Source of the DNA: Synechococcus sp. LTW-R
GTDB lineage: Bacteria; Cyanobacteriota; Cyanobacteriia; PCC-6307; Cyanobiaceae
Length of the DNA stretch: 64,000 nt
Assembly: GCF_014217875.1 (NCBI RefSeq)
Contig: NZ_CP059060.1
Location: 186,001-250,000, forward strand
Direction: 5' to 3'
The translations under genes were made by a program, and so were the position numbers. A model generated the notes under the pieces. It searched no databases. It was not told the DNA's origin and saw nothing but the letters and a program-made list of their open reading frames with translations. Of the stretch, positions 1 to 64,000 are shown piece by piece (positions within the stretch are counted from its first letter, which is position 1; each line of letters starts with the position of its first letter).

Positions 1-255
1 TACCGCTTCCGCGGCCACTCCCTGGCGGACCCCGACGAACTGCGAGCGGAGGCCGAGAAGGAGTTCTGGGCCCAGCGCGATCCGATCAAGCGTCTGGCGG
101 CCCACCTGATCGAGCAGAACTTGGCGACGGCGGACGAACTGAAGGCGATCGAGAAGGAGATCGACGCCGAGGTGGTCGATTGCGTCGAGTTCGCCCTGGC
201 GGCGCCCGAGCCCAAGCCGGAAGAACTGACCCGCTACATCTGGGCTGAGGACTGA
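1..255 (+). CDS. pdhA: Pyruvate dehydrogenase E1 component subunit alpha, C-terminal part
   Basis: The reading frame is open from base 1 to a TGA at 253-255 and gives the last 84 residues of a protein whose start lies outside the window. It begins YRFRGHSLADPDELR, a conserved stretch of the thiamine-diphosphate-dependent E1 alpha subunit. E1 decarboxylates pyruvate and passes the acetyl group to the lipoyl E2 subunit. The tail is rich in Glu and Lys and ends TRYIWAED. The family identity is well supported. A related 2-oxoacid dehydrogenase E1 alpha is the only serious alternative. Confidence 0.88.
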   Translation, partial: YRFRGHSLADPDELRAEAEKEFWAQRDPIKRLAAHLIEQNLATADELKAIEKEIDAEVVDCVEFALAAPEPKPEELTRYIWAED

Positions 256-265
256 TCGTCCCTGC

Positions 266-1180
266 TTAAAGCCCGTGTAAACGGGCTTGCTCGTTGGCGG
301 CCCGGAAGACCAGGCCGTGGCGGATCACGAGGGGCTTGAGGTCGTCGTAGCCGCCGCCGATCACGGTGGCGATCGGGATGTTGCGCCGCAGGCAGCTGTC
401 CAGTACCAACCGGTCGCGGTTCAGTAAGCCCTGGTCGCTGAGTTGGAGCCGGCCGAGCCGGTCCTCACGGTGGGGGTCCACGCCGGCGTTGTAGAGCACG
501 AGATCCGGTTGCTCTTGATCGAGCAGGGTTGGAATCAGATCGCCGATCGCCTCTAGATAGGCGTCGTCTTCAAGACCATCGTCTAAGGCGAGGTCGACGT
601 CGCTTTGTTGCTTGCGCAGTGGAAAGTTGCTGCCGCAGTGCACCGAGAGGGTGAAGACCCGGGGCTCATCGGCAAAGATCGCGGCGGTGGCATCCCCCTG
701 GTGCACATCCAGATCGATCACCATCAGCCGCTGCACCCGCCCTTCGGCCAGCAGCACCTGGGCGGTGACCGCGCAGTCGTTGAAGATGCAGAAGCCGCTG
801 CCGTGGTCGGGGTAAGCGTGGTGGGTGCCACCGGCCAGGTGGCAGGCCACCCCGTGCTCCAGGGCCAGCCGGGCCGTGAGCAGGGTTCCGCCCACCGCCA
901 GCCAGGTGCGCTGCACCAAGGGGGTCGTGGCCGGCAGGCCGATGCGGCGCTGCTCAGCCGGCAGCAGTTCACCCCTTGCAAAAGCCTGGTGGTACTGGCG
1001 GCTGTGGGTCAGCTCAAGCCAGCGCCTGGGCACCGGCAGCGGGCGATGGATCTGCTCATCCCGCGCAATCCCTTGCTCCTCCAGGAGGGTCCGCAGGAGT
1101 TTGAATTTCGCCATCGGGAAGCGATGACTACTGGGCAAGGGGGCCGAGTAGGCCGGGTGGTAGACGAGCGGCAGGCGCAC
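266..1180 (-). CDS. Histone-deacetylase-family hydrolase (arginase/deacetylase fold)
   Basis: This 304-residue protein starts at a GTG. It has the zinc-deacetylase signatures: GGTHHA (His120 and His121), FND near 133-135, DLDVHQGD (Asp158 and His160 as zinc ligands) and NAGVDPH (Asp235 as the third ligand). Bacterial members resemble HDAC11 and acetoin-utilisation proteins and remove acyl groups from lysines or small amines. The true substrate in cyanobacteria is not known. The 56-residue gene at 1190-1360 lies 9 bases upstream on the same strand, so the two are probably co-transcribed. The gene converges with pdhA. Confidence 0.9.
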   Translation of the reverse strand: MRLPLVYHPAYSAPLPSSHRFPMAKFKLLRTLLEEQGIARDEQIHRPLPVPRRWLELTHSRQYHQAFARGELLPAEQRRIGLPATTPLVQRTWLAVGGTLLTARLALEHGVACHLAGGTHHAYPDHGSGFCIFNDCAVTAQVLLAEGRVQRLMVIDLDVHQGDATAAIFADEPRVFTLSVHCGSNFPLRKQQSDVDLALDDGLEDDAYLEAIGDLIPTLLDQEQPDLVLYNAGVDPHREDRLGRLQLSDQGLLNRDRLVLDSCLRRNIPIATVIGGGYDDLKPLVIRHGLVFRAANEQARLHGL

Positions 1181-1189
1181 CGGGCGTGA

Positions 1190-1360
1190 TCAGTCCTCGT
1201 CGCCGTCGAACTCTTCGTCGAAGAGGGTGTCCCGCAGCAGCCGGTCGACGAGCAGCCCCATGTCATCGAGCTGGAGTTGCTGCATCAGCAGCTCGAGTTC
1301 TTTGATCACCGGCTCCGAGAGCCGAAGGGTGATCGGAAGAGTGTCTTCTCCGCCGAGCAT
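1190..1360 (-). CDS. Small conserved-looking acidic protein, helical (56 aa)
   Basis: This short ATG frame reads MLGGEDTLPITLRLSEP at the start and ends DEEFDGDED. The N-terminal TLPITLRLSEPVIKELELL resembles the strand-plus-helix start of ribbon-helix-helix proteins, followed by a second helix (MGLLVDRLLRDTLFD) and an acidic tail. Its stop lies 9 bases before the GTG of the deacetylase-like gene, which suggests one transcript. I do not recognise a named family. A DNA-binding or partner role for the hydrolase is only a guess. Confidence 0.6.
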   Translation of the reverse strand: MLGGEDTLPITLRLSEPVIKELELLMQQLQLDDMGLLVDRLLRDTLFDEEFDGDED

Positions 1361-1431
1361 TGCGGGTGGGTGCTGACTGAACGAAGTCTGACGGAAACCG
1401 GGCTACAAAGGAGTGCAATCTATGGATCGCG

Positions 1432-1656
1432 ATGGCTCCGGTTTGGTTGGTGATCTTGTTTTGGTCCGGGTCCGTCCATGGCGGCACCGCCATGCAAACC
1501 CTGCCGATGAAGACCTTCGCCGACTGCCAGAAGTCCCGCGACATGCTGATGGCCCAGCTCAAGACGAGCCCGGTCAGCAAGAGCAAGGCCCTCAATAGCT
1601 TCTGCATTTCGGGATCCGAGCTGCCAGCGGCGGCAGCCCCGGTTCCCGAGTCCTAG
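1432..1656 (+). CDS. Small secreted Cys-containing hypothetical protein (74 aa)
   Basis: The ATG frame begins with a hydrophobic stretch MAPVWLVILFWSGSVHGG that reads as a signal peptide. A mature region with two cysteines (FADCQKS and NSFCISG) follows, then an Ala/Pro-rich tail. The composition is protein-like and the cysteine pair could form a periplasmic disulfide. It converges with the sigma factor gene and overlaps its end by 4 bases. Function is unknown. Confidence 0.55.
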   Translation: MAPVWLVILFWSGSVHGGTAMQTLPMKTFADCQKSRDMLMAQLKTSPVSKSKALNSFCISGSELPAAAAPVPES

Positions 1657-2585
1657 ATCGCGGTCGGCAGGCGCCGGGTGAGGTGGCGCAGCTTGCGCAG
1701 GGCCTTGAGCTCGACCTGGCGCACCCGCTCGCGGGAGACCTCGAGCATCCGGCCGATTTCAGCGAGGGTGTGGCGCTCCTCGCCCTCGAGGCCAAAGCGC
1801 AGTTCCAGCACCTGACGCTCCTGGTCGGTCAGGTGCGTGAGCCAGCGGCCGAGCTGCTCTTGATGGATGCCGCGCTCCACCTGATCGAGGGGTTCGCTGT
1901 TGGTCTGATCGGCAATCAGCTCGCCGAGGAAACTGCGGCCCTCTTCGCCATTGACTGGGGCATCCAGGCTGGAGGTGGTGAGGGCCTGGCGCAGCAGCGA
2001 GTCGAGCTCATCGAGGGGCATGTCCATCTCTTCCGCGATCTCCTTGCGGCTGGGCATGGCGCCGAGTTTGTGGGCGAGCTCGAGGCTGACCTTGCGGATC
2101 GCGGTCAGGCGCTCGGAGAGATGGACCGGCAGTCGGATCGTGCGGGACTGGCAGGCGATGGCTCGCGTCATGCTCTGGCGGATCCACCAGAAGGCATAGG
2201 TGGAGAACTTGTAGCCGCGGGTCGGGTCAAATTTCTCGACCGCGCGCTCGAGGCCGAGGGACCCCTCCTGGATCAGATCGAGGAGCTCGAGGCCTTTGCC
2301 TTGGTATTTCTTGGCGACGCTGACGACGAGGCGCAGGTTGGCCTTCATCATCCGCTCTTTGGAGCGCTTGCCCACACGCATGATCTTCTTTTCATGCGTT
2401 GTATAAGCGTCGCCTTTGTCTTCTTCGGCAAGCCGCATCATGGCCTGCACCTGATTGCCCAGTTCAATCTCTTCGGCGGGCGTCAACAGAGGAACCCGGC
2501 CAATGGTCGAGAGGTACCAACTAATCGGATCGCTACTGCGGCGACGACTAGCGCTGTTGGCGTTGGAGCTGGCGGCGGTTGCCAT
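1653..2585 (-). CDS. RNA polymerase sigma factor, group 2 (RpoD-like)
   Basis: This 310-residue sigma-70 family protein has region 1.2 (DPISWYLSTIGRVPLLT, about residues 19-35), region 2 with LLDLIQEGSLGLERAVEKFD and YKFSTYAFWWIRQ, region 3, and region 4 with TLAEIGRMLEVSRERVRQVE. It lacks the long N-terminal extension of the primary sigma factor, so it belongs to the non-essential group 2 (SigB/SigD-like) that responds to light, stationary phase and stress. A strong ribosome site (GGAGGAGC) sits just before the ATG and fixes the start. The exact sig letter cannot be assigned from this sequence alone. Confidence 0.93.
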   Translation of the reverse strand: MATAASSNANSASRRRSSDPISWYLSTIGRVPLLTPAEEIELGNQVQAMMRLAEEDKGDAYTTHEKKIMRVGKRSKERMMKANLRLVVSVAKKYQGKGLELLDLIQEGSLGLERAVEKFDPTRGYKFSTYAFWWIRQSMTRAIACQSRTIRLPVHLSERLTAIRKVSLELAHKLGAMPSRKEIAEEMDMPLDELDSLLRQALTTSSLDAPVNGEEGRSFLGELIADQTNSEPLDQVERGIHQEQLGRWLTHLTDQERQVLELRFGLEGEERHTLAEIGRMLEVSRERVRQVELKALRKLRHLTRRLPTAI

Positions 2586-2715
2586 GGGCTCCTCCTGAAA
2601 CGTTGGAAAAATCTCTTACGGTTTTTTTTGAAACCCTTGGGATTTCAGTAACGCTTCAGCTTTGAGATACGAAAGATCACATCACTTTTGAGACTCGTTT
2701 CCACTACTGGGTCGT

Positions 2716-4308
2716 TCAGATTCTGTTAACAACTGTGGATTGCGTTTTTCTCTTCATTAAGCCCAATATTTCGGCAACGCGGCTTGGTGTGGCCCCTCCA
2801 GGGCCGTGCTGATCGCTGGCGTTTTGACCGGCCGTGGCATGGGCGAGGGCGGCGAGCGCCAGCACGGAGCCATCGGCGGGGAGTCCGCTCGCGTGGGACA
2901 GGGCGCCGAGTCCTCCGGCGTATCCCGCCAGGACATCGCCAAGTCCCGCCCGGGCGGCATCGGGGCAGGCGCCGCTGAGTTGCCACCGCTCGCCCGTTGG
3001 ATCAGCGATGACGCTGCGGGCCCCCTTGAGCAGCACCGCACAACCGCTCTGCTCGGCGGCCGCGGTGCAGGCCTCCAGAGGAGTTCGTTCGGAGAGATCC
3101 GCGAAGAGTCGCTGGAATTCGCCGCTGTGGGGGGTCAGCCAGGTGGGACCGCGCCGGCCCTGCAGCCAAGGCACGGCGGGCCGCTGGGCGAGGCGGTTGA
3201 GGCCATCCGCATCGAGTACGAGCAGGCCCGGGAAGGTCTGGAGCTGGAGCCAGATCCCATTCTCGTCAGGGTGTTGGCCGATGCCCGGGCCGAGGACCAC
3301 CGCGTCAAGGCGCTCCAGGGCTGAGGGCGGCAGCGCACGGAGATCCAGGGATCCATCGCTGTGGCTGGGCAGCTTGGCCGCGAGAACGGCGTGGGGCAGT
3401 TGGTTCCAGAGTTGATCGGCCACGGCCTCAGGCAGCGCTGCCCGAAGACTCCCGAGGCCACTGGCGCTGGCCCCGAGCAGGCTGAGCAGGGCCGCGCCGC
3501 GGTAGGCGTCACTGCCGGCCAGCAGCAGCAGGCGCCCCCGTTGGTACTTCGCCGCCGCCGCGGCTGGAGTTGGCCAAGGGGCCGTGCTGAGGTCCGCTGC
3601 CTCCAGCCGCCTGGGCTGCCTGGGGGGCAGTGCCTCGAGGAGCGGGACGGGAAGTCCCAGGTCGATGCGCTCCAGCTCCCCCACCCAGGCCAGGGCGCGG
3701 TCCTGCAGGAAGCCCTGTTTGATCAGGCCGATGCTGAAGGTCCGTTGGGCGGTGGCGGCGATGTGCCCCAAGGGCTCGCCGCGATCGGCGCAGAGTCCGG
3801 TGGGACCGTCGATGGCGATCAGGCGATGCGGTCGCTGCCTCTGGCGCTCCAGGAGCAGTTGCTCGAGCTCAGCCCCCGGCGGCCGGCTTTGGCCGATGCC
3901 AAAGAGGGCATCGATCCAGACGGCTGGATCCCCGGGCTCGGGGGGCGCTTCGAGTTGGGGGATCCCCAGCCAGAGGGCCTGGCGTAGGTGGCTTTCGGTG
4001 AGGGGTTTGCGCCGCTCAAAGGGGCACCAGATCCGCACGGCGATGCCGGCCAGGTGCAGCTCCCGGGCGATCACGAGGCCATCGCCCCCGTTGTGGCCGG
4101 GGCCCACCAGCACGAGCGCCCCATTGGCCTGGAGTTGTGCCCAGCAGTCCGGCTCCTGCAGCCGCCGGCTGATGGCTAACGCGGCCTTCTCCATCAGCGC
4201 CTCCACGGGCATGCCGTTGGCGAAGAGCACCTGCTCGAGCTCGGCCATCTGCGCGCCACTCACCAAAAGGTGCTCGGCGTCGCGGGGGGGCCAACTGAGC
4301 GGGGCCAA
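2716..4308 (-). CDS. nnr: Bifunctional NAD(P)H-hydrate epimerase / ADP-dependent dehydratase
   Basis: The N-terminal half (about residues 1-225) is the YjeF-N epimerase with GPGHNGGDGLVIAREL. The C-terminal half (about 235-520) is the ribokinase-like dehydratase with LDADGLN, TPHSGEF and the PDAARAGLGDVLAGYAGG nucleotide site. Together they repair hydrated NADH and NADPH. The fused form is common in bacteria. The start used is a TTG. A GTG at 4263 or nearby codons are possible, so the first 15 or so residues are uncertain. It is divergent from mnmA, 46 bases away. Confidence 0.92.
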   Translation of the reverse strand: MAPLSWPPRDAEHLLVSGAQMAELEQVLFANGMPVEALMEKAALAISRRLQEPDCWAQLQANGALVLVGPGHNGGDGLVIARELHLAGIAVRIWCPFERRKPLTESHLRQALWLGIPQLEAPPEPGDPAVWIDALFGIGQSRPPGAELEQLLLERQRQRPHRLIAIDGPTGLCADRGEPLGHIAATAQRTFSIGLIKQGFLQDRALAWVGELERIDLGLPVPLLEALPPRQPRRLEAADLSTAPWPTPAAAAAKYQRGRLLLLAGSDAYRGAALLSLLGASASGLGSLRAALPEAVADQLWNQLPHAVLAAKLPSHSDGSLDLRALPPSALERLDAVVLGPGIGQHPDENGIWLQLQTFPGLLVLDADGLNRLAQRPAVPWLQGRRGPTWLTPHSGEFQRLFADLSERTPLEACTAAAEQSGCAVLLKGARSVIADPTGERWQLSGACPDAARAGLGDVLAGYAGGLGALSHASGLPADGSVLALAALAHATAGQNASDQHGPGGATPSRVAEILGLMKRKTQSTVVNRI

Positions 4309-4354
4309 AACAGCACTGGCGGCGGCAGTTCCATGATGGAGAGAACAGCCACCG

Positions 4355-5554
4355 TTGGCATTGGCGCGCTTCTCCGCTGTTCCCGTTGCATCTGAGGCCT
4401 CCGTGGCGGCAACGGAGGCGGGTGCCCAGGCGATCGAGCGCCTGCGTCAGTGGCCCGGCGAACACCGGGTGGCGGTCGGCCTCTCCGGCGGTGTCGATAG
4501 CTCCTTGACCGCGGCCCTCCTGGTGGAGGCCGGTTGGGAGGTGGAGGGGCTGACCCTCTGGTTGATGAGCGGCAAGGGGGCCTGCTGCGCGGAAGGTCTC
4601 GTCGATGCCGCCGGGGTCTGCGAGCAGCTTGAGGTGCCGCACCACGTGGTGGATTTCCGCGAGCACTTCAAGGAGCAGATCGTTGATTTCTTGGTGCAGG
4701 GCTACGAGGCCGGCGTCACACCGCTGCCTTGCTCCCGCTGCAACCGCGAGGTGAAGTTCGGGCCGATGCTCCAGTGGGCCAAGGAGGAGCGCGGCATTGA
4801 GCGGATCGCGACCGGCCACTACGCCCGGGTGCGCCACGGGGACCAGAGCGAGAACGGCCGCCACCAGTTGCTGCGGGGTCTCGATGAACGGAAAGATCAG
4901 AGCTATTTCCTCTATGACCTGCCCCAGCAGGCCCTGGGTCGTCTGGTCTTTCCCCTGGGGGAGCTGACCAAGCCCGACACCCGCCTGGAGGCGGATCGCC
5001 ACGGGCTGCGGACGGCGCAGAAGCCGGAAAGCCAGGACCTCTGCCTGGCGGATCACCACGGCTCGATGAAGGCCTTCCTGGATGCCTACCTGCCGCCGCG
5101 CCCCGGGCAGATCGTGCTGGCCGATGGCCAGGTGGTGGGCGAGCATGACGGCATTGAGCACTTCACGATTGGCCAGCGCAAGGGTCTGGGGGTGGCCTGG
5201 AGTGAGCCGCTGCACGTGGTCCGGCTGGATGGGGCGATGAACCAGGTGGTAGTCGCGCCCCGCCGGGATGCGGCCCGCGGCGATGCGGTGGTGGGTGCGG
5301 TGAATTGGGTCTCCATTGCGCCACCCACCGAGCCGCTCGAGGTGGAGGTGCAGGTGCGCTACCGCAGCGGTCCCCAACAGGCCCGGCTGATTCCCCTGCC
5401 GGAGATCGAGGCCGATCGGGCCGCGGATCGCCCGCATCGCTGCCGCCTGGAGTTTGCCGAGGAGCAGTTCTCGATTACCCCGGGTCAGGCGGCGGTCTTT
5501 TACTCCGGTGAGATGGTCCTGGGCGGCGGCTTAATTCAGCGCGATCACCAGTAG
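4355..5554 (+). CDS. mnmA: tRNA-specific 2-thiouridylase MnmA
   Basis: This 399-residue enzyme thiolates U34 of tRNA-Lys, tRNA-Glu and tRNA-Gln using sulfur relayed from a cysteine desulfurase. The PP-loop SGGVDSS lies at about 44-50. The catalytic cysteine region is [14 protein letters not shown] (Cys126 and Cys129), and the second redox cysteine lies in SQDLCLADH. The start is a TTG, because an in-frame stop closes the frame shortly upstream and no ATG is in frame. The gene converges with the ferredoxin gene and overlaps its end by 10 bases. Confidence 0.94.
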
Positions 5555-5784
5555 GGGTCGCTGGAGAGCTCCACCTCGATCGCTCCGCTCTTGCTGGCGG
5601 GCACGGTGGCGATGCAGGCGCGCACGGTGTTGCCGTTGACCTCGATCTCGCAGGCGCCGCAACTCCCGCCGAGGCAGCCGGTGGGAATCGAGAAGCCAGC
5701 CTGCCGCGCGGCTTCGAGCCAGTCGGATCCCACGACCGCTTGGGTGCTGGAGCCGTTCGGCCATTGGATCTGCACCTGTTTCAT
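5545..5784 (-). CDS. Plant-type [2Fe-2S] ferredoxin domain protein (79 aa)
   Basis: The small frame starts [12 protein letters not shown] and carries the plant-type ferredoxin cluster motif [15 protein letters not shown], with Cys37, Cys42 and Cys45, and Cys57 in VRAC. Four cysteines in this spacing bind a [2Fe-2S] cluster. Its ATG overlaps the cobQ stop (ATGA), so it is translated with cobQ. An upstream extension of the frame exists but overlaps cobQ and is not protein-like. A role as electron donor to cobamide metabolism or another nearby step is inferred from position only. Confidence 0.88.
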
Positions 5785-7259
5785 CGCAGCAGGGGCTCCA
5801 GGTTGATGTGCTGCTCGAAGGCATCGGCGAGGCGATCGAGCAGGGCCTCCCGCTGACGGCTGTGGTGGGGTTGCCGTTCGCTGAGCAATGGCAACCCTTT
5901 GCGCGCCCTGAGCTGGTTGAGCCAACGCCGCCGCCAGGGGCCGCTTTCGAAGACCCCGTGCAGATAGGTCCCAACAACGTTCCCCGCGACCCAGCCCAGG
6001 CCCGCTTCGGCGGCGAGGGCCGTGCAGGGCTCGAGCTCAGAGGTCGCCCCCCGGTGCAGCTCAAAGCCCTCGAGTAGGGCGGCCTCGGCAGCGTCTGGCC
6101 AGAGGGCGGGGCTGCTGCATTGGCGTAGGGCCTTGGCTTCTCCAAAGACGGTGCGGAGCGGCAGCAGGTTGAGGCCGGCATGGCTGGAGCCGGCGCCGCC
6201 TTCGAGGCCCTGGGGATCGTGGAGTTCGCGCCCCAGCTGTTGCATGCCGCCGCAGATGCCCAGGACCGCTCCTCCCTGCTGGGCGTAGGCCGAGAGCTGC
6301 TGCCCCAGGCCGCTGCTCTGCAGCGCGCCGAGGTCCCGCAGGGTTTGCTTGCTGCCCGGCACCACGACCGCGTCGGGGCGGCCGAGGTCCTGACCAGGGG
6401 CAATCCAGTTGAGCTGGACCGTGGGCTCGGCCTCGAGGGGATCGAGGTCGGAGAAGTTGCTCAGGGAGGGGAGCTTGAGCACGGCGATGTCGAGCTCGGC
6501 TCCGCGTTTGCGGCCGCGGCGCTCGAGCAGATCGAGGGAGTCCTCCGGCGGGAAGAGTTCATCCAGCCAGGGCATCACTCCGAGGACGGGGATGCCGGTA
6601 TTGGCTTCGAGCCAGCGGCGGCCCTCATCGAAGAGCTCGCGGCGGCCGCGGAAGCGGTTGATCAGCAGGCCGCGGATGAGCGGGCGCTCCACGGGACGCA
6701 GCAGGGCCAGGGTGCCGACCAACTGGGCAAAGACGCCGCCCCGCTCGATGTCCGCCACCAGGATGCAACGGGCCCGCAAGTATTGCGCCAGGCGCAGGTT
6801 GGTCAGGTCCCGGGGTTGCAGGTTGACCTCGACCGGACTGCCGGCCCCCTCCAAGACGAGTCGTCCGCCGGGATGAGCGGCCTGTAGATCGCCGAGGCCC
6901 TGGCGGATGGCGGCCCAGCCCGGCTGGAACCAATCGCGGTAGTAGTGCTCGGCGCGGCAGTTGCCGACCGACTGCCCGAGGTGGATGACTTCACTGGTGC
7001 TGTCCCCCTGGGGTTTGAGCAGAACCGGGTTCATCGCGCAGGAGGGCTCAAGTCCCGCCGCCCAGGACTGCAGCGCCTGGGAGTAGGCCATCTCGCCGCC
7101 GGCCTGGTCCACCCAGGCGTTGTTGCTCATGTTCTGCCCCTTGAAGGGGAGGGGGGTCTCCCCCCGGCGCCGCAAGACCCGGCAGAGGGCGGCCGTCATC
7201 AGGGACTTGCCGGCACCGCTGCTGGTGCCCAGCACCATCAAGGGGTTGGGGTTGCTCAC
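5781..7259 (-). CDS. cobQ: Cobyric acid synthase CobQ
   Basis: This is an ATP- and glutamine-dependent enzyme that amidates four side chains of adenosyl-cobyrinic acid diamide. The N-terminal P-loop is GTSSGAGKS (about residues 11-19). The C-terminal class I glutaminase domain has the nucleophile in [11 protein letters not shown] and a later GTYLHGVFE histidine motif. The GTG start at 7259 overlaps the TGA of the upstream gene (GTGA), so translation is probably coupled. Length (492 aa) is normal for the family. It implies corrinoid (pseudocobalamin) synthesis. Confidence 0.93.
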
Positions 7260-7660
7260 AGCCTCGGCCAGTGCTGCTTGACCCAGTGGCGCAGGCGGGA
7301 GGGAAGGCTGGCGCTGGGGATCTCCCCGGACCACTCCGAGAGGACGACCCGGCCCAGGGGGGTGAGGCGGACCCGTTCGGTCAGGCCCTGGCCATCGACC
7401 TCACGGCGGAGCACACCGAGCTGGATCAGCCAGATGAGGAGGTCTTCGCAGTGGTTGGCGGAGAGGCGCTGCTGGCTGAGAACCGACCAATCCGCGCGGG
7501 CGGCGAGCTGGGTGCTGCTCAGGGCCTCCCGCTCGAGTTCCTCATAGAAGCGGCGCCGAAAGGGGAGGCAGCGCACGGCCCGCTTGGCCCGGACCAGGGC
7601 CCGTTGCTCCTGCTGGCTGAGGCGCGGTTGCATCAACGGGGGCGCTGAGGGTTTGATCAT
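7256..7660 (-). CDS. Conserved cyanobacterial protein, Npun_F0494-like
   Basis: This basic protein of about 134 residues has [20 protein letters not shown] near its N-terminus. Its end reads [20 protein letters not shown] followed by [15 protein letters not shown], which has the look of a winged-helix or degenerate DNA-binding fold. I recall a cyanobacterial family called Npun_F0494 with a similar ending, but the assignment is from memory. It overlaps cobQ by 4 bases. The start could be the ATG at 7660 or the one at 7633, since neither has a strong ribosome site. Confidence 0.7.
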
Positions 7661-7727
7661 TGTGGTTATCGGCCGGGCCGGGCCGCCGTCCACCCTTGCC
7701 AGAGTGGTCCGAGCTCAAGGACTGGCT

Positions 7728-8288
7728 GTGCTCCTGTTGGCCTCTGCCTCCCCCGCCCGCCGGCGATTGCTGGAGCAGGCCGCGATTCCGCATCGCGTGC
7801 AGGTCAGCGGAGTCGATGAGGAGGCCATCCACCACCCCGACCCGGCGCAGTTGGTGCAGCTCTTGGCCCAGGCCAAGGCGGGGGCGGTGCTGCAGGGCGG
7901 GATCGCTGCTGAGATCTCAGCGGTTCTGGGCTGCGATTCGGTCCTGGCCTTTGAGGGGGAGGTCTTTGGCAAACCGGCCGATCCACAGGAGGCCATCGCC
8001 CGCTGGCAGCGGATGCGAGGGGCCTGGGGGGAGCTCCACACCGGTCACGCCCTGCTCAATCCAGCTGGAGGGGAGCGGCTGACAACGGTGACCACCCGGG
8101 TCCTTTTTGCGGAGCTGAGCGACGCCGAAATTCAGGCCTATGTGGCCACCGGTGAACCGTTGCAGTGCGCCGGTGGTTTTGCCCTGGAGGGCCGCGGTGG
8201 CTGCCTGGTGGAGCGCCTGGATGGCTGTTTCTCGAACGTCATTGGTCTGAGCCTGCCCCTGTTACGGCAGTGGTTGCGGGCGGGCTGA
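7728..8288 (+). CDS. maf: Maf-family nucleoside triphosphate pyrophosphatase
   Basis: Maf proteins hydrolyse non-canonical or modified nucleoside triphosphates. The N-terminal [17 protein letters not shown] is the family signature, followed by a conserved VSGVDEEA, the [18 protein letters not shown] active-site region and [18 protein letters not shown] chose the GTG at 7728 because AAGGA lies about 7 bases upstream. A GTG at 7704 would add eight residues. It is divergent from the Npun_F0494-like gene. Confidence 0.9.
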
Positions 8289-8368
8289 AGCCTTGCCGAA
8301 ACCCACTGTTGCCATTTTTCTTTCGCCGTAGCTATTGCGAAGACAAGGCCCTCCTCACACACCTGGCC

Positions 8369-8626
8369 ATGAAGACCTTCGCGCTTGCAGCTGCATGCAG
8401 CCTCCTCGTTGGTAGCGGACTGACGCTGAACGCCAACGCGATGGAGCCGATCCAGCTCTCGACGGCTCTGCCGACCGCTGACCACGGCCTCCTCGACGAG
8501 CAGGCCTATATGGAGGACGCCTCGGCCCGCTACAGCGTGGAAGTGGCTGACGATGAGTCGCTGCCGCTGGAGTTCAAGAAGCCCTCAGGTCCCAAGGGCT
8601 ACAACGTCCTCAATCTCAGCTTCTGA
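8369..8626 (+). CDS. Small secreted hypothetical protein (85 aa)
   Basis: The ATG begins MKTFALAAACSLLVGSG, a clear signal peptide ending near NANA. The mature part is acidic (DEQAYMEDASARYSVEVADDES) and ends KGYNVLNLSF. The sequence looks like a short exported picocyanobacterial protein of unknown role. No known domain is visible. Confidence 0.65.
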   Translation: MKTFALAAACSLLVGSGLTLNANAMEPIQLSTALPTADHGLLDEQAYMEDASARYSVEVADDESLPLEFKKPSGPKGYNVLNLSF

Positions 8627-8688
8627 GGCGCTCAGGGCTGGCAGTTCGCTTAGACCTCAGCAGAATTCAGGGACCTTGCCCCCGGCCG

Positions 8689-8971
8689 ATGGCTCGACGT
8701 CTAAGCCTGAGCCTGGCTCTGCTTGCCGCAGCCCCTGGCGGTTCTCCTGAAGCAGCTCAACGCGAAATCCTCGGCCTCTCTGACGGGATGCGCCTGCTGC
8801 GTGTCCCCCAGCCGATGGCGGCATCCTGACGATCAGCGCCAGCTCTGGCGCATTCAGAACAGCCAGACCCGGGCGGGTCGGCCGACCTTCTATGGCAACA
8901 GCCCGTTCCTGAGTGCGACTGGGATTGAGCGCTCCTGGGTCTGCACGGCCCCAGCCCGCGTTCTCGAATGA
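8689..8971 (+). pseudogene. Frameshifted small secreted protein gene
   Basis: An ATG at 8689 opens MARRLSLSLALLAAAPGGSP, a signal peptide, and continues EAAQREILGLSDGMRLLRVPQP before a stop at 8827-8829. Right there the next frame continues with protein-like sequence, from QLWRIQNSQTRAGRPTFYGN to GIERSWVCTAP, and stops at 8969-8971. Removing one base near 8826-8828 joins the two into a protein of about 93 residues. This is either a real pseudogene or a sequencing error. Family unknown. Confidence 0.4.
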
Positions 8972-9012
8972 CGCGTTTTTTGACGGTGATTCCGGATTGA
9001 GCGAGCAATCAA

Positions 9013-9450
9013 ATGCCAACACAATCGAGAACCTTTTCTGCCTCACTTCTTTCACTTCTTGCTGCATTGCCCGTGTTGGTAGTGACTGGAAGATCGGCGG
9101 AGGCCCAGAGCCAACCCTGCGCGAACGCCAACAGCACCGTTGAGATGTCCCTCTGCATCGCCAAGGTGCTTGAGCAGAAAGACCGCGAACTCGCGGTGGC
9201 TATGCAAAAGGTGGCGAGTGAGGCCGCGGAGGTGCCCGGCGGACGGTTCCCCACCCTCTGGAAGGACAACCTGGCTGGTTTTTTCAAGACCAGCGCTGAT
9301 CCCGAGGATCAACTGGCGGCCTTTCAGCAGGCCCGCCGCAATGCCTGCGTCTACATGAACTCGATCGCCTTTCAAGGGACGGGATTCGGCATCTTCGTCA
9401 GCAACTGCGAGATCCGGATGACGGATGCCTTGATGCAGTCGCTGGAGTAA
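9013..9450 (+). CDS. Secreted LprI/DUF1311-like protein
   Basis: The 145-residue protein has a signal peptide (MPTQSRTFSASLLSLLAALP). Four cysteines in the mature part (QPCANAN, MSLCIAK, RNACVYM, SNCEIRM) match the DUF1311/LprI layout. Typical phrases are STVEMSLCIAK, LEQKDREL, FQQARRNACVY and NCEIRMTDA. LprI-type proteins include lysozyme inhibitors, but most members have no tested function. It stands alone between short secreted-protein genes. Confidence 0.75.
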   Translation: MPTQSRTFSASLLSLLAALPVLVVTGRSAEAQSQPCANANSTVEMSLCIAKVLEQKDRELAVAMQKVASEAAEVPGGRFPTLWKDNLAGFFKTSADPEDQLAAFQQARRNACVYMNSIAFQGTGFGIFVSNCEIRMTDALMQSLE

Positions 9451-9572
9451 TGGATGGAGACAGGCTTTTGCCAAGGGAATCTGACTTAGATGAGTCCGTT
9501 GAGGTCAGATATGGCGACCATTAGAGCTCAGACTGACGCTTGGTGCTCTGCGCCCCCCTTCTGCCGAATCCC

Positions 9573-9908
9573 ATGACGGTCTCTGCCCTGCGTCGCTTGC
9601 TGCTGGCCGTGGTGTTGCTGCTTGGCCTGAGCCTGCCGCAGCCGGCCTGGGCCGATGGTGCCCAGCTGTTTGAGCTGCACTGCGCGGGGTGCCATCTCAA
9701 TGGAGGCAACATCATCCGCCGCGGCAAAACCTTGAAACTGGCCGCCCTGGAACGTCAGGGTGTCGCCTCCAAGGAGGCCATTGCGGCGATCGCGGCCCAG
9801 GGCCAGGGGCAGATGAGCGGCTACGCGGAGGCCCTGGGGGAGGACGGCGTTCAGCAGGTGGCCGAGTGGGTCTGGCAGCAGAGCCAGGCCGGTTGGCCGA
9901 AGGCTTGA
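9573..9908 (+). CDS. Cytochrome c6-like c-type cytochrome
   Basis: The start MTVSALRRLLLAVVLLLG is a signal peptide cut near PAWA. The haem site is CAGCH (Cys37, Cys40, His41), and the axial methionine is likely in GQGQMSGY. The C-terminal VQQVAEWVWQQS matches the last helix of cytochrome c6. Members carry electrons in the thylakoid lumen between cytochrome b6f and photosystem I or an oxidase. The divergent sequence around the methionine suggests a c6B/c6C-type paralogue rather than the main PetJ. Confidence 0.85.
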   Translation: MTVSALRRLLLAVVLLLGLSLPQPAWADGAQLFELHCAGCHLNGGNIIRRGKTLKLAALERQGVASKEAIAAIAAQGQGQMSGYAEALGEDGVQQVAEWVWQQSQAGWPKA

Positions 9909-9909
9909 G

Positions 9910-10176
9910 CTAGAACGCCTGGATCCAGGGGTGGACTTCCAGGGCCGTCCAGATCCCCTGGCGCCAGTAGACGTCGTTGTGCAGGAGCTCGTCCACCTGC
10001 TGCTTCGACTCAGCCTCGTAGATCCCGAAGACGTGGCTGCTGGTCTCGGTGGGCCCCAGGGTGATCAGCACCCCGGCGTCCTTCTGCTGCTGCAGGCCGG
10101 CAAGGTGCTCTTCGCGGTAGGGAGTGCGCTTCTCGAGCGCGTTCTCGCAGTAGGTCCCCCAGAGAACAAAGCGCAC
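9910..10176 (-). CDS. YciI-like protein
   Basis: The 88-residue protein starts at a GTG and has the YciI ferredoxin-like fold phrases: REEHLAGLQQQKDAGVLITLGP, VFGIYEAESKQQVDEL and YWRQGIWTALEVHPW. The conserved His in REEHL and Asp in the DVYW region fit the family. YciI-type proteins are small dimeric enzymes or binding proteins of mostly unknown substrate. It converges with the cytochrome gene, one base apart. Confidence 0.85.
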   Translation of the reverse strand: MRFVLWGTYCENALEKRTPYREEHLAGLQQQKDAGVLITLGPTETSSHVFGIYEAESKQQVDELLHNDVYWRQGIWTALEVHPWIQAF

Positions 10177-10201
10177 GGATCAGCTGGCGTGTTCGAGCAA
10201 G

Positions 10202-10495
10202 CTACAGCCAGCCACCGGCGAAGATCGGCTGGCGGATCTTGGCGGGAAGCAGCACGGGCAGGTTGCTTGGCTCAGCGCCCGCCTTGTCGCTCCAGCGCAC
10301 CTTGCAGCGGAAGGTCCCGTTCTTGGCTTTGAGGACGTATTGCTGCGGGACGGCTTGCTCAGGCATCAGGTATTGGGCCTGGTTGCAGGCGTCCACCTCG
10401 GAGATGTTGGAGGTGTACTCACTCCAGCCGGCCTGGGCGGCGGTGGGGGCGAGGAGCAAGGCCGCGCCGAGGAGGATGCGGGTGCGCAGCGCCAT
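10202..10495 (-). CDS. Small secreted protein (97 aa), two cysteines
   Basis: The signal peptide MALRTRILLGAALLLAPTAAQA is clear. The mature region reads GWSEYTSNISEVDACNQAQY, then QYVLKAKNGTFRCKVRWSDK, and ends in a hydrophobic PIFAGGWL. It looks like a conserved picocyanobacterial exported protein. The cysteine pair may form a disulfide. Function unknown. Confidence 0.65.
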   Translation of the reverse strand: MALRTRILLGAALLLAPTAAQAGWSEYTSNISEVDACNQAQYLMPEQAVPQQYVLKAKNGTFRCKVRWSDKAGAEPSNLPVLLPAKIRQPIFAGGWL

Positions 10496-10536
10496 GGGCA
10501 ATCGTCCCCAGCGGGAGTGAACTGCAGGGATTCTGC

Positions 10537-11349
10537 CTAGTGATCGAGGGCTTGGCGCAGTTGGCCGCAGAACTGACCGGCCGCCACGGCGATATCCCCC
10601 TGCTGGCTGTGGCTCTCGGCCATGACTTTGACCAGGGCACTGCCGACGATGGCGCCATCGGCGCCCCAATCGCGAACCTGGCGGGCCTGCTCGGGGCCGG
10701 AGATGCCAAAGCCAACGGCCACCGGGGTTGGCCCCATCCCTTTGAGCTGCTGCACCAGCGTGGCCACGCGGTTTTCCAGGGTGGTGCGGACACCGGTGAC
10801 GCCGGTCACGCTGACCAAATAGGTGAAGCCGCGGCTGGCCTGGGCGATCCGGCCCATGCGATCGCTGGGCGTGGTGGGAGCCACCAGCAGCACCAGATCC
10901 AATCCAGCGGCTTCGGCGATGGCGGAGAGTTTTTCGGCTTCCTCGAGGGGCAGGTCGGGCACGACGAGGCCGGCGGCACCGGCGGCGGCGGCATCCCGGC
11001 AGAAGTTCTCCATCCCGCGGTTCAGCAGCGGGTTGCTGTAGGTGAAGAGGATCACCGGAATCGTGAGATCTCCCTTCAGGCTCTGCAGCATCTCGAGGAC
11101 GCGACCTGGGGTGGTCCCGGATCCGAGCGCGCGGCTGGCGGCGGCCTGAATGACGGGACCGTCAGCGAGGGGATCGCTGTAGGGAATCCCCAGCTCGATC
11201 ATGTCCGCACCGGCGGCCTCCAGGGCGAGGAGGGTCGAGCGGGTCTGGGTCAGATCGGGGTCGCCGGCCATCAGGAAGGGCATCAAGGCGCAGCGCCCTT
11301 CCGACTGAAGCTTCTGAAACCGCTGCTGGATCGGAGTGCTGGTGGTCAC
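10537..11349 (-). CDS. trpA: Tryptophan synthase alpha subunit
   Basis: TrpA cleaves indole-3-glycerol phosphate to indole and glyceraldehyde 3-phosphate. The protein (270 aa, GTG start) has catalytic Glu in [17 protein letters not shown], the catalytic Asp in [10 protein letters not shown], the loop [10 protein letters not shown] and the phosphate-binding GFGISGPEQ and [12 protein letters not shown]. It follows the DUF3007 gene by 33 bases on the same strand, an arrangement seen with ndhL in cyanobacteria. Confidence 0.95.
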
Positions 11350-11382
11350 GGCAGCGTGAGATCTGCAGCTGAGCCTATGGCC

Positions 11383-11721
11383 TCAGCCTTCGCTCTCCTG
11401 GGCGAGTTCCTGCATGAGCTTCTCTTGCTCTTCGGGGCTGAGGGCGTCAAAGCGCTTCAGCAGCTCTTCGTCCGTGGCCGCGTCATAACCCGAGCGGTAG
11501 CGGCGGCGCTGCTCCATATAGGTCATGTTCCCGGTCACGACCCGGAACAAATAGGAGCCCGTCCAGACCAGGACGATGACCACCAGGAGCGCCTGGGCGG
11601 CGATGCCCGCACTGGAGCCCTCGAAACCGGCCGCCTGGAAGCCCCAGTAGCCGATGCCGCCGATGCCAAAGATGGCCAGGCCGGCCAGAAGGGCCTTCCC
11701 CCGCGTGATCCCCGATCCCAT
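11383..11721 (-). CDS. DUF3007 family membrane protein
   Basis: The start [22 protein letters not shown] and a second hydrophobic segment (QALLVVIVLVWTGSYLFRVVTG) give two membrane helices. The charged tail MTYMEQRRRYRSGYDA, then LLKRFDALSPEEQEKLMQEL, is typical of cyanobacterial and plastid DUF3007 proteins. The start is fixed by a one-base overlap with the ndhL stop (TAATG). Its place beside ndhL suggests a link to the thylakoid NDH-1 complex, which is inferred. Confidence 0.85.
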   Translation of the reverse strand: MGSGITRGKALLAGLAIFGIGGIGYWGFQAAGFEGSSAGIAAQALLVVIVLVWTGSYLFRVVTGNMTYMEQRRRYRSGYDAATDEELLKRFDALSPEEQEKLMQELAQESEG

Positions 11722-11972
11722 TACTGGTTGCCCTGGCCCTGCAGACGCAGATTCACGAAGGGGGCGAAGACGATCAGCCCGGGGAAAAAGAGGAAGACCA
11801 GCCCGTAGACCGCAGTGCGCTCGATCTTGCCCATGACGGTCCAGCGCTTGGTCATCCAAGCCATCAGGGCCAGGGGCACCGCCACCAGGTAGGCACCGGC
11901 CAGGGCCCCATAGGCGGCCAGCACCAGCAGGGTCTCATTGGTCAAGGAGCTGAGGAACCCGGGCAGTGGCAC
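11721..11972 (-). CDS. ndhL: NAD(P)H-quinone oxidoreductase subunit L
   Basis: The 83-residue protein has two membrane helices ([20 protein letters not shown] and [19 protein letters not shown]) separated by [15 protein letters not shown], as in NdhL of the cyanobacterial NDH-1 complex, which supports respiration and cyclic electron flow. The GTG at 11972 gives the usual length. A longer frame would run back into the tRNA gene and is unlikely. The stop overlaps the DUF3007 start. Confidence 0.88.
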
Positions 11973-12015
11973 GGCGATGGTGCGACGTCCCGGCAAATCT
12001 AAGATGGTCTGCGCC

Positions 12016-12099
12016 GGGACCATGGCGGAATTGGTAGACGCAGCGGACTTAAAATCCGCAGACGGCAACGTTGTGAGGGTTCAAGTCCCTCTGGTCCCA
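12016..12099 (+). tRNA. trnL: tRNA-Leu(UAA), no intron
   Basis: The acceptor stem GGGACCA (12016-12022) pairs with TGGTCCC (12092-12098), with discriminator A at 12099. The anticodon loop CTTAAAA between GCGGA and TCCGC gives anticodon UAA. A long variable arm and GGTTCAAGTCC T-arm follow. The CCA end is not encoded. In many cyanobacteria this gene is split by a group I intron in the anticodon loop. Here the loop is intact. Confidence 0.95.
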
Positions 12100-12222
12100 T
12101 GCGTTGCACCCTGACTGAATGACAGTGGGGGCGAAGCAGGCCGCCTCCGCTTCATGACAAATCGGCTGACAGTTTGAAAAGCCCTGGCCAGGCTGATCAC
12201 TGTTGAGCTCTGGCTGTTGTTG

Positions 12223-12720
12223 ATGCTTGAGCTGCTCCCGCCGCTCAACGATCACAACCTCCCTTGGATGGACACGATTCATCCAATCGTGGTCCACTTC
12301 GTGATCGCCATGGCCCTGATCAGCTTTGTGTTTGATCTGATCGGGGTGGTCGGGCGCCGGCCGGCTCTCTTTGAAGCCAGTTTCTGGAATTTGTTATTCG
12401 CGACGGGGGCGATCTTCGTGGCGATCATCTTTGGCCAGGTGGAGGCCGGCTTGGCCTCTCCCTATGGCGCCGCGCGGAACATCCTCGACATCCACACCAC
12501 GATCGGCTGGTCCTTGGCTGGTGTTCTGTCGCTTTTGACCGGCTGGCGCTATGTGCTGCGCAGCCGGGATCCCGAGGCCTTGCCCCTGGCATTCCTGGCG
12601 GCGGGGGCGCTGGTGAGCGCCTTGATCGTTGTGCAGGTGGTGCTCGGCGACCAATTGATTTGGACCTACGGCTTGCACACCGTCAAGGTCGTGGCCGCCA
12701 CGCGTGAGGGGCTGATCTGA
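12223..12720 (+). CDS. DUF2231 membrane protein, oxidase operon
   Basis: The protein (165 aa, ATG at 12223) has about four membrane helices. The DUF2231 hallmark IHPIVVHFVIAMALISFVFD lies near the start, followed by ATGAIFVAIIFGQVEAG, TTIGWSLAGVLSLLTG and a helix before YGLHTVKVVA. The conserved histidines (IHP, VHF, DIHTT) could bind haem or metal, as suggested for the family. It overlaps the next gene by one base and opens the oxidase operon, so it is probably a membrane partner for electron input. Confidence 0.82.
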   Translation: MLELLPPLNDHNLPWMDTIHPIVVHFVIAMALISFVFDLIGVVGRRPALFEASFWNLLFATGAIFVAIIFGQVEAGLASPYGAARNILDIHTTIGWSLAGVLSLLTGWRYVLRSRDPEALPLAFLAAGALVSALIVVQVVLGDQLIWTYGLHTVKVVAATREGLI

Positions 12721-13358
12721 TGCTCCTGCAGCCACTGGCTTTGGCCTACAGCCCAGAGACGGCTCCAATTGATCAAATCGCTGGGGAGTTGGGGGCGAAT
12801 GGTTTGCCCTATTCCCTACCGATTCATCCGAATTTGGTGCACCTCACCATCGGCCTCTTTGTCATCGCCATTGCCTTTGATGTGGTGGGGGCGCTCTATC
12901 CGCTTGAGAAACGGGTCTTTCGCTTTTTGGCCCTGCCGATTACCCGCGGTGGTTTCCACGACGTCGGTTGGTACAACCTGCTGGCCTGCTGCTTGGTGAC
13001 CTTTTTCACCGTGGCCAGCGGCTTCTACGAAATGCTCACCGCCGTTCCTCTCCCTGGGGTGGTCAGCACCTTCGGGCTGGGGAGCATGACGACGATGCTC
13101 TGGCACGGCGTCGGCGGCGTTCTGCTGCTGATGGTGATCACCGCGATGACGGTTTGGCGCGGTTTCCAGCGCTATCGCTGGCGGCGGGACATGGGTCGCC
13201 AGGTGCAGTGGCTGTACCTGCTGGTGGGCCTCGGAATGTTTGCCCTGCTCGGGTTGCACGGGACCCTGGGCGCCCAATTGGCGGCGGAATTTGGTGTTCA
13301 TATCGCCGCCGACCAGTTGCTGGAGGCCGGCGCTGACCTTCACGTGGCCCTTCCCTGA
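12720..13358 (+). CDS. Second DUF2231 membrane protein, oxidase operon
   Basis: This 212-residue relative of the previous gene has the same core (LPIHPNLVHLTIGLFVIAIAFD), further helices (NLLACCLVTFFTVASGFYE; WHGVGGVLLLMVITAMTVW; LLVGLGMFALLGLHGTLG) and conserved histidines. It starts within the stop of its neighbour (TGATG). The two paralogues probably form a heterodimer in the membrane. The oxidase subunit II gene begins 11 bases after its stop. Confidence 0.82.
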   Translation: MLLQPLALAYSPETAPIDQIAGELGANGLPYSLPIHPNLVHLTIGLFVIAIAFDVVGALYPLEKRVFRFLALPITRGGFHDVGWYNLLACCLVTFFTVASGFYEMLTAVPLPGVVSTFGLGSMTTMLWHGVGGVLLLMVITAMTVWRGFQRYRWRRDMGRQVQWLYLLVGLGMFALLGLHGTLGAQLAAEFGVHIAADQLLEAGADLHVALP

Positions 13359-13369
13359 GGAAAGAGACG

Positions 13370-14311
13370 ATGAGCAATAGCGCCCCCCGTCCAACCCTTT
13401 CGCGTACGGCTGTCGTCGTCTGGCTGGTCTGGCTTGCTCTTCTGCTGGGGATCAGCCTTTGGATGGGGCAGCAATCCCACCATTGGCTCCCGGTCCAGGC
13501 CTCCACCGCGGCTCCCCTGGTGGATGACCTCTTCAGCTTGGAGACCGCCATCGGCACCTTCGTCTTTTTCGGGGTGGTCTCGGTGATGGTCTGGGTGGTG
13601 CTCTTCAACCGGGCCGAGAAGTACGACGAGAGCGACGCCTTTCCGATTGAGGGCAACACCCGGTTGGAAGTGATCTGGACCGCCATTCCCTTTGTGCTGG
13701 TGATGGCGATTGCCTTCTGGACGATTCGCGCCAGCGACAAGCTGGGGATGTTGGGGCCGATGGAGCACATCCATCTGCGCAACGCCAGCGAGGAGGTGGG
13801 GGGCTATCCCGGCGATCGCTTGCCGGCCGAACAGGTGGAGGTGATCGCCCGCCAATGGTCCTGGGAGTTTCGCTATCCAGGCAGCAACGTCTCCTCGACG
13901 GAGCTGCACCTGGAGCTGGATCAACCCGTCAGCCTGCGGTTGGTCTCCGAAGACGTGCTCCACAGCCTCTTCATCCCCGCCTTCCGGATTAAGCAAGACG
14001 TGGTCCCGGGCCGGGCCATTGATCTGAATCTCACCCCCACCCGCACGGGGGTCTACCGCCTCCGGGATGCCCAGTTCAGCGGGACCTGGCATGCGGCAAA
14101 CCAGGCCGATGTCGTGGTCGAAAGCACCGATGACCATCGGCAGTGGCTCGAGCAGGGCGCCCGTCAACCGCTGCAACCGGGCCTGAGCGTGGCCGTCGAT
14201 GAGTTCGCGATTCGTCAGACCAAGGCCAACCCCGGTTGGGCGACCGTTCCTCCCGCTCCACCCCCTCAGGTGAATGTCCCTGGAGATCCCCAGCAGCCCC
14301 ATGACGCCTGA
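13370..14311 (+). CDS. ctaC: Terminal oxidase subunit II lacking the CuA site (ARTO-type)
   Basis: The 313-residue protein has two N-terminal membrane helices (about 13-32 and 60-80, with a further hydrophobic stretch at 100-120) and a cupredoxin domain. His198 in VLHSLFIPAFRIKQD is kept, but the family motif CxExCxxxHxxM is here DAQFSGTWHAAN (233-244). Both cysteines, the glutamate and the methionine are replaced. Such CuA-less subunits belong to quinol-type alternative oxidases of cyanobacteria rather than cytochrome c oxidases. It is followed by ctaD and ctaE. Confidence 0.9.
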   Translation: MSNSAPRPTLSRTAVVVWLVWLALLLGISLWMGQQSHHWLPVQASTAAPLVDDLFSLETAIGTFVFFGVVSVMVWVVLFNRAEKYDESDAFPIEGNTRLEVIWTAIPFVLVMAIAFWTIRASDKLGMLGPMEHIHLRNASEEVGGYPGDRLPAEQVEVIARQWSWEFRYPGSNVSSTELHLELDQPVSLRLVSEDVLHSLFIPAFRIKQDVVPGRAIDLNLTPTRTGVYRLRDAQFSGTWHAANQADVVVESTDDHRQWLEQGARQPLQPGLSVAVDEFAIRQTKANPGWATVPPAPPPQVNVPGDPQQPHDA

Positions 14312-14322
14312 GCCCTGAGCCG

Positions 14323-15999
14323 ATGACCATCGCCACCTTTCCCCCCGAACCGCCACCGGAGAGCAGTTGGAAGCGCTACTTCGGCTTCTGCACCGATGCC
14401 AAGGTCATTGGCATTCAGTACATCGTCACGGCCTTCTTTTTCTTCCTGATCGGTGGCCTCTTGGCCATGGTGATCCGCGGGGAGTTGATTACGCCGGCGG
14501 CGGATCTCGTTGATCGCTCGGTCTACAACGGCATCTACACGATGCATGGAACAATCATGTTGTTCCTGTTCATCTTTCCGGTTCTCAATGGCCTCAATAA
14601 CCTGCTGATCCCCACCATGATCGGCGCGCCGGACATGGCCTTTCCGCGGTTGAATGCGGTGGCGTTCTGGTTGGTTCCGGTCTTTGGAACGATTCTGATC
14701 GCCAGCTTTTTTGTGCCCGGTGGTCCGGCCTATGCCGGTTGGTGGAGTTATCCGCCGGTCAGTCTGCAGAACCCGGCGGGACATCTCTTTAACGGCGAAG
14801 GGCTCTGGATTACGGCGGTGGCGCTGTCAGGGGTCTCTTCGATCATGGGCGCGATCAACTTTGTGACCACGATCTTGAGAATGCGGGCCCCGGGCATGAG
14901 CCTGACCCGGATGCCGGTGTTTTGCTGGACCGCCTTCGCGGCCCAGTCGCTGCAATTGATTGGCCTGCCCGCGCTAACGGGCGGCGCGATCATGTTGCTG
15001 ATGGATCTGAACTTCGGCACCAGCTTCTACCGGGCTGAAGGGGGTGGTGATCCGGTCCTCTATCAGCACTTCTTCTGGTTCTATTCCCACCCGGCTGTTT
15101 ATGTGATCATCCTGCCGGTCTTTGGGGTCTTCTCAGAGCTCTTCCCGGTCTATTCCCGTAAGCCTCTCTTTGGTTACCTCTACGTCGCCTTTGCGTCCTT
15201 CATTATCGTCGGCCTCGGGCTGATTGTTTGGGTGCATCACTTCTTCACCAGTGGTGTGGCCCAGTGGATGCGCAATCTGTTCATGGTCACCACGATGCTG
15301 ATTGCGGTGCCCACCGGGGTGAAGGTGTTCGCTTGGTTAGGCACCCTCTGGGGCGGCAAGTTGCGCCTGACCACCCCGATGCTGTTTTGCCTGGGTGGCC
15401 TCTTCAACTTCGTGTTTGCCGGCATCACCGGGATCATGCTGGCCACGGTGCCGATCGATATTCACGTCTCCAACACCTACTTCGTCGTCGGTCACTTCCA
15501 CTACGTGATCTATGGGGCCGCGGTGATGGGGATCTTCGCGGCGATCTACCACTGGTTCCCGAAGTTCACCGGGCGGATGCCCTACGAGGGTCTGGGCAAG
15601 CTGCACTGCCTGCTGACCTTTGTGGGGGCGAATCTCAATTTCCTGCCGATGCACCCCCTGGGGCTGATGGGCATGCCGCGGCGGGTGTCGAGCTATGACC
15701 CGGAGTTCACCTTCTGGAATGTGATCGCCAGCTTGGGGGCCTTCCTACTTGGGGTGTCGATCATTCCCTTTCTCTTGAACATGGTCAGCTCCTGGATCCG
15801 GGGCCCCAAGGCCACCCACAACCCCTGGAATGCCATTGGCCTGGAGTGGCTGTTGCCCTCTCCGCCACCGGAGGACAACTTTGGGGAGGAGGTTCCAACG
15901 GTGATTGCCCGTCCCTATGGCTATGGCAGCGGTGAGCCGCTGGTGGAGCACCAGGCGGAACTGGAGCGCAAGCTCGTGCTGCAGGAGGCCGGGCAATGA
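14323..15999 (+). CDS. ctaD: Haem-copper oxidase subunit I
   Basis: The 558-residue subunit has twelve membrane helices. The haem ligand histidine lies in YTMHGTIMLFLF. The CuB and cross-linked Tyr site is FWFYSHPAVYVIILP, the second CuB histidines are in VHHFF, and the high-spin and low-spin haem ligands are in FVVGHFHYVIYG. It is the catalytic subunit that reduces oxygen to water. Its partner subunit II has no CuA centre, so the donor is probably quinol. It overlaps ctaE by 4 bases (ATGA). Confidence 0.95.
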   Translation: MTIATFPPEPPPESSWKRYFGFCTDAKVIGIQYIVTAFFFFLIGGLLAMVIRGELITPAADLVDRSVYNGIYTMHGTIMLFLFIFPVLNGLNNLLIPTMIGAPDMAFPRLNAVAFWLVPVFGTILIASFFVPGGPAYAGWWSYPPVSLQNPAGHLFNGEGLWITAVALSGVSSIMGAINFVTTILRMRAPGMSLTRMPVFCWTAFAAQSLQLIGLPALTGGAIMLLMDLNFGTSFYRAEGGGDPVLYQHFFWFYSHPAVYVIILPVFGVFSELFPVYSRKPLFGYLYVAFASFIIVGLGLIVWVHHFFTSGVAQWMRNLFMVTTMLIAVPTGVKVFAWLGTLWGGKLRLTTPMLFCLGGLFNFVFAGITGIMLATVPIDIHVSNTYFVVGHFHYVIYGAAVMGIFAAIYHWFPKFTGRMPYEGLGKLHCLLTFVGANLNFLPMHPLGLMGMPRRVSSYDPEFTFWNVIASLGAFLLGVSIIPFLLNMVSSWIRGPKATHNPWNAIGLEWLLPSPPPEDNFGEEVPTVIARPYGYGSGEPLVEHQAELERKLVLQEAGQ

Positions 16000-16574
16000 C
16001 CAGCACGACACCGCAGGCTGAGCTGGAGCTTCACCCCAAGCACAACCTCACCGGCTTCATCATTTTTCTGTGCTCGGAAAGTGTCATCTTTCTGGCCTTT
16101 TTCAGCGGCTACGCCCTGCTGAAGACCTCCGCCCTCGATTGGCTTCCCCCTGGTGTGGAGGGGTTGGAGTGGAAGATGCCACTGGTGAACACCGTGGTCT
16201 TGGTGTCGAGCTCGGGCACGATCGCCCTAGCCGAGCACTTCAAGGCCAAGGAGAACATGGCCCTCTTCCGCGGGTTCTGGCTCTTGAGTATGGCCATGGG
16301 GGCCTACTTCCTCTTCGGTCAGGCCGTTGAGTGGGGTGGTCTGAAGTTTGGTTTTACCTCCGGAACCTTTGGCGGAACCTTCTATCTCCTCACCGGTTTC
16401 CATGGTCTCCATGTGGCCACAGGAATCCTCTTGATGGGATTGATGTTGGTGAAGTCCTTTATCCCCGGGAATTACGCCGGTGGGGAGCAGGGCGTTCAGG
16501 CCACATCCCTCTTTTGGCACTTTGTGGATGTCATCTGGATCATCCTCTTTTTGCTGATCTACGTCTGGCAGTAG
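15996..16574 (+). CDS. ctaE: Haem-copper oxidase subunit III
   Basis: The 192-residue protein has five membrane helices and family phrases FLCSESVIFLAFFSGY, LLTGFHGLHVATGILLMG and LFWHFVDVIWIILFLLIYVWQ. Subunit III stabilises the oxidase and supports proton entry. It shares an ATGA overlap with ctaD, and the GMC-family gene starts 10 bases downstream. Confidence 0.93.
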   Translation: MTSTTPQAELELHPKHNLTGFIIFLCSESVIFLAFFSGYALLKTSALDWLPPGVEGLEWKMPLVNTVVLVSSSGTIALAEHFKAKENMALFRGFWLLSMAMGAYFLFGQAVEWGGLKFGFTSGTFGGTFYLLTGFHGLHVATGILLMGLMLVKSFIPGNYAGGEQGVQATSLFWHFVDVIWIILFLLIYVWQ

Positions 16575-16584
16575 CCCAAGAACC

Positions 16585-18099
16585 ATGATCATTGACGACA
16601 TTCACTACGACGTCATCGTGATCGGCAGCGGTGCTGCTGGCGGGACGATTGCGGGGCAGTTGGCTGCATCCGGTAAGCGCATCTTGCTGCTCGAGCGCGG
16701 TGGGGTGATGCCCCTAGCGGATCAGAACGTTGCTGACGTGGATCTGTTTCGCAAGGACCGCTACCACCCGGGTGAGCAGTGGTTTGGCACCGACGGGGAC
16801 CCCTTCTCGCCCCAGACGATTTATGCCCTCGGCGGCAACAGCAAGATCTGGGGTGGCGTTCTCGAGCGGATGCGGGAACGGGAATTTGGTGGCCTGCCCC
16901 TGCAGGAGGGGGCGGCGCCCGATTGGGAATTGACCTACGGCGACTTCGCTTCGTATTACGACCGCGCCGAGCAGCTCTACCGGGTGCATGGCGAAGCGGG
17001 GGTGGATCCCACCGAGCCAGGCCGCACCGGCCCCTATGGCCATACCCCCCGCTCGTTTGAACCTTGGGTGGTGGAGCTCAAGGCCGCCCTGGAGCGCCAG
17101 GGCACCCATCCCTATGCCCTGCCCCTGACGTGGTCGGAATCCGCCGAAGACCCCACGGGCGATGCCGAGCTCTTTGGCGTCGATCTGGCGAAGCAGGCCG
17201 AGAACGTCTGCGTCCGTGACCGGGTGAAGGTGCGTCGCTTGCACGTCAACCCCAGCGGCACCGAGGTGCGGGCTGTGGAGGCGGAGATCGACGGACACGC
17301 CTGGTTGTTCAGTGGCGATCTCGTCGTCTTGGCGGCCGGCGCGATCAACACCGCGGCGATCCTCCTGCGCTCGGCGACCGAGCACCACAGCCGCGGGCTC
17401 TCCAACGGCTCCGATCAGGTGGGCCGCAACCTGATGAAGCCCCAGCTGACCTCGATCATTCAGTTGGCGGCAGCGCCGAACTCGGGGCGCTATGGCCGCA
17501 GCCTGGGGGTGACCGATTACCTCTGGGGCGACAGCAACGTCAGCTACCCCCTCGGCTCGATTGCGGCCGGTGGCGGTGTCCTGCAGGACGCCCTGTTTGC
17601 CGAATCACCACCGGTGCTGTCCTTGGTGACCAAGCTGATGCCCAACTTTGGCCTGGAGCAACTGGCTGCCCGTTCGGTGACCTGGTGGGCGATGAGCCCG
17701 GTCCTCCCCGATGCCCATAACCGGGTCACCCTGCGGGGCAATCACCTCCAGATCCACTACCTCCCCAACAACCGGGAGGCCCATGACCGTCTGGTCTACC
17801 GCTGGATCGACACCCTGAAGAAGGTGGAGAACGATCCGCTCTGCCATGTGGTCAAGCCGGCCCCCACGCACCCCCGCGGGGAGGCGCCCTTGACGGTGAT
17901 GGGCAGTGTCTGCGGCACCTGTCGGATGGGCTCCAACCTCGCCACGTCCGTGGTGGATCTCCAGGGCCGAAGCCATGAGTTGGCCAACCTCTACATCGCC
18001 GATGCCAGCGTCTTCCCGAGCTGCCCGACTGTGGGGATGGGCCTCACCGTGATCGCCAATGCCCTGCGGATTGGCGATGGCTTGGTGAAGTCTCTCTAG
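16585..18099 (+). CDS. GMC-family FAD-dependent oxidoreductase
   Basis: The 504-residue protein opens with a Rossmann FAD site [18 protein letters not shown] and continues LLLERGG. It has the substrate-side motif YALGGNSKIWGGV, a second FAD segment VVLAAGAINTAAILLRS and the C-terminal GTCRMG, NLYIADASVFPSCPTVGM typical of glucose-methanol-choline enzymes. No signal peptide is seen. It is the last gene of the DUF2231-oxidase operon, so it may feed electrons from a sugar or alcohol to quinone. Substrate unknown. Confidence 0.88.
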   Translation: MIIDDIHYDVIVIGSGAAGGTIAGQLAASGKRILLLERGGVMPLADQNVADVDLFRKDRYHPGEQWFGTDGDPFSPQTIYALGGNSKIWGGVLERMREREFGGLPLQEGAAPDWELTYGDFASYYDRAEQLYRVHGEAGVDPTEPGRTGPYGHTPRSFEPWVVELKAALERQGTHPYALPLTWSESAEDPTGDAELFGVDLAKQAENVCVRDRVKVRRLHVNPSGTEVRAVEAEIDGHAWLFSGDLVVLAAGAINTAAILLRSATEHHSRGLSNGSDQVGRNLMKPQLTSIIQLAAAPNSGRYGRSLGVTDYLWGDSNVSYPLGSIAAGGGVLQDALFAESPPVLSLVTKLMPNFGLEQLAARSVTWWAMSPVLPDAHNRVTLRGNHLQIHYLPNNREAHDRLVYRWIDTLKKVENDPLCHVVKPAPTHPRGEAPLTVMGSVCGTCRMGSNLATSVVDLQGRSHELANLYIADASVFPSCPTVGMGLTVIANALRIGDGLVKSL

Positions 18100-18187
18100 G
18101 CCATGGCCAAGGTCTCCCGATCACTACTTCTGAGGGTGATTTCCACTCAGCTCGGCGGCATCATGGGCTCGCTTTGAGAGCACGGCA

Positions 18188-19483
18188 GTGGTTCTGCGCA
18201 CCCGCGACTTGATCCGCAACCTGTTGCAGTTGTCTCTGCTGGGTGTGCTGGTCGGTGTGGCCTGCTGGCCGTTCAACATGCTCGACCGCTGGCAGGATCA
18301 GCTGCTCAACCTGCTGCCCGCCTTCAGCGGAGAGGAGTGGACGCCGGTGGCGTTGGCGTTGGCCTGCTCACCGCTCGTGGTCGTGCCGGTGTTGCTGCTG
18401 CTGCAACGGGGGATTTGGTCGCGGGGAGCCGGCTCCGGCATTCCGCAGACGATGACCAGCATTGAGCATCCCGTCCAGGCCTCCGCCCTGCTCGGGTGGG
18501 CGCCCAGTTTGCAGCGCCTAGCCCTCTGGGGGATCGCCAGCTTGGCCCTGTTGCCGATTGGGAGGGAGGGACCGGTGGTGCAGGTCGGCGCCTCCGCGGC
18601 TCACTTTCTGCGCAAGCGTTTTCCCAATTGGTTCTACGGCTTGGGGCAGGCCGAGCTGTTGGCGGTGGCCGGTGGTGCTGGCTTAGCGGGTGGTTTTGAT
18701 ACCCCGCTTCTCGGGGTGGTGTTTGTGGTCGAGGAGTTCATCAGTGCCTTCTCCTCGACCTTGATCTGGCCGGCCATGGTGGTCAGTGGCATGGCGGCCT
18801 CCTTCAGCAACCTGGCCGGTCAGCCGATGTTTGCCTTGGGCACCGTCGGCGTGGAGCCGATGGAATTGGCCCAGGTGCTCTGGGCCCTTCCGGTGGGCTT
18901 GCTCGGCGGTCTGGTGGGGGCGGTCTTTGCCCGTTTGCTGCTGGCTGGGACACGCCGGGGTGTGGGTTTGGCCCGCCGTTATCCGCTGCGTCTTGGTCTT
19001 GGTGTTGGTGCCTTCCTGAGCCTGTTCCTGTTGGTGAGCGGCGGAACCGGTGGCGGCGACGGGGAGTTGCTGATGGGCCGCCTGCTGTTCGGCTCATCCA
19101 ATGGTGTGGAGCTTCCCCACGGGCTATGGACCGATCTCCTCACCCTCATCTTCCGAATCATTGGCCCGGTTCTTGCCCTCTCTACGGGCATCCCAGGGGG
19201 CTTGATTGATCCCTCCTTCACCTTTGGTGCGGCGATGGGCCAGGTGATTGCTGATCTCGCCGGGTTGCCCCAACTCTTTTTGGCCTTGGGCATGGTCGCG
19301 GGACTCTCGGGCGCGACCCAGCTACCGGTGATGTCGGTGCTCTTTGGGATTCGCTTAGCGGGTGACCAGCAACTGTTGCCAGGACTCCTGGTGGCTTGTG
19401 TCCTGGCGGCCTATGTGAGCCGTCAGTTCGTGACCAAGCCGATTTATCACGCCCTCCATTCTCTTACGACGACGTCTCCGTAA
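18188..19483 (+). CDS. ClC-family chloride channel or antiporter
   Basis: The 431-residue protein starts at a GTG and has about ten membrane helices. The selectivity motifs are visible: GAGSGIPQT, GREGPVVQVGAS with the gating glutamate, and GIPGGLIDPSFTFGAAMG. No CBS domains follow. Bacterial ClC proteins move chloride through the membrane, some as Cl-/H+ exchangers. Its end overlaps the convergent NADH dehydrogenase gene by 20 bases. Confidence 0.92.
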   Translation: MVLRTRDLIRNLLQLSLLGVLVGVACWPFNMLDRWQDQLLNLLPAFSGEEWTPVALALACSPLVVVPVLLLLQRGIWSRGAGSGIPQTMTSIEHPVQASALLGWAPSLQRLALWGIASLALLPIGREGPVVQVGASAAHFLRKRFPNWFYGLGQAELLAVAGGAGLAGGFDTPLLGVVFVVEEFISAFSSTLIWPAMVVSGMAASFSNLAGQPMFALGTVGVEPMELAQVLWALPVGLLGGLVGAVFARLLLAGTRRGVGLARRYPLRLGLGVGAFLSLFLLVSGGTGGGDGELLMGRLLFGSSNGVELPHGLWTDLLTLIFRIIGPVLALSTGIPGGLIDPSFTFGAAMGQVIADLAGLPQLFLALGMVAGLSGATQLPVMSVLFGIRLAGDQQLLPGLLVACVLAAYVSRQFVTKPIYHALHSLTTTSP

Positions 19484-20786
19484 TCACGAGGGCCGAGCGC
19501 TCGCGGGTGGCAATCATCCAGAGCCATTTGGTCAGCAAGGTCAGCCGGCTTTCGTTGGCGGGCATGAAGGCCAAATGGGCGAAGCCCCAGAGGATCCAAC
19601 CCAGGCTGCCGCTGATCTTCAGGCCGCGCAGGTTGGCCACCGCAAAGAGGGGGCCGACCACGGCCATGCTGCCGAAGTCGGTGAACTGAAAGGCGGGGTT
19701 GGCCTGGCTTTGGCACTTCGCCAGGATGTCCTTGGCCACCCAGCCCCCCATCTGCACCGCTGGACCGGCCATGCCGGGGAGGGGTTTGCCATCGCGGGTG
19801 TGGCTGTAGCTGCAGAGGTCCCCGATGACGCGGATCTCGCCGTGGCCCTTGATTGAAAAATCGGGTTCGACGACAACGCGGCCGCCCCGGTCCACCTCGC
19901 AGCCGCTGCGTTCGGCCAGCAGCTTCCCGAGGGGGGAGGCGGCGACCCCGGCGGTCCAACAGATCGTGCTGGCCTCCAGGCTGACTTCGCCATTGGGCGT
20001 CGTGACGACGACCTTGCCGTCGCTGATGTCTTTGACACGGCCCCCCAGCAGGAGCTCCACCCCTTTGACTTTGAGATGGCCTCCAGCGGATTGTGAGAGC
20101 TGGGGATCCATGGCCCGCAGGACGCGATCACCGGGATCCACCAGGGTCACCTTGCAGTGGGTGGGATCGATCTGCATGAAGTCCCGCTCGAGGGTGTGCC
20201 GCATCAGATCGTTGAGGGATGCCGCCAGCTCACAGCCGGTCGGCCCACCGCCGATGACGACGACGGACTGCAGCCACTTGCGCCTCTCCAGGTCAGGGGT
20301 CTGCTCGGCTTCCTCCAGAGACTTGAGGACCTGGCGCCGGATGGCGTAGGCATCCTCAAGGGTCTTCATTGGAATGGCTTCACTGCGCCATTCGTCATGG
20401 CCGAAGTAGCTGCTGGTGGCCCCGGCCGCGAGCACGAGATGGTCGTACTTGTAGCGGCGGTTGTTGAAGACCACCTCCTTCTCATCGGTATTGATGTCCT
20501 CCACTTCCCCCATCAGGATTTGGATGTTTTCGGACTCACCCAACATCACGCGCAGGGGGGAGGCGACATCGGTCTGGGAGACCAACCCGGAGGCCACTTG
20601 ATAGAGCAGCGGCTGGAAGAGGTTGAAGTTGCGCCTGTCGATCAGGGTGACGCGAACGGTTTTCCCCGCCAACACGTGGGCTGCCCGTAGACCGGCGAAC
20701 CCACCTCCGACGATCACCACATGGGGTGCTGTTCGCAGCAGTTCAGACGGTGGGGTTAGCTCGAGAAAGAACCGTTCGGGAGCCAT
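19464..20786 (-). CDS. ndb: Type II NAD(P)H dehydrogenase
   Basis: The 440-residue flavoprotein has the FAD site VVIVGGGFAGLRAAHVLAG near residues 22-40, a second NAD(P)H site VVVIGGGPTGCELAASL, and the FAD C-terminal motif IRVIGDLCSY. QMGGWVAKDIL and the hydrophobic C-terminal part agree with the single-subunit NDH-2 family that passes electrons to quinone without pumping protons. In cyanobacteria several Ndb paralogues also act as redox sensors. The letter (A, B or C) is not decided here. Confidence 0.9.
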   Translation of the reverse strand: MAPERFFLELTPPSELLRTAPHVVIVGGGFAGLRAAHVLAGKTVRVTLIDRRNFNLFQPLLYQVASGLVSQTDVASPLRVMLGESENIQILMGEVEDINTDEKEVVFNNRRYKYDHLVLAAGATSSYFGHDEWRSEAIPMKTLEDAYAIRRQVLKSLEEAEQTPDLERRKWLQSVVVIGGGPTGCELAASLNDLMRHTLERDFMQIDPTHCKVTLVDPGDRVLRAMDPQLSQSAGGHLKVKGVELLLGGRVKDISDGKVVVTTPNGEVSLEASTICWTAGVAASPLGKLLAERSGCEVDRGGRVVVEPDFSIKGHGEIRVIGDLCSYSHTRDGKPLPGMAGPAVQMGGWVAKDILAKCQSQANPAFQFTDFGSMAVVGPLFAVANLRGLKISGSLGWILWGFAHLAFMPANESRLTLLTKWLWMIATRERSALVITETSS

Positions 20787-21125
20787 CGGCCAGCGGGTGC
20801 TGATTTCAAGCTATCCACGGTTTTCCAAGCTGGCCTAGAGCCCAAGTCGCACTTTCACGGAGCCTTCCGGTTTGACTGTGGTTTCAGGGTCAACGGCGTC
20901 CCAATAGGTCATCCCAGCTCGGCACACTGCTCGGGGATGAAGGGGAGTGGGGCCGCTTCGGATGAAGGGCGCGTTCGGCGTTTTGGTGGTGTGGGTTGGC
21001 CTGTTGCGGGGCAGTTGTTGGTTCTTTCAGTTGGGGCATGGAATCAATTGCAATGGAATATCAATTCACGCAGCAGTTGCTGTGGCCTCAAGATAGATCG
21101 AATTCTTTGATGCGACCAACCGCTG
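20787..21125. other. Intergenic region between divergent genes, no gene seen
   Basis: This 339-base stretch separates the divergent ndb and lipase-like genes. No convincing coding frame, RNA fold or terminator is visible. Near 21041-21065 it is AT-richer and contains the palindrome ATTGCAAT, which may belong to the promoter of the downstream gene. Confidence 0.5.
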
Positions 21126-21803
21126 ATGACTAACCAGCCCGTCGTCATCCTTGGTGGCTTTTTGATTGGTGTGGAGGCCTACGAGCCGATGCGCTTGTGG
21201 CTTGAGGATTCCCTCAATCAGCCGGTTGTTGTTGTTCCCGCGACGCGGCTGGATTGGTTGTTGACCTCGACGGGCTGGGGTTGGCGTCGTCTGCTGGATC
21301 GCACGGCTGCGTTGGTGGAGAGCGCGGCTGGGCAATCCACCACGGGCAAGCTGACCTTGATTGGGCACAGCTCAGGCGGGGTGATGTTGCGCCTGCTGCT
21401 CAGCTCAGATCCCTGGATGGGGCGTTGCTATGGCGCCCAGCGTTGGGTCGATCGCCTTTACACCTTGGGCAGTCCCCACACGGCGCTTCGGGCGACGGCG
21501 ATGCGCGCCTTTGTCGACCAGCGCTGGCCGGGAGCCTTCTTCGTTCCGGCCGTCGACTACGTCGCGGTGGCGGGAGAGTTGGAGTTGGCGGAGGGCTTCG
21601 ACTTGAGCCGCCGGGTGGCCAAGCGTTCCTACACCGCGATCAGCGGAGATCCGGAGGCTGCCGGTGATGGTTTGGTGCCCGTGGGTTCGGCCTTGTTGGC
21701 TGGAGCTCAGCCGTTGGTTCTGCCGGGGGTGGCCCATGGCGGAGCCTTTGGACCGCGCTGGTACGGCACGCCGGAGGTGGTCGAGCGCTGGTGGAGGGGT
21801 TGA
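21126..21803 (+). CDS. Alpha/beta hydrolase, lipase-like
   Basis: The 225-residue protein has the start PVVILGGFLIGVEAYEPM and the nucleophile elbow GHSSGG (catalytic Ser). TLGSPHTA and a late GDGLVPVGSALL follow, then HGG as the likely catalytic histidine region. This matches class 2 lipase-like hydrolases common in cyanobacteria and plastids. The substrate is not known. No signal peptide is present. Confidence 0.85.
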   Translation: MTNQPVVILGGFLIGVEAYEPMRLWLEDSLNQPVVVVPATRLDWLLTSTGWGWRRLLDRTAALVESAAGQSTTGKLTLIGHSSGGVMLRLLLSSDPWMGRCYGAQRWVDRLYTLGSPHTALRATAMRAFVDQRWPGAFFVPAVDYVAVAGELELAEGFDLSRRVAKRSYTAISGDPEAAGDGLVPVGSALLAGAQPLVLPGVAHGGAFGPRWYGTPEVVERWWRG

Positions 21804-22031
21804 TCCAGTTGGATCAGTTCATAGGACCAGTGACAACTCAGGGCGGCCAAGAGGCTTCGGCGATCTCCAAAGATCCGGAGCATGGGCGTTGCGTCGCTCC
21901 GCCAAGGCTGGGCCCAGCTGAGGCAGGCGCTGCGGCAAAGGATGCGACCAAGTGCGCCAAAAAGCACAGCCCGCGGTAGCGGCCGGCGGCCTGATTGCGT
22001 CAACCTGGGTGGACCTTGCCCAATCCCAGCC

Positions 22032-22892
22032 ATGCACCGTCGCGCACTGCTGCTGCTCCTGGCTGGAGCGGCGACGTCCGCTGTTGCGGTTGGAACCAGT
22101 TGGGCCCAGGTCGCGACCCCGCCCCCCCTGAGCACGACCCGCTTCTTAGCGGTGGGTGACGTCGGTAGTGGCAATGTCCACCAGCGGGCCGTGGGCACGC
22201 AGATGGCGGCGGTCCATCGCCGCAAGCCCGTCGACCTGGTGCTGCTGGCCGGGGACAACATCTACCCCTCAGGAGATATTCGCAAGGTTCAGTCCACCTT
22301 CCTGACTCCCTACGCCGAGTTGCTGGCCGCCAAGGTCCCCTTCCATGCGGTCTTGGGGAACCACGACATCCGCACTGCTAACGGCAACCCCCAGGTGGCC
22401 TACAAGCCTTACGGCATGAAGGGCCGCTTCTACAGCGTCCGCCGCGGCGAGGTCGAATTTTTCATGTTGGATACCAACGGCAACGCCCCCTGGACATCCC
22501 AGTTGTCCTGGCTGCGTTCGGCCCTCGCCAAGAGTCAGGCCCCTTGGAAAGTTGTGGTGGGCCATCACCCGATTTATTCCTCGGGCCTCTACGGCAACAA
22601 CCCCGGCCTACGGGGCAAGTTGAGCTCCTTGATGCAGCGCCATGGGGTGCAGCTCTACATCAATGGCCATGAACACCACTACGAGCGCAGCAAGCCGATC
22701 GAGGGCATCACCTATTTGATCGTCGGCGGTGGCGGCGCCTATCTCCGCCCGGTGATCGCCAAACCCCAATCCGCCAAGGCGGTCAGCGTCTACAGCTTCG
22801 CGGAGCTGCAGGCCGGGCCCGACAGCTTGACCATCCGGGGCTGGGACCGCGACGGCAAGCTGATCGACCAGGGCGTGATTACCCGGCGTTAA
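22032..22892 (+). CDS. Secreted metallophosphoesterase (purple acid phosphatase-like)
   Basis: The protein (286 aa) starts MHRRALLLLLAGAATSAVAV, a signal peptide. The two-metal site is complete: FLAVGDVGSGN, VLLAGDNIYPSG, AVLGNHDIR, VVGHHPIYSSG and INGHEHHYER. The spacing is that of tartrate-resistant acid phosphatases. It probably releases phosphate from organic phosphate in the periplasm. The substrate is unproven. It converges with the iron permease gene, overlapping by 4 bases. Confidence 0.9.
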   Translation: MHRRALLLLLAGAATSAVAVGTSWAQVATPPPLSTTRFLAVGDVGSGNVHQRAVGTQMAAVHRRKPVDLVLLAGDNIYPSGDIRKVQSTFLTPYAELLAAKVPFHAVLGNHDIRTANGNPQVAYKPYGMKGRFYSVRRGEVEFFMLDTNGNAPWTSQLSWLRSALAKSQAPWKVVVGHHPIYSSGLYGNNPGLRGKLSSLMQRHGVQLYINGHEHHYERSKPIEGITYLIVGGGGAYLRPVIAKPQSAKAVSVYSFAELQAGPDSLTIRGWDRDGKLIDQGVITRR

Positions 22893-24469
22893 CGCTGCTC
22901 CAGTCGCTCCAGGCTGGGGATCAAGGCAGCGGAGGCCATCAGCCCCAAGCTCAAGATCAGCAGGGCCGGAATCAGGGCGGCGCCCACCCGTTCATCGCTG
23001 GCGTACTGATAGACCCGCACCGCCAGGGTGTCGAAGTCAAACGGCCGTAAGGCGAAGGTGAGGGGGAGTTCCTTCACCGTGTCGACAAAGACCAGCAGGC
23101 TGCCCATCAGCAAGGGGCCCTGCAGCAGCGGCAGGTGAATGCGTTGCAGGACCCCGCCCCAGCTCTGACCGAGGGAGGTGGCGGCTTCATCAACGCTGGG
23201 CGGGATGCGCTCAAGCGCCGCGTCGAGGCCGCCTTTGGAGACCGCGAGGAAGCGATCGACGTAGCCCCAAACCAGCAACAACAACGGCGCCAGGGCCAGG
23301 GGGCCGCCGATGAGCATCAGCGCCAAGGCCAGCACGGTGCCGGGGATGGCGTAGCCCAGCCCCGCCGCGAAGGTCAGTCGCCGCAGTCCGGCGTTGGGGA
23401 TCCAGCGCTTGGCGATGGAAAGCACGAGGCTGACGACCACCGTCAAGACGGCCGCGACCAGGGCTAGGCCAAAGGAGCGCAGTCCGAGTTCCAGCAGTTC
23501 GGCGCTGTCTTCGCCTTGGAGTTGGTCCCAACTGAAGGCCGCCCAAACCAAGGGAAGCCCCAGGCTCAATAGGGGTGGCGTCAGGCAGAAGAGTTGGCTG
23601 AGCCAGCGTTGAGGCCCGTCCAGGCTCCAGCGCTGTTCCGGCTCACCGCCGCCGCTGATGGTCCAGCAGCGGCTCCGGCGCCGCAGGGTCCGCTCGGCGC
23701 CCACCAGTAGGCCGACGATCACCAGGGCCATCAAGGCCAGGGCGACCGCGGCCTGCGGGTCCCCCTCCTGCTGCCAGCGCATCAGGATTCCCGAGGACAG
23801 GGTCGGGACGCCGAGCAGTTGCACCGCCCCGAGTTCGTTGACGACCTCCATGCCGGTGAGGGCGACCCCGGCTCCAATCGAGGGCAGTGCCATCGGCAGG
23901 GCGACGCGCCAGAAGCTTCCCCAGGGACCGACGCCGAGGCTGCGGCAGGCTTCGAGCTGGCGCTTGCCGCTGACCGAGAAGCTCTCCGTGGAGAGCAGAA
24001 AGACATAGCTGTAGGTGCTCAGGACCATCACCGTCAGGGTTGGCCCAAAGCCGTAGATGCGATGGCCGAAGCGACTGCCGAGGTCGATCCAGGTGGCCGC
24101 CAGCAGATAGCTGGGCGTGGCCAGGGGCAGCAATTGGGCGATGCGCAGCAGGCGGCGTCCCGGGAATTCACAGCGGGCCGTCAGCCAGCCCGTCCCTGTT
24201 CCGAGGCCTGCGGCGAGGGCCCCCACCAGCACCACCAAGCCCAGGGTGTTGCCCACCTGGAGGGGCCCCTCATCGCCAAGGTTCAAGCTCTCGAAGCCTG
24301 CGCCGCCGAGGGCAAACCAGCTCAGCCAGGCCACCGGGGCTAACGCTGCGGCACAGACCAGCAGTACCCCGACGCTGAGCAGGCTGCGCTGCGGCAGTGG
24401 TCCCCGTGCCAATCCTTTGCCTGAGGCTGCGTCGCAAAGCCTAGGGGGCAGGCATGTAATGAATGTCAC
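22889..24469 (-). CDS. futB: Iron(III) ABC transporter permease
   Basis: The protein (526 aa from a GTG at 24469) is a two-domain permease with about twelve membrane helices. Each half has a binding-protein-dependent transport loop, for example EACRSLGVGPWGSFWRVALPM (trimmed) in the first half and DEAATSLGQSWGGVLQRIHLP in the second. It is divergent from the futA binding protein gene, 37 bases away. The open frame upstream of 24469 continues but is not membrane-protein-like and overlaps futA. The ATPase FutC is not in this window. Confidence 0.9.
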   Translation of the reverse strand: MTFITCLPPRLCDAASGKGLARGPLPQRSLLSVGVLLVCAAALAPVAWLSWFALGGAGFESLNLGDEGPLQVGNTLGLVVLVGALAAGLGTGTGWLTARCEFPGRRLLRIAQLLPLATPSYLLAATWIDLGSRFGHRIYGFGPTLTVMVLSTYSYVFLLSTESFSVSGKRQLEACRSLGVGPWGSFWRVALPMALPSIGAGVALTGMEVVNELGAVQLLGVPTLSSGILMRWQQEGDPQAAVALALMALVIVGLLVGAERTLRRRSRCWTISGGGEPEQRWSLDGPQRWLSQLFCLTPPLLSLGLPLVWAAFSWDQLQGEDSAELLELGLRSFGLALVAAVLTVVVSLVLSIAKRWIPNAGLRRLTFAAGLGYAIPGTVLALALMLIGGPLALAPLLLLVWGYVDRFLAVSKGGLDAALERIPPSVDEAATSLGQSWGGVLQRIHLPLLQGPLLMGSLLVFVDTVKELPLTFALRPFDFDTLAVRVYQYASDERVGAALIPALLILSLGLMASAALIPSLERLEQR

Positions 24470-24506
24470 AGCCCCAGGTGGCGAATGATGGACCGCGCTC
24501 CGAGGG

Positions 24507-25595
24507 GTGTCGGGCCTGGGCATAGTTCGTGGATTGCGATTCCATTTGGCCTTGGCGTTTCCTCGCTCCATCGCCCCCGAGCGTCTGGCGCTCGCCGCCC
24601 TGCTGGGCGTCACGGCCGGGGCTGCGGTGCTCACCTCCCTCGCGAAGGCCAACAGCCAAGAAATCGGGGTGTACTCCGGACGGCACTACAACACCGACAA
24701 GGCGCTCTACAAGCAGTTCAGCCAGAAGACCGGGATCAAGGTGAAGTTGCTCGAGGCGAAGGATGACGCCTTGATCGAGCGGATCAAACGGGAAGGCGCC
24801 AACAGCCCTGCCGATGTGCTGGTGCTGGCCGATGCGGCTCGCCTGGATAAGGCTGCCGATGCTGGTCTGTTTCGTCCGAGCCGCTCCGCCTCCCTCAACC
24901 GGGACGTCCCCGCGAACTTGCGGGAGTCCAAGGGGCTTTGGTTTGGTCTGACCCGCCGGGTGCGCGTCGTGGTGGTGAACCCGAAGGCGGTGAATCCCAG
25001 CAGCATCCGCAGCTACGCCGACCTGGCGAAGCCGGCCTTCAAAGGACAGCTCTGCCTGCGCAATCGCAAGAGCGTCTACAACCAGTCCCTGGTGGCCGAC
25101 CAGATGATCCTGCGGGGTGACAAGGCTGCTTCCGCCTGGGTCAAGGGGATGACCGCCAACGTCACCCAGCCCTATTTCAGTTCGGATACACCCTTGATCC
25201 GCGCCGTCGCCAATGGCCAGTGCGGCGTCGGCTTGGTCAACTCCTATTACGTGGCGCGGATGCTGGCCGGCGGCAGCGGTGCCTCGGATCAGCAGCTCGC
25301 GAATCGGGTCAAGGTTCGCTTCCCGGATCCCGCCCACGTGAACATCACCGGTGCCGGGGTGGTCAAAACCGCGAAGAATCCCGAGGCGGCCCTGCGTTTG
25401 ATCGAGTTCTTGGCCTCGCCCAGTGGTGGTCGCGGTTATGCGGAAGCCAACAACGAATACCCGCTGCGGGGCTTTGGCAACAACGCGGCCCTGAAGCGCC
25501 TGGGGACCTTCAAGGCCGATGGGGTGTCGGCCCAGCAGATGGGTGCCAAGAACAAGGCCGCCGTGGCCTTGATGCAGGCCGGCGGTTGGCGCTGA
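24507..25595 (+). CDS. futA: Iron(III) ABC transporter substrate-binding protein
   Basis: The protein binds ferric iron in the periplasm. After a hydrophobic N-terminus (ALAALLGVTAGAAVLTSLAKA) the mature part starts near EIGVYSGRHYNTDKALYKQF, as in FutA/IdiA. Conserved tyrosines lie in GRHYNTD and VNSYYVARM. It ends near AVALMQAGGWR. The start is uncertain: a GTG at 24507 or a TTG at 24534 or 24546 all give a signal peptide. The gene is followed by a good terminator at 25625-25654. Confidence 0.92.
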   Translation: MSGLGIVRGLRFHLALAFPRSIAPERLALAALLGVTAGAAVLTSLAKANSQEIGVYSGRHYNTDKALYKQFSQKTGIKVKLLEAKDDALIERIKREGANSPADVLVLADAARLDKAADAGLFRPSRSASLNRDVPANLRESKGLWFGLTRRVRVVVVNPKAVNPSSIRSYADLAKPAFKGQLCLRNRKSVYNQSLVADQMILRGDKAASAWVKGMTANVTQPYFSSDTPLIRAVANGQCGVGLVNSYYVARMLAGGSGASDQQLANRVKVRFPDPAHVNITGAGVVKTAKNPEAALRLIEFLASPSGGRGYAEANNEYPLRGFGNNAALKRLGTFKADGVSAQQMGAKNKAAVALMQAGGWR

Positions 25596-25624
25596 GCCAC
25601 TGGAAAGGCAACTTGTACCCCTTG

Positions 25625-25654
25625 AGCCAGCCGCCCCGCGCGGCTGGCTTTTTT
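25625..25654 (+). terminator. Rho-independent terminator after futA
   Basis: A perfect 10-bp stem (AGCCAGCCGC at 25625-25634, GCGGCTGGCT at 25640-25649) with a 5-base loop is followed by a run of T (25649-25654). It closes the futA transcript. Confidence 0.88.
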
Positions 25655-25705
25655 GCGGGGACGCACAACAGGCGTTTGCAGTTGGCAGCCGCTATTGAGA
25701 ATTGC

Positions 25706-25735
25706 TTGCAAAAGTGACTGTTTCTTGTTTATCTT
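25706..25735 (+). promoter_or_regulatory. Possible promoter of the Crp-type regulator gene
   Basis: TTGCAA at 25706-25711 and TTATCT or TATCTT at 25729-25735 are spaced 17-18 bases, a plausible sigma-70 promoter. The region is much AT-richer than its surroundings and carries GCTTGCAAAAG, which resembles a GCTTGCGCAAAAG stretch at 27306-27318 upstream of the small Cys-rich gene. Confidence 0.4.
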
Positions 25736-25770
25736 GCGACGCATTCGCAACTAGCCCGTTTTCGGGGGTC

Positions 25771-26370
25771 ATGTCCTTCCGCTTTCTCCCTGACGTCCCC
25801 GCCAGTGCCGTGCGGATGCCGGTGGGCCAAACCGTCCTGCTGGATCCCGCGCGCCAGGCCGGCGGGAGCTGCATCGAGGTGCTCGAGGGGATGGCCCGCG
25901 TCTACTGCCCCTGCGAGGAGACCGAGGGAATGACCCTGGCCTTCCTGCAGCCCGGCGATCAGCTGCGCACGGATCGGCTCTGCAGTGAGGGGGTGTGCGT
26001 CGAGGCGCTCACTCCGCTGGTCTTCAGCAGCGACGCTGAGGCGGTCGGCGGCAACGGCTTTGATCCCGTGAATGAGTGGACCCTGCAACTCCTGCGCATC
26101 CGTCACCTCGGATCGGCGGAGCAGCGCCTGCATGCCCTGTTGAGTCTGCTGGTCCATCGCCTGGGCCGCCGCTGCGGCGACTGGTGTGACCTGCCCTTCC
26201 GCCTCACCCATGACCGTATTGGTGAGTTGATCGGCGCCACACGGGTGACGACGACCCGGATGATCTCCAAGTTCCGTCAGGCCGAGTTGCTGGAGGCCCC
26301 GGTGGGTGAGGGCGGTCTGCGCTTGGCGCCCGCCTTGATGGATTCGGCCCCCCTGGCGGCGGGGTTCTGA
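25771..26370 (+). CDS. Crp/Fnr-family transcription regulator
   Basis: The protein (199 aa from ATG 25771) has an N-terminal cupin-like domain with degenerate cyclic-nucleotide features (CIEVLEGMARVYCPCEETEG, FLQPGDQLRTDRLC) and a C-terminal helix-turn-helix: FRLTHDRIGELIGATRVTTTRMISKFR. Several cysteines in the sensor domain (YCPCE, RLCSEGVC) could bind metal or sense redox. Between futA and ferritin, a role in iron control is likely but inferred. Confidence 0.82.
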   Translation: MSFRFLPDVPASAVRMPVGQTVLLDPARQAGGSCIEVLEGMARVYCPCEETEGMTLAFLQPGDQLRTDRLCSEGVCVEALTPLVFSSDAEAVGGNGFDPVNEWTLQLLRIRHLGSAEQRLHALLSLLVHRLGRRCGDWCDLPFRLTHDRIGELIGATRVTTTRMISKFRQAELLEAPVGEGGLRLAPALMDSAPLAAGF

Positions 26371-26373
26371 TCG

Positions 26374-26649
26374 ATGCTCAGCATGCAGGCTTCAACCAGT
26401 GCGCTCGGTTCCCTCTGCGGCGAAGCCCAGGCCCTGCGCGTGCGTCTCGTCCAGATCGAAGCGGATCAGCAGCGCTGCCAGGCCCCGGCCCTCATCAAGC
26501 GCCTGCGGCGGGAGTCCGAGCAGCTCATCGTGCGCTTGGCGGAGCTGGGGCGCATCGCCCACTGGCTGCAATCGGCACCCGTCGCCGTCGATCGCCTGAG
26601 CTTGGCGCTGTTTCGGGAATTGTGCGGGCGGCCCTTGCTCTGCCGTTAG
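26374..26649 (+). CDS. Hypothetical protein downstream of the Crp-type regulator (91 aa)
   Basis: The ATG lies three bases after the regulator stop, so the genes are co-transcribed. The protein is mostly helical and Arg/Leu-rich: EAQALRVRLVQIEADQQRCQ and IKRLRRESEQLIVRLAELGRI. No known domain is recognised. It converges with ferritin and overlaps its end by 4 bases. Confidence 0.6.
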   Translation: MLSMQASTSALGSLCGEAQALRVRLVQIEADQQRCQAPALIKRLRRESEQLIVRLAELGRIAHWLQSAPVAVDRLSLALFRELCGRPLLCR

Positions 26650-27230
26650 GCGACCGAGGCCGGCGCGTTCTGGCCCGCCGCCAGTTCCCCGTCGATCACG
26701 AGCAAGGCGGCGGGGGCGGAGTGGGTGAAGGCGATGCGATCGAGCAGGTGGGCGGCTTGGTGTTCCGCGTCGATCTGCCCCTGGACGATCGGATCGAGGA
26801 AGACCGTGGTGCGCACATCGCCACTGCGCTCGGCCATGGCATAGAGCTGATGCAAGGAGGTGGTCACCTCCGCTTCCATCTGGAAGATGCCGCGGAAGAC
26901 CTCCTCAACGCTGCTCCAGCTCTGGCGAGGCGCCAGCAGCGGTTCGAGGGCAACGGACTGGCCGCGGGCGATCAGGTAGTCGGCAAAGAGTCCGGCGTGG
27001 TGCTGCTCTTCGGTCGATTCCTGTTTCAAGAACGCGCTGAAGCCCCGCAGGCCGCGCTCGGCAAACCAGATCGCCAGGGCCCAATAGGCGGCGCTGGCCT
27101 GGCGCTCCATCGTCAGGTGCTCCTGCAGGGATTCGAGCAGGTCGGCGGCCATCGGTTGGGCCATGGCGCGCCCGGCGGGTCCCCGGGCGATGGCTTGGTC
27201 GCTGTCCCCGCGAACGATGGATTGGGTCAT
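26646..27230 (-). CDS. Ferritin
   Basis: The 194-residue protein has a four-helix ferritin core. The di-iron ligands are visible as Glu in HLTMERQASAAYW, Glu and His in KQESTEEQHHAGLF, Glu in SSVEEVFRGIFQMEAEV and Gln in IVQGQIDAEHQ. It stores iron in a 24-mer. A non-standard N-terminal extension of about 25 residues precedes the core, so the true start may be the internal Met near MAQPMAADLL. Divergent from the Cys/Lys-rich small gene. Confidence 0.92.
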   Translation of the reverse strand: MTQSIVRGDSDQAIARGPAGRAMAQPMAADLLESLQEHLTMERQASAAYWALAIWFAERGLRGFSAFLKQESTEEQHHAGLFADYLIARGQSVALEPLLAPRQSWSSVEEVFRGIFQMEAEVTTSLHQLYAMAERSGDVRTTVFLDPIVQGQIDAEHQAAHLLDRIAFTHSAPAALLVIDGELAAGQNAPASVA

Positions 27231-27305
27231 GGCTTGCCGCGCGGAGCTGGCTGCAACCTACGGGCTCTACAAGGGTGGTGCAATCCGGCCCTCACAAGCG
27301 CCTTG

Positions 27306-27338
27306 GCTTGCGCAAAAGAGAATCGATTGCAATAAGAT
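27306..27338 (+). promoter_or_regulatory. AT-rich candidate control region upstream of the Cys/Lys-rich gene
   Basis: The divergent region between ferritin and the small gene includes GCTTGCGCAAAAG, then an AT-rich part with ATTGCAAT at 27326-27333 and TAAGAT near 27333-27338, which could serve as a -10 box. TTGC/GCAA palindromes also occur upstream of the Crp-type gene. It may be a binding site for that regulator or for Fur. This is weak evidence. Confidence 0.3.
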
Positions 27339-27371
27339 GAAGGCATTGAGATCGAGCCCGATTCACTTCTG

Positions 27372-27512
27372 ATGGCCCAATCGATTGGTCCTGCGTCTGA
27401 TCTCCCGCTGCAGCCCCAGGGCAGGGTTCAGGCCTGCGCCAAGAAGAAGGGCTGCAAGCAGAAGAAGTGCTCGAAGTGGAAGGGCGGCAAGTGCCGCTGC
27501 GGCCGGGACTAA
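27372..27512 (+). CDS. Cys/Lys-rich 46-residue peptide
   Basis: The ATG frame encodes a short N-terminus and then ACAKKKGCKQKKCSKWKGG followed by KCRCGRD. There are five cysteines (22, 28, 33, 41, 43) and about ten lysines within the last 25 residues. The spacing is not that of a known zinc finger and recalls small metallothioneins or nucleic-acid binding peptides. It sits beside ferritin and its stop overlaps the stop of the convergent TauE-like gene by three bases. Function unknown. Confidence 0.65.
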   Translation: MAQSIGPASDLPLQPQGRVQACAKKKGCKQKKCSKWKGGKCRCGRD

Positions 27513-28317
27513 GACCTTCCGTTCCGCTGGCTGAGGGCAGCGGCGCCGGGGTCCTCTAGTGGGGCTTGGCGTTTCCAGGCTTCGACGCCGGTGAGCAGGG
27601 CGGAGGCCACCAGTAATAAGGAGAAGCCACGCCGCAGATGGCGATCGCTCAGATGGGGGGCGAGCCGCTGACCGGCCACGGCACCCACGGCTCCCCCCAG
27701 CAGCAACGACGCGAGCAGGGGCAGGCTCGCCTGCGGCCAGTGGCCGAGGGCCGCCAAGGCGACCAGGCATTGACGGCAATCAGCAGCAGGCTGGTGCCGC
27801 TGGCCAAGGCCATGGGCAGTCCCGCCAGCAGGACGAGGGCCGGCACGATCGCAAAGCCGCCGCCGACGCCGGCAATGCCGGTCAGCAGACCCACCAGTAG
27901 GCCCTGCAGCACCAGCAGTACGTCAGCGGCCCGGCGGGGACCTGGAGTCCCGTTGGTCTGACGCTGCAGCAGGAGCCAAGAGGCCAAGAGTGCCGCGGAC
28001 GCAAAGACGCTGAGTTGAACGGCCTCAGGAATCAGCTCGGCTTTGACCCAGCTGCCGCCGATCCAGCTGCCACCGAGGGCCGGCAGGCCCAGGAGCAGGG
28101 CTGGTTTCGGGGCGAATTGGCCGCGGCGCAGGTAGGGCCCCAGGTTCGCCAGGGCCAGGAGCATGACGACGATGAGCGAGAGCGGAACGGCCTCCCGGGT
28201 GGGCAGGGCAGCACCGCTGACCAGCAGAGGCAGCAGAAGAATGGAGCCTCCTGCCCCGAGGACGGAGAGCAAGAAGCCGATCAGGCCGCCCCCCAGTCCA
28301 AGCAGCAGGCTGATCAC
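27509..28317 (-). pseudogene. TauE/SafE-family permease, apparent frameshift
   Basis: The frame starts at a GTG (28317) that overlaps the rhodanese stop. It gives a typical TauE/SafE N-terminal part (GGGLIGFLLSVLGAGGSILL and a second [19 protein letters not shown]) but breaks near 27766 after LLLIAVNA. The next frame continues with the expected C-terminal half, [20 protein letters not shown] to LLVASALLTGVEAW. Adding one C in the GCCTGG at about 27764-27767 restores a protein of about 269 residues. Either a real mutation or a sequence error. The family exports sulfite or other sulfur anions. Confidence 0.8.
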
Positions 28318-28835
28318 AGGGAGACCCGGTTCCAGGGCATGACGGCGAGCAGCCGGGTCATGCCGCAGAAGCCGCTGACGCCAGCGAAGGTCAGGCCGGC
28401 ACCAACGAACCAGGTGAGGGCAATCCAGCCAGGGGCAACGGTGTTGCTGAGGATCAGGCCCAGCAGGATCAGCGATCCTGCCGCGATTTGCACCTGGCGC
28501 ATCAGGGGGAGCGGGGCGTTTTTGAGTTTGCGGATGGGGAATCCAGCCCCCTGCCAGCTGGGCAGGCCTCCCTGCAGTTCGCTGAGGGTGTGGGGATGGC
28601 CTTGGGCCATCAGTTGTCCAAGGGCGCGATGGCTGCGGTTGCCGCTCTGGCAGACCAGCACGAGGGGGCCCTGGGGAAGGTCGTCCTGCAGTAGGCGATT
28701 CAGGGGAACGTTGAGGCTGCCGGCGATGTGACCGCTGGCGTACTCCATCGGTTCGCGTACGTCGATCACGCTGACGCGTTGTGTGGAGAGTTGATCGGCC
28801 AGGTCGTGGGCGCTGATCGGTTGGGCGTGGGTCAT
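28314..28835 (-). CDS. Rhodanese domain fused to a DUF2892-like membrane part
   Basis: Residues 1-100 form a rhodanese domain with VSVIDVREPMEYASGHI and the active-site loop VCQSGNRS (Cys62), which carries persulfide sulfur. The C-terminal part has two membrane helices (SLILLGLILSNTVAPGW and ALTWFVGAGLTFAGVSGFCGM) ending TRLLAVMPWN, as in DUF2892 proteins. The fusion is typical of sulfide-handling gene clusters. It overlaps the TauE-like gene by 4 bases. Confidence 0.9.
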   Translation of the reverse strand: MTHAQPISAHDLADQLSTQRVSVIDVREPMEYASGHIAGSLNVPLNRLLQDDLPQGPLVLVCQSGNRSHRALGQLMAQGHPHTLSELQGGLPSWQGAGFPIRKLKNAPLPLMRQVQIAAGSLILLGLILSNTVAPGWIALTWFVGAGLTFAGVSGFCGMTRLLAVMPWNRVSL

Positions 28836-28879
28836 CGATGGGCTGGCAGAGGAAGGACGGGTGCGGAGGCTGAGGTGGA

Positions 28880-30001
28880 TCAGGTGTTGATGGAGCCGAC
28901 GAGCGGGTAGCCCTCATCGCTCCAGCGCAGGAGGCCGCCGCGCAGATTGGCGACGCGCTCGAAGCCGGCTTTGAGGAGCTGTTGGGTCGCGAGGGCTGAG
29001 CGACTTCCCGCGTGGCAGACCACGACAAGGGGGCGATCACTCGGGAGTTCCCCTTGACGTTGCTCGAGTTCCGGCAACGGGATGTTCAGGCTGGTTTCGA
29101 TTCGGCCATCCGGGCCGTCCACTTCGTCCTCCGAGCGGACGTCGAGAACGGTGACGGCGCTGCGGTGCTCCGCCAGCCAACTGGGGGGCAGCTCGGGCAG
29201 CCCGGCGAAGCTCCGCTGAATGGGGGCCCAGTGCTGGGCGTGCTGCTCCTCGCGGGGTTGGCCCGAGCGCAGATTCCCGGGGAGGGCGATCGCGATCTTG
29301 CCGGGGTGGGGGAGCTTCATGTTGGTCATGTGTCCCACGAAGTCCCGTTCATCGGCGCCGCCCCCGAGGCGCGCGTTGAAGGCTTTTTCTTCGGCGACCG
29401 AGGAGAGCGTGCGACCGGTGTAGTCGTGGCCGGGGTAGAGCAGGCAGCTGTTGGGCAGGCTGAAGATCTGCTCGGTGATCGAGCGCCAGAGGGTGTGGGG
29501 GTCGCCCTGTTGGAAGTCGCAGCGACCGCAACCGCGAACCAGCAGGGCGTCGCCGGTGAAGGCGGCGGACTGATCGTCCAGGACATAGGTGACGCAGCCG
29601 TCGGTATGGCCCGGGGTACTGCGCACTGCGAGATGACGGCCGCCGAAGCGCACCTGATCGCCGTGCTCGAGGGGCAGGTTGACGTTTTTGGCGCGGGCCG
29701 CTTTGGCGAGGCCAATGGCGCAGCCGGTGGCCTGCTGCATGAGCCAGCTGCCGGTGACGTGGTCGGCGTGGGCATGGGTGTCCAAGGTGGCCACGAGGGT
29801 GATGCCCAGCTCACGAATTAAGGAGAGATCCCGCTCGTGTTGCTCAAACACCGGATCGATGAGCACCCCTTCGCCGGAGGCGACATCGGCGAGCAAATAG
29901 GTGTAGGTACCGGTTGTTGCGTCGAAGAGTTGGCGATGCAGCAGGGGCTGCCCGCCTGCTGCATCCAGGAGCGCGACCGGGGATGGCGCGATGGAGACCA
30001 T
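28880..30001 (-). CDS. Persulfide dioxygenase with C-terminal rhodanese domain
   Basis: The N-terminal metallo-beta-lactamase domain carries THAHADH (His76, His78, Asp80, His81 in this numbering), STPGHTDG and LYPGHDYTGRT, the ETHE1/Blh type that oxidises glutathione persulfide to sulfite. The C-terminal rhodanese domain has VLDVRSEDEVDGPDGRI and the active loop VCHAGSRSALA. The start is the ATG at 30001 with GGAG just before it. A further in-frame ATG at 30037 lies inside the operator-like motif and is less likely. Confidence 0.9.
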   Translation of the reverse strand: MVSIAPSPVALLDAAGGQPLLHRQLFDATTGTYTYLLADVASGEGVLIDPVFEQHERDLSLIRELGITLVATLDTHAHADHVTGSWLMQQATGCAIGLAKAARAKNVNLPLEHGDQVRFGGRHLAVRSTPGHTDGCVTYVLDDQSAAFTGDALLVRGCGRCDFQQGDPHTLWRSITEQIFSLPNSCLLYPGHDYTGRTLSSVAEEKAFNARLGGGADERDFVGHMTNMKLPHPGKIAIALPGNLRSGQPREEQHAQHWAPIQRSFAGLPELPPSWLAEHRSAVTVLDVRSEDEVDGPDGRIETSLNIPLPELEQRQGELPSDRPLVVVCHAGSRSALATQQLLKAGFERVANLRGGLLRWSDEGYPLVGSINT

Positions 30002-30019
30002 GGACTCCGCTTCAGGCTT

Positions 30020-30043
30020 GTATGACTTTACACGCATAAAGCC
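30020..30043 (-). promoter_or_regulatory. Operator-like motif upstream of the persulfide dioxygenase operon
   Basis: Read on the minus strand, this 24-base segment matches 19 of 24 positions of the segment at 30668-30691 upstream of the ArsR-type gene. The shared parts are ATGCGT near the middle and GTCATAC at the end. A motif repeated in front of two neighbouring genes suggests a common regulator, probably the ArsR-family protein encoded here. Confidence 0.6.
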
Positions 30044-30050
30044 TTTGCGG

Positions 30051-30656
30051 TCACGTGGCGTTCTTCTGGCCGAAGGCCTGAACGACGGCGCTTTTGCCCT
30101 GGTGGAAGGGGCCTTCTTCGATCCAGCGCTCGGTTTCCTGCAGTTCCAGCCAGGTCAGCCCCTGGAGTTCGTCTTGGAGTTGCTTGGCTGTGATCAGGAG
30201 TTCCGGGTTAGGTGGGCCGCCGGTTCCATGGCGCAGCTGCTCCGGGTTGTAGGCCTCAAGGATCAGGTGGCCGCCGGGTTTGAGGGCGGCAACGGCGCGC
30301 CCGTGCACCAGGGCCCGCAGCTCGGGCTCGAGGTGCATCCAGATGGCGACGACGAGGTCGACGCTTTCGGGTTCGGGCTTGAACTCCCGCAGGTCTCCGC
30401 AGGCGCAGGTCAGGCTGACCCCTTGGTCTTGGGCGAGTTGCTGGGCTTTCTCGAGGCCGACCGGGCTGAGGTCCTGGGCGGTGACGCGATGGCCCTTTTG
30501 GGCCAAGTACACCGCGTTGCGGCCGCCACCTTCCGCAAGGCAGAGCGCGTCGCCAGGGGGAAGCTTGGCGACTGTTGCCCGCAGGAAGTCATTGGGTTCG
30601 GTTCCGTAGGCGTGGCCGCTCTCGCGGAAGCGCTGATCCCAGAACTCCTGATTCAT
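30051..30656 (-). CDS. Class I SAM-dependent methyltransferase (TehB/TPMT-like)
   Basis: The protein (201 aa from ATG 30656) begins MNQEFWDQRFRESGHAYGTE, then has SAM motif I as LCLAEGGGRNAVYLAQKGH, followed by AQDLSPVGLEKA and an LKPGGHLILEAYN motif. Small soluble enzymes of this type methylate thiols, tellurite or other soft nucleophiles. Its place between the persulfide dioxygenase and the ArsR-type gene suggests thiol or sulfide methylation, which is inferred. Confidence 0.85.
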   Translation of the reverse strand: MNQEFWDQRFRESGHAYGTEPNDFLRATVAKLPPGDALCLAEGGGRNAVYLAQKGHRVTAQDLSPVGLEKAQQLAQDQGVSLTCACGDLREFKPEPESVDLVVAIWMHLEPELRALVHGRAVAALKPGGHLILEAYNPEQLRHGTGGPPNPELLITAKQLQDELQGLTWLELQETERWIEEGPFHQGKSAVVQAFGQKNAT

Positions 30657-30667
30657 GGCCGAGGCCA

Positions 30668-30691
30668 GGCATAATGCGTTTATCGTCATAC
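30668..30691 (+). promoter_or_regulatory. Operator-like motif upstream of the ArsR-type gene
   Basis: This 24-base plus-strand segment is the second copy of the motif seen at 30020-30043 (19 of 24 identical). It lies between the divergent methyltransferase and ArsR-type genes, overlapping where their promoters should be. It probably marks autoregulation by the repressor. Confidence 0.6.
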
Positions 30692-30700
30692 AGCATTGCG

Positions 30701-31039
30701 ATGGGCGCCGCAGGTGCAATGCCCTCCCAGGAGTTGCTGGAGGAGTACAGCCAGTTCTTTCGTTTGCTGAGTGAGCCGGCTCGGCTCCAGCTGCTGTGTC
30801 ATCTCAAGCAGGGGCCGACCGATGTCGCCTCCTTGATTGAGGCGACGGGGTTCTCCCAGTCCCACATCAGCCGCCAGCTGGGTCAGCTGCAGCGGGCTGG
30901 GCTGGTGCGCTGCGAGCGTGAGGGCACGCGCACGATCTGGCAGGCGGATGGTGACTTGGTGGATGACCTCTGCGCGTTGGTTCAGAACCGGCTCAAGCAA
31001 CGGCTTCAGGCACAGCTAGATCAGCTGCAGTCGGCCTGA
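30701..31039 (+). CDS. ArsR-family transcription regulator
   Basis: The protein (112 aa from ATG 30701; an ATG at 30719 with AGG upstream gives 106 aa) has the winged-helix core LLSEPARLQLLCHLKQGP, the recognition helix ATGFSQSHISRQLGQLQRAGL and the wing CEREGTRTIWQ. Cysteines in LLCHL, VRCEREG and DDLCALV could sense metals or persulfide. In other bacteria, related repressors (BigR, SqrR) control persulfide dioxygenase operons. That role fits here. Confidence 0.88.
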   Translation: MGAAGAMPSQELLEEYSQFFRLLSEPARLQLLCHLKQGPTDVASLIEATGFSQSHISRQLGQLQRAGLVRCEREGTRTIWQADGDLVDDLCALVQNRLKQRLQAQLDQLQSA

Positions 31040-31135
31040 ATGGTCCGTTTGCTGTTCGCAATGCTTAAGCGCCCCTTGATTTCTGTTTGATCAGCGGTAA
31101 TCGGCGTAGGTTGGTCGTCTTCGGTAAAAGGGGCG

Positions 31136-31396
31136 ATGCAGGTCACGCACCGGTCTGAGGACAAGGTCCAGATCACGATGAGCCGCGAAGAAGTCGCGAT
31201 GCTGGTCGATCTCTGCCACGCAGCAGCCTTCTCCGACCTCCTGCCGCAGCGCCGCGAGTCCCAAGTGCGGGTGCAGCGGTTCGTCTGGGATGTGCAGAAC
31301 ACCCTCTTTGATGCAGCCCAGTCCGTCTGGCAGGCCAAGCGTCACCTGACCATGCCGGTGGCCGCCGCTCGCCGCAGCTCCTCCGCGGCCGCCTGA
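31136..31396 (+). CDS. Hypothetical protein (86 aa)
   Basis: An AAGGGG ribosome site precedes the ATG. The protein has VQITMSREEVAMLVDLCHAAAFSDLLP in the middle and a basic, Ala/Ser-rich end. It looks like a short soluble helical protein of picocyanobacteria. No domain is recognised and the neighbours give no hint. Confidence 0.65.
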   Translation: MQVTHRSEDKVQITMSREEVAMLVDLCHAAAFSDLLPQRRESQVRVQRFVWDVQNTLFDAAQSVWQAKRHLTMPVAAARRSSSAAA

Positions 31397-31399
31397 GAT

Positions 31400-32623
31400 C
31401 TAGAGCTGCGGTACAAGCACTTCAGCGAGTGCTTCGGCGCTGCTGAGTGCGCCCTCGATGCGCCCAAAACCGTCCCCCGCCAGGCTGTCGCCGCAGAAGC
31501 CGATGGCGCTCGCCGGGCAGAGGCGATGGTTGGGGTCCAGTCCAGGATCGATTGGGAAGGCGGCCCCCCAGCGCATCAGTTGTGTTTGCGCTCCCGTCAG
31601 TGACAGCCCTGTGAGATCGATGAGGGCCTCGCGCAGGGCATCGAGCACTTGGGCCTCGGCGGTTGGCTCGGGTGTGGCCCCCAGCAGCTGGGCGGCTGAG
31701 GAGCGTGAGCCGTAGACATCGAGATGGGCCGCGGAAAAGGCCGGGCTGGATTCCGCGACGACGACACAGCGTCCATCGGCGAGTGGTTGGACGCCGATGC
31801 GGCGCAATCCCCAACGCTCCTGTGCCGTTGGGCTGCATTGCAGGAGATCCCAGTGCAGGGCCCGCCAAGCTTGGGCGCTCTCTTGCGGAAGGGTCGCCAA
31901 GAGGTTGCAGCTGGCTTGCGCGTCGATCGAGGCCAGCTGCGCCTGGGCGGCGCTCAGCTGGGGGTCCGCGAGCTGTTGGGCGGCCTGCTCCAGCGGGATC
32001 TCCGTCCAGCCAAAGACCTGCCGCCCGCGGGGATGGGCCAGCAGGGTTCCGCTCAGCACAAGCCAGCGGGCCTCGACAACCGAGGCTCCCGAGGCGTCCT
32101 GCAGGGTCCAGCTCACCCCCGCCTTGGATCGCTCTGGCCGCAGATGGCGCACGAGCGTTCCAAAGCGTCGGTTGAGTGCTCCGCCCTGTTCGGCGGCCAG
32201 ATCGAGCAGTCCCCCGCAGAGCCGGTCCATTCCTCCCGCTCCCTGCCAGAGGCTGCCGTCACTGAAGCCATCCGCAATGGCCGGGCCGAGGCGGCGCTGC
32301 GCATCCAGACTCTGAATCGATCCTGAAAAGGGGCGGATCAACCCGCGTTGCGCGAGGGCCTTCACCAGGGCCGGCGGGGTCTGGGCGCGGATGTTGAAGA
32401 GCGGTGCGCCGTGGTTGATGCGGAGGCCGTCGTCCTGCCTGGACGTGCGGGTGGCGGCCCGTCCCCCGGGTCCCCGGCCGATCTCCAGCAGGTCGATGGA
32501 CCCCCACCAGCCACGCTGGCGCAGGCTGGCGGCGAGGGCGCAACCGGAGACCCCAGCGCCAACGATGGCGAGATCAACGCGCGGGGTTGGTGAGGCCAAC
32601 GGGAGCGACCAGGGCATGACCAT
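31400..32623 (-). CDS. FAD-dependent oxidoreductase (amine oxidase/renalase-like)
   Basis: The 407-residue protein has an N-terminal dinucleotide site LAIVGAGVSGCALAASLRQRG, then LLEIGRGPGGRAATR, which is the arginine-rich second motif of flavin amine oxidases and renalase-like proteins. The C-terminal FAD segment is IGFCGDSLAGDGFGRIEGAL. The substrate is unknown. The start is ATG 32623. A second Met two codons later is also possible. Confidence 0.82.
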   Translation of the reverse strand: MVMPWSLPLASPTPRVDLAIVGAGVSGCALAASLRQRGWWGSIDLLEIGRGPGGRAATRTSRQDDGLRINHGAPLFNIRAQTPPALVKALAQRGLIRPFSGSIQSLDAQRRLGPAIADGFSDGSLWQGAGGMDRLCGGLLDLAAEQGGALNRRFGTLVRHLRPERSKAGVSWTLQDASGASVVEARWLVLSGTLLAHPRGRQVFGWTEIPLEQAAQQLADPQLSAAQAQLASIDAQASCNLLATLPQESAQAWRALHWDLLQCSPTAQERWGLRRIGVQPLADGRCVVVAESSPAFSAAHLDVYGSRSSAAQLLGATPEPTAEAQVLDALREALIDLTGLSLTGAQTQLMRWGAAFPIDPGLDPNHRLCPASAIGFCGDSLAGDGFGRIEGALSSAEALAEVLVPQL

Positions 32624-32658
32624 GCTGGGTCTTTGATTGGGCTGTCGTGGCGGCAGGG

Positions 32659-33147
32659 ATGGATCCATCGATCACGGCCGCGGCGTTGCTGGAGGAAGAG
32701 GGTCGCGTTCGAGCGGCTGGGACCGGGATTCAGCCGGCGGATCTGCTGGGGTGCTGGCAGTTGGAGCAGGTGTGGCCCAAGGGCAAGCGCCAGGCGGCCC
32801 AGTTCTCCGGCGTGCTGCTGCGGGGGCTGGCGGCGCAATTGGTCATCCAGATGCAGGACGGGGAGCTGCAATTGCGCAACAGTGTTCGCCTGGGCGGGGT
32901 GGAGCTGTTTTTTGAGGGCCCGGGAGCACTGAAGGGTGGCCGGCCTCTGCTGCAGTTCGAGTTCCTGCGCATGGGGTTGCGTGTCGCCGGCCGGCAGTGG
33001 TGGGGCCGTGACCTGCCCGCTCCGGCACCCCAGCGGATGCCCTTTTTTGCTTTGATTCAGCGTGATCCATCCGGTTGGCTGGCGGCCCGCGGCCGGGGAG
33101 GCGGCCTCGCCCAATGGCGGCTGGCTCGCCAAGATGGACCCAGTTGA
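32659..33147 (+). CDS. Conserved hypothetical protein (about 162 aa)
   Basis: The sequence reads LLGCWQLEQVWPKGKRQAAQ, followed by strands with alternating hydrophobic residues such as VLLRGLAAQLVIQM and QLRNSVRLGGVELFFEG. This pattern suggests a beta-barrel or lipocalin-like fold. Similar proteins seem to occur in picocyanobacteria, but I cannot name a family. A GTG at 32647 would add four residues. It is divergent from the FAD oxidoreductase. Confidence 0.65.
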   Translation: MDPSITAAALLEEEGRVRAAGTGIQPADLLGCWQLEQVWPKGKRQAAQFSGVLLRGLAAQLVIQMQDGELQLRNSVRLGGVELFFEGPGALKGGRPLLQFEFLRMGLRVAGRQWWGRDLPAPAPQRMPFFALIQRDPSGWLAARGRGGGLAQWRLARQDGPS

Positions 33148-33161
33148 GCGCTGGATGGGCG

Positions 33162-33425
33162 ATGGGCTGCCCCCGCTGCGGGAGTTGGTCGGTGAAATCC
33201 GACCGAAGCCTGGGAGGCCGAATGGTTTGCGGTCGCTGCGGGACACCGCTGGATGGTGTCGCCCAGCGGGGCCGTGGTCCGATGCCCCGGCTCTCGGGCA
33301 TGTCCCGTCAGCCTTGGCGGCTTGGCTTGATCGCCCTGGTGGCCTTGGCCGCCCTGTTCGCCGCCTGGAATCCCCGCCAGCCGATGCCCTCCCAACGCAC
33401 CCCGGCCTCCCAGGGCTTCCTCTGA
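33162..33425 (+). CDS. Zinc-ribbon protein with one membrane helix (87 aa)
   Basis: The N-terminal MGCPRCGSWSVKSDRSLGG and MVCGRCGTPL form two CxxC knuckles, a zinc ribbon. After a short basic linker comes one membrane helix (LGLIALVALAALFAAWN). The layout matches small membrane-anchored zinc-ribbon proteins. Another overlapping frame is longer but has no such features. Function unknown. Confidence 0.7.
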   Translation: MGCPRCGSWSVKSDRSLGGRMVCGRCGTPLDGVAQRGRGPMPRLSGMSRQPWRLGLIALVALAALFAAWNPRQPMPSQRTPASQGFL

Positions 33426-33462
33426 TCGTTCAGGGTGGAGCCGTTGCTGCGCCCGCCGATCG

Positions 33463-33852
33463 ATGGCCGATGCCCCCTATTTGATCGTTCTGGCCTTGCT
33501 GGAGCAGGGCGGCGAGCGGGCGATGCCCCTGCAGGGCAAGTCCCTGCGTGAGCCCCTGCCGGCAGGCGCGGACCCCGGCGAGGTTGGGCGTCAGCAGGCC
33601 TTGGATCTCTTGGTTCGGGTTTGGCAGCGAAGTGACCAAGGTGCCTTGCGTCGCGCTGCCGCGGAGCAGAGCTTGCTGCTGGTCACGGTTCCGATTGAGT
33701 CCTTGCAGGAGCAGCTCCCCGCCCTGAAGGCCCAATGGCTGAGCGACGGGAATACCGCAGCGTTGATTGCCGCCTTGAAGGACCTCGGCAGTGGGCTTTG
33801 GTCGCTGACCATGGACCATCGCCAACCGCTCGCGTATCAGACGCTCGGGTAG
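33463..33852 (+). CDS. Hypothetical protein (129 aa)
   Basis: The protein starts MADAPYLIVLALLEQGGERA and is soluble and helical, with RQQALDLLVRVWQRSDQGAL and a C-terminal GLWSLTMDHRQPLAY. It follows the zinc-ribbon gene by 37 bases on the same strand. I recognise no domain. Confidence 0.6.
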   Translation: MADAPYLIVLALLEQGGERAMPLQGKSLREPLPAGADPGEVGRQQALDLLVRVWQRSDQGALRRAAAEQSLLLVTVPIESLQEQLPALKAQWLSDGNTAALIAALKDLGSGLWSLTMDHRQPLAYQTLG

Positions 33853-33856
33853 ACGT

Positions 33857-34072
33857 TCAGTTGTATTCGCCGGGCATGTCGTTCTTATGGACGGTCACCC
33901 GGTCGAATTTCTTGCCGGAGACCCGCAGCAGTTCATCGCCGGAGAACTCGAAGCCCAGCTTCAGTCCGATCTGGGCGACGTCATCGGCGGTCGCGGCGGC
34001 CAAGACCTGCTGCTTCAGGGGTTCATCGGCCTGCAGCCGGGCCAGGAACGCCTTGAGTTGATCGAGCGACAT
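33857..34072 (-). CDS. Nif11-like leader-peptide-family protein (71 aa)
   Basis: The start MSLDQLKAFLARLQADEPLK and the following helix AATADDVAQIGLKLGFEFSG match the Nif11 domain. In some cyanobacteria this domain is the leader of lanthipeptides or other modified peptides. Here the tail (GKKFDRVTVHKNDMPGEYN) is short and lacks a Gly-Gly cut site or a Cys/Ser/Thr-rich core, so it is probably a stand-alone Nif11 protein. Confidence 0.85.
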   Translation of the reverse strand: MSLDQLKAFLARLQADEPLKQQVLAAATADDVAQIGLKLGFEFSGDELLRVSGKKFDRVTVHKNDMPGEYN

Positions 34073-34107
34073 GGCAGCGCCGACGTGCGACTCAGTCTCC
34101 CAGACCT

Positions 34108-34626
34108 TCAGAGCCAGTGATGGGGGTAGTGCTCCGCGCCCGGCTGGAGGCGGCTGTAGGCCACGGCGATCAGCATCATCACGAGTGAGCCACTGAGCAC
34201 GGGCATCCAGATGAACCCGGGTTGCGCCTTGAGCAGGACCCCCAGTAAGGCCACTGCCCCGGCCGGAGGATGCAGGCAACGCAGCACTTGCCCCAGCGCA
34301 ATGGTGACGGCCACGGCCAGACCCATCACCCAGGGGCCATCGCCGAAGGCCGTGACGCAGCTCACGCTGACCACGGCGGCCACGGTGTTGCCCAGGACCA
34401 CATTCCGCGGTTGTGCCAGTGGGCTCGAGGGGTGGCCGAAGAGCAGCACCGTCGAGGCTCCGAAGGGAGCCACGACCAGGGGGTAGTGACTCCAGAGACT
34501 GATCAGGCCGAGGGCCGTAATCGCGAGTAGGGCGCCAATCCAGGCGCCGATGACGTGCCTCTGCTGGAAGCGGGGCTGGTAGTCCCGTCCCCGTTGCCGC
34601 TCCGCCTGAATCCTCTTCCAGACCAT
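34108..34626 (-). CDS. HPP-family membrane protein
   Basis: The 172-residue protein has four membrane helices and the family motif LRCLHPPAGAVALLG. It starts in a basic segment, then AWIGALLAITALGLISLW and APFGASTVLLFGHPSSPLAQP. HPP proteins in plastids and cyanobacteria have been linked to nitrite transport, though most are untested. The next gene upstream on this strand ends 7 bases away, so the two may share a transcript. Confidence 0.85.
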   Translation of the reverse strand: MVWKRIQAERQRGRDYQPRFQQRHVIGAWIGALLAITALGLISLWSHYPLVVAPFGASTVLLFGHPSSPLAQPRNVVLGNTVAAVVSVSCVTAFGDGPWVMGLAVAVTIALGQVLRCLHPPAGAVALLGVLLKAQPGFIWMPVLSGSLVMMLIAVAYSRLQPGAEHYPHHWL

Positions 34627-34633
34627 CCGTTCC

Positions 34634-35317
34634 TCAGTTCAGATAGGGATCCAGGAAGGACAGCGGGCGGTTCATGGTGGCCGAAAAGCCCAGCATCCCT
34701 GCGTCGCGGTGTTCATAGAGCAGGCTGTTGTCGGCGTCCAAAAGGAATGTTGCGCCGCGCTGGGTGATGAAGTCATCCCGGGGCACGTAGGTCCGCCATT
34801 TCCCAAGCACCTCGGTCATGTTCCGCAGCCGCACCGTGGCCAGCTCAAAGGGGCGCTGGAATCCATCTCCGCCCGCCAAGCGGAAGAGCGGACTGTCGAA
34901 GCGTTGCGGTGCGGAGCGATCGCCGGTGTAACCGCGAAAGACCTCGCCCAAGGTCCCCGGAGAACCAATGCCGGCACACATCAAGAGCAAGCCCGGCCAT
35001 GGCCCGCCTGGGGTTTGCAGGCCGGCATAGAGCCCCAGTGCACGATGCAGCCTCGGTTCAGCCTCCACCTTGAGGTTCGCCCGAGGAAAGCCCGTGAATT
35101 GGCAGAACCGCTCGGCGCCAGCCTCATCGCCGATGCCGATCGCCAGCAGTTGGATACCGGCTTGCTGCAGCCGCGGCAGTGCTGGGACCAAGGCCTGGGC
35201 GTATTCCAGTGAATCGAAATCCCCGAGCTGGCTCATCAGGATGACCAGCCGTTTCGAGCCGGACTCCATCCCGGGGATCAAGCGGAGGTTGTCCAGCAGG
35301 ACGTCGGGGGCGTTCAT
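34634..35317 (-). CDS. AhpC/TSA-family thioredoxin-like protein lacking the peroxidatic Cys
   Basis: The 227-residue protein reads KRLVILMSQLGDFDSLEYAQ where a peroxiredoxin would have its PxxxTxxC site, so the catalytic cysteine is missing. GIQLLAIGIGDEAGAERFCQFTGF and GATFLLDADNSLLYEHRD keep the fold. It belongs to the PRX-like AhpC/TSA group common in cyanobacteria. A true peroxidase function is unlikely. The gene lies just upstream of the HPP gene. Confidence 0.78.
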   Translation of the reverse strand: MNAPDVLLDNLRLIPGMESGSKRLVILMSQLGDFDSLEYAQALVPALPRLQQAGIQLLAIGIGDEAGAERFCQFTGFPRANLKVEAEPRLHRALGLYAGLQTPGGPWPGLLLMCAGIGSPGTLGEVFRGYTGDRSAPQRFDSPLFRLAGGDGFQRPFELATVRLRNMTEVLGKWRTYVPRDDFITQRGATFLLDADNSLLYEHRDAGMLGFSATMNRPLSFLDPYLN

Positions 35318-35393
35318 GGGGCGGAGACGCTCGTCTCAACGTCTCCTCAGCCTCGCTGATGGGTGGGGCGAGATGCACCTCGCCCCGGTTGAG

Positions 35394-35545
35394 GCGCGTC
35401 TGACGAAGAGAGCAGCCTCAATCCAGTGATGCCATCAATCGCGGCGGCTGGCTACGACTTTTTTTGTGCCGTCACGAACCGGCGAAGTCAAAAAAAATCC
35501 GCTGGTCGGCTGACCGGCGGAGGTGCGTCTCTTCGTCAAAAGCGC
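35394..35545. repeat. Long imperfect inverted repeat with A/T runs
   Basis: The left arm 35394-35418 and right arm 35521-35545 share an exact 11-base core (TGACGAAGAGA, 35401-35411; TCTCTTCGTCA, 35528-35538) plus flanking matches such as GCGC. Inside are a T run (35459-35465) and an A run (35490-35497). It lies in a gene-free stretch of about 300 bases between a minus-strand and a plus-strand gene. It may be a folded RNA or a small mobile remnant. Confidence 0.5.
35490..35520 (-). terminator. Terminator-like hairpin on the minus strand
   Basis: Read on the minus strand, CCGC-C-GGTC and GACC-A-GCGG pair (35499-35520) and are followed by a run of eight T (complement of 35490-35497). No minus-strand gene is known just upstream, so it may end an unannotated RNA. 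Confidence 0.5.
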
Positions 35546-35614
35546 AGGTCCTTCCTAGGAACGCGACCTGCCTGGACGCCATAGGCATTTGTTCCCGCTG
35601 CAGACTGGTGCGGC

Positions 35615-35890
35615 ATGGGCACCTCGTCCCTCATGTCTCCAGAACCAGGCCGGGCGAAGCGTGTCTCGATCACCCTTCCTCCAGATCTCTACGAGCGCCT
35701 CGCGGCCTTGGCAGAGGCGGATCGACGCTCGGTCGCGAGTTGGGCGGCGGTCCAGTTGGAGTTGGCTGTCATCGAAGCGGAGGAGAAGCTCCGGCAGGGC
35801 CGCAACTTGAAAGAGCGCCTGGCGGATGAGAGCGAGCGCTTTACGGCTTGGTACCGCGATGACTCCCTCGCTCAGCGGACCGTCAGCTGA
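35615..35890 (+). CDS. Ribbon-helix-helix (CopG-like) protein
   Basis: The protein (91 aa) has AKRVSITLPPDLYERLAALAE at residues 14-34, followed by ADRRSVASWAAVQLELAVIEAEE. This is the strand-helix-helix pattern of CopG/Arc DNA-binding proteins. No toxin partner follows, so an antitoxin role is not supported. It could be an orphan regulator. Confidence 0.8.
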   Translation: MGTSSLMSPEPGRAKRVSITLPPDLYERLAALAEADRRSVASWAAVQLELAVIEAEEKLRQGRNLKERLADESERFTAWYRDDSLAQRTVS

Positions 35891-35927
35891 CGGATCCACC
35901 ACAATGACCAGCAGAGGAGGCCTGGAG

Positions 35928-36068
35928 ATGCGTCGTCAGCGTTGGCTGCTCTTGATCGCAGCACTGGCTTGTCTCGGCAGCCTGTTGCTCTGGATCGCTG
36001 AGATCGATGTCGGGATCGAAGAGTCCCTACCTGCCCAGGCCCCAATCGCTGCTCCCTCCAATCCATGA
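35928..36068 (+). CDS. Small one-helix membrane protein (46 aa)
   Basis: AGGAGG at 35915-35920 lies seven bases before the ATG at 35928 and fixes the start over an upstream ATG at 35904. The protein MRRQRWLLLIAALACLGSLL continues as a single helix and ends in a Pro/Ala-rich tail. Its stop overlaps the start of the next gene, so they are co-translated. Confidence 0.7.
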   Translation: MRRQRWLLLIAALACLGSLLLWIAEIDVGIEESLPAQAPIAAPSNP

Positions 36069-36472
36069 CGGTTCTCGTCTCCCAGTTCCTCCTGGTCTTC
36101 ACCCTCGGACTCTTCCATCTGGTCGGGCCGCTGCCCGCGGATCTGGGGCTTCAAGACGGCGCGCTCGCGCCCTGCTCGAGTCCGGCCCATTGCGCTCGGG
36201 TGGATTGGGAGCTGTCCGACCCCCAAGCGGCCTTGGAGGCCCTGGTGCCCGTGATCGCGGCCACCCCGCGCACCGAGATCGTGGAGCAGGACAAGGGCTA
36301 CCTGCATGCGACAGCCAGCAGCGCGCTCTTTGGTTTTGTTGACGATCTGGAGCTCTACGCCGACCCCAGCCGTGGCGTCCTTCAGGCCCGTTCGGTGTCA
36401 CGCCTTGGCGATTCCGACCTTGGGGTGAACGCCCGTCGCCTGCAGGCGCTCGCCGATCAGCTCAAGGATTGA
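36065..36472 (+). CDS. DUF1499 family protein
   Basis: The 135-residue protein has an N-terminal hydrophobic segment (LVSQFLLVFTLGLFHLVGPLP) and then the DUF1499 core: CSSPAHCARVDW, VPVIAATPRTEIVEQDKGYLHATASSALFGFVDDLELY (split here by eye), and SRLGDSDLGVNARRLQAL. The family is common in cyanobacteria and marine bacteria and has no known function. It overlaps the small helix gene by 4 bases. Confidence 0.88.
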   Translation: MTVLVSQFLLVFTLGLFHLVGPLPADLGLQDGALAPCSSPAHCARVDWELSDPQAALEALVPVIAATPRTEIVEQDKGYLHATASSALFGFVDDLELYADPSRGVLQARSVSRLGDSDLGVNARRLQALADQLKD

Positions 36473-37028
36473 GGCGTTCCTCGAGCCACTCCTGCTGTCG
36501 CCGCCAACGCCGGCGTTGATGCGGGTGGCCGGTGAGCTCCAGGAGCTCCACCTGCTCCAGCTCAATCCGCACCAGTTCAAAGCTCTCGGGTTGCGGCACT
36601 TCGTCGCCGAGGGCGTCGGGGAAGGGGCCCTCGGGATCGAAAGCGGCCCCTGGCTGGGGCCAGCCCCAGAGGCTGCGGGCGCCGGGATGGAGTTGCTTCC
36701 ATTGCTGGTCGCGGGCGTTCTGATCGCTCGCGGCGTCCAGGCTCAGGCGATGGCCCCGGAGCCGGAATTGCGATCGCGCCTTGGGCAGCAGCCAGCAGAG
36801 CTCCACCCTGGGTTCCTGCATCAGTTCAGTGCTTTTCTCGCTGCGGCGATCCGTCAGCAGATCCAGCTGGGCAGGGCCGCCCCAGCCACGGAAGACCAGG
36901 GTTCGAACCCGCGGCGCTCCATCGCAGCCGAGGGTGGCCAACTGCAACCAGCGGGCCTGGGGGGAGCGACCCTCCCGCTGGCGGGCGCCGCGCAGCAACG
37001 GCCTCCAGGGGGGCAGGGCTTCCGTCAT
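36462..37028 (-). CDS. Pyridoxamine 5'-phosphate oxidase-family FMN protein
   Basis: The 188-residue protein has APRVRTLVFRGWGGPAQLDLLTDRRSEK, which is the FMN-binding strand and loop, then ELCWLLPKARSQFRLRGH and a C-terminal RIELEQVELLEL plus RRQQEWLEERLNP. It resembles the PPOX-like group often annotated in cyanobacteria as Alr4036-type. It may bind FMN without being PdxH. It converges with the DUF1499 gene. Confidence 0.82.
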   Translation of the reverse strand: MTEALPPWRPLLRGARQREGRSPQARWLQLATLGCDGAPRVRTLVFRGWGGPAQLDLLTDRRSEKSTELMQEPRVELCWLLPKARSQFRLRGHRLSLDAASDQNARDQQWKQLHPGARSLWGWPQPGAAFDPEGPFPDALGDEVPQPESFELVRIELEQVELLELTGHPHQRRRWRRQQEWLEERLNP

Positions 37029-37378
37029 GTAGCTGGCTCGCAGCGGTAGCGGGCGATCTCACCACCGCCGCGTTTGCGCTCTGCGAAGTCCGGATGGTCA
37101 GAATCGGCGGCCTGCCACCACCAGTGTCCATCGGTGTAGCTCGGGGCGCCGGCGTTGTTGGTGCGGGGAAGCTGCAGGCTGACGCCGCGCCAGGCGATCA
37201 CGACAAACGCACCGGGGACGGTTCCGCCGGCTGTGTTGGGGATCTCGATGGCGTCCACGGCCCCTTGGTGCAGCTCCGCCGTCAACGGGTCTCCCTCGCA
37301 GACGTACCGCGCTGCATCGGCGGGCAGGGGTAGCAGCACCAGCAGCAGCGCCAATCCCAGGTTCAGCAACGCGGTCAC
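37025..37378 (-). CDS. Secreted hypothetical protein (117 aa)
   Basis: From a GTG at 37378 the protein has a signal peptide (TALLNLGLALLLVLLPLPADA). The mature part has AARYVCEGDPLTAELHQGAV, FVVIAWRGVSLQLPRTNNAG, DGHWWWQAADSDHPDF and ARYRCEPAT. Such MliC/DUF-like exported proteins with two cysteines inhibit lysozyme in some bacteria, but the match is only partial. It overlaps the FMN protein by 4 bases. Confidence 0.65.
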   Translation of the reverse strand: MTALLNLGLALLLVLLPLPADAARYVCEGDPLTAELHQGAVDAIEIPNTAGGTVPGAFVVIAWRGVSLQLPRTNNAGAPSYTDGHWWWQAADSDHPDFAERKRGGGEIARYRCEPAT

Positions 37379-37410
37379 GGCAGGGGCAGAGCGGTGTTCA
37401 GGATGGCGCA

Positions 37411-37821
37411 ATGAGCCTCACCCTCGTCTACGACGGCGGTTGTCCGTTTTGCCGCCACTTCGCCCTGCGCAGCGAGCTGGTCGGCGGCCTCCCCGATTTG
37501 GAGATCCGCGATGGCCGGGCTGAGGACAGCCTGCGGGCCCAGTTGAAGCAACGGGGCCTCGACCTGGCGCGGGGGGCCGTCCTGCTCGAGGGGGACCAGG
37601 CCTGGCATGGTGCCGAGGCGATCGCCCAACTCTGCGGTCGGCTCCGTCCGAGTGATCCCCTTCTGGCGCTGTTGCGCCAACTCTTTGCCGCACCGCCCCA
37701 GGCCAGGCGGTTGTATCCCCTGCTGCTTTGGGCCCGTCGCCAAGCCCTGCATTGGCAGGGGCTCCTCGAGGACCCCGATGCATCGCCCATGGTTGATCGC
37801 CGCGGGCCCTACGGTCGTTAA
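37411..37821 (+). CDS. DCC-family thiol-disulfide oxidoreductase (DUF393)
   Basis: The start LTLVYDGGCPFCRHFALRSE carries the DxxCxxC motif (Cys11 and Cys14) that names the DCC family. The rest is helical with RRLYPLLLWARRQALHW. Members are thioredoxin-fold proteins of unknown substrate. The arsM-like gene begins 17 bases downstream, so the genes probably share a transcript. Confidence 0.85.
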   Translation: MSLTLVYDGGCPFCRHFALRSELVGGLPDLEIRDGRAEDSLRAQLKQRGLDLARGAVLLEGDQAWHGAEAIAQLCGRLRPSDPLLALLRQLFAAPPQARRLYPLLLWARRQALHWQGLLEDPDASPMVDRRGPYGR

Positions 37822-37838
37822 ACGCCCCACGCCCAGGC

Positions 37839-38882
37839 ATGCAAGACGTCGTCCAGGCCTATTACGGCAAGGAACTCCAGAGCACCGCTGACCTCAAGAC
37901 CAGTGCCTGCTGCGATGCCGACGCGGTACCGGATTGGCTGAAGCCCCTGCTCGCTCGGGTCCATCTGGAGGTCAGCAGTCGCTACTACGGCTGCGGCCTG
38001 GTTTGCCCGCCGCTGCTGGAGGGCTGCCGCGTGCTCGACCTGGGGAGCGGCAGTGGTCGCGATGTCTATCTGCTCTCCCAGTTGGTGGGGGCCAGCGGCG
38101 AGGTGGTCGGCGTGGACATGACCCCGGAGCAGCTCGCGGTGGCTCGGGAGTACCTCCCCTTCCATGCCGAGCAATTTGGTTACGCCAACGTTCGTTTCCT
38201 TGAGGGACAGATCGAGCGCCTGGAGGAGCTCGATCTGGAGCCCGGCAGCTTCGACGTCATCGTCAGCAACTGCGTTCTGAATCTCTCCACCGACAAGCCG
38301 GCTGTCTTGCGTGGCATTCAGCGGCTGCTGAAGCCCGGCGGTGAGTTCTATTTCTCCGACGTCTACGTCGATCGACGCCTGCCGGAGGCGGTCCAAAGCC
38401 ATCCGGTGCTCTACGGCGAATGCCTCGGCGGTGCGCTCTATTGGAATGACTTCCTGCGGATGGCCCGCGCGGCGGCCTTCACGGATCCGCGCCTGGTGAG
38501 CGATCGACCGCTGGAGATCACCGAGCCCCAACTGGCGGCGTTGGTGGGGGAGGCCCGCTTTTATTCGGCGACCTACCGGCTCTTCAACATCCTTGAATTG
38601 GAGGACGCCTGCGAAGACCACGGCCAGGCCGTCATCTACCGGGGCTCCATCGACCAGGCGCCGACGCGCCTGGTCTTCGACAAACACCACAACATCGAAG
38701 CCGGCAAGGTCTTCCCGGTTTGCGGCAACACCTATCGGATGCTGCACCAGACCCGTTTCGCCCCCCACTTCCAGTTCATCGGTGACTTCGAGCGTCACTA
38801 CGGCCTCTTTGAAGGCTGCGGTTCGGCGATCCCCTTTGATCAGGACCGTGTGGTGAGCGGGGCCGCGGCCAGCTGCTGCTGA
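37839..38882 (+). CDS. arsM: ArsM-like SAM-dependent methyltransferase
   Basis: The 347-residue protein matches arsenite methyltransferases. The As-binding cysteines are in place: TSACC (Cys24, Cys25), RYYGCG (Cys52), SNCVLNLS and YGECLGG. The SAM site is RVLDLGSGSGRDVYLL (about 64-79). It ends in a Cys pair (ASCC). ArsM converts arsenite to methylated arsenic species, and some members make other thiol methylations. It overlaps the next gene (TGATG), so they are translationally coupled. Confidence 0.85.
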   Translation: MQDVVQAYYGKELQSTADLKTSACCDADAVPDWLKPLLARVHLEVSSRYYGCGLVCPPLLEGCRVLDLGSGSGRDVYLLSQLVGASGEVVGVDMTPEQLAVAREYLPFHAEQFGYANVRFLEGQIERLEELDLEPGSFDVIVSNCVLNLSTDKPAVLRGIQRLLKPGGEFYFSDVYVDRRLPEAVQSHPVLYGECLGGALYWNDFLRMARAAAFTDPRLVSDRPLEITEPQLAALVGEARFYSATYRLFNILELEDACEDHGQAVIYRGSIDQAPTRLVFDKHHNIEAGKVFPVCGNTYRMLHQTRFAPHFQFIGDFERHYGLFEGCGSAIPFDQDRVVSGAAASCC

Positions 38883-39733
38883 TGGGCGCCGTGCCGGGGC
38901 CCTTCAGCGTCAATGACCGGTGCATTGATTGCGGCACCTGCTGGCAATTTGATCCTCTGCACTTCGCCCCCACGGGCAGCAGCTCCCAGGTCATTCGTCA
39001 GCCCGAGGGGGAGGCGGAAACGCGTCAGGCCCTGTTGGCCCTGCAGGCCTGTCCGGTGGCCGCCATTGGGACGACCCCGGAGTTGCGGCGGCTGACCCCA
39101 AGCGATGGCTTTCCGGCCCTGGTCACCCGCCATGCCGCTGGAGACGTCTACTACTGCGGCTGGGCGTCACGCCGCAGTTTCGGGGCCAGCAGTTGGCTCG
39201 TGGTTCGCCCCGAAGGCAACGTTCTGATCGACTCGCCCCGTTGGAGTGCCCCCTTGGCTCGGCGCATCGCCGCCTTCGGCCGTCTTCAAGCCCTGGTGTT
39301 GACCCATCGCGATGACGTGGCCGACCACCAGCGCTGGGCCAAGGCCTTGGGTTGCAGCCGTTGGATTCACCAGGCCGACGCCGATGCCGCGCCAGACGCG
39401 GAGCATCAGGTTCAGGGATCTGCGGTGGTCGCCCTGGATGGGGCGTTGCAGTTGATTCCCTGCCCCGGCCACACGGCGGGGTCGATGGCGGTCCTCTTGG
39501 GCGAGCGCCGCTCGGTGCTCTTCAGCGGTGATCACCTCTGGTGGCGCCCTGAGCAAGCGGTGCTGGTGGCTTCGGAGCGGTACTGCTGGTGGGATTTCCA
39601 GGAGCAGCTCCGTTCGGTGGAGCGCTTAAAGGAGCTGGATGTGGCCTGGCTGCTTCCCGGCCATGGCCACGCCCACGCGTTTGCCCCCGGGGAGTGGCGG
39701 GCTGCCTTAGAGCAGACCTTGGCCTTTAACTGA
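38882..39733 (+). CDS. Ferredoxin-like domain fused to metallo-beta-lactamase fold
   Basis: Residues 1-70 hold a half ferredoxin (RCIDCGTCWQFDP and LQACPVAAIG), enough cysteines for one [4Fe-4S] cluster. The rest is a metallo-beta-lactamase-like domain, with THRDDVADH in place of HxHxDH, PCPGHTAGS and LLPGHGHAH. The arrangement resembles a plastid and cyanobacterial MBL family with an N-terminal ferredoxin. It shares a one-base overlap with the arsM-like gene. Its substrate is not known. Confidence 0.82.
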   Translation: MGAVPGPFSVNDRCIDCGTCWQFDPLHFAPTGSSSQVIRQPEGEAETRQALLALQACPVAAIGTTPELRRLTPSDGFPALVTRHAAGDVYYCGWASRRSFGASSWLVVRPEGNVLIDSPRWSAPLARRIAAFGRLQALVLTHRDDVADHQRWAKALGCSRWIHQADADAAPDAEHQVQGSAVVALDGALQLIPCPGHTAGSMAVLLGERRSVLFSGDHLWWRPEQAVLVASERYCWWDFQEQLRSVERLKELDVAWLLPGHGHAHAFAPGEWRAALEQTLAFN

Positions 39734-39878
39734 AGAAGCCCTTGCTGTTGAGCCAGAGCCCCAAGCCCAGCATCGGCACGAAGACGGCCCCAGCGATCTG
39801 AAGCTTGATCCGGGTGGCCGAGGGCTCCGCCTGGACCGGCTTGGCGGTTGCTTTGTTTTTAGTCTTGGCTTTGGCCAC
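39726..39878 (-). CDS. Small basic one-helix membrane protein (50 aa)
   Basis: From a GTG at 39878 the product begins with a Lys-rich stretch (AKAKTKNKATAKPVQAEPSA), then RIKLQIAGAVFVPMLGLGLWL and a short tail. It is a tail-anchored single-helix protein. It overlaps the convergent MBL gene by 8 bases. The family is unknown to me. Confidence 0.65.
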   Translation of the reverse strand: MAKAKTKNKATAKPVQAEPSATRIKLQIAGAVFVPMLGLGLWLNSKGFFS

Positions 39879-39910
39879 GGTCTGGTCGCTGCGTTGCACT
39901 CCGCTCCCTT

Positions 39911-40897
39911 CTACCGGTCGGTGGCTCCTCCTTGGGAAGCGATCTTCCCGGTCACCCAATAACGCACCCGCTCGGGATGGCTTTCGAGGTAGGCATCGAC
40001 CGCGGTTTGGGCCGTTCCTTGATGGGCTTGCAGGAGGACCGAGGCCAGCTCCGCATCAGGAATCCGGAAGCGCGTCAGGAAGTCCGTCACGGAAGGGGCG
40101 ATGGCGCTGAGGTCTTGGCGGCCGACGGCGTGGATCCATTCCGTCCCCCCAAAAGCCCGCTTGGGATCCTCCAGAAAGCGCAGCTTGTAGCGGGCGAACA
40201 TCCAGTGGGGCGTCCAGCTGGTGACGATCAGCCAACGCTGCTCACGGATGGCCTGGTCCAGCACAGCGGTCATCGCGGCACTGCTGGAGGCCACGAGGCG
40301 CATGTCCCCCAGGCCGTAGTCCTTGAGGGCGACTTGGGAGAGTTGGTTGAGGCCGGAGCCGGGATCGATTCCCTGCACCTTGTTGTTGAAGCGTGCGGCG
40401 ACCGAGGGTTGGCGCAAGTCCTGGATACTGCTGAGGACTTGGGGGTCGACATAGTCCGGGACGACCCAGCCCAAGCGACCGGAGTACATCGGACCGAGGT
40501 CCAGGACCCGTTCCCGGACCCGCTTCCAGTAGTCCTGATGGGTCAAGGGCAACCAGGCCATCAACATCAAATCCAGATCGCCTCGGGCCACGGAGGCGTA
40601 TTGGATGCCGATGTCGGCCAGCACCCGCTCCACGGGCCAGTCCAGGTGGGTCTCGATCAGCTGCTTGGCCATCAGGCTGATCACTTCGGCATCCGCCCAG
40701 GGCGACCAGCCCAGGCGCAAGGGGCGATGTGAGCCCCCCCCTCTCGATGGCTGCGCTGGTGGACCAGATCCTGTTGGGCTGGGTTCGTCGGGTCCTGGGC
40801 GCTGGCTCAACTGGACCATGCTGGCCAGGGACAGTCCGGCGACCCCCAGGCCTGCGGTGAGCGCCGCACGCCGCGTCAGTCGTGGTGCGTCACTCAT
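39911..40897 (-). CDS. proX: Glycine betaine/proline betaine ABC transporter, binding protein
   Basis: The 328-residue protein has a twin-arginine-type N-terminus (RLTRRAALTAGLGVAGLSLA). The OpuAC/ProX core has LRLGWSPWADAEVISLMAKQ, ARGDLDLMLMAWLP, and WLIVTSWTPHWMFARYKLRF, which contributes Trp residues of the betaine-binding aromatic box. It is the third gene of the proVWX operon and overlaps proW by 4 bases. Confidence 0.9.
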   Translation of the reverse strand: MSDAPRLTRRAALTAGLGVAGLSLASMVQLSQRPGPDEPSPTGSGPPAQPSRGGGSHRPLRLGWSPWADAEVISLMAKQLIETHLDWPVERVLADIGIQYASVARGDLDLMLMAWLPLTHQDYWKRVRERVLDLGPMYSGRLGWVVPDYVDPQVLSSIQDLRQPSVAARFNNKVQGIDPGSGLNQLSQVALKDYGLGDMRLVASSSAAMTAVLDQAIREQRWLIVTSWTPHWMFARYKLRFLEDPKRAFGGTEWIHAVGRQDLSAIAPSVTDFLTRFRIPDAELASVLLQAHQGTAQTAVDAYLESHPERVRYWVTGKIASQGGATDR

Positions 40898-41766
40898 TGG
40901 CCTCTCCTCCGATGGCTGGGGGAGAGCCCTTGGCTCAAGCGATCCAGGATCACCGCCAAGATCACCACAGCGATCCCGCCTTCAAAGCCGAGCCCCACAT
41001 CGAGCTGCTGGATGCCCCGCAGCACCACATCACCCAAGCCGCCCCCACCAATCATCGAGGTGATTACCACCATCGACAGGGCCAACATGATCGTCTGGTT
41101 GACACCGCTCATCACGGTGGGCAAGGCGTTCGGGAGCTGCACCATCCAGAGCATTTGAAGGTCTGTGCAGCCAAAGGAGCGGCCCGCCTCCACCAAATCC
41201 GCTGGTACCTGGCGAATCCCCAGATGGGTTAGCCGGACGATTGGAGGCATCGCGAAAATCAAGGTGGCGATGATCGCGGGGACGGCTCCGGTGCTGAAGA
41301 GCATCACCGCAGGAATCAAATAGACAAAGGCCGGCATGGTCTGCATCAGGTCCAGCCCAGGGCGGATCAGTCGCCAGATCCAGCGCTGACGCGTTCCCAG
41401 AACACCGAGGGGAAATCCCAGCAGCAGCGCTAAGAGGGAGGCGGCCAGGACGAGGGCCAGGGTGTCCACCATGGGTTCCCAGAGCCCAAGGGCCAAGACC
41501 AGGTTCAAGCCCAGCAGGCTGAAGAGGGCAAAGCCACCGCCGACCAGGCGCCATCCCGCGATGGCAACCCCCACGGCAAACAGCCAGGGCGCCGGCAGGG
41601 CCAGGCCCCAGCCCAGTCCGCTCGCCAAGGCCTGGATGCCCTGTTGAACAACGCCAAACAATCCCTGGCCATGGTTGAGCAACCACTCCACGGCCGCATC
41701 AACGCTCTGGCCGACGGGGCCAGCCTGCTCAAGGCTGGCGATCAGAGGTGCAAAGGCGCCGCCCAT
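40894..41766 (-). CDS. proW: Glycine betaine ABC transporter, permease
   Basis: The 290-residue protein has several membrane helices and the permease signature EAGRSFGCTDLQMLWMVQLP plus NQTIMLALSMVVITSMIGGGGLG, as in ProW/OpuAB. The N-terminal segment matches the ProW extension. It overlaps both neighbours by a few bases, so the operon is tightly coupled. Confidence 0.93.
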   Translation of the reverse strand: MGGAFAPLIASLEQAGPVGQSVDAAVEWLLNHGQGLFGVVQQGIQALASGLGWGLALPAPWLFAVGVAIAGWRLVGGGFALFSLLGLNLVLALGLWEPMVDTLALVLAASLLALLLGFPLGVLGTRQRWIWRLIRPGLDLMQTMPAFVYLIPAVMLFSTGAVPAIIATLIFAMPPIVRLTHLGIRQVPADLVEAGRSFGCTDLQMLWMVQLPNALPTVMSGVNQTIMLALSMVVITSMIGGGGLGDVVLRGIQQLDVGLGFEGGIAVVILAVILDRLSQGLSPSHRRRGQ

Positions 41767-42836
41767 CAGCCCCCCTCCCGCAGGGTCTCCAGCAGCCGCC
41801 GGGGCGTGACGACACCCAGCAGCCGCCTCTGGTGATCAAGAACTGGTGTGGGCCATGGACTGCGCGCGACGACGGCGATGGCGTCGTTGACCAGCACCTT
41901 GGAATCCAGCGCACCTGCAGCATCGGCCTGGATCCAGCCTTCCTGGGGGCTCAGGATCCCGAGGAATTCCCCCGATGGGGTCAGCGCGAAACACAGCTGC
42001 TGATGGGCCCTGTCCGCGGGAGCGGCCCCATCGGGCAGCACCAGGGTCTGAGGGCAGGGCTCGAGGATCTGCTCGAGGTTCAGGACGGAACCCCGGTCGA
42101 CGCCCTTGAAGAACGCTCGAACATCGGGGCTGGCGGGTGCCGTCAGCAGCTCCAGGGGAGTCCCGCATTGGAGGACCTGCCCCGATTGCATCAGCGCGAT
42201 TCGATCGCCAATGCGAATGGCCTCATCGAGGTCATGGGAGATGAAGACCACCGTGCGTCGCTGTTCGGCCTGCAGATCCAGCAGCAGGTCCTGCATGTCC
42301 CTGCGGATCAGGGGATCGAGGGCGGAGAAGGCCTCATCCATCAACAGGATGGGGGGATCGAGCGCCAGGGCCCGGGCCAACCCCACCCGTTGCTGCATCC
42401 CCCCGGAGAGTTGCGCCGGTTTCAGGTGCAGCTGCTGTCCGAGACCGACGCGCTCCAGTGCCCTTTTGGCCGGAGCCAACCGCTTGGTCCTGGGCAGCCC
42501 TGCGACTTCGAGCCCAAAGGCCGCATTGTCGAGAACACTCCGCTGGGGGAAGAGTGCGAACGATTGGAACACCATGGCCATAGCGTGCCGGCGCAGGCGG
42601 TTGAGTTCGCGCTTGGAGAGTTCAGAGAGGGTCTGACCGCGGACGGCGACGGATCCCGAGCTGGGTTGGATCAGTCCGTTGATCATCCGCAGCAGGGTCG
42701 ATTTGCCCGAGCCCGAGAGGCCCATGACCACAAAGATTTCGCCCGGTTCGATCGCCAGGGAGACCTGCTGGACGGCGGCAGTGGACTGGCCTGGGAAGCG
42801 CTTGGAGAGGGCGTCGAGCGTGATCGCTGAGGACAC
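41766..42836 (-). CDS. proV: Glycine betaine ABC transporter, ATPase
   Basis: The protein (356 aa from GTG 42836) has Walker A GLSGSGKST, ABC signature LSGGMQQRVGLARAL and Walker B PILLMDEAFSALDP. A C-terminal CBS-like region (about 255-350) has typical CBS phrases such as VLVNDAIAVVARSPWPTPVLD and GVVTPRRLLE. CBS domains gate OpuA by ionic strength. A GTG at 42851 adds five residues, but the GGAG before 42836 favours the shorter start. Confidence 0.93.
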   Translation of the reverse strand: MSSAITLDALSKRFPGQSTAAVQQVSLAIEPGEIFVVMGLSGSGKSTLLRMINGLIQPSSGSVAVRGQTLSELSKRELNRLRRHAMAMVFQSFALFPQRSVLDNAAFGLEVAGLPRTKRLAPAKRALERVGLGQQLHLKPAQLSGGMQQRVGLARALALDPPILLMDEAFSALDPLIRRDMQDLLLDLQAEQRRTVVFISHDLDEAIRIGDRIALMQSGQVLQCGTPLELLTAPASPDVRAFFKGVDRGSVLNLEQILEPCPQTLVLPDGAAPADRAHQQLCFALTPSGEFLGILSPQEGWIQADAAGALDSKVLVNDAIAVVARSPWPTPVLDHQRRLLGVVTPRRLLETLREGG

Positions 42837-43143
42837 GGTTCTCCGACGCACCTCTTAAACGCTAGCCATGCAGGATTAGGGACGCAGGAGCTCAGGTCTT
42901 TAGCAAGTTCAAACATTTGCTCGGATGGCCTTTGCTCACTTTGATGTCGGCGACAGCAGGACACATCTGTTCTGCACGAGGCCCCGCTTTGCGCTGACAG
43001 CCTTGGTGCTCATCGATAGGTTGCGGCCATGGCGTACTTCATGGCTTCGTGAAGTGTGTCCGGAGGCCTCTTTTGAGGTGATCCCCCAGCCCTCTTGCTG
43101 AGCTCTGAACGGTCTGCGTCTGTCAGTGGCTCCCCCGGTTTGA
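42837..43143. promoter_or_regulatory. Divergent control region of the betaine import and synthesis genes
   Basis: This 307-base gap separates proV from the glycine methyltransferase gene. It holds no convincing gene. A palindrome ACTTCA-N8-TGAAGT at 43036-43055 may be an operator or an RNA hairpin. Divergent placement suggests common salt control of uptake and synthesis, which is inferred. Confidence 0.4.
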
Positions 43144-44016
43144 ATGACGACATCCCATCGCACCAAGACCTCGGCGGCCCATTGGCCCAAGTCCGCAGGG
43201 GCGAAGGATGAACAGCGTTTCGGTGCGGTCCCCGAAGCCGTTCGGGAGACCGATCACTACCAACAGGAGTACATCGAGCAATTTGCAGATCGTTGGGACC
43301 GATTAATTGATTGGGAGGCCAGAGCCCAGGCTGAAGGTGATTTTTATATCCGCATCCTGCGGGAGCACGGTGCGAAATCGGTGCTCGATGTCGCCACGGG
43401 GACAGGGTTTCACTCGATTCGACTCCTCCAGGAGGGGTTCGATGTGGTCAGCGCCGACGGCAGTCCAAACATGTTGGCGCGTGCCTTTCGCAATGCCCGT
43501 GACCGCAACCAGCTGTTGAGGACGGCCCAGGCCGATTGGCGCTTTCTGAACCGTGATATTCACGGGACCTTCGATGCGGTGATTTGCCTGGGTAACTCGT
43601 TCACCCATCTCTTTCGCGAGAAGGATCGTCGTAAATCCCTGGCTGAGTACTACGCGGTCTTGAAGCACAACGGCCTCTTGATTCTTGATCACCGCAACTA
43701 CGACCGCCTCTTAGAAGGTGGTGCGGCGGTGAAGCAAGGGAAGGGAACCGTGTATTGCGGAGAAGATGTTTCTGTGAGCCCTGATTGTGTCGATGAGGGC
43801 CTGGCACGCTTTCGCTACGCCTTCAGTGATGGAAGTACTTTCCATCTCAATATGTTCCCGCTTCGCTATGGCTATGTGCGCCGACTGATGCGGGAGGTGG
43901 GCTTCCAGAAGATCACCAGCTATGGGGACTATCAGCGCAGCAAGGATGATCCCGATTTCTATGCCCATGTCGCCCATAAGGCCTACGAGATCGATGGCGA
44001 TACGACGGTGATCTAG
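43144..44016 (+). CDS. gsmt: Glycine/sarcosine N-methyltransferase
   Basis: The 290-residue protein has the layout of cyanobacterial GSMT: HYQQEYIEQFADRWDRLIDWE near the start, SAM motif SVLDVATGTGFHSIRLL, GTFDAVICLGNSFTHL and LILDHRNYDRLL, as in eukaryote and Aphanothece GNMT relatives. It carries out the first two methylations from glycine to sarcosine and dimethylglycine. It is followed 2 bases later by the second methyltransferase gene. Confidence 0.92.
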   Translation: MTTSHRTKTSAAHWPKSAGAKDEQRFGAVPEAVRETDHYQQEYIEQFADRWDRLIDWEARAQAEGDFYIRILREHGAKSVLDVATGTGFHSIRLLQEGFDVVSADGSPNMLARAFRNARDRNQLLRTAQADWRFLNRDIHGTFDAVICLGNSFTHLFREKDRRKSLAEYYAVLKHNGLLILDHRNYDRLLEGGAAVKQGKGTVYCGEDVSVSPDCVDEGLARFRYAFSDGSTFHLNMFPLRYGYVRRLMREVGFQKITSYGDYQRSKDDPDFYAHVAHKAYEIDGDTTVI

Positions 44017-44018
44017 TC

Positions 44019-44870
44019 ATGACGCAGACGCATTTTTCCGCCGCGGAGCGCACGGCTTCGGACTACTACGACAGCGCTGATGCCGATTGTTTCTATGAAG
44101 AGGTTTGGGGCGGTGAAGACATTCACATCGGCCTCTACGCCTCCGAGACCGAAGCCATTGCACCGGCCAGTCAGCGCACGGTTAATGCCTTAATCGCTTT
44201 GATCGGCACCTTCCCGCGCGGGGCCACGGTTGTTGATTTGGGTTCGGGATATGGCGGTGCTGCCCGCCGCCTTGCGAAGGAGTTCGGGGCCCATGTCGAG
44301 GCGATCAACATCTCTTCCGTTGAAAATGCTCGGCACCGTCAGCTCAACTTGAGCGCCGGATTGCAGGACCACATCCAGGTGCACGATGCCTCCTTTGAGG
44401 ACGTTCCCCTGCCCTCGGGTTGTGCCGATGTTGTCTGGAGTCAGGACGCGATCCTGCACTCCGGCAACCGTCAGCAGGTGCTCCAGGAGGCGGCGCGGTT
44501 GTTGAAGCCAGGCGGGGTGATGGTCCTCACGGATCCGATGGCCGCCGATGGGGTGGAGACCGATTCCCTGAGCGCGATTCTCGACCGCATTCATCTGCCC
44601 GACATGGGCTCACCGGATCGCTATCGGGCCTGGGCCAGTCAGGCCGGTTTGGTCCGGGAGGTTTGGCAGGATCAGACGGCGATGTTGATTCGCCATTACA
44701 GCCGCGTGCGCGAGGAGCTCCTGCGCCGTGAGCAGGAGCTGAAGACCAAGATCAGTCCGGAGTACCTCCAGCGGATGGCCGCTGGCTTAGGCCATTGGAT
44801 TGATGGGGGACGCCAGGGACGCCTGAGTTGGGGGCTGATGCGCTTCCGCAAGCCCCTGCAGGAGGCCTGA
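44019..44870 (+). CDS. sdmt: Sarcosine/dimethylglycine N-methyltransferase
   Basis: The 283-residue protein has the partner-enzyme signatures: DCFYEEVWGGEDIHIGLY, SAM site TVVDLGSGYGGAARRLA and VDVVWSQDAILHSGNR-type text (ADVVWSQDAILHSGNR), then LLKPGGVMVLTDPM. It completes glycine betaine from sarcosine and dimethylglycine. Together with GSMT it makes betaine without choline, the usual route in halotolerant cyanobacteria. It overlaps the next small gene (TGATG). Confidence 0.93.
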   Translation: MTQTHFSAAERTASDYYDSADADCFYEEVWGGEDIHIGLYASETEAIAPASQRTVNALIALIGTFPRGATVVDLGSGYGGAARRLAKEFGAHVEAINISSVENARHRQLNLSAGLQDHIQVHDASFEDVPLPSGCADVVWSQDAILHSGNRQQVLQEAARLLKPGGVMVLTDPMAADGVETDSLSAILDRIHLPDMGSPDRYRAWASQAGLVREVWQDQTAMLIRHYSRVREELLRREQELKTKISPEYLQRMAAGLGHWIDGGRQGRLSWGLMRFRKPLQEA

Positions 44871-44995
44871 TGGAGTCCTTCGCCGGTGCAGTCGTGATTT
44901 TTGTCGTGGGCGGTGTCGTCACCTTGGCGACCACCGTGATGGTGATTCAGGGCCATCTCCATTGGCGCGGCCGTGATCCCTGGGGGGAGGGCTAA
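44870..44995 (+). CDS. Small one-helix membrane protein (41 aa)
   Basis: The frame begins inside the SDMT stop. The product (MESFAGAVVIFVVGGVVTLA and on to a WGEG end) is a single membrane helix with a short hydrophilic tail. It lies three bases before the symporter start and so is in one transcript with it. Such peptides often serve as small subunits of SSS transporters. Confidence 0.7.
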   Translation: MESFAGAVVIFVVGGVVTLATTVMVIQGHLHWRGRDPWGEG

Positions 44996-44998
44996 GCC

Positions 44999-46438
44999 AT
45001 GGTGTTCAGCCCCACGCTTGCTGTTCAGCCCTTCTTGGCCCCAGGCATCGCCTGGGCCCTGGTGGTCATCTTTTCGGTGCTCTGGATCGCCCTTGGGGTG
45101 TCCTGGGGCCGGCGCGGCTCTGGTGATGCCGATGACTACATGCTGGCTGGCCGCAACATCGGTTTAGCCCTGAGCACCGCCACCTTGATGGCGTCTTGGG
45201 TGACCGGCAACACCACCTTGTTGGCGCCGGAGTTTGGCTACCGGAACGGTCTCTGGGGGATGTTCAGTTACGCCCTGGCCGGTCTGGGCTTGGTCCTGTT
45301 CGCGCCATTGGCCCTGCGAATCAAAACCCTGATGCCCAAGGGGCGCACCAGCGGTGACTTCATTCGCCTCCGCTATGGCCGTGCGGCCTGGTGGGTCTTC
45401 ATGGTGATCACCGCGATCTACACCCTGGGCTTCCTGATGACCCAGGCGATGGGAGCCGGGATCCTGCTGGAGGCGCTCTCGGGTTTCGATTACCGCCTGG
45501 GGATGGTCGTCGTGATCGGTGTCTCGACGATCTACACCCTCTACGGCGGGATGCGCGCCGTGGTCGGAACGGACTTCATTCAGTCCCTCTTGATCATGGG
45601 GCTGCTGGTCTTGGTTGCCGTCTTGGCGCTGCAGCAGTTCCCGGTTCCTGAGCTCCATCGCGCGTTGGTCGAGGAGCATCCGGAGCGGCTGAATTTGCTC
45701 TTGCCGGCGGGGTTGTTGATTGCGTGGAACTCCGCCCTCTTCTCCATGGGCGAGGTCTTCCACAACAACATCTGGTGGTCGCGGGTCTTCTCCAGTCGCG
45801 CCTCCGTCGTCTTCACCTCGTTCGTGCTTGGTGGATTGGCCTGGATGACGGTGCCGCTGGTGACCGGCTCCATCGGCCTGGTGGCGTTGGCTCAGTCGGT
45901 GGACCTGCCCCAGGTGAACATGCTCTTTCCGGTGGTGGCCTCCCAGCTGCTCGGGGCGGGGGGTGCGGCCTTGGTCTTTGTGGTCGTCTTTGCCTCGTTG
46001 ACCTCAACCTTGGATTCGCTCTTGGCGTCGACGGCGGATTTGGTGGCCGAAGACGTGGTCTTCAAGCTGCTGAATCCCAACTTGAGTGATGCCCAATTGC
46101 GCCAGGCCACGCGCCTGGTTGTTCTCGGGTTGGGGCTATTGACCTTGCTGCTCTCTTGGCCGCGGCTGGATTCCTTGGCGTCCGTGCTCTTCTTCACGGG
46201 TGCCCTGGTGGCCTCCACGATCTGGCCGGTGGCCTACGGCCTGTATTGGCCCAGTGCGAACCGGTGGGCCGCCATTGCCGCGATGGTCTCCGGCAGTGCC
46301 GTGGGCTTGGCTGCCTATGTGCTGATCGCGCCCTACTGCGCGGCATTGCTCTCCGCGGCGGTCTCGGCGGTGGTGATGGCCGTGGGCACCCAGTTGCAGC
46401 CCGAGCGCTTCAACTGGCTCACCTTGAGGGAGGGATAA
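44999..46438 (+). CDS. Sodium:solute symporter (SSS family)
   Basis: The 479-residue protein has about thirteen membrane helices and SSS features: DADDYMLAGRNIGLALSTATLMASWVTGNT (N-terminal Na+ site, trimmed), YTLYGGMRAVVGTDFIQSLL and a late FASLTSTLDSLLASTADLVAEDV. The family imports many solutes such as proline, urea, pantothenate or amino acids. The substrate is not clear from sequence. Its place after the betaine genes and before the carbamoyl-type operon suggests an osmolyte or its precursor. Confidence 0.88.
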   Translation: MVFSPTLAVQPFLAPGIAWALVVIFSVLWIALGVSWGRRGSGDADDYMLAGRNIGLALSTATLMASWVTGNTTLLAPEFGYRNGLWGMFSYALAGLGLVLFAPLALRIKTLMPKGRTSGDFIRLRYGRAAWWVFMVITAIYTLGFLMTQAMGAGILLEALSGFDYRLGMVVVIGVSTIYTLYGGMRAVVGTDFIQSLLIMGLLVLVAVLALQQFPVPELHRALVEEHPERLNLLLPAGLLIAWNSALFSMGEVFHNNIWWSRVFSSRASVVFTSFVLGGLAWMTVPLVTGSIGLVALAQSVDLPQVNMLFPVVASQLLGAGGAALVFVVVFASLTSTLDSLLASTADLVAEDVVFKLLNPNLSDAQLRQATRLVVLGLGLLTLLLSWPRLDSLASVLFFTGALVASTIWPVAYGLYWPSANRWAAIAAMVSGSAVGLAAYVLIAPYCAALLSAAVSAVVMAVGTQLQPERFNWLTLREG

Positions 46439-46441
46439 CGC

Positions 46442-46672
46442 ATGGCACGGTCTCGGATGACAACCCGCTGGGCCCTCTCACTCGCCCTTGCCGCGATCGC
46501 CGTTCTCTTGCCCGTGGCCAGGGCGGGCGAAGCGAGCGCGCCACCGCGCTGGTTGGCGGATCTGCCGTTGCTGCAGGTCTTGATCTACGGAAGCGTTGCG
46601 GGTCTGGCCCTGTCGGTGCTGATCCTGTTGATCATTTGGTGGAAAGAGTGGAGGCGCGGTGATGTTTGGTGA
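46442..46672 (+). CDS. Small membrane protein downstream of the symporter (76 aa)
   Basis: The ATG lies three bases after the symporter stop. A signal-like N-terminus (ALSLALAAIAVLLPVARA) and one further helix (LIYGSVAGLALSVLILLIIWW) give two hydrophobic segments and a WKEWRRGDVW end. It may be an accessory subunit of the symporter. No family is recognised. Confidence 0.7.
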   Translation: MARSRMTTRWALSLALAAIAVLLPVARAGEASAPPRWLADLPLLQVLIYGSVAGLALSVLILLIIWWKEWRRGDVW

Positions 46673-46698
46673 TCTCTAAGACTTTATAAATTCAGTGC

Positions 46699-46727
46699 TT
46701 GCACTTTCTCGAGACAGTGGCTAGTAC
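46699..46727 (+). promoter_or_regulatory. Candidate promoter of the carbamoyltransferase operon
   Basis: TTGCAC at 46699-46704 and TAGTAC at 46722-46727 are separated by 17 bases, a reasonable sigma-70 promoter. The region lies about 160 bases before the gene start in an AT-rich stretch. A long leader would follow. This rests only on sequence likeness. Confidence 0.4.
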
Positions 46728-46887
46728 TCGAGAAGGCAGGAGCAACCGAACCGAGCTTCACCGCTGTCCTCGTAGAGGGACTTCTTCTGACTCCGCTTAT
46801 CAGGAGTCCTTCTCCCTGACGTTTCAGGTCTGCTTTCCCAAAATGGTCATTACTTCTCCCTCTTCTCATCTTGTCTCAGAACACTCC

Positions 46888-47958
46888 ATGCGTTTCAAGC
46901 CGATGGGGCCAGATGTTTACGGGGCGGCTTCTCCTAAAGACCTTCTTTTGGCCATTGAAGAAGATGGTGATGCACTTCACGACTTAGTCGACCAGCATGT
47001 AATATCTATCCAGCCATTCAGGGCTCATACACTGCTTCAATTGTTTCGTCTTGCCGCGAAATATGAGAGTAATCCAGAGCGATATACCTCGCACAACACA
47101 CCTCTAAAAGGTAAGATCCTCATAAATGCTTTTTACGAGCCTAGTACGCGTACCAGGCTATCGTTTGATAGTGCTTGGCACCGCCTGGGTGGCGACTCTA
47201 TAAATATAACGGACCGAAGTACAACTGGCTTGGCCAAGGGCGAGTCCTATGAAGATGTTGCGCATATGTTCAATAACTACGGTGATTGCATTGTGCTTCG
47301 GGATGGTGACTCGAACGCGGTCTATTCGATGGCGGACACTCTTCGTGTGCCCATTATTAACGCAGGTAATGGGATTGATGAGCATCCCACTCAGGCAATG
47401 GCCGACCTTTACACGATTCTAAAGTGGAGACCCTCTTTAGTTGCCTCTAAGGTCTCTCCAGGAGAGCGGGTGAGAATCGGAGTTGTTGGAATCCCAAGTC
47501 GTATGCGTACCGTTCGCTCGCTTCTGCGGATCCTTGCCAAATTCCCTCAAATTGTTGAGGAGCTTGTCCTCATACATGACCCTGCCAAGAACGCTGCCGA
47601 GGAATTGTTCGACCCCGGGCAATTGGAGGAGTTGCAGCAGGCTGGACTCAATGTGCGTTGCACCGGAGATCTGCAGGGTGAAATCCCTGGGCTTGATGTT
47701 ATCTATATCAATGCAATCGCTTGGGTGGGTGATAGCTATGAGGTCCATGGTAATTCCTTTCGGCTGACCAGAGATCTCCCGTACAAGCCAAATGCAATCG
47801 TTCTGCACCCTCTTGCTCGAGGCCCGGAGCTGAGTACCTGCCTTGATGACACCCCCCACAACTGGTATTTCAGTCAGGCCCGGGGTGCGGTCTTCCTGCG
47901 GATGGCGCTGCTCACCTGCATGGTGGATCGCACCAACCGAGTGATGGATGTGATCTGA
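46888..47958 (+). CDS. Aspartate-transcarbamylase-like carbamoyltransferase, acceptor unknown
   Basis: The 356-residue enzyme keeps the carbamoyl-phosphate site: FYEPSTRTRLSFD (STRTR at 86-90), AKGES (Lys117, like PyrB Lys84), VLRDG (Arg), DEHPTQAMADL (166-169) and HPLAR. Arg207 in MRTVRS matches PyrB Arg167. PyrB Arg229 and Gln231, which hold the second carboxylate of aspartate, correspond to Ala276 and Ala278 (INAIAW). So it is probably not an aspartate carbamoyltransferase. The gene is AT-richer than its neighbours. An ATG at 46843 would add 15 residues. Confidence 0.9.
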   Translation: MRFKPMGPDVYGAASPKDLLLAIEEDGDALHDLVDQHVISIQPFRAHTLLQLFRLAAKYESNPERYTSHNTPLKGKILINAFYEPSTRTRLSFDSAWHRLGGDSINITDRSTTGLAKGESYEDVAHMFNNYGDCIVLRDGDSNAVYSMADTLRVPIINAGNGIDEHPTQAMADLYTILKWRPSLVASKVSPGERVRIGVVGIPSRMRTVRSLLRILAKFPQIVEELVLIHDPAKNAAEELFDPGQLEELQQAGLNVRCTGDLQGEIPGLDVIYINAIAWVGDSYEVHGNSFRLTRDLPYKPNAIVLHPLARGPELSTCLDDTPHNWYFSQARGAVFLRMALLTCMVDRTNRVMDVI

Positions 47959-47970
47959 GGAGGAACGCAC

Positions 47971-50019
47971 ATGTGTGGAATTGGCGGTGTGTTCACCACC
48001 ATGGCGGATCAAGCCGTTGATCCCCAGCTTCTGGTCAACATGGCCGCGATTCAGGAGCATCGCGGTCCCGATGGTTTTGGCTATCGCACCGTCGATGGCT
48101 GTGGAGTGGGCTTCTGCCATGCCCGCCTCTCGATCATTGACCTGAATGAGACCAGGGCACGCCAACCGTTCTTGAGCGGAGAGCCGGACTCGGGTGCGAG
48201 GGTCCTGATGGCCCACAACGGTGAGTTCTATGACTTCCAGAGGATTCGCGCCGACCTGACGGCCCGCGGTGTTCGCTTCAGCAGCAAGAGCGATTCCGAG
48301 ATCCTCTTGCGCCTCTACCACCAGCAGGGATTGCAGGCGACCCTGCCGCAATTGCGCGGTGAATTCGCCTTCGCGCTCTATGACGAGGCCATCGATACGT
48401 TGCATCTCGTCCGGGATCGCTTCGGGATCAAACCCCAGTACTGGACGATCACGCCCCAGGGTTTGGTCTTCGGCTCAGAGCTGAAGGTGTTGTTTGCCCA
48501 TCCGGCGGTGGAGCGCCGCTTCACCTCGGAAGGGCTCTTCCATCAGTTGATGCAAACCATGGTCCCCGGGACCACGGCCTTTGATGGGATCCATCAGGTG
48601 CCGCCCGGCCACGGCATCAGCGTGCGCCGCCGCAACGGGAGCCTCCAGGTTGAGACCTGGAAGTACTGGGACATGAACTTCCCCCGCCAGGGCGAGCGGG
48701 ACGGCAGCAAGGGCGAGGCCGACCACATCGAGGCGATTCGTGCGGCTCTGCTCGAAGCGGTGGAGCTGCGGATGGTCGCCGATGTGCCCGTGGGTTGTTA
48801 CCTCTCGGGAGGCATCGACAGTTGCTCCATCCTTGGGCTGGCCGCCGCCGTCAGCCAGAGCCCGGTCAAGGCATTCACCATTGGTTTCGACGACGCCCGC
48901 TACGACGAGTCGCCGATCGCCAAGGAGATGGCGGACGCCACGGCGGCCGAGCAGGACGTGATGCGTCTCTCGGGCAAGGAGCTCTACGGCTGGATGGAGC
49001 GCACCCTCTGGCACACCGAGCGCACGATTTACAACACCCTGGCGGTGGCGAAATTCCTGATGAGCCGCCACGTCAACCAGGTCAACTACAAGGTGGTGAT
49101 GACTGGGGAGGGCTCCGATGAGCTCTTCGGTGGCTATCCGGCCTTCCGCCGCGACATGTTCCTGCACGGTCTCCAGGACCTGCCTGAGCAGGAGCGCCAA
49201 GCCTGGGAAGACCTGTTGCAGCAGTCCAATGCCCTGGTGCAGGGGGCGATGTTGGCGGCGGATCAAGTGGATGATCCGGACCTCGATGCGGTCGTGGGTT
49301 TCACCCCCAGTTGTCTCCAGCCCTGGTTGGCCTGTGCGCCGCTCGTCCCGGCCCTGCTCGCGGATGCCCATCGCGAGGCCCTCTCGGACTATTCCCCGGG
49401 CAAGGCCATTGCCATGACCCTGGATGCGGAACAACTCGAAGGACGCCACGCCCTCGATAAGGCTCAGTACGTCTGGATCAAGACGATGCTGGAGGGCCAA
49501 ATCCTGACCTGGGGCGGTGACCGGGTGGACATGGCGAACTCCATGGAGGCGCGTCCGGCCTTCTTGGATCACCATCTGGCCGCGGCGGCGGTCCAGGTGC
49601 CGCCGGAGTTGCGGATTAAGGGCAAGACAGAGAAGTACGTCCTGCGGGAGGCCATGGCCGGCCTGCTGCCTGAGGTGCTCTACAAGCGCGAGAAATTTGC
49701 CTTCATGGCTCCGCCGGCCCACACCGAGCCCGAAAAGTGGGAGCAGATGAAGCAGCTGGCGAACGACTACCTCAGCGATGAGGCGATCGAGGCCGCGGGA
49801 CTGCTCAGCGTCGCTGGTGTTCGGGCCCTCTTCGCCCGCCATGACGACCCGGCGACCACCGATGCCGATCGGGTGCAGATGGACGCCATGATCAACCATC
49901 TCCTCGGCGTGCAGATGCTGCACCGGATGTTCATTGCCGCGGACGTCCCGGCCCAGGCCAGGGCCAAGGCCGATGCCCTGGGTTGGCATCCCGCTCGGGA
50001 GGTTGCTGCCGTTTGCTGA
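47971..50019 (+). CDS. Asparagine-synthetase-like glutamine amidotransferase
   Basis: The 682-residue protein has an N-terminal class II glutaminase (MCGIGGVF with Cys2, RGPDG at 31-35, AHNGEFYDF) and a C-terminal ATP-dependent synthetase with PP-loop YLSGGIDSCS (279-284) and VMTGEGSDELFGGYP. It moves ammonia from glutamine to an activated carboxylate. As it lies 12 bases after the carbamoyltransferase gene, its acceptor may be the carbamoylated amino acid rather than aspartate. A GAGGA ribosome site fixes the start. Confidence 0.9.
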   Translation: MCGIGGVFTTMADQAVDPQLLVNMAAIQEHRGPDGFGYRTVDGCGVGFCHARLSIIDLNETRARQPFLSGEPDSGARVLMAHNGEFYDFQRIRADLTARGVRFSSKSDSEILLRLYHQQGLQATLPQLRGEFAFALYDEAIDTLHLVRDRFGIKPQYWTITPQGLVFGSELKVLFAHPAVERRFTSEGLFHQLMQTMVPGTTAFDGIHQVPPGHGISVRRRNGSLQVETWKYWDMNFPRQGERDGSKGEADHIEAIRAALLEAVELRMVADVPVGCYLSGGIDSCSILGLAAAVSQSPVKAFTIGFDDARYDESPIAKEMADATAAEQDVMRLSGKELYGWMERTLWHTERTIYNTLAVAKFLMSRHVNQVNYKVVMTGEGSDELFGGYPAFRRDMFLHGLQDLPEQERQAWEDLLQQSNALVQGAMLAADQVDDPDLDAVVGFTPSCLQPWLACAPLVPALLADAHREALSDYSPGKAIAMTLDAEQLEGRHALDKAQYVWIKTMLEGQILTWGGDRVDMANSMEARPAFLDHHLAAAAVQVPPELRIKGKTEKYVLREAMAGLLPEVLYKREKFAFMAPPAHTEPEKWEQMKQLANDYLSDEAIEAAGLLSVAGVRALFARHDDPATTDADRVQMDAMINHLLGVQMLHRMFIAADVPAQARAKADALGWHPAREVAAVC

Positions 50020-50025
50020 GGTTCA

Positions 50026-50053
50026 GCCCGTAACGGTCACAACCGTTACGGGC
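50026..50053 (+). repeat. Perfect 12-bp hairpin after the amidotransferase gene
   Basis: GCCCGTAACGGT at 50026-50037 pairs perfectly with ACCGTTACGGGC at 50042-50053, with a 4-base loop. No T run follows, so it is not a classic terminator. It could stop RNA decay, mark an RNA cleavage site or be a protein-binding palindrome between the synthesis and hydrolysis genes. Confidence 0.6.
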
Positions 50054-50178
50054 GCTCTCGGAGCTCTCCTCGATGGTGGGGGTGCTCTGTTGAACGCGAA
50101 GGTCTGCGGTTGGTTCTCTCTGCCCCGGGCGTTGGTACCCACACCACCACTCCACAGCGTCGGCCGACTCCCAATTCA

Positions 50179-51390
50179 GTGCGCCTGCTGGCGTCCTTGG
50201 AGGCCATGGCCGAGGTGGGACTGCAGCCCGATGGTTCGATCTGTCGCCGGGGCTTCACGGCTGAAGACCGTCAGGGCCGCGAACGGCTGAGTGAATGGAT
50301 GATCGATGCCGGCCTAAGCCTGTGCATCGATGCCGCTGGCAATTTGATTGGCCGGCTGGAGGGCTCGGACCCCAGCCTTCCAGCCCTCGTGACCGGCTCG
50401 CACCTCGACACGGTCCCAACCGGGGGGCGCTACGACGGCACCCTCGGTGTCTTGGCAGGCCTGGAAGTGGTTCGCGCCCTTCAGGACGCCGCGCTCCAGC
50501 TCCGCCACCCCTTCGAGCTAATCGTCTTCGCCGACGAGGAGTCCACCATGGTGGGCTGCAAGGGCATGGCCGGCACCGCGAGCGCTGACCCCAGCGATTA
50601 CACCACCAGCAACGGTGAGCCGATCCAGCGGAATCTGGCCCGTCTTGGGGGGGATTGGGACCGGCTGGCCAGTGCCGCCCGCCGCGATGACGCGATCGCC
50701 GCCTTCATCGAACTGCATGTCGAGCAGGGGGCCGTGCTCGAGGGGCGCGGAGACAGCATTGGTGTTGTTCAGGGCGTTGTCGGCCAACGCCGCTTCACGA
50801 TCCGCGTGGGCGGTCAGGCGAACCACGCCGGCACCACGCCGATGGATCAGCGTCAGGATGCCCTGGTCGCGGCAGCGCAGGTGGTCTTGGCCGTCCAGGC
50901 CCTCGCCCTGGCGCATCCCGGTGATCCCGTGGCCACGGTCGGCAAGTTTGAGGTCTGGCCGAATGCCGCCAACGTCGTTCCTGGTGAGGTCCAGTGCAGC
51001 GTCGACCTGCGCGATCTCGACCCCGAGGTGTTGTCCGCGTTGACCGACGAGCTGCAGCGGCGCCTGGCCGCCATCGCCGAGTCGAGCGGCTGCCGCGTGA
51101 CGATGGAGCCGCAGTTTTCGGTCGACCCCACCCCCGCCGCTCCGGCGCTGATGGACGCGATCGAGGTCGCGGCGACCGAGCTGGGCTTGTCCCACAGTGC
51201 CTTGCCGAGCCGGGCCAGCCACGACGCCCAGGAATTGGGTCGTCGCTGGCCGATGGGGATGGTCTTTGTCCCCAGCCACCGCGGCTTGAGCCATTCCTCC
51301 GCGGAGTACACCAGCCTCGAGCAGTGCGTGGCCGGTACGGCGGTGCTGCTCGAGGCGTTCCTGCGGCTGGACGCGCAGCTTCAGGGATGA
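50179..51390 (+). CDS. M20-family N-carbamoyl-amino-acid hydrolase
   Basis: The protein (403 aa from GTG 50179) has GSHLDTVPTGGRYDGTLGVL (metal His and Asp), FADEESTMVGCKGMAG (Glu pair), IELHVEQGAVLE and a C-terminal SRASHDAQEL, the pattern of L-carbamoylases, ureidopropionases and allantoate amidohydrolases. These enzymes split an N-carbamoyl group to amino acid, CO2 and ammonia. The start is uncertain, as an upstream TTG (50110) extends the frame without family likeness. It overlaps the next gene by 4 bases. Confidence 0.9.
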   Translation: MRLLASLEAMAEVGLQPDGSICRRGFTAEDRQGRERLSEWMIDAGLSLCIDAAGNLIGRLEGSDPSLPALVTGSHLDTVPTGGRYDGTLGVLAGLEVVRALQDAALQLRHPFELIVFADEESTMVGCKGMAGTASADPSDYTTSNGEPIQRNLARLGGDWDRLASAARRDDAIAAFIELHVEQGAVLEGRGDSIGVVQGVVGQRRFTIRVGGQANHAGTTPMDQRQDALVAAAQVVLAVQALALAHPGDPVATVGKFEVWPNAANVVPGEVQCSVDLRDLDPEVLSALTDELQRRLAAIAESSGCRVTMEPQFSVDPTPAAPALMDAIEVAATELGLSHSALPSRASHDAQELGRRWPMGMVFVPSHRGLSHSSAEYTSLEQCVAGTAVLLEAFLRLDAQLQG

Positions 51391-52106
51391 CCTTCTCGAT
51401 CCTGGCGCGTGACCCCTCCAACGGTCGCTTTGGAGTGGCCGTGGCCACCTGTCATCTTGCGGTGGGATCGACCGTGCCCCACATCCGCTCCGGCGTCGGT
51501 GCCGTGGCGACCCAGGCCCATACGAACCCCTACCTCGGCATCTGTGGTCTGGAGAGGATGGAGCAGAACCGCGATGCCGAGTCGGTCCTGGCGAGCCTGC
51601 TGCGGGATGACCCCCAAATCGAGCACCGCCAATTGCACTTGATTGACGGCTGCGGCCGCACGGCGGGTTGGACCGGTGAGGCCTGCGGCCCCTACGCCGG
51701 CCACCGCTGTCATCCGGATCTGGCCGTGGCGGGCAACTTCCTCGCGGGTGAGGCGGTGCTGCTGGCGATGGAGGAGGCCTTCCTCTTGAGCGACCCCTCC
51801 TGGAAATTGGGGCGAAGGCTGCTCACGGCCCTGCAGGCCGGTGAGGAGGCCGGCGGCGATCGACGCTCCCCCCATGCCACGTCGGCGGCCCTCCAGGTCA
51901 GCGGTGAGGCGGCTTTTCCGCTGTTGGATCTGCGGGTGGACTTTGAGGACTGCGCAGTCGACGCCTTGAACGCGCTCTATGGGCGCAGTCAGCAACGTTG
52001 GGTTCAGCAATGGAGGGACTCCTTTGCTGAACTCCCCAATCCCGCGAGTCGCGCGATGAACCGGACCGTCACCCCATTGGTTGGGGACGATCCGTCGGTG
52101 GCTTAG
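51387..52106 (+). CDS. DUF1028 family protein (Ntn-hydrolase-like)
   Basis: The 239-residue protein begins MTFSILARDPSNGRFGVAVA, the DUF1028 signature, and continues CHLAVGSTVPHIRSGVGAVATQAHTNPYLG and AVAGNFLAGEAVL. The family has an Ntn-type fold and is often next to amidohydrolases, so amide hydrolysis is a reasonable guess. The natural substrate is not known to me. It is the last gene of the operon and converges with the phosphatase gene (overlap 4 bases). Confidence 0.85.
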   Translation: MTFSILARDPSNGRFGVAVATCHLAVGSTVPHIRSGVGAVATQAHTNPYLGICGLERMEQNRDAESVLASLLRDDPQIEHRQLHLIDGCGRTAGWTGEACGPYAGHRCHPDLAVAGNFLAGEAVLLAMEEAFLLSDPSWKLGRRLLTALQAGEEAGGDRRSPHATSAALQVSGEAAFPLLDLRVDFEDCAVDALNALYGRSQQRWVQQWRDSFAELPNPASRAMNRTVTPLVGDDPSVA

Positions 52107-52885
52107 CCGATCAGGTCGCGAATCACCCGGGCCCATCCTTCGCCATGGGCGGCGGGGGCTAAGAGGTAGCGCTTCTGCTCCAGGGCGCGGCGGAAGGCGG
52201 GGTGCGGGCCACTCGGCCCCGGAACAACAACGGCCACATCGGCCGCCTCCAGCAATGGGATGTCGTTGGGGGAGTCCCCCAGCCCGAGCACCCGCGGCAG
52301 CGGGCCGCCGAGCCGTTGCTTCAGCCGCGACAACGCGCCCCCTTTGCTCACGTCGGGCCCCAGCAGATGACCCATGCGGTTGCCTTGCACCACACCCAGA
52401 CCCAGGGAGGCGGCCAGGGCGGGTAGCCGTTTCCTCCCTTCCGCGGATGGGGGCACAAACGGCACACTCCAGCAGCGCCGCTGGGCTTGGGCTAGGGCTT
52501 CACCCCCGAGGCCCAAGAGGCGTTGCCCCTCGCTTTCGCTGAGCTCCTCGAGGGGCATGAGCCGTTCACCCAGCAGCGCCTCCAAGGCATCCAGCTGGGG
52601 CCGCAAGTGGCGGTGGTGGATGCCGAGGGCCTCTTCCCACTCCTCTCCGCGGGCGTCTTCGCCATGGATGGCTCCACCGTTTTCGACGATGAAGGGATCG
52701 CGAAGGCCAGCGGCATCTCGAAAGCCCCGGACCTCCTCCGCGGTTTTGCTCGTGCAGGGGATCACGGGAATCTGTTGCTCCTGCAGCCAGCGCAGGGTCG
52801 TGCGGGCCGGCTCCCAGCTGTAGCAGTGGTCCAGCAACGTCCCATCCAGGTCGGTGACGATCCACCAGGAGTTGGAATGAGTCAT
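52103..52885 (-). CDS. gpgP: Glucosyl-3-phosphoglycerate (mannosyl-3-phosphoglycerate-type) phosphatase
   Basis: The protein (260 aa) is a Cof-type HAD phosphatase: WIVTDLDGTLLDH (Asp12 nucleophile, Asp14), PCTSKTAEEV, VSKGGALSRLKQRLGG and LGLGDSPNDIPLLEAAD. The phrases match mannosyl/glucosyl-3-phosphoglycerate phosphatases, which finish glucosylglycerate from the GpgS product. It overlaps the upstream GH13 gene by 4 bases. Confidence 0.85.
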   Translation of the reverse strand: MTHSNSWWIVTDLDGTLLDHCYSWEPARTTLRWLQEQQIPVIPCTSKTAEEVRGFRDAAGLRDPFIVENGGAIHGEDARGEEWEEALGIHHRHLRPQLDALEALLGERLMPLEELSESEGQRLLGLGGEALAQAQRRCWSVPFVPPSAEGRKRLPALAASLGLGVVQGNRMGHLLGPDVSKGGALSRLKQRLGGPLPRVLGLGDSPNDIPLLEAADVAVVVPGPSGPHPAFRRALEQKRYLLAPAAHGEGWARVIRDLIG

Positions 52886-54618
52886 CGGCTGCTGATCCAA
52901 TAGACGCCAAAGGGTTCCAGCTCCAGTTGGCGCTCGGCCTTCACCGCTCCAGCTGGATTGAGGTGATCGATCCATTCCGGTGGAGAGGACGCACCCCAGA
53001 GCGATGCCAACACGAGCGATTGACGCGTGGCGCTGAAGTTGTGGATAGCCCACAGACGGGCTGCTCCTAGGCCACGCTCGAGAATCACCAAATCGGAGCG
53101 TTCACCACTGAGCACCCGCATCGGCGAGTCCGGGTTAAGGGCCGGGAGCTTGGCCCGTTGTTCCATGGCGAACTGCAGCTGGGCGATGTTGCTGCTGGCG
53201 GCTTGACCAGGGTCTTGGAGCTGGAGCTCTAGGGCTCTGGCGTTGAACTGTGGTCGGTTCAAGTCCCGGCGATGGCCGCTGGCGTGGAAGCGGCTCGTGT
53301 CGTTGGGGGCGGCCAGCAGGGCCGGCAGATAAAAGGCAGGCACCCCCGGCAGCGCCAGCTTGAAGCGCTGGCTGAGCAGGAAACGCTCCTGCTGCCATCG
53401 CCCTGGATCTCGACCGGAATCGGCCATAGCGCTCCACCAGCTGATGTTGATTTCGTAGGGGGCCTCGCTCCCATCACTGAGGCGTCGGTGGCTGATCAAG
53501 CCGCCCCGTTGCTCACATCCCGCCAGGAGGTGGTGCAGGCGCGGTTGATCCATCAGTCCCTCCAGTGGCCGCAGGCCGACACCGTCATGGCTGGCACTGA
53601 AGTTCAGCAGGTTGGTCCTCTTGGGGAGATCCGGCCAACCGGCCAGCCAGCGGTTGAGGAGGTCGCAGCGCTCGCTCTGGCAGGCCTCGAGCAGCAGCGG
53701 GGGCAGGGGGAAGTTGTAGGCCAGGTGTGCTTCCCGACCGGATCGCAGGTAGGAGAGGTTCTCCTCCTCCGGGACGTTCGTCTCCGTCACGACAGCCCCC
53801 CCCGGGGCTTGGTCCTCCTGCAGCAGGCGCAGCACTTCGACGATGGCGTGGGCTTGGGGCTGGTGAATGCAGCTCGTGAAGGGTTCCTTCCAGACGTATC
53901 CAACGGCGTCCAGCCGCAACCAGCCGACGCCGTGGTGGAAGAGGCGTTGCATCAGCCGGGCGAAATGACGCAGCACCTCGGGCTCCCGCCAGTTCAGGTC
54001 TACCTGGTCGGGGCCGAAGGTGGTCCAAACCTGCTTGCGGCCGCCCAGGGGGCTGATCAAGGGCGAGCTGCGGGGGCGTACGACCTGCGACCAGCAGGGA
54101 TCGGGTCTGGCCTGCAGGATGCAGGAGCGTCCGGGTTCCGCGTCTTCCAGGCATTGGTGCACCCAGGGGTGCGAGGCCGAGACGTGGTTCAGCACAAGGT
54201 CAGCCATCAAGAGACGTCCGCGGCTCAAGGCCTCGAGGTCGTCCCAATCACCAAAGCGTGGCTCGAGCTCCTCGTGGCTGGAGATGGCAAAGCCCCCGTC
54301 GCTGCTGGATCGCCAAAAGGGCAGAACGTGGACGATGGAGGAGAGGCCTCGGAGCGGGCCATCCAGCAGTTCTTGGAGCAGGGGAATGCTGGTGCGATCC
54401 GCATCGATGACCGAATCGGCGTAGCAGATCAGCACGCAGGTCGTATTGCACCAGGGCACGTCCGGCTGGGTGTGCATCTGCGCACCGATTCGCCCGGACT
54501 GCAGCAAATGAGACGACAAGCTTTCGATCTCGTTTGAAGACTGCCCCGGGTAAAGACCGAGAAGCAACAGTTCCAACTGTTCCTGCCGGTCCAACTCAAC
54601 CACCAGTGCTCCCCTCAC
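52882..54618 (-). CDS. GH13 sucrose-phosphorylase-like enzyme (probable glucosylglycerate phosphorylase)
   Basis: The 578-residue protein has the GH13 catalytic triad: Asp237 in GWLRLDAVGYVWKEP, Glu279 in VVTETNVPEEEN and Asp345 in SASHDGVGLRP. It also has LLMADLVLNHVSASH and FGPDQVDLNWREPEV, phrases of the sucrose phosphorylase subfamily GH13_18. Members next to gpgS often act on glucosylglycerate. It begins at a GTG (54618). A second GTG at 54603 is possible. It is divergent from gpgS by 52 bases. Confidence 0.85.
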   Translation of the reverse strand: MRGALVVELDRQEQLELLLLGLYPGQSSNEIESLSSHLLQSGRIGAQMHTQPDVPWCNTTCVLICYADSVIDADRTSIPLLQELLDGPLRGLSSIVHVLPFWRSSSDGGFAISSHEELEPRFGDWDDLEALSRGRLLMADLVLNHVSASHPWVHQCLEDAEPGRSCILQARPDPCWSQVVRPRSSPLISPLGGRKQVWTTFGPDQVDLNWREPEVLRHFARLMQRLFHHGVGWLRLDAVGYVWKEPFTSCIHQPQAHAIVEVLRLLQEDQAPGGAVVTETNVPEEENLSYLRSGREAHLAYNFPLPPLLLEACQSERCDLLNRWLAGWPDLPKRTNLLNFSASHDGVGLRPLEGLMDQPRLHHLLAGCEQRGGLISHRRLSDGSEAPYEINISWWSAMADSGRDPGRWQQERFLLSQRFKLALPGVPAFYLPALLAAPNDTSRFHASGHRRDLNRPQFNARALELQLQDPGQAASSNIAQLQFAMEQRAKLPALNPDSPMRVLSGERSDLVILERGLGAARLWAIHNFSATRQSLVLASLWGASSPPEWIDHLNPAGAVKAERQLELEPFGVYWISSR

Positions 54619-54670
54619 TCATCCAGATATCGAGCAGCTGGCGGCTGAGTGTTGTCGCATTGATTACTGC

Positions 54671-55936
54671 ATGGACTTCCAGCAAGGACTGATCACCACG
54701 GTCCATGACTACGGCTTCTCGGGGGCCGCCCCGGAGTCGTTCCATCAGCAGTTGCGTGATCGGCCAACGGCCCTGCTGCTCCCCTGCTTGATGGAGGAGT
54801 TCCGCCGTCCGGCATTGCGCCTGATTCGTGAGGTGCTCTCCGGGTTGGACGGACTGCAGTCGCTGGTGATCGCCCTGGCGGCGGATTCCGTGGACGAGGT
54901 CTTGGAGGCCGAAGCGTTCTGGGCAGAGATGCCTTTTCCCGTGCACGTGCACTGGACCAATGGCCCGGCGGTGATCGAGCTCCTGCAGTCGGTGAAGTCC
55001 CTGGGGCTCGACGTGCTGGCCCCCCCTGGCAAGGGCTGGGCCGTTTGGCAGGGCCTGGGGGTGGCCTGCCGAGAGGCTGAGGTCGTTGGTCTTTTTGATG
55101 CCGACATCCGGACGTTCTCGCCGGCCTACCCCCAGCGGATGCTCCAGCCCCTGTTGGATCGCTCGACGGGTGTGGCTTACGTCAAAGCCTTCTACAGCCG
55201 GCTGTCTCTCGAAACCCATGCCCTTCAGGGCCGGGCGACCCGTTTGTTTGTGGCGCCCCTGCTGAGCAGCCTGGAGCAGATCGTTGGTCCGCTTCCCTAT
55301 CTGCGCTATCTCCAGTCGTTCCGCTACCCCCTCGCGGGGGAGTTCGCCTTCACGACGGATCTGGCGATGAACTTGCGCATTCCCTGCGATTGGGGTTTGG
55401 AGATCGGCCTGCTGTCGGAGGTCTATCGCCATGTCGCCATCAGCCGCATTGCCCAGGTGGATCTGGGGGTGTTTGACCACAAGCACAAGGCCCTCGGCAC
55501 CGCCCCCGACCAGGGGCTCAAGCGGATGGCCAGCGAAATCCTGCGGACGGTCCTGCGCGGCTTGATGGAGCACGAAGGCTGCAACTTGCTTAGCGAGCAA
55601 CTCCCCACCCTGGAAGCGCTTTACCGCCGGGTGGGGCAAGACCGGGTCAGACAGTTCGGACTGGACTCCGCCGTTAATGGACTCCCCCATGACGGCCATG
55701 GCGAGGAACTGGCTGTTCAGGACTTTGCGCAGCTGCTGCGTCCGGCAATCAAGGATCTGATGGATACGCCATCGGTTCAGCAGTTGCCCAGCTGGTCTCG
55801 GGTGCTCAGCTGTAGCCAGGATCTCCAGCACGCCCTGGCCGCGGCGGGGCAGTCCCGATCAGTAGGACGTAACGCTGACTACGTCACGACCCCATCGGAT
55901 ACGGCTCAATTGGATGAGCCATTTGTCGCTGCATGA
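54671..55936 (+). CDS. gpgS: Glucosyl-3-phosphoglycerate synthase
   Basis: The 421-residue glycosyltransferase (GT81-like) has LGLDVLAPPGKGWAVWQGL and the metal site LFDADIRTFSP (Asp143, Asp145). It also has VAYVKAFYSRL and LAGEFAFTTDLAMNLRIPCDWGLEIGLLSEVYRH (trimmed), as in GpgS. It transfers glucose from a nucleotide sugar to 3-phosphoglycerate, and GpgP then removes phosphate. Glucosylglycerate is a known compatible solute of marine picocyanobacteria. It overlaps the next small gene by 4 bases (ATGA). Confidence 0.92.
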   Translation: MDFQQGLITTVHDYGFSGAAPESFHQQLRDRPTALLLPCLMEEFRRPALRLIREVLSGLDGLQSLVIALAADSVDEVLEAEAFWAEMPFPVHVHWTNGPAVIELLQSVKSLGLDVLAPPGKGWAVWQGLGVACREAEVVGLFDADIRTFSPAYPQRMLQPLLDRSTGVAYVKAFYSRLSLETHALQGRATRLFVAPLLSSLEQIVGPLPYLRYLQSFRYPLAGEFAFTTDLAMNLRIPCDWGLEIGLLSEVYRHVAISRIAQVDLGVFDHKHKALGTAPDQGLKRMASEILRTVLRGLMEHEGCNLLSEQLPTLEALYRRVGQDRVRQFGLDSAVNGLPHDGHGEELAVQDFAQLLRPAIKDLMDTPSVQQLPSWSRVLSCSQDLQHALAAAGQSRSVGRNADYVTTPSDTAQLDEPFVAA

Positions 55937-56109
55937 CGGGTTCGATTGAGAGGTCCGCCGCGGCCACCTCGCCCCAGGTCAAGCTCCACTACTGGACCAA
56001 TGGCGGGGCTCAAAGCGTGGTGGTCCCCCTCGATGAGGAGGTCCAGCGCCACCGCCTGCTCCTCTCGAATGGAGCGGTCCTGCTTAAGCGGGAATTGCTC
56101 GCCGCTTGA
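55933..56109 (+). CDS. Small hypothetical protein co-translated with GpgS (58 aa)
   Basis: The ATG lies in the GpgS stop (ATGA). The product has VKLHYWTNGGAQSVVVPLDE and a C-terminal LLLSNGAVLLKRELLAA. It is a short soluble protein with probable beta structure. Coupling to GpgS suggests a related role. No known family is recognised. Confidence 0.65.
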   Translation: MTGSIERSAAATSPQVKLHYWTNGGAQSVVVPLDEEVQRHRLLLSNGAVLLKRELLAA

Positions 56110-56111
56110 GC

Positions 56112-56139
56112 AAAAAAAAGCCCCGCCAAAGGCAGGGCT
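56112..56139 (-). terminator. Terminator-like hairpin on the minus strand
   Basis: AGCCC-C-GCC and GGC-A-GGGCT (56119-56139) form a 9-bp stem with one mismatch and a 3-base loop. On the minus strand a run of eight T follows (complement of 56112-56119). No minus-strand protein gene ends here, so it may close a small RNA. Confidence 0.6.
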
Positions 56140-56171
56140 GTTCGGGATTCACTTCAAGGGTGTGACCTTGT

Positions 56172-56250
56172 TTCCACGCCTTGGGGCGAATCCACTCCTC
56201 ACACGCACCAACCGTCGCCAGCCAACTGGCACAGTGCCAGTTCTTTGTAA
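56172..56250 (+). ncRNA. yfr1: Candidate Yfr1-type small RNA
   Basis: ACTCCTCACAC at 56194-56204 is an exact match to the ultraconserved unpaired core of the cyanobacterial small RNA Yfr1. A short 5-prime stem CGCC-TTGG-GGCG (56177-56188) precedes it and a perfect 8-bp hairpin AACTGGCA-CAG-TGCCAGTT (56224-56242) follows, giving the two-hairpin Yfr1 layout. The T run after the second hairpin is weak (CTTTGT), so the 3-prime end is uncertain. The ends given are approximate. Confidence 0.5.
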
Positions 56251-56364
56251 CCAGTTGTTCAACCGCACAGCTGCTGGGCAGAGGCCTCGGTAGAACGACC
56301 CGTGGAAACATTCCATTCCAACCTCACACCACGGCGAGCCCCCTCTTGGCGAGGGGGCTTTTTT
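56243..56364 (+). ncRNA. Candidate second small RNA or 3-prime region with GGAAACA
   Basis: GGAAACA at 56304-56310 sits at the loop side of a stem CCGTGG (56300-56305)/CCACGG (56329-56334), and a strong terminator follows at 56337-56364. From memory, GGAAACA is the conserved element of the cyanobacterial Yfr2 RNA family. Only one copy is seen. It could instead be the 3-prime end of the gpgS transcript. Confidence 0.35.
56337..56364 (+). terminator. Strong Rho-independent terminator
   Basis: AGCCCCCTC (56337-56345) pairs perfectly with GAGGGGGCT (56351-56359) around a 5-base loop and a T run follows to 56364. It ends plus-strand transcription after the gpgS region and any small RNA within it. 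Confidence 0.92.
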
Positions 56365-56382
56365 GTGGCTGAAGGCGCCCAT

Positions 56383-56405
56383 AAAAAACCCCGCCTTAGG
56401 CGGGG
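56383..56405 (-). terminator. Terminator on the minus strand after the L,D-transpeptidase-like gene
   Basis: CCCCGCC (56389-56395) and GGCGGGG (56399-56405) pair around a 3-base loop. On the minus strand six T follow. It suits the end of the minus-strand gene at 56537-57067 or of a short minus RNA carrying TTCCTCACAC at 56411-56421. Confidence 0.85.
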
Positions 56406-56536
56406 TCGGGTGGTGTGAGGAATGGTGCAACCCATGCAGGTAGACCATGACGCCGGCATGAACCAGTGGAGCGCTGATGGCCGCTGTTCCACCTCGGCGG
56501 TACTCCTGCTCTAGCCAGGACCGCGGCACTTGGCAG

Positions 56537-57067
56537 CTAGTTGCTGACCACCAAGGTCTCGGCGGAGCTGCGGCGCACGAGCTCCGCCAGGCTCAGCATG
56601 TCGGCGCGATGGATCAGACCAATGCAGCCGCCGGTTCCGCTGTTCCAGTTGCGGCCGGCGCTGGGGTCGAGGTGGATGCCCAAGACCCGCCGCCCGGTCG
56701 TGAAGAGGGGTTCAAGGCCAATCCAGACCGGCCCCAGCTCCTTGGGGTACTGCTGGTCCAGGGGCTCCACCGCGCCAATCGCGTAGCTGCCAGGCGGTAA
56801 AGGGGACTGGCTGCCCATTTGGTGGCGGTTGGCCCCTTGGAATTCCGCCCGTCCGCTGACGGCATCGAAATGGCGTACGGGTTGGCCGGGGATCTCCACC
56901 TTCAGGTCCCAGATCGGATCGCCGGTGCGCGGCAGGCGGCGATTGGTGCGTTCAAAGGTCAAGCGGGGGCTGGTGCCCAAGGCCAGCTCCTGGGCGGCGG
57001 CGGGGAGAACCAGGGATGCCAATAGCGCACAACCGCCGATGAACCGACAGCGACCCATGGGACTCAT
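56537..57067 (-). CDS. L,D-transpeptidase-like (YkuD-type) exported protein
   Basis: The 176-residue protein has a signal peptide (FIGGCALLASLVLPAAAQE). The catalytic region reads VLGIHLDPSAGRNWNSGTGG and then CIGLIHRADM, equivalent to the His and Cys of YkuD enzymes, though the usual SHGC is here GGC. It probably acts on peptidoglycan. The start may be the ATG at 57067 or the one at 57058. Confidence 0.8.
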   Translation of the reverse strand: MSPMGRCRFIGGCALLASLVLPAAAQELALGTSPRLTFERTNRRLPRTGDPIWDLKVEIPGQPVRHFDAVSGRAEFQGANRHQMGSQSPLPPGSYAIGAVEPLDQQYPKELGPVWIGLEPLFTTGRRVLGIHLDPSAGRNWNSGTGGCIGLIHRADMLSLAELVRRSSAETLVVSN

Positions 57068-57203
57068 CCGTGAGATCGGGGAGTCCTAGGGGGATTTTTT
57101 TGTCTCTCTCCAGAGAAAAACCAGTTCGACGGTCGGCCACGAGGCTGACAGCTGCGGCTGTGGTGGACAGGCTGAAGGCAGGTGGTGAATGGGTTGAGCG
57201 CTG

Positions 57204-58103
57204 ATGGACTTGAGCCAGGTTTTAAAGCAGTGCCAACACCTCGCTCAGCCCTATCGGATCCACGACGGTGATGGATTCAAGTTGGAGCAGATCGACCCTG
57301 GGGATACTCAGGATCTCCCCGCCGACAAGAAAGCGGCTCGGGAGGCCCTCGAGCAGGGGGTTGAGCTGCTCTCAGAACTCCAGCAGCGGCTCTATGCCGA
57401 GAACAAGTGGGCCGTCCTGCTGGTCTTTCAGGCGATGGATGCCGCGGGGAAAGACGGCACGATCAAGCACGTCATGAGTGGCGTGAACCCCCAGGGCTGC
57501 CAGGTGTCGTCCTTTAAGGCGCCCTCAGCCTTGGACCTCGATCACGATTACCTCTGGCGGGCGAATCAATGCCTGCCGGAGCGCGGGCGGATTGGCATCT
57601 TCAACCGCAGTTATTACGAGGAGACCTTGGTGGTTCGGGTGCACCCCGAACTCTTGGCCAAGCAGTCTCTGCCGCCTGAGCTGGCGGGGCCAAAACTCTG
57701 GAAACAGCGCTTCGAGGACATCCGCCATTACGAGCGCTATCTGAGTCGCAACGGGGTCGTTGTTCTGAAGTTCTTCTTGCACCTCTCCAAGCAGGAGCAA
57801 AAACGCCGTTTCCTGCAGCGATTGGAGCGGCCTGAGAAGAACTGGAAGTTTTCAGCGGCGGACATCCGCGAGCGGGGGTTTTGGGATGACTACATGCGGG
57901 CCTACGAGGAGATGATTCAAGAGACCGCGACGGCCCACGCCCCTTGGTACGTCGTGCCAGCGGATCACAAGTGGTTCACCCGCTTGGTGGTCGCGGCGGC
58001 TGTGATTGAGCGCCTCAATGGGCTCGATCTGCGCTACCCCGAGGTCAGCGCCGAGGCCCGGCAGGCCTTGGCCAAGGCCCACGCGCAATTGCTGGCTGAG
58101 TAA
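57204..58103 (+). CDS. ppk2: Polyphosphate kinase 2
   Basis: The 299-residue protein has Walker A QAMDAAGKDGTIKHV (about 76-90), lid region RVHPELL and Walker B GRIGIFNRSYYEETLVVRV, then VVVLKFFLHLSKQEQ and WYVVPADHKWFTRLVVAAAV. PPK2 phosphorylates nucleotides with polyphosphate as donor. The motif spelling suits class III or class I, which differ in AMP or ADP use. Confidence 0.93.
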   Translation: MDLSQVLKQCQHLAQPYRIHDGDGFKLEQIDPGDTQDLPADKKAAREALEQGVELLSELQQRLYAENKWAVLLVFQAMDAAGKDGTIKHVMSGVNPQGCQVSSFKAPSALDLDHDYLWRANQCLPERGRIGIFNRSYYEETLVVRVHPELLAKQSLPPELAGPKLWKQRFEDIRHYERYLSRNGVVVLKFFLHLSKQEQKRRFLQRLERPEKNWKFSAADIRERGFWDDYMRAYEEMIQETATAHAPWYVVPADHKWFTRLVVAAAVIERLNGLDLRYPEVSAEARQALAKAHAQLLAE

Positions 58104-58165
58104 AGGCGTCATTTGAGGTAGCGATCCGCTGACAGAGCTGCTGCTGACAAGGGAAGTCGGAGACG

Positions 58166-59224
58166 ATGGTCACCATCTCCAGCAGGGGTAGACCCGTGAC
58201 GCAACGCAACTCCAACGACAAGAGCAGCAACCAGCGTCCCCTCGGCTGGATTCGTGATCTGATTCCCTCCAGCTTCAAGCAAAAGATCAAGGAGGCGGTC
58301 CCTGTGATCGCCCCACCGCCGACGGATCAAATCGAGGTGGTTGAGGACTTCACTGAGGCGTCCACCCACGTCGTCTTCCTGCCCCGGGACCCCCAGTGGG
58401 CCTATTGCTTCTGGTCGATCAGTGCCGCGGATCGCAAGAGCGCCCAGCGCGCTGGGGCGACCCAGCTCTGCATCCGCCTGGCCGATGTCACTGGCTTGGC
58501 CGGCGATCAAACCCATCTCCACACCCTCCAGGAGTTGGTGGTGGACGCCAGCTCCAGCGAGTGGTTCATGCCCGTCCCCCTTGACGGCCGTGACTACCGG
58601 GTCGAGTTGGGCTTCCGGCTGCGCTCCGGCGGCTGGTACTCCCTGGCCTTCTCGGCGGTCGCCCATGTGCCTGGGATGGAGCCCTCCCAGCGCATCGCTG
58701 ATGCCTTTGTGCCCTTCTCCCTGGAAGCCGGTCACACGGCTGCACCCACTGCGTTCGCCGCTCCCGCGAGCGTCGGTGGTGTCCAGCATGAGCAGCACTA
58801 TCAGCGGGCGACACTTCCCACCCGCAGCCGCCGGATCGGCTCCGAGGTCCTGCACGAGTACGACCTCAACGGTCCTGGCCCCCTGAACGACTCCGGCGTG
58901 GGCGTCTGGGCGAGCGGCCGCACCGAATCCGGCATGGGTGCCCTGCGCGAGCGCTCCTTCTGGCTGGTGGCTGACGCTGAGTTGATCGTCTACGGCGCGA
59001 CGGACCCCTCCGCGAGCCTGTTCATTGGCGACGAGAAGGTTCAGCTCGAGCGGGACGGCAGCTTCCGCATCCATGTCCCCTTCCGGGATGGCGAGCAGCT
59101 CTATCCCGTGCGCGCGATTGCGGCGGATGGTGAGCAGGAGCGCTCCATCGCGATGGAGTTTGAGCGCCGCACCCCCCACGCTCGAGTGAACACCGCGGAA
59201 GAGGCCCAGTCCGAGTGGTTCTAG
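58166..59224 (+). CDS. DUF4912 domain protein
   Basis: The 352-residue protein has a DUF4912 region with VVFLPRDPQWAYCFWSISAADR and an immunoglobulin-like middle (DYRVELGFRLRSGGWYSLAFS). A later part has SFWLVADAELIVYGATDPSA, then VPFRDGEQLYPVRAIAADGEQERSIAMEF. It is soluble. The function of the family is unknown. A GTG at 58196 with AGGGG before it is an alternative start. It follows ppk2 by 62 bases. Confidence 0.82.
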   Translation: MVTISSRGRPVTQRNSNDKSSNQRPLGWIRDLIPSSFKQKIKEAVPVIAPPPTDQIEVVEDFTEASTHVVFLPRDPQWAYCFWSISAADRKSAQRAGATQLCIRLADVTGLAGDQTHLHTLQELVVDASSSEWFMPVPLDGRDYRVELGFRLRSGGWYSLAFSAVAHVPGMEPSQRIADAFVPFSLEAGHTAAPTAFAAPASVGGVQHEQHYQRATLPTRSRRIGSEVLHEYDLNGPGPLNDSGVGVWASGRTESGMGALRERSFWLVADAELIVYGATDPSASLFIGDEKVQLERDGSFRIHVPFRDGEQLYPVRAIAADGEQERSIAMEFERRTPHARVNTAEEAQSEWF

Positions 59225-59348
59225 GCCGCTGAGGGCGACTAAAGAAGTCGGCCAACCCTTTGCGGGGCGCTGCTTTTCGACAGGTGTCGGATTCTCTCGG
59301 TGCACTCCCTGGCGGTGCTAAAAAAAATCCAATTCTGATTGCTCCGGA

Positions 59349-59477
59349 ATGGACTACCTCGTGCTTGCCTCCGCCGTTGCTCCCCGAGGCGTTCCCGTGA
59401 TCCTGCCCGCCATCGGTGGTGCCGGTCTGATTGCTCTGCTGGTCTTCTTCCTCTCTCAAGCTTCAGCCAAGAGCTGA
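59349..59477 (+). CDS. Small one-helix membrane protein (42 aa)
   Basis: The ATG frame MDYLVLASAVAPRGVPVILP continues into one strongly hydrophobic segment ending FFLSQASAKS. The layout recalls small photosynthetic subunits, but I see no match to known Psb, Psa or Pet peptides. It stands alone. Confidence 0.6.
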   Translation: MDYLVLASAVAPRGVPVILPAIGGAGLIALLVFFLSQASAKS

Positions 59478-59499
59478 GTACAGCCAGACGCCGCAACGC

Positions 59500-59781
59500 T
59501 CACTCCTGCGTTGCGTCGTCTTCCTTGATGAACCCAACGGGTTCCGTGAAGGTCAGCACGCAGTAGTAGCGCGTATTGCTGTAGCCGATTTCCACGTCAT
59601 TGCATTGGCTGTTGGTGACCACAGCCCCCTTGGGTAGTTTCGCCATCGCCTCCTGCCAGGCCTGTTGTCGGCTCAGGGGCGATTGGGCAGAGACCGACCC
59701 TTCAGCGGCCCGCCCCTGGGCTGAGAATCCGAGCAGCGCGGCAGCGGCCAGGGCCGTGCTGCAGTTGCGCCAACCGTTCAT
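59500..59781 (-). CDS. Small secreted protein with a Cys pair (93 aa)
   Basis: A signal peptide (NCSTALAAAALLGFSAQGRA) is followed by AWQEAMAKLPKGAVVTNSQC and RYYCVLTFTEPVGFIKEDD. The cysteine pair (NSQC and YYC) may form a disulfide. The protein is short and acidic at the end. Function unknown. Confidence 0.65.
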   Translation of the reverse strand: MNGWRNCSTALAAAALLGFSAQGRAAEGSVSAQSPLSRQQAWQEAMAKLPKGAVVTNSQCNDVEIGYSNTRYYCVLTFTEPVGFIKEDDATQE

Positions 59782-59787
59782 CGAAGT

Positions 59788-60069
59788 TCAGCGGCTCTCC
59801 CCAGACATAGCTACGGACGATTCCAGTCCGTTGATCCAGCGGCGGCCGGAGGGGACCAGGGACCGTTCCACCTCGAGCCAGGGGAATCCCCCCTGACTGC
59901 AGTCGATGTCTTCTGCCATCCCATAGCCCAGCCCGTCGTGGACCTCTTCGAGGGCCTGGGGGAAGCTCAGCTTTTTGATCGAGGCGTAGATCCGCGCGAT
60001 CGCGTTGACCTCACCTGGGGTGCTGCTGCCGTTGGCGTACCGCTCTCGAAGCGCTTGTGCGGAATGCAT
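59788..60069 (-). CDS. Hypothetical soluble protein (93 aa)
   Basis: The product has a helical N-terminus (ALRERYANGSSTPGEVNAIARIYASIKKL trimmed) and SFPQALEEVHDGLGYGM. It ends near a conserved-looking GFPWLEVERSLVPSGRRWIN. It lies 6 bases before the secreted gene on the same strand, so they may share a transcript. No known domain is seen. Confidence 0.55.
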   Translation of the reverse strand: MHSAQALRERYANGSSTPGEVNAIARIYASIKKLSFPQALEEVHDGLGYGMAEDIDCSQGGFPWLEVERSLVPSGRRWINGLESSVAMSGESR

Positions 60070-60116
60070 GGCTGGGCCTTCCCCTGTGCCCCTCAGGCTG
60101 GCAGCGGATCACAGGG

Positions 60117-60461
60117 CTAGCTCGGATTCAGGCCCCGACATTCGAAAATCGTTTCCTTCAGGCTGCGGTGATCGCGTTCGATCGAGCCGTGCCCCTGCAT
60201 GGAGAGGCTAAGGCGTGATTCCAGCCCCAGCAGCGCCGTGTAGCAGCGCAATTCGGTGGCCGCATCCGCGCGGTTCTTGAGTTGATGGGAGAGGCCCATC
60301 GCGGCGCTGCAGTCCGCGGGGGTGGTGCCGTTGAAGCAGCGAATGGCGGCCTGTTGCAGTCCCGCTAGGGACTGGGCGTGGGCGGCTGGGGCGGCCAGCA
60401 GGGCCAGGCTGAGCAGAGGCCAGCGGCAGTTCAACGGGGGAGGGGCCGGTGGGCTGACCAT
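60117..60461 (-). CDS. Small secreted protein (114 aa)
   Basis: The signal peptide ends near PAAHA after NCRWPLLSLALLAA. The mature part is a helical Cys-containing domain (QQAAIRCFNGTTPADCSAAM; LRCYTALLGLESRLSLS; IFECRGLNPS). Four cysteines suggest disulfides. The ATG lies directly after a terminator-like hairpin (60463-60490), so start or control is unusual. Confidence 0.6.
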   Translation of the reverse strand: MVSPPAPPPLNCRWPLLSLALLAAPAAHAQSLAGLQQAAIRCFNGTTPADCSAAMGLSHQLKNRADAATELRCYTALLGLESRLSLSMQGHGSIERDHRSLKETIFECRGLNPS

Positions 60462-60462
60462 A

Positions 60463-60490
60463 AAGAAGCCGGTCCCTGTTGGAACCGGCT
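60463..60490 (-). promoter_or_regulatory. Terminator-like hairpin just before a start codon
   Basis: On the minus strand AGCCGGTTCC and GGGACCGGCT pair with a single mismatch around a 4-base loop, and TTCTTT follows just ahead of the ATG of the downstream small secreted gene. It may be an attenuator or the end of an upstream RNA. Confidence 0.5.
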
Positions 60491-60784
60491 CTCGAAATCT
60501 TGAATTGTGGTCGGAGCTGCCGAGGGAGGTCACCTGGGGCCAGATGTCCAGGTGTGAGGCGGTCGTCTCCAGGGGGCACCTGAGGCGGTGCAGGTTGGAG
60601 TGTCCAGCTGCGGGGCAGCGGACCCACCCACGGTTTCGAAAGACTGTTGGAGCAGGGGCCTTCAGTCAGCTCGCTCCTGGGTTATGGCGGGGTGGAGTGT
60701 CGTCCATCAACGCCTCCGAGATCCATGTCATCAGCATCGATCTGCTCTGGAGAAGGCGCAATGGGACTTAATACCCAAATCCCC
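60491..60784. other. Gene-free stretch with no clear feature
   Basis: Nearly 300 bases separate the secreted gene from the Nif11-like gene. Short open frames exist on both strands but none looks like a protein. No tRNA, terminator or repeat is visible apart from the hairpin at its left edge. Confidence 0.4.
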
Positions 60785-60970
60785 CTACTGGGTCTCCTCG
60801 GTGTGGTCGTGTTGCCAGCGAGTCAAGGTGGCTGGTGAGAACTTGTGTCCGTGCTTGCGGGCAACAGCGACCACGCAGCTGTTGTTCTCGCCGCACTTGT
60901 CGAGCTCACGCTGCATGGTTGCGTTGCCCTTGGCTTTATGCATGAACAGTTCAAGTTGGTGTCTTGACAT
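60785..60970 (-). CDS. Nif11-like small protein (61 aa)
   Basis: The start MSRHQLELFMHKAKGNATMQ and the following RELDKCGENNSCVVAVARKHGHKFSPATLTRW fit the Nif11 domain (helix, spacer, AXKXGXXFSXXXL). The GGAAA before 60970 favours that ATG over one at 60982. The C-terminus is short and has no core peptide, so it is not an obvious bacteriocin precursor. Confidence 0.8.
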   Translation of the reverse strand: MSRHQLELFMHKAKGNATMQRELDKCGENNSCVVAVARKHGHKFSPATLTRWQHDHTEETQ

Positions 60971-61120
60971 GGCGATTTCCATGGAAAGAACGCCCCATCG
61001 CTAGCGATTTCTTGGCGCTCAAGTTCCAGAGTTCAACTTCTCTTTGCGTTCCAAAGATGTGCTCTTGGTTCTCTTTATTCAGAGGAAAAGATCACCTGCC
61101 AAGCCCCATTCGTTAGGGTC

Positions 61121-61480
61121 ATGGGCATGATCGTTTTTCCCCGTTCGGCGACGCTTCTGGGTGGTTGCGTTGCTGCCCTGGCTTTGATCAGTGGAGCTGT
61201 TTCCGCGGCTGAGCGGGATCCCTATGCCCAGTTCATGGGGCATTACGAGCTGGTCTTGAAGGCCCAGAACTCCGGTGATCTCTACAGCCTCTGCCGCTCC
61301 ATGCAGGCGATGGATGGACTGTTGATCGAACACTTCACCGTCTTTGAAGAGCGAGACCCCAGCACCGACTGGATGGAGGTGCGTGCCTCCTACAAGCCCG
61401 TACTCGACGACCAGTGCGGCCAGGTCAGCGTCCCAGCCAAGGCCACTCCCAAGGCGCCGAAGGCTGAGCCGCAGACCTAG
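61121..61480 (+). CDS. Small secreted protein (119 aa)
   Basis: A signal peptide (FPRSATLLGGCVAALALISG, cut near VSAAE) precedes a mature region with FMGHYELVLKAQNSGDLYSLC, RSMQAMDGLLIEHFTVFEE and a Pro/Ala/Lys tail. Two cysteines are present. The frame may start at the ATG at 61121 or 61127. The protein looks like a conserved picocyanobacterial exported protein of unknown role. Confidence 0.65.
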   Translation: MGMIVFPRSATLLGGCVAALALISGAVSAAERDPYAQFMGHYELVLKAQNSGDLYSLCRSMQAMDGLLIEHFTVFEERDPSTDWMEVRASYKPVLDDQCGQVSVPAKATPKAPKAEPQT

Positions 61481-61483
61481 GGC

Positions 61484-61693
61484 CTAGTCCTCAGATTGCA
61501 GGAAGCGAGGGGCGAAGCGCCAAGCGAGTACAACCGTCGCGAGGCCATAGCCCACAAAGGTGGTCGCTTGGCCGAAGCTGCCTCCGGCGTAAAGCTCGCG
61601 CTCCAGCAGGACGTAGTCCATCAGGGAGGCCACCGTTCCCCAGAGGAGGACCCAGACCGAGACGTAGGCGACCCCCTTAAGCGTGCGTTCCAT
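61484..61693 (-). CDS. Small membrane protein (69 aa)
   Basis: The product has two hydrophobic helices (GVAYVSVWVLLWGTVASLMDY and TTFVGYGLATVVLAWRF). It begins MERTLKG and ends RFLQSED. It is part of a tight run of three short minus-strand genes (61484-62029). Function unknown. Confidence 0.7.
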   Translation of the reverse strand: MERTLKGVAYVSVWVLLWGTVASLMDYVLLERELYAGGSFGQATTFVGYGLATVVLAWRFAPRFLQSED

Positions 61694-61695
61694 GC

Positions 61696-61890
61696 TCACC
61701 ACATCCACTCGTCGGGGGACGGGATCCCGCTCTCGCGGCGCACCCGAGCAATGCGTTCGATGGCGCGTTGCTGTTCCTCGCTCCGGCTCATCCAAGGACG
61801 GATCCGATTGGCCGCTTTGCTCGCCTCGAGGGCGGAGGGCAGCCTGGTCAGTTTGTAGCTGGCCCCGTTGTGGGTGGTGGTCTCCGTCAT
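61696..61890 (-). CDS. Small basic soluble protein (64 aa)
   Basis: The ATG at 61890 gives MTETTTHNGASYKLTRLPSA and then a helical Arg-rich part (EASKAANRIRPWMSRSEEQQ, RAIERIARVRRESG) and PDEWMW. It lies between two small membrane protein genes with 2 and 4 base gaps. No known domain. Confidence 0.65.
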   Translation of the reverse strand: MTETTTHNGASYKLTRLPSALEASKAANRIRPWMSRSEEQQRAIERIARVRRESGIPSPDEWMW

Positions 61891-61894
61891 CGGG

Positions 61895-62029
61895 CTATCG
61901 GTTGAGCCAGAGCTTGATCGCAACCGTGGCCGCCGCAGCGGCCAGGATCCAGTAGAGCCAGGTCAGGTTGAGCACCGTCGCCAGCACCAGGCCGATCACA
62001 AAGAAGACCAGAAATCGGCCCAGGGTCAT
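61895..62029 (-). CDS. Small membrane protein (44 aa)
   Basis: The frame MTLGRFLVFFVIGLVLATVL continues with NLTWLYWILAAAAATVAIKL and ends WLNR. It is almost wholly membrane-embedded, with two helices. It is the first gene of the three-gene small-protein operon. Confidence 0.65.
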   Translation of the reverse strand: MTLGRFLVFFVIGLVLATVLNLTWLYWILAAAAATVAIKLWLNR

Positions 62030-62178
62030 ATCGACAACAGCCTGCAGTGCGTTGAAGAGACCCTAACGCACTGTGCCCGTTGCTCTTTCAGCGAAAGCAT
62101 CCGCCAAAAAACAAGTGGAACTGTCGAAGAGCAAGCCGGTTTGTTGTTCAGCTTGGGCAGAGATCTGCTGTCGCTTTG

Positions 62179-63666
62179 ATGTCCCAACCCGTCTTGGTGG
62201 TGGGAGCGGGCCCCGTGGGCCTCACCCTGGCTCTGGCCCTGCGTCAGCAGGCCATCGCGGTCCGTCTCGTCGATCGGGCTCCCCAGCCCAGCGATCGCTC
62301 CAAGGCCCTCGTGATCTGGCCGCGCACCCTGGAATTGCTGGACCTTCATGGCTGTGTGCAGCCGTTCTTGGAGGCCGGACTTCAGGGCCACGGTGCCCGG
62401 ATCCAGGCGGGTCAGCGCTTGCTGGTCGCCCTGGCCTTTTCCCGGGTTCAGAGCCCATTCCCCTACGCCTTGATGATTCCCCAGAACCGCACCGAGGCGG
62501 TGCTGACTCAGCTGTTGGCCGAGCGGGGCGTGCAGGTCGAGCGGGAGCTCGAGCTCAGCGACTTTGCTGAGACCGAGAGCGGTGTCCGTGCGGAACTGAC
62601 CCGAGCAGATGGCAGTAAGGAGACGATGCAGTGCAGCTATCTGCTGGGCTGCGATGGTGCCCACAGCGCCGTGCGGCACCGGTTGGGTCTGGCCTACAGC
62701 GGTGAGACCCTCGAATCGAATTGGGTCCTGGCGGACGTCAAGCTCGATGGTCCCGCTGCGGCCGATCAGGTCGCGGTGGTCTGGAATCCGGACGGGATCT
62801 TGGCCCTCTTCCCGATCGTCGGGAATCGTTTCCGGATCATTGGTGATGTCTCGGGAGCGGAGGTGGCTGACCCCAGCCTGGAGCAGGTCCAGGCGCTCGT
62901 CGATCAGCGCTTGGGATCGGGCTTCCGCGCCCACGATCCGATCTGGTTGAGCCATTTCCGCATCAACGAGCGCAAGGTCGACCGCTACAGCGTCGGCCGG
63001 GTCTTTTTGGCGGGGGACGCGGCCCACATCCACAGTCCAGCGGGGGGCCAGGGGATGAACACCGGCATGCAGGACGCCTTCAACCTCGCCTGGAAGTTGG
63101 CCCTGGTGCTTCAGGGCAAGGCGGGGTCGCAGCTCCTGGAGACCTATTCGCCCGAACGCAGTGGCATCGGTGATCAGGTGCTGCGCAATGCCGGGGTCCT
63201 GACCCGGGTGGCGCTGCTGCGCCAGCCCCTCCTGCGTCGCCTCCGGAATTTGGTCTTCTCGAATTTGGGCCGCAGCCGCCGGCTGCAGCGGCGCCTCGTG
63301 GAGCAGCTCTGTGAAACCGATCTGCATTACCGGGGCAGCGCCCTTTCTCCGGTTTTGGTGCGTTCCGGAGCGGGACTGGCGCCTGGGGATCGCACCCCTG
63401 ATCTGGCGTGCTGTGCTCCCAGCGGGAAGACCCGCTTGCACGCACTGCTCAGGAGCGGTCGCTTGGTGCTGTTGTCCGTGGGCGATCCTTGGCCGGCGCT
63501 TGATTGGTCCCTGGTGGGCGATGGGTTGGTGTCAGCCGTAGCGGCTCCCCAGCCCGGCTATCGGGCGGGCTGGACCTATCTGATTCGTCCGGATGCCTAC
63601 CTCTGCAGCTGCGCCCCCAGCGCGGAGCAGGAGCGCCTGCTGGCGGCCTGGGAGGCGTGGCGTTGA
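62179..63666 (+). CDS. FAD-dependent aromatic-type monooxygenase
   Basis: The protein (495 aa) begins MSQPVLVVGAGPVGLTLALA, the Rossmann FAD site, and has the GD motif LAGDAAHIHSPAGGQGMNTGMQDAFNLAWKLA (split here by eye) and DGAHSAVRHRLGL in the middle. It belongs to the class A flavoprotein monooxygenases (PheA/TfdB type). A C-terminal thioredoxin-like domain (about 390-490) is present. It adds a hydroxyl to an aromatic ring, substrate unknown. Confidence 0.9.
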   Translation: MSQPVLVVGAGPVGLTLALALRQQAIAVRLVDRAPQPSDRSKALVIWPRTLELLDLHGCVQPFLEAGLQGHGARIQAGQRLLVALAFSRVQSPFPYALMIPQNRTEAVLTQLLAERGVQVERELELSDFAETESGVRAELTRADGSKETMQCSYLLGCDGAHSAVRHRLGLAYSGETLESNWVLADVKLDGPAAADQVAVVWNPDGILALFPIVGNRFRIIGDVSGAEVADPSLEQVQALVDQRLGSGFRAHDPIWLSHFRINERKVDRYSVGRVFLAGDAAHIHSPAGGQGMNTGMQDAFNLAWKLALVLQGKAGSQLLETYSPERSGIGDQVLRNAGVLTRVALLRQPLLRRLRNLVFSNLGRSRRLQRRLVEQLCETDLHYRGSALSPVLVRSGAGLAPGDRTPDLACCAPSGKTRLHALLRSGRLVLLSVGDPWPALDWSLVGDGLVSAVAAPQPGYRAGWTYLIRPDAYLCSCAPSAEQERLLAAWEAWR

Positions 63667-63753
63667 GGGGTTGTTCGATGACTTGCATCAAAGAGTGGAA
63701 GATTTGATTAAGTCCGAAGAACGAATATTCGCGTTTGATCAGTTTTGGGTTGA

Positions 63754-64000
<247 letters not shown>

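Follow-up and report, generated by a model that had tools for sequence, protein, structure and literature searches.

N-acetylglutaminylglutamine amide (NAGGN) is a neutral solute whose synthesis involves amidation of an N-capped glutamine compound, at its carboxyl group, by an AsnB-like enzyme. A further glutamine derivative, N-alpha-carbamoyl-glutamine 1-amide (CGA), was described in 1991 by Galinski and Oren and is an osmotic solute of Ectothiorhodospira marismortui, both according to the papers that cite their work. No genes are assigned to CGA in the literature found; the available passages of Thioalkalivibrio salt-stress papers report glycine betaine and do not mention CGA. Among the carbamoyltransferases, ATCase engages the alpha-carboxylate of its substrate through R167 and K84 and carries an RxQxER motif in the 240s loop, and ureidoglycine carbamoyltransferase, a member of the ATCase branch with a new specificity, retains the equivalents of R167 and K84 and has an H(T/S)LP motif and 240s-loop residues of its own (PMC4581275).

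A four-gene cluster in a compatible-solute island

The window analysed here comprises 64,000 nucleotides of Synechococcus sp. LTW-R and contains the following features:

39911-42851, - strand: OpuA-type glycine betaine ABC transporter (substrate-binding protein, permease, ATPase), context
43144-44870, + strand: glycine/sarcosine and sarcosine/dimethylglycine N-methyltransferases, context (glycine betaine synthesis)
44999-46438, + strand: sodium:solute symporter family transporter, possible solute re-uptake
46888-47958, + strand: carbamoyltransferase (PF02729, PF00185), proposed glutamine carbamoyltransferase of step 1
47713-47721, + strand: codons of A276-I277-A278, where the aspartate side-chain anchor (R-x-Q in ATCases) is lost
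47971-50019, + strand: AsnB-like glutamine-dependent amidotransferase (682 aa), proposed N-carbamoylglutamine alpha-amidating enzyme of step 2
50110-51390, + strand: M20 hydantoinase/carbamoylase-family hydrolase, proposed remover of the carbamoyl group; start at TTG 50110 or GTG 50179
51387-52106, + strand: DUF1028 protein, proposed N-terminal-Thr hydrolase removing the C1 amide
52103-55936: HAD phosphatase (-), sucrose-phosphorylase-like glycosidase (-) and glucosyl-3-phosphoglycerate synthase-like gene (+), context (glucosylglycerate metabolism)

Coordinates and domain matches bear out the preliminary description, which had placed four genes on one strand at 46888-52106 in the order carbamoyltransferase, AsnB-like amidotransferase, M20 hydrolase and DUF1028 protein. 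The first two genes are separated by 12 bases and the last two overlap by four (ATGA); the gap of about 160 bases claimed before the hydrolase holds for a start at GTG 50179 (159 bases) and fails for TTG 50110 (90 bases). The claimed location in a compatible-solute island also stands: the methyltransferases and the OpuA-type transporter lie on one side, and genes resembling those for glucosylglycerate synthesis and phosphorolysis (52103-55936) lie on the other. The symporter, missing from the earlier list of genes, is part of the conserved set in many relatives.

Proposed pathway

The four genes probably constitute an operon that makes and recycles CGA, a reading of product and function to which we assign a probability of roughly 0.7. 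In the first step, the transferase would move the carbamoyl group of carbamoyl phosphate to the alpha-amino group of glutamine, which may be held through its alpha-carboxylate by R207 and K117. The AsnB-like enzyme would then use ATP and glutamine-derived ammonia to convert the alpha-carboxylate of N-carbamoylglutamine into the amide; carbamoylation and amidation together would thus mask both amino-acid charges. In recycling, the amide would be removed by the DUF1028 protein (in gammaproteobacteria, by an isochorismatase-family hydrolase) and the carbamoyl group by the M20 hydrolase, giving back glutamine, and the symporter may recapture leaked solute. With enzymes of synthesis and breakdown in one operon, the cell would need regulation that prevents a futile cycle. 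This chemistry (carbamoylation of glutamine, amidation of its carboxyl group and reversal of both) had been suggested before and is consistent with every test run, substrate and product being predicted from sequence; we likewise infer the order of the steps and the physiological role of the operon. That the pathway is undescribed, as had been supposed, holds for the literature searched.

Carbamoyltransferase

In the cluster transferase, the carbamoyl-phosphate site is kept (S86-T87-R88-T89, the beta4 arginine R138 and H166-P-T-Q169, corresponding to SxRT and HPxQ), and the alpha-carboxylate residues K117 and R207, equivalent to K84 and R167 of ATCase, are present in 25/25 cluster rows. A276 and A278 stand where ATCase has R229 and Q231: the 240s loop reads N-[AST]-I-[AVI] in all 25 cluster rows versus R-x-Q in 9/9 ATCase-type rows, and the RxQxER motif is absent. 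As read from the aligned residues, the active site leaves no room for a side-chain anchor of the ATCase type. Retention of the residues for the alpha-carboxylate and loss of those for a side-chain carboxylate are what would be expected if the substrate amino acid has its alpha-carboxylate free and its side chain uncharged. In addition, H307-P-L-A310 replaces H-x-x-P, with Ala in each of the 25 rows versus Pro in 21/21 other carbamoyltransferases; catalysis may therefore differ, in a way that cannot be predicted.

All ATCase models score below cut-off (TIGR00670, 196 versus 237 bits), as does the OTCase model TIGR00658 (95 versus 281 bits), whose DxxxSMG motif has no match, the loop being N-[AST]-I-A-W. 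In the tree, the 25 cluster rows form a clade of their own with support of 100/100.

Amidotransferase

The AsnB-like protein contains PF00733 and glutamine amidotransferase domains and begins with MCG. It passes the asparagine synthase model TIGR01536 (409 bits, cut-off 267), which says little, because XrtA and N-acetylglutaminylglutamine enzymes pass it too; it falls short of the models for N-acetylglutaminylglutamine amidotransferase (TIGR03104, 287 versus 570 bits) and for the XrtA/PEP-CTERM enzyme (TIGR03108, 364 versus 817 bits). The cluster amidotransferases form their own clade (SH-aLRT 99) in a quick tree built without bootstrap, from which L159 (no MCG start found) and ten cluster copies (duplicates) were omitted. 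Shewanella OPT22 carries a sister AsnB-like gene (L156, 516 bits) whose neighbours, an efflux pump and DsbD, provide no functional clue.

Since the profiles of both enzymes were built largely from the cluster proteins themselves, the high scores of the cluster transferases (556-630 bits) and amidotransferases (1205-1294 bits) arise by construction; the information lies in the low scores of the others, at most 201 bits for 21 other carbamoyltransferases and at most 516 bits for 19 other amidotransferases.

Hydrolases

The best NCBIfam match of the window M20 protein is N-carbamyl-L-glutamate amidohydrolase ErtE (NF058540), at 425 bits below the cut-off of 520, and the protein passes TIGR01879 for hydantoinase/carbamoylase amidases (387 bits, cut-off 204). 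Gammaproteobacterial M20 proteins are just 31-41% identical to it, and that of E. marismortui prefers an M20 model other than ErtE.

We know of no activity for DUF1028, and the word itself was not found in the literature searched. The window protein passes PF06267 (216 bits, cut-off 26), and its predicted model matches an N-terminal-nucleophile hydrolase fold (Foldseek matches to proteasome and Anbu with E of about 1e-5; VIA Z about 12). Thr2 is invariant in 14/14 and, in the predicted model, coincides with residue 1 in several proteasome chains, to which identity is only about 10%. Both DUF1028 and the isochorismatase-family hydrolase may be amide-removing enzymes.

Conservation and the known producer

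Of 89 relatives, 80 were kept for the survey of loci. The AsnB-like gene directly follows the transferase in 75 of the 76 related loci for which 700 bases or more are available downstream, a count in which broken or partial copies (L018, L007, L024, L046) are scored as present; the two genes are also neighbours in 31/31 loci of a second set, which overlaps the first in the window itself, both Ectothiorhodospira genomes and perhaps others. This linkage is far beyond chance. Its absence from other genomes had been named beforehand as a refuting outcome; the data go the other way, and the linked pair is present in L055, the type strain of the organism from which CGA is known.

Hydrolases were counted in 49 full loci, 31 of the 80 being left out because they lacked 5 kb on both sides. 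An M20 hydrolase is nearby in 47 of the 49, and 42 of these also have a DUF1028 protein or an isochorismatase-family hydrolase. The latter two never share a locus (one occurs in 18/49, the other in 24/49), and the isochorismatase-family enzyme occupies gammaproteobacterial loci where cyanobacteria have DUF1028. Five full loci have M20 and neither amide hydrolase; L049 and L079 are without M20. The symporter is directly upstream of the transferase in 29/49, and the cluster was found in 1/16 sampled genomes of one genus with genomes of 1.6-1.8 Mb. Four small ORFs tested from upstream of the symporter or M20 gene in gammaproteobacteria had no Pfam match.

The SAR324 locus L079 has the transferase (51%) and no amidotransferase; this, the ErtE match below cut-off, the low identity of the gammaproteobacterial M20 proteins, the loci that lack M20 or an amide hydrolase and the alanine of the HPLA loop speak against the CGA reading. 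So do the Thioalkalivibrio papers, the control that an operon for both synthesis and breakdown would require, and the cost of four nitrogens per CGA molecule to open-ocean cells; in the genus with genomes of 1.6-1.8 Mb, most of those sampled lack the cluster.

Transfer by phages or plasmids was considered and rejected: a plasmid search gave no match at E 1e-40, and the six matching phage-collection records, three of them Salmonella records, reach an identity of only 30-34% and so lie outside this family.

The record for L055 reads E. mobilis DSM 4180; as E. marismortui is listed as DSM 4180T (PMC7824335) and is also known as mobilis (PMC1224877), L055 represents the CGA producer's type strain. 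Besides the transferase/amidotransferase pair, its cluster contains one hydrolase of the M20 and one of the isochorismatase family; it has no symporter and adjoins a sucrose synthase gene; L055:9096-9917 was scanned with about 30 surplus upstream residues, 9186 being the better start. The other carbamoyltransferases found in this organism are one ATCase-type and one OTCase-type enzyme, and the other strong AsnB-like genes are of XrtA type, of N-acetylglutaminylglutamine type and, in two cases, beside glycosyltransferase genes. No parallel to the NAGGN operon was seen among the scanned neighbours of the TIGR03104 gene (Cas4/Cas1, diguanylate cyclase, dihydroorotase).

Alternative readings

It is possible, at low probability, that the two-step chemistry is the same but starts, for cyanobacteria at least, from a different amino acid such as asparagine, glutamate or serine, so that the carbamoylated amide formed is not CGA: the side chain is not fixed by sequence, the cyanobacterial M20 scores best against N-carbamyl-L-glutamate hydrolase, and the hydrolases differ between cyanobacteria and gammaproteobacteria. 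However, the window transferase and amidotransferase are 58-61% and 63-65% identical, respectively, to Ectothiorhodospira and Thioalkalivibrio proteins, share a clade with them and agree in their active-site letters; according to citing papers, one such carrier contains a carbamoylated amino-acid amide, and that compound is CGA.

Comparably unlikely is that storage of nitrogen or overflow, rather than osmotic protection, is the chief reason for making CGA or a relative, in which case the hydrolases encoded nearby would be the main point. CGA, C6H12N4O3 with a calculated m/z of 189.0982 for [M+H]+, contains four nitrogens per molecule, and hydrolases accompany the synthesis genes in nearly all full loci (47/49). 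The accessible part of a Thioalkalivibrio versutus study reports strong up-regulation of glutamine and nitrogen assimilation genes with salt; this response links nitrogen supply with solute synthesis but does not separate storage from an osmolyte role. On the other side stand the salt-solute genes that neighbour the cluster, both in the window and in E. marismortui, the marine, halophilic or soda-lake character of the named carriers, judging by their names, and the description of CGA as an osmotic solute in citing papers. The two roles can coexist.

Breakdown of purines or hydantoins, with the transferase as ureidoglycine carbamoyltransferase and M20 as allantoate amidohydrolase, is very improbable. 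DUF1028 often accompanies hydantoinases, and allantoate amidohydrolases are among the M20 matches; ureidoglycine/allantoin breakdown was nevertheless rejected on the motifs (HPLA in 25/25 and N-[AST]-I-A-W versus H(T/S)LP and the characteristic 240s-loop residues), and a breakdown pathway would hardly call for a neighbouring glutamine amidotransferase that spends ATP. A spare ATCase and asparagine synthetase of ordinary pyrimidine and asparagine metabolism, although these are the nearest named families and TIGR01536 is passed, is more improbable still, given two further carbamoyltransferases in the window genome, and was rejected in its plain form on the model scores, the loss of R-x-Q in every cluster row and the separate clades.

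Implications

The odds are about even that CGA, far from being peculiar to one purple bacterium, is a nitrogen-rich solute widespread among marine Synechococcus, some Prochlorococcus, soda-lake sulfur bacteria and other gammaproteobacteria of saline waters. On this reading, a new glutamine carbamoyltransferase and a new amidotransferase would make it, and M20 would recycle it together with either DUF1028, as an N-terminal-Thr amidase, or the unrelated cysteine hydrolase that DUF1028 replaces. If so, marine dissolved organic nitrogen would include CGA as a component overlooked so far. Candidate CGA genes in the producer and in abundant marine phototrophs make an old question directly testable. 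The reading proposes a new specificity within the carbamoyltransferase family and a first function for DUF1028, and would correct the likely misannotations 'second aspartate carbamoyltransferase' and 'asparagine synthase'. For those who wish to make carbamoylated amino acids, a glutamine carbamoyltransferase would be of interest as well; carbamylglutamate has been named as a production target (PMC4581275).

Comparison with known systems

The CGA producer E. marismortui shares the transferase/amidotransferase pair and M20 with the window, whereas its second hydrolase is of the isochorismatase family instead of DUF1028 and the symporter is absent. Compared with NAGGN synthesis, the proposed cap is a carbamoyl group, there is no dipeptide, and the amidotransferase belongs to another clade, far below the NAGGN-type cut-off. 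The transferase resembles ATCase in fold, carbamoyl-phosphate site and alpha-carboxylate residues, but lacks RxQxER, has HPLA in place of HPLP/HPGP and forms a separate clade; with ureidoglycine carbamoyltransferase it has the R167 and K84 equivalents in common, whereas H(T/S)LP is absent and the 240s loop differs. The window M20 belongs to the same M20 fold family as ErtE and the hydantoinases/carbamoylases, although it misses the ErtE cut-off. Finally, DUF1028 (2IMH) resembles Ntn hydrolases such as proteasome beta subunits and HslV in its matched fold and in the position of the N-terminal residue after Met, a putative nucleophile.

The gene cluster and its surroundings

The four genes that the preliminary description had placed on one strand of the window were all found there, in place and on the + strand; a symporter gene lies upstream of them.

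44999-46438, upstream of the cluster: sodium:solute symporter
46888-47958, + strand: ATCase-like carbamoyltransferase
47971-50019, + strand: AsnB-like amidotransferase
end at 51390, + strand: M20 hydrolase
51387-52106, + strand: DUF1028 protein

Also upstream are two glycine-betaine methyltransferase genes and a glycine-betaine-type ABC transporter, and glucosylglycerate-type genes lie downstream. Because the Synechococcus sp. LTW-R genome (2,415,533 bases, single contig) encodes elsewhere two more carbamoyltransferases and one more strong AsnB-like protein, plus two weak matches, the cluster is not its sole ATCase or AsnB.

Distribution and linkage

Among 84,980 species genomes, 89 relatives of the transferase were found, of which 80 were kept as loci (L-numbers). 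Cyanobacterial carriers are Synechococcus, Prochlorococcus, Cyanobium and Aphanocapsa; gammaproteobacterial and other carriers include Ectothiorhodospira mobilis DSM 237 and DSM 4180, Thioalkalivibrio, Nitrosomonas halophila, Shewanella, Pleionea, Aliikangiella, Pseudomaricurvus, Candidatus Tenderia and a SAR324 bacterium. Two contigs with Synechococcus- or Prochlorococcus-like versions of the cluster, L009 (1-7135; filed under Gammaproteobacteria CPC316) and L038 (1-7693; filed under Trichodesmium MAG_R03), are probably mis-binned. The transferase family occurs in 17 of 386 drawn cyanobacterial genomes (E < 1e-180), all within the window's own taxonomic family (58 members listed in this draw), where it is found in 9/10 genomes of genus g9, 3/3 of the window's genus and 1/16 of genus g2 (genomes of 1.6-1.7 Mb). 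One cyanobacterial genome has it in duplicate (G427:C1:1682799-1683863 and 2535830-2536900). The class of E. marismortui, the known producer of the compatible solute N-alpha-carbamoyl-glutamine 1-amide (CGA), has it in 23 of 369 drawn genomes (E < 1e-100; one partial), and the producer's taxonomic family in 41 of 47, one of these in two pieces.

The linkage on which the preliminary description had built extends to other genomes: the AsnB-like gene comes next after the transferase in 75 of the 76 loci (among 80) with at least 700 bases after it. It is also on the transferase's strand in 31/31 loci of a second, partly overlapping set, drawn from the surveys of the E. marismortui family, the cyanobacteria and the class. 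The sole exception to this order is the SAR324 locus L079 (10001-17000), whose transferase is 51% identical, has SIIW instead of AIAW and lacks an amidotransferase; it is followed by an MFS/HEAT/cyclic-nucleotide protein, an Amidase-family protein and a weak TauD match.

In the 49 loci flanked by 5 kb or more on each side, M20 is near the transferase in 47 (absent from L049 and L079), DUF1028 in 24 and an isochorismatase-family hydrolase in 18, the latter two never together (0/49); a symporter is directly upstream of the transferase in 29. Both M20 and DUF1028 are present in all 24 full cyanobacterial loci; the 25 full non-cyanobacterial loci contain M20 in 23 and the isochorismatase-family hydrolase in 18. 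The Cyanobium loci L012 and L052 carry DUF1028 in inverted orientation. M20 stands without either partner in five full loci (L044, L045, L047, L048, L051).

The synthetic enzymes

The transferase reaches the cut-off of no carbamoyltransferase model, and its predicted structure is ATCase-like (pLDDT 85.7). Its clade (25 rows) is separated from 21 other carbamoyltransferases with support 100/100, and the clade profile scores its members at 556-630 bits and none of the others above 201. R207 and K117, equivalent to the α-carboxylate-binding ATCase residues R167 and K84 (PMC4581275), are invariant in the clade, and the side-chain-binding R229 and Q231 are replaced in 25/25 rows by A, S or T and by A, V or I, respectively; R-x-Q is kept in 9/9 ATCase-type rows of the same alignment. 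The final Pro of the H-x-x-P loop, found in 21/21 other carbamoyltransferases, is Ala in 25/25 clade rows. As the α-carboxylate residues are kept and the side-chain residues lost, the transferase should bind an amino acid through its free α-carboxylate, an acidic side chain not being expected; glutamine would be a good candidate. Such a need for a free α-carboxylate would put carbamoylation by the transferase first and amidation by the AsnB-like enzyme second.

The AsnB-like protein passes the broad asparagine synthase model and fails the XrtA and N-acetylglutaminylglutamine models. A branch with SH-aLRT 99 separates its clade from the rest (profile: members 1205-1294 bits, others at most 516). 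A sister enzyme (516 bits) in Shewanella OPT22 (L156, 769-2700) adjoins an efflux pump and DsbD. In the Aphanocapsa feldmannii record L046 (11099-13150), the AsnB-like gene is in two pieces with one stretch missing and may be decaying or misassembled.

The hydrolases

The best match of the window's M20 protein is the N-carbamyl-L-glutamate amidohydrolase model, under its cut-off (425 of 520). The isochorismatase-family proteins, whose relatives include N-carbamoylsarcosine and biuret amidohydrolases, have Asp, Lys and Cys in 7/7 at the catalytic-triad positions of this family. The predicted DUF1028 structure (pLDDT 82, 14 sequences) matches 2IMH, then proteasome, Anbu and HslV chains; Thr2, invariant in 14/14, aligns in a second structural alignment with residue 1 of several proteasome beta chains. 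Since two unrelated amide-bond hydrolase folds occupy the same place beside M20, their exchange would fit a second, amide-removing step, a shared fold being no proof of activity.

The locus of the CGA producer

CGA had been proposed in the preliminary description from chemistry alone, and an independent search for relatives then turned up its producer. Downstream of a sucrose synthase gene, locus L055, recorded as E. mobilis DSM 4180 (the E. marismortui type strain), has four genes on one strand:

7903-9189: M20 hydrolase
9186-9920: isochorismatase-family hydrolase
9977-11041: transferase
11092-13104: AsnB-like amidotransferase

The carbamoyltransferases found in E. marismortui number three: that of the cluster, one carrying the ATCase motif and an OTCase-type enzyme. 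Its five strong AsnB-like genes comprise the cluster copy, an XrtA-type and an N-acetylglutaminylglutamine-type gene, and two that adjoin glycosyltransferases. This leaves the cluster's genes as the only candidates of their kind seen in this draft genome.

Habitat and physiology

A sodium:solute symporter annotated as "possibly a glucose transporter" (CK_00001517) is listed in PMC9361551 for all marine, 11/17 brackish and 2/67 freshwater picocyanobacteria, ATX 6A2 being one of the two freshwater carriers. The ATX 6A2 locus, L012, has a symporter (possibly CK_00001517), the transferase and the AsnB-like gene together. According to excerpts of a salt study, high salt strongly raises nitrate, ammonium and glutamine synthesis genes in Thioalkalivibrio versutus, and betaine genes do not rise; its authors attributed the nitrogen-gene rise to betaine, and these excerpts contain no search for CGA. 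The pattern they describe would suit a second nitrogen-rich solute. Asparagine and aspartate terms are absent from the published Synechococcus WH8102 osmoregulation model and from two salinity papers.

Among other neighbours, two Prochlorococcus-type loci (L019, 9287-9359; L024, 9287-9360) have a tRNA-Thr gene ~640 bases before the transferase, which may indicate a tRNA-bound genomic island. In Nitrosomonas halophila, the stretch that comes after the AsnB-like gene (L048, 13475-14763) encodes two DUF1538 proteins. In several gammaproteobacterial loci, a small ORF of 142-155 aa without Pfam match precedes the symporter or M20 gene (L044, 7957-8412; L048, 8020-8445; L072, 5992-6450; L075, 1952-2416) and could be a regulator.

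Proposed pathway

Evidence from chemistry, linkage and the active site, and most of all the cluster's occurrence in the type strain of the producer, converges on a CGA pathway, to which, in its full statement, a probability of roughly 0.7 is given; that the transferase is a non-aspartate amino-acid carbamoyltransferase paired with the amidotransferase is considered far likelier than this particular product. Among the openly licensed papers searched on CGA, the organism, the gene pair in Prochlorococcus, Thioalkalivibrio and marine Synechococcus, none was found that assigns these genes. What would be new here is a compatible-solute pathway built on a new pair of enzymes; the nearest functional precedent for its AsnB-like enzyme is the N-acetylglutaminylglutamine amidotransferase pathway.
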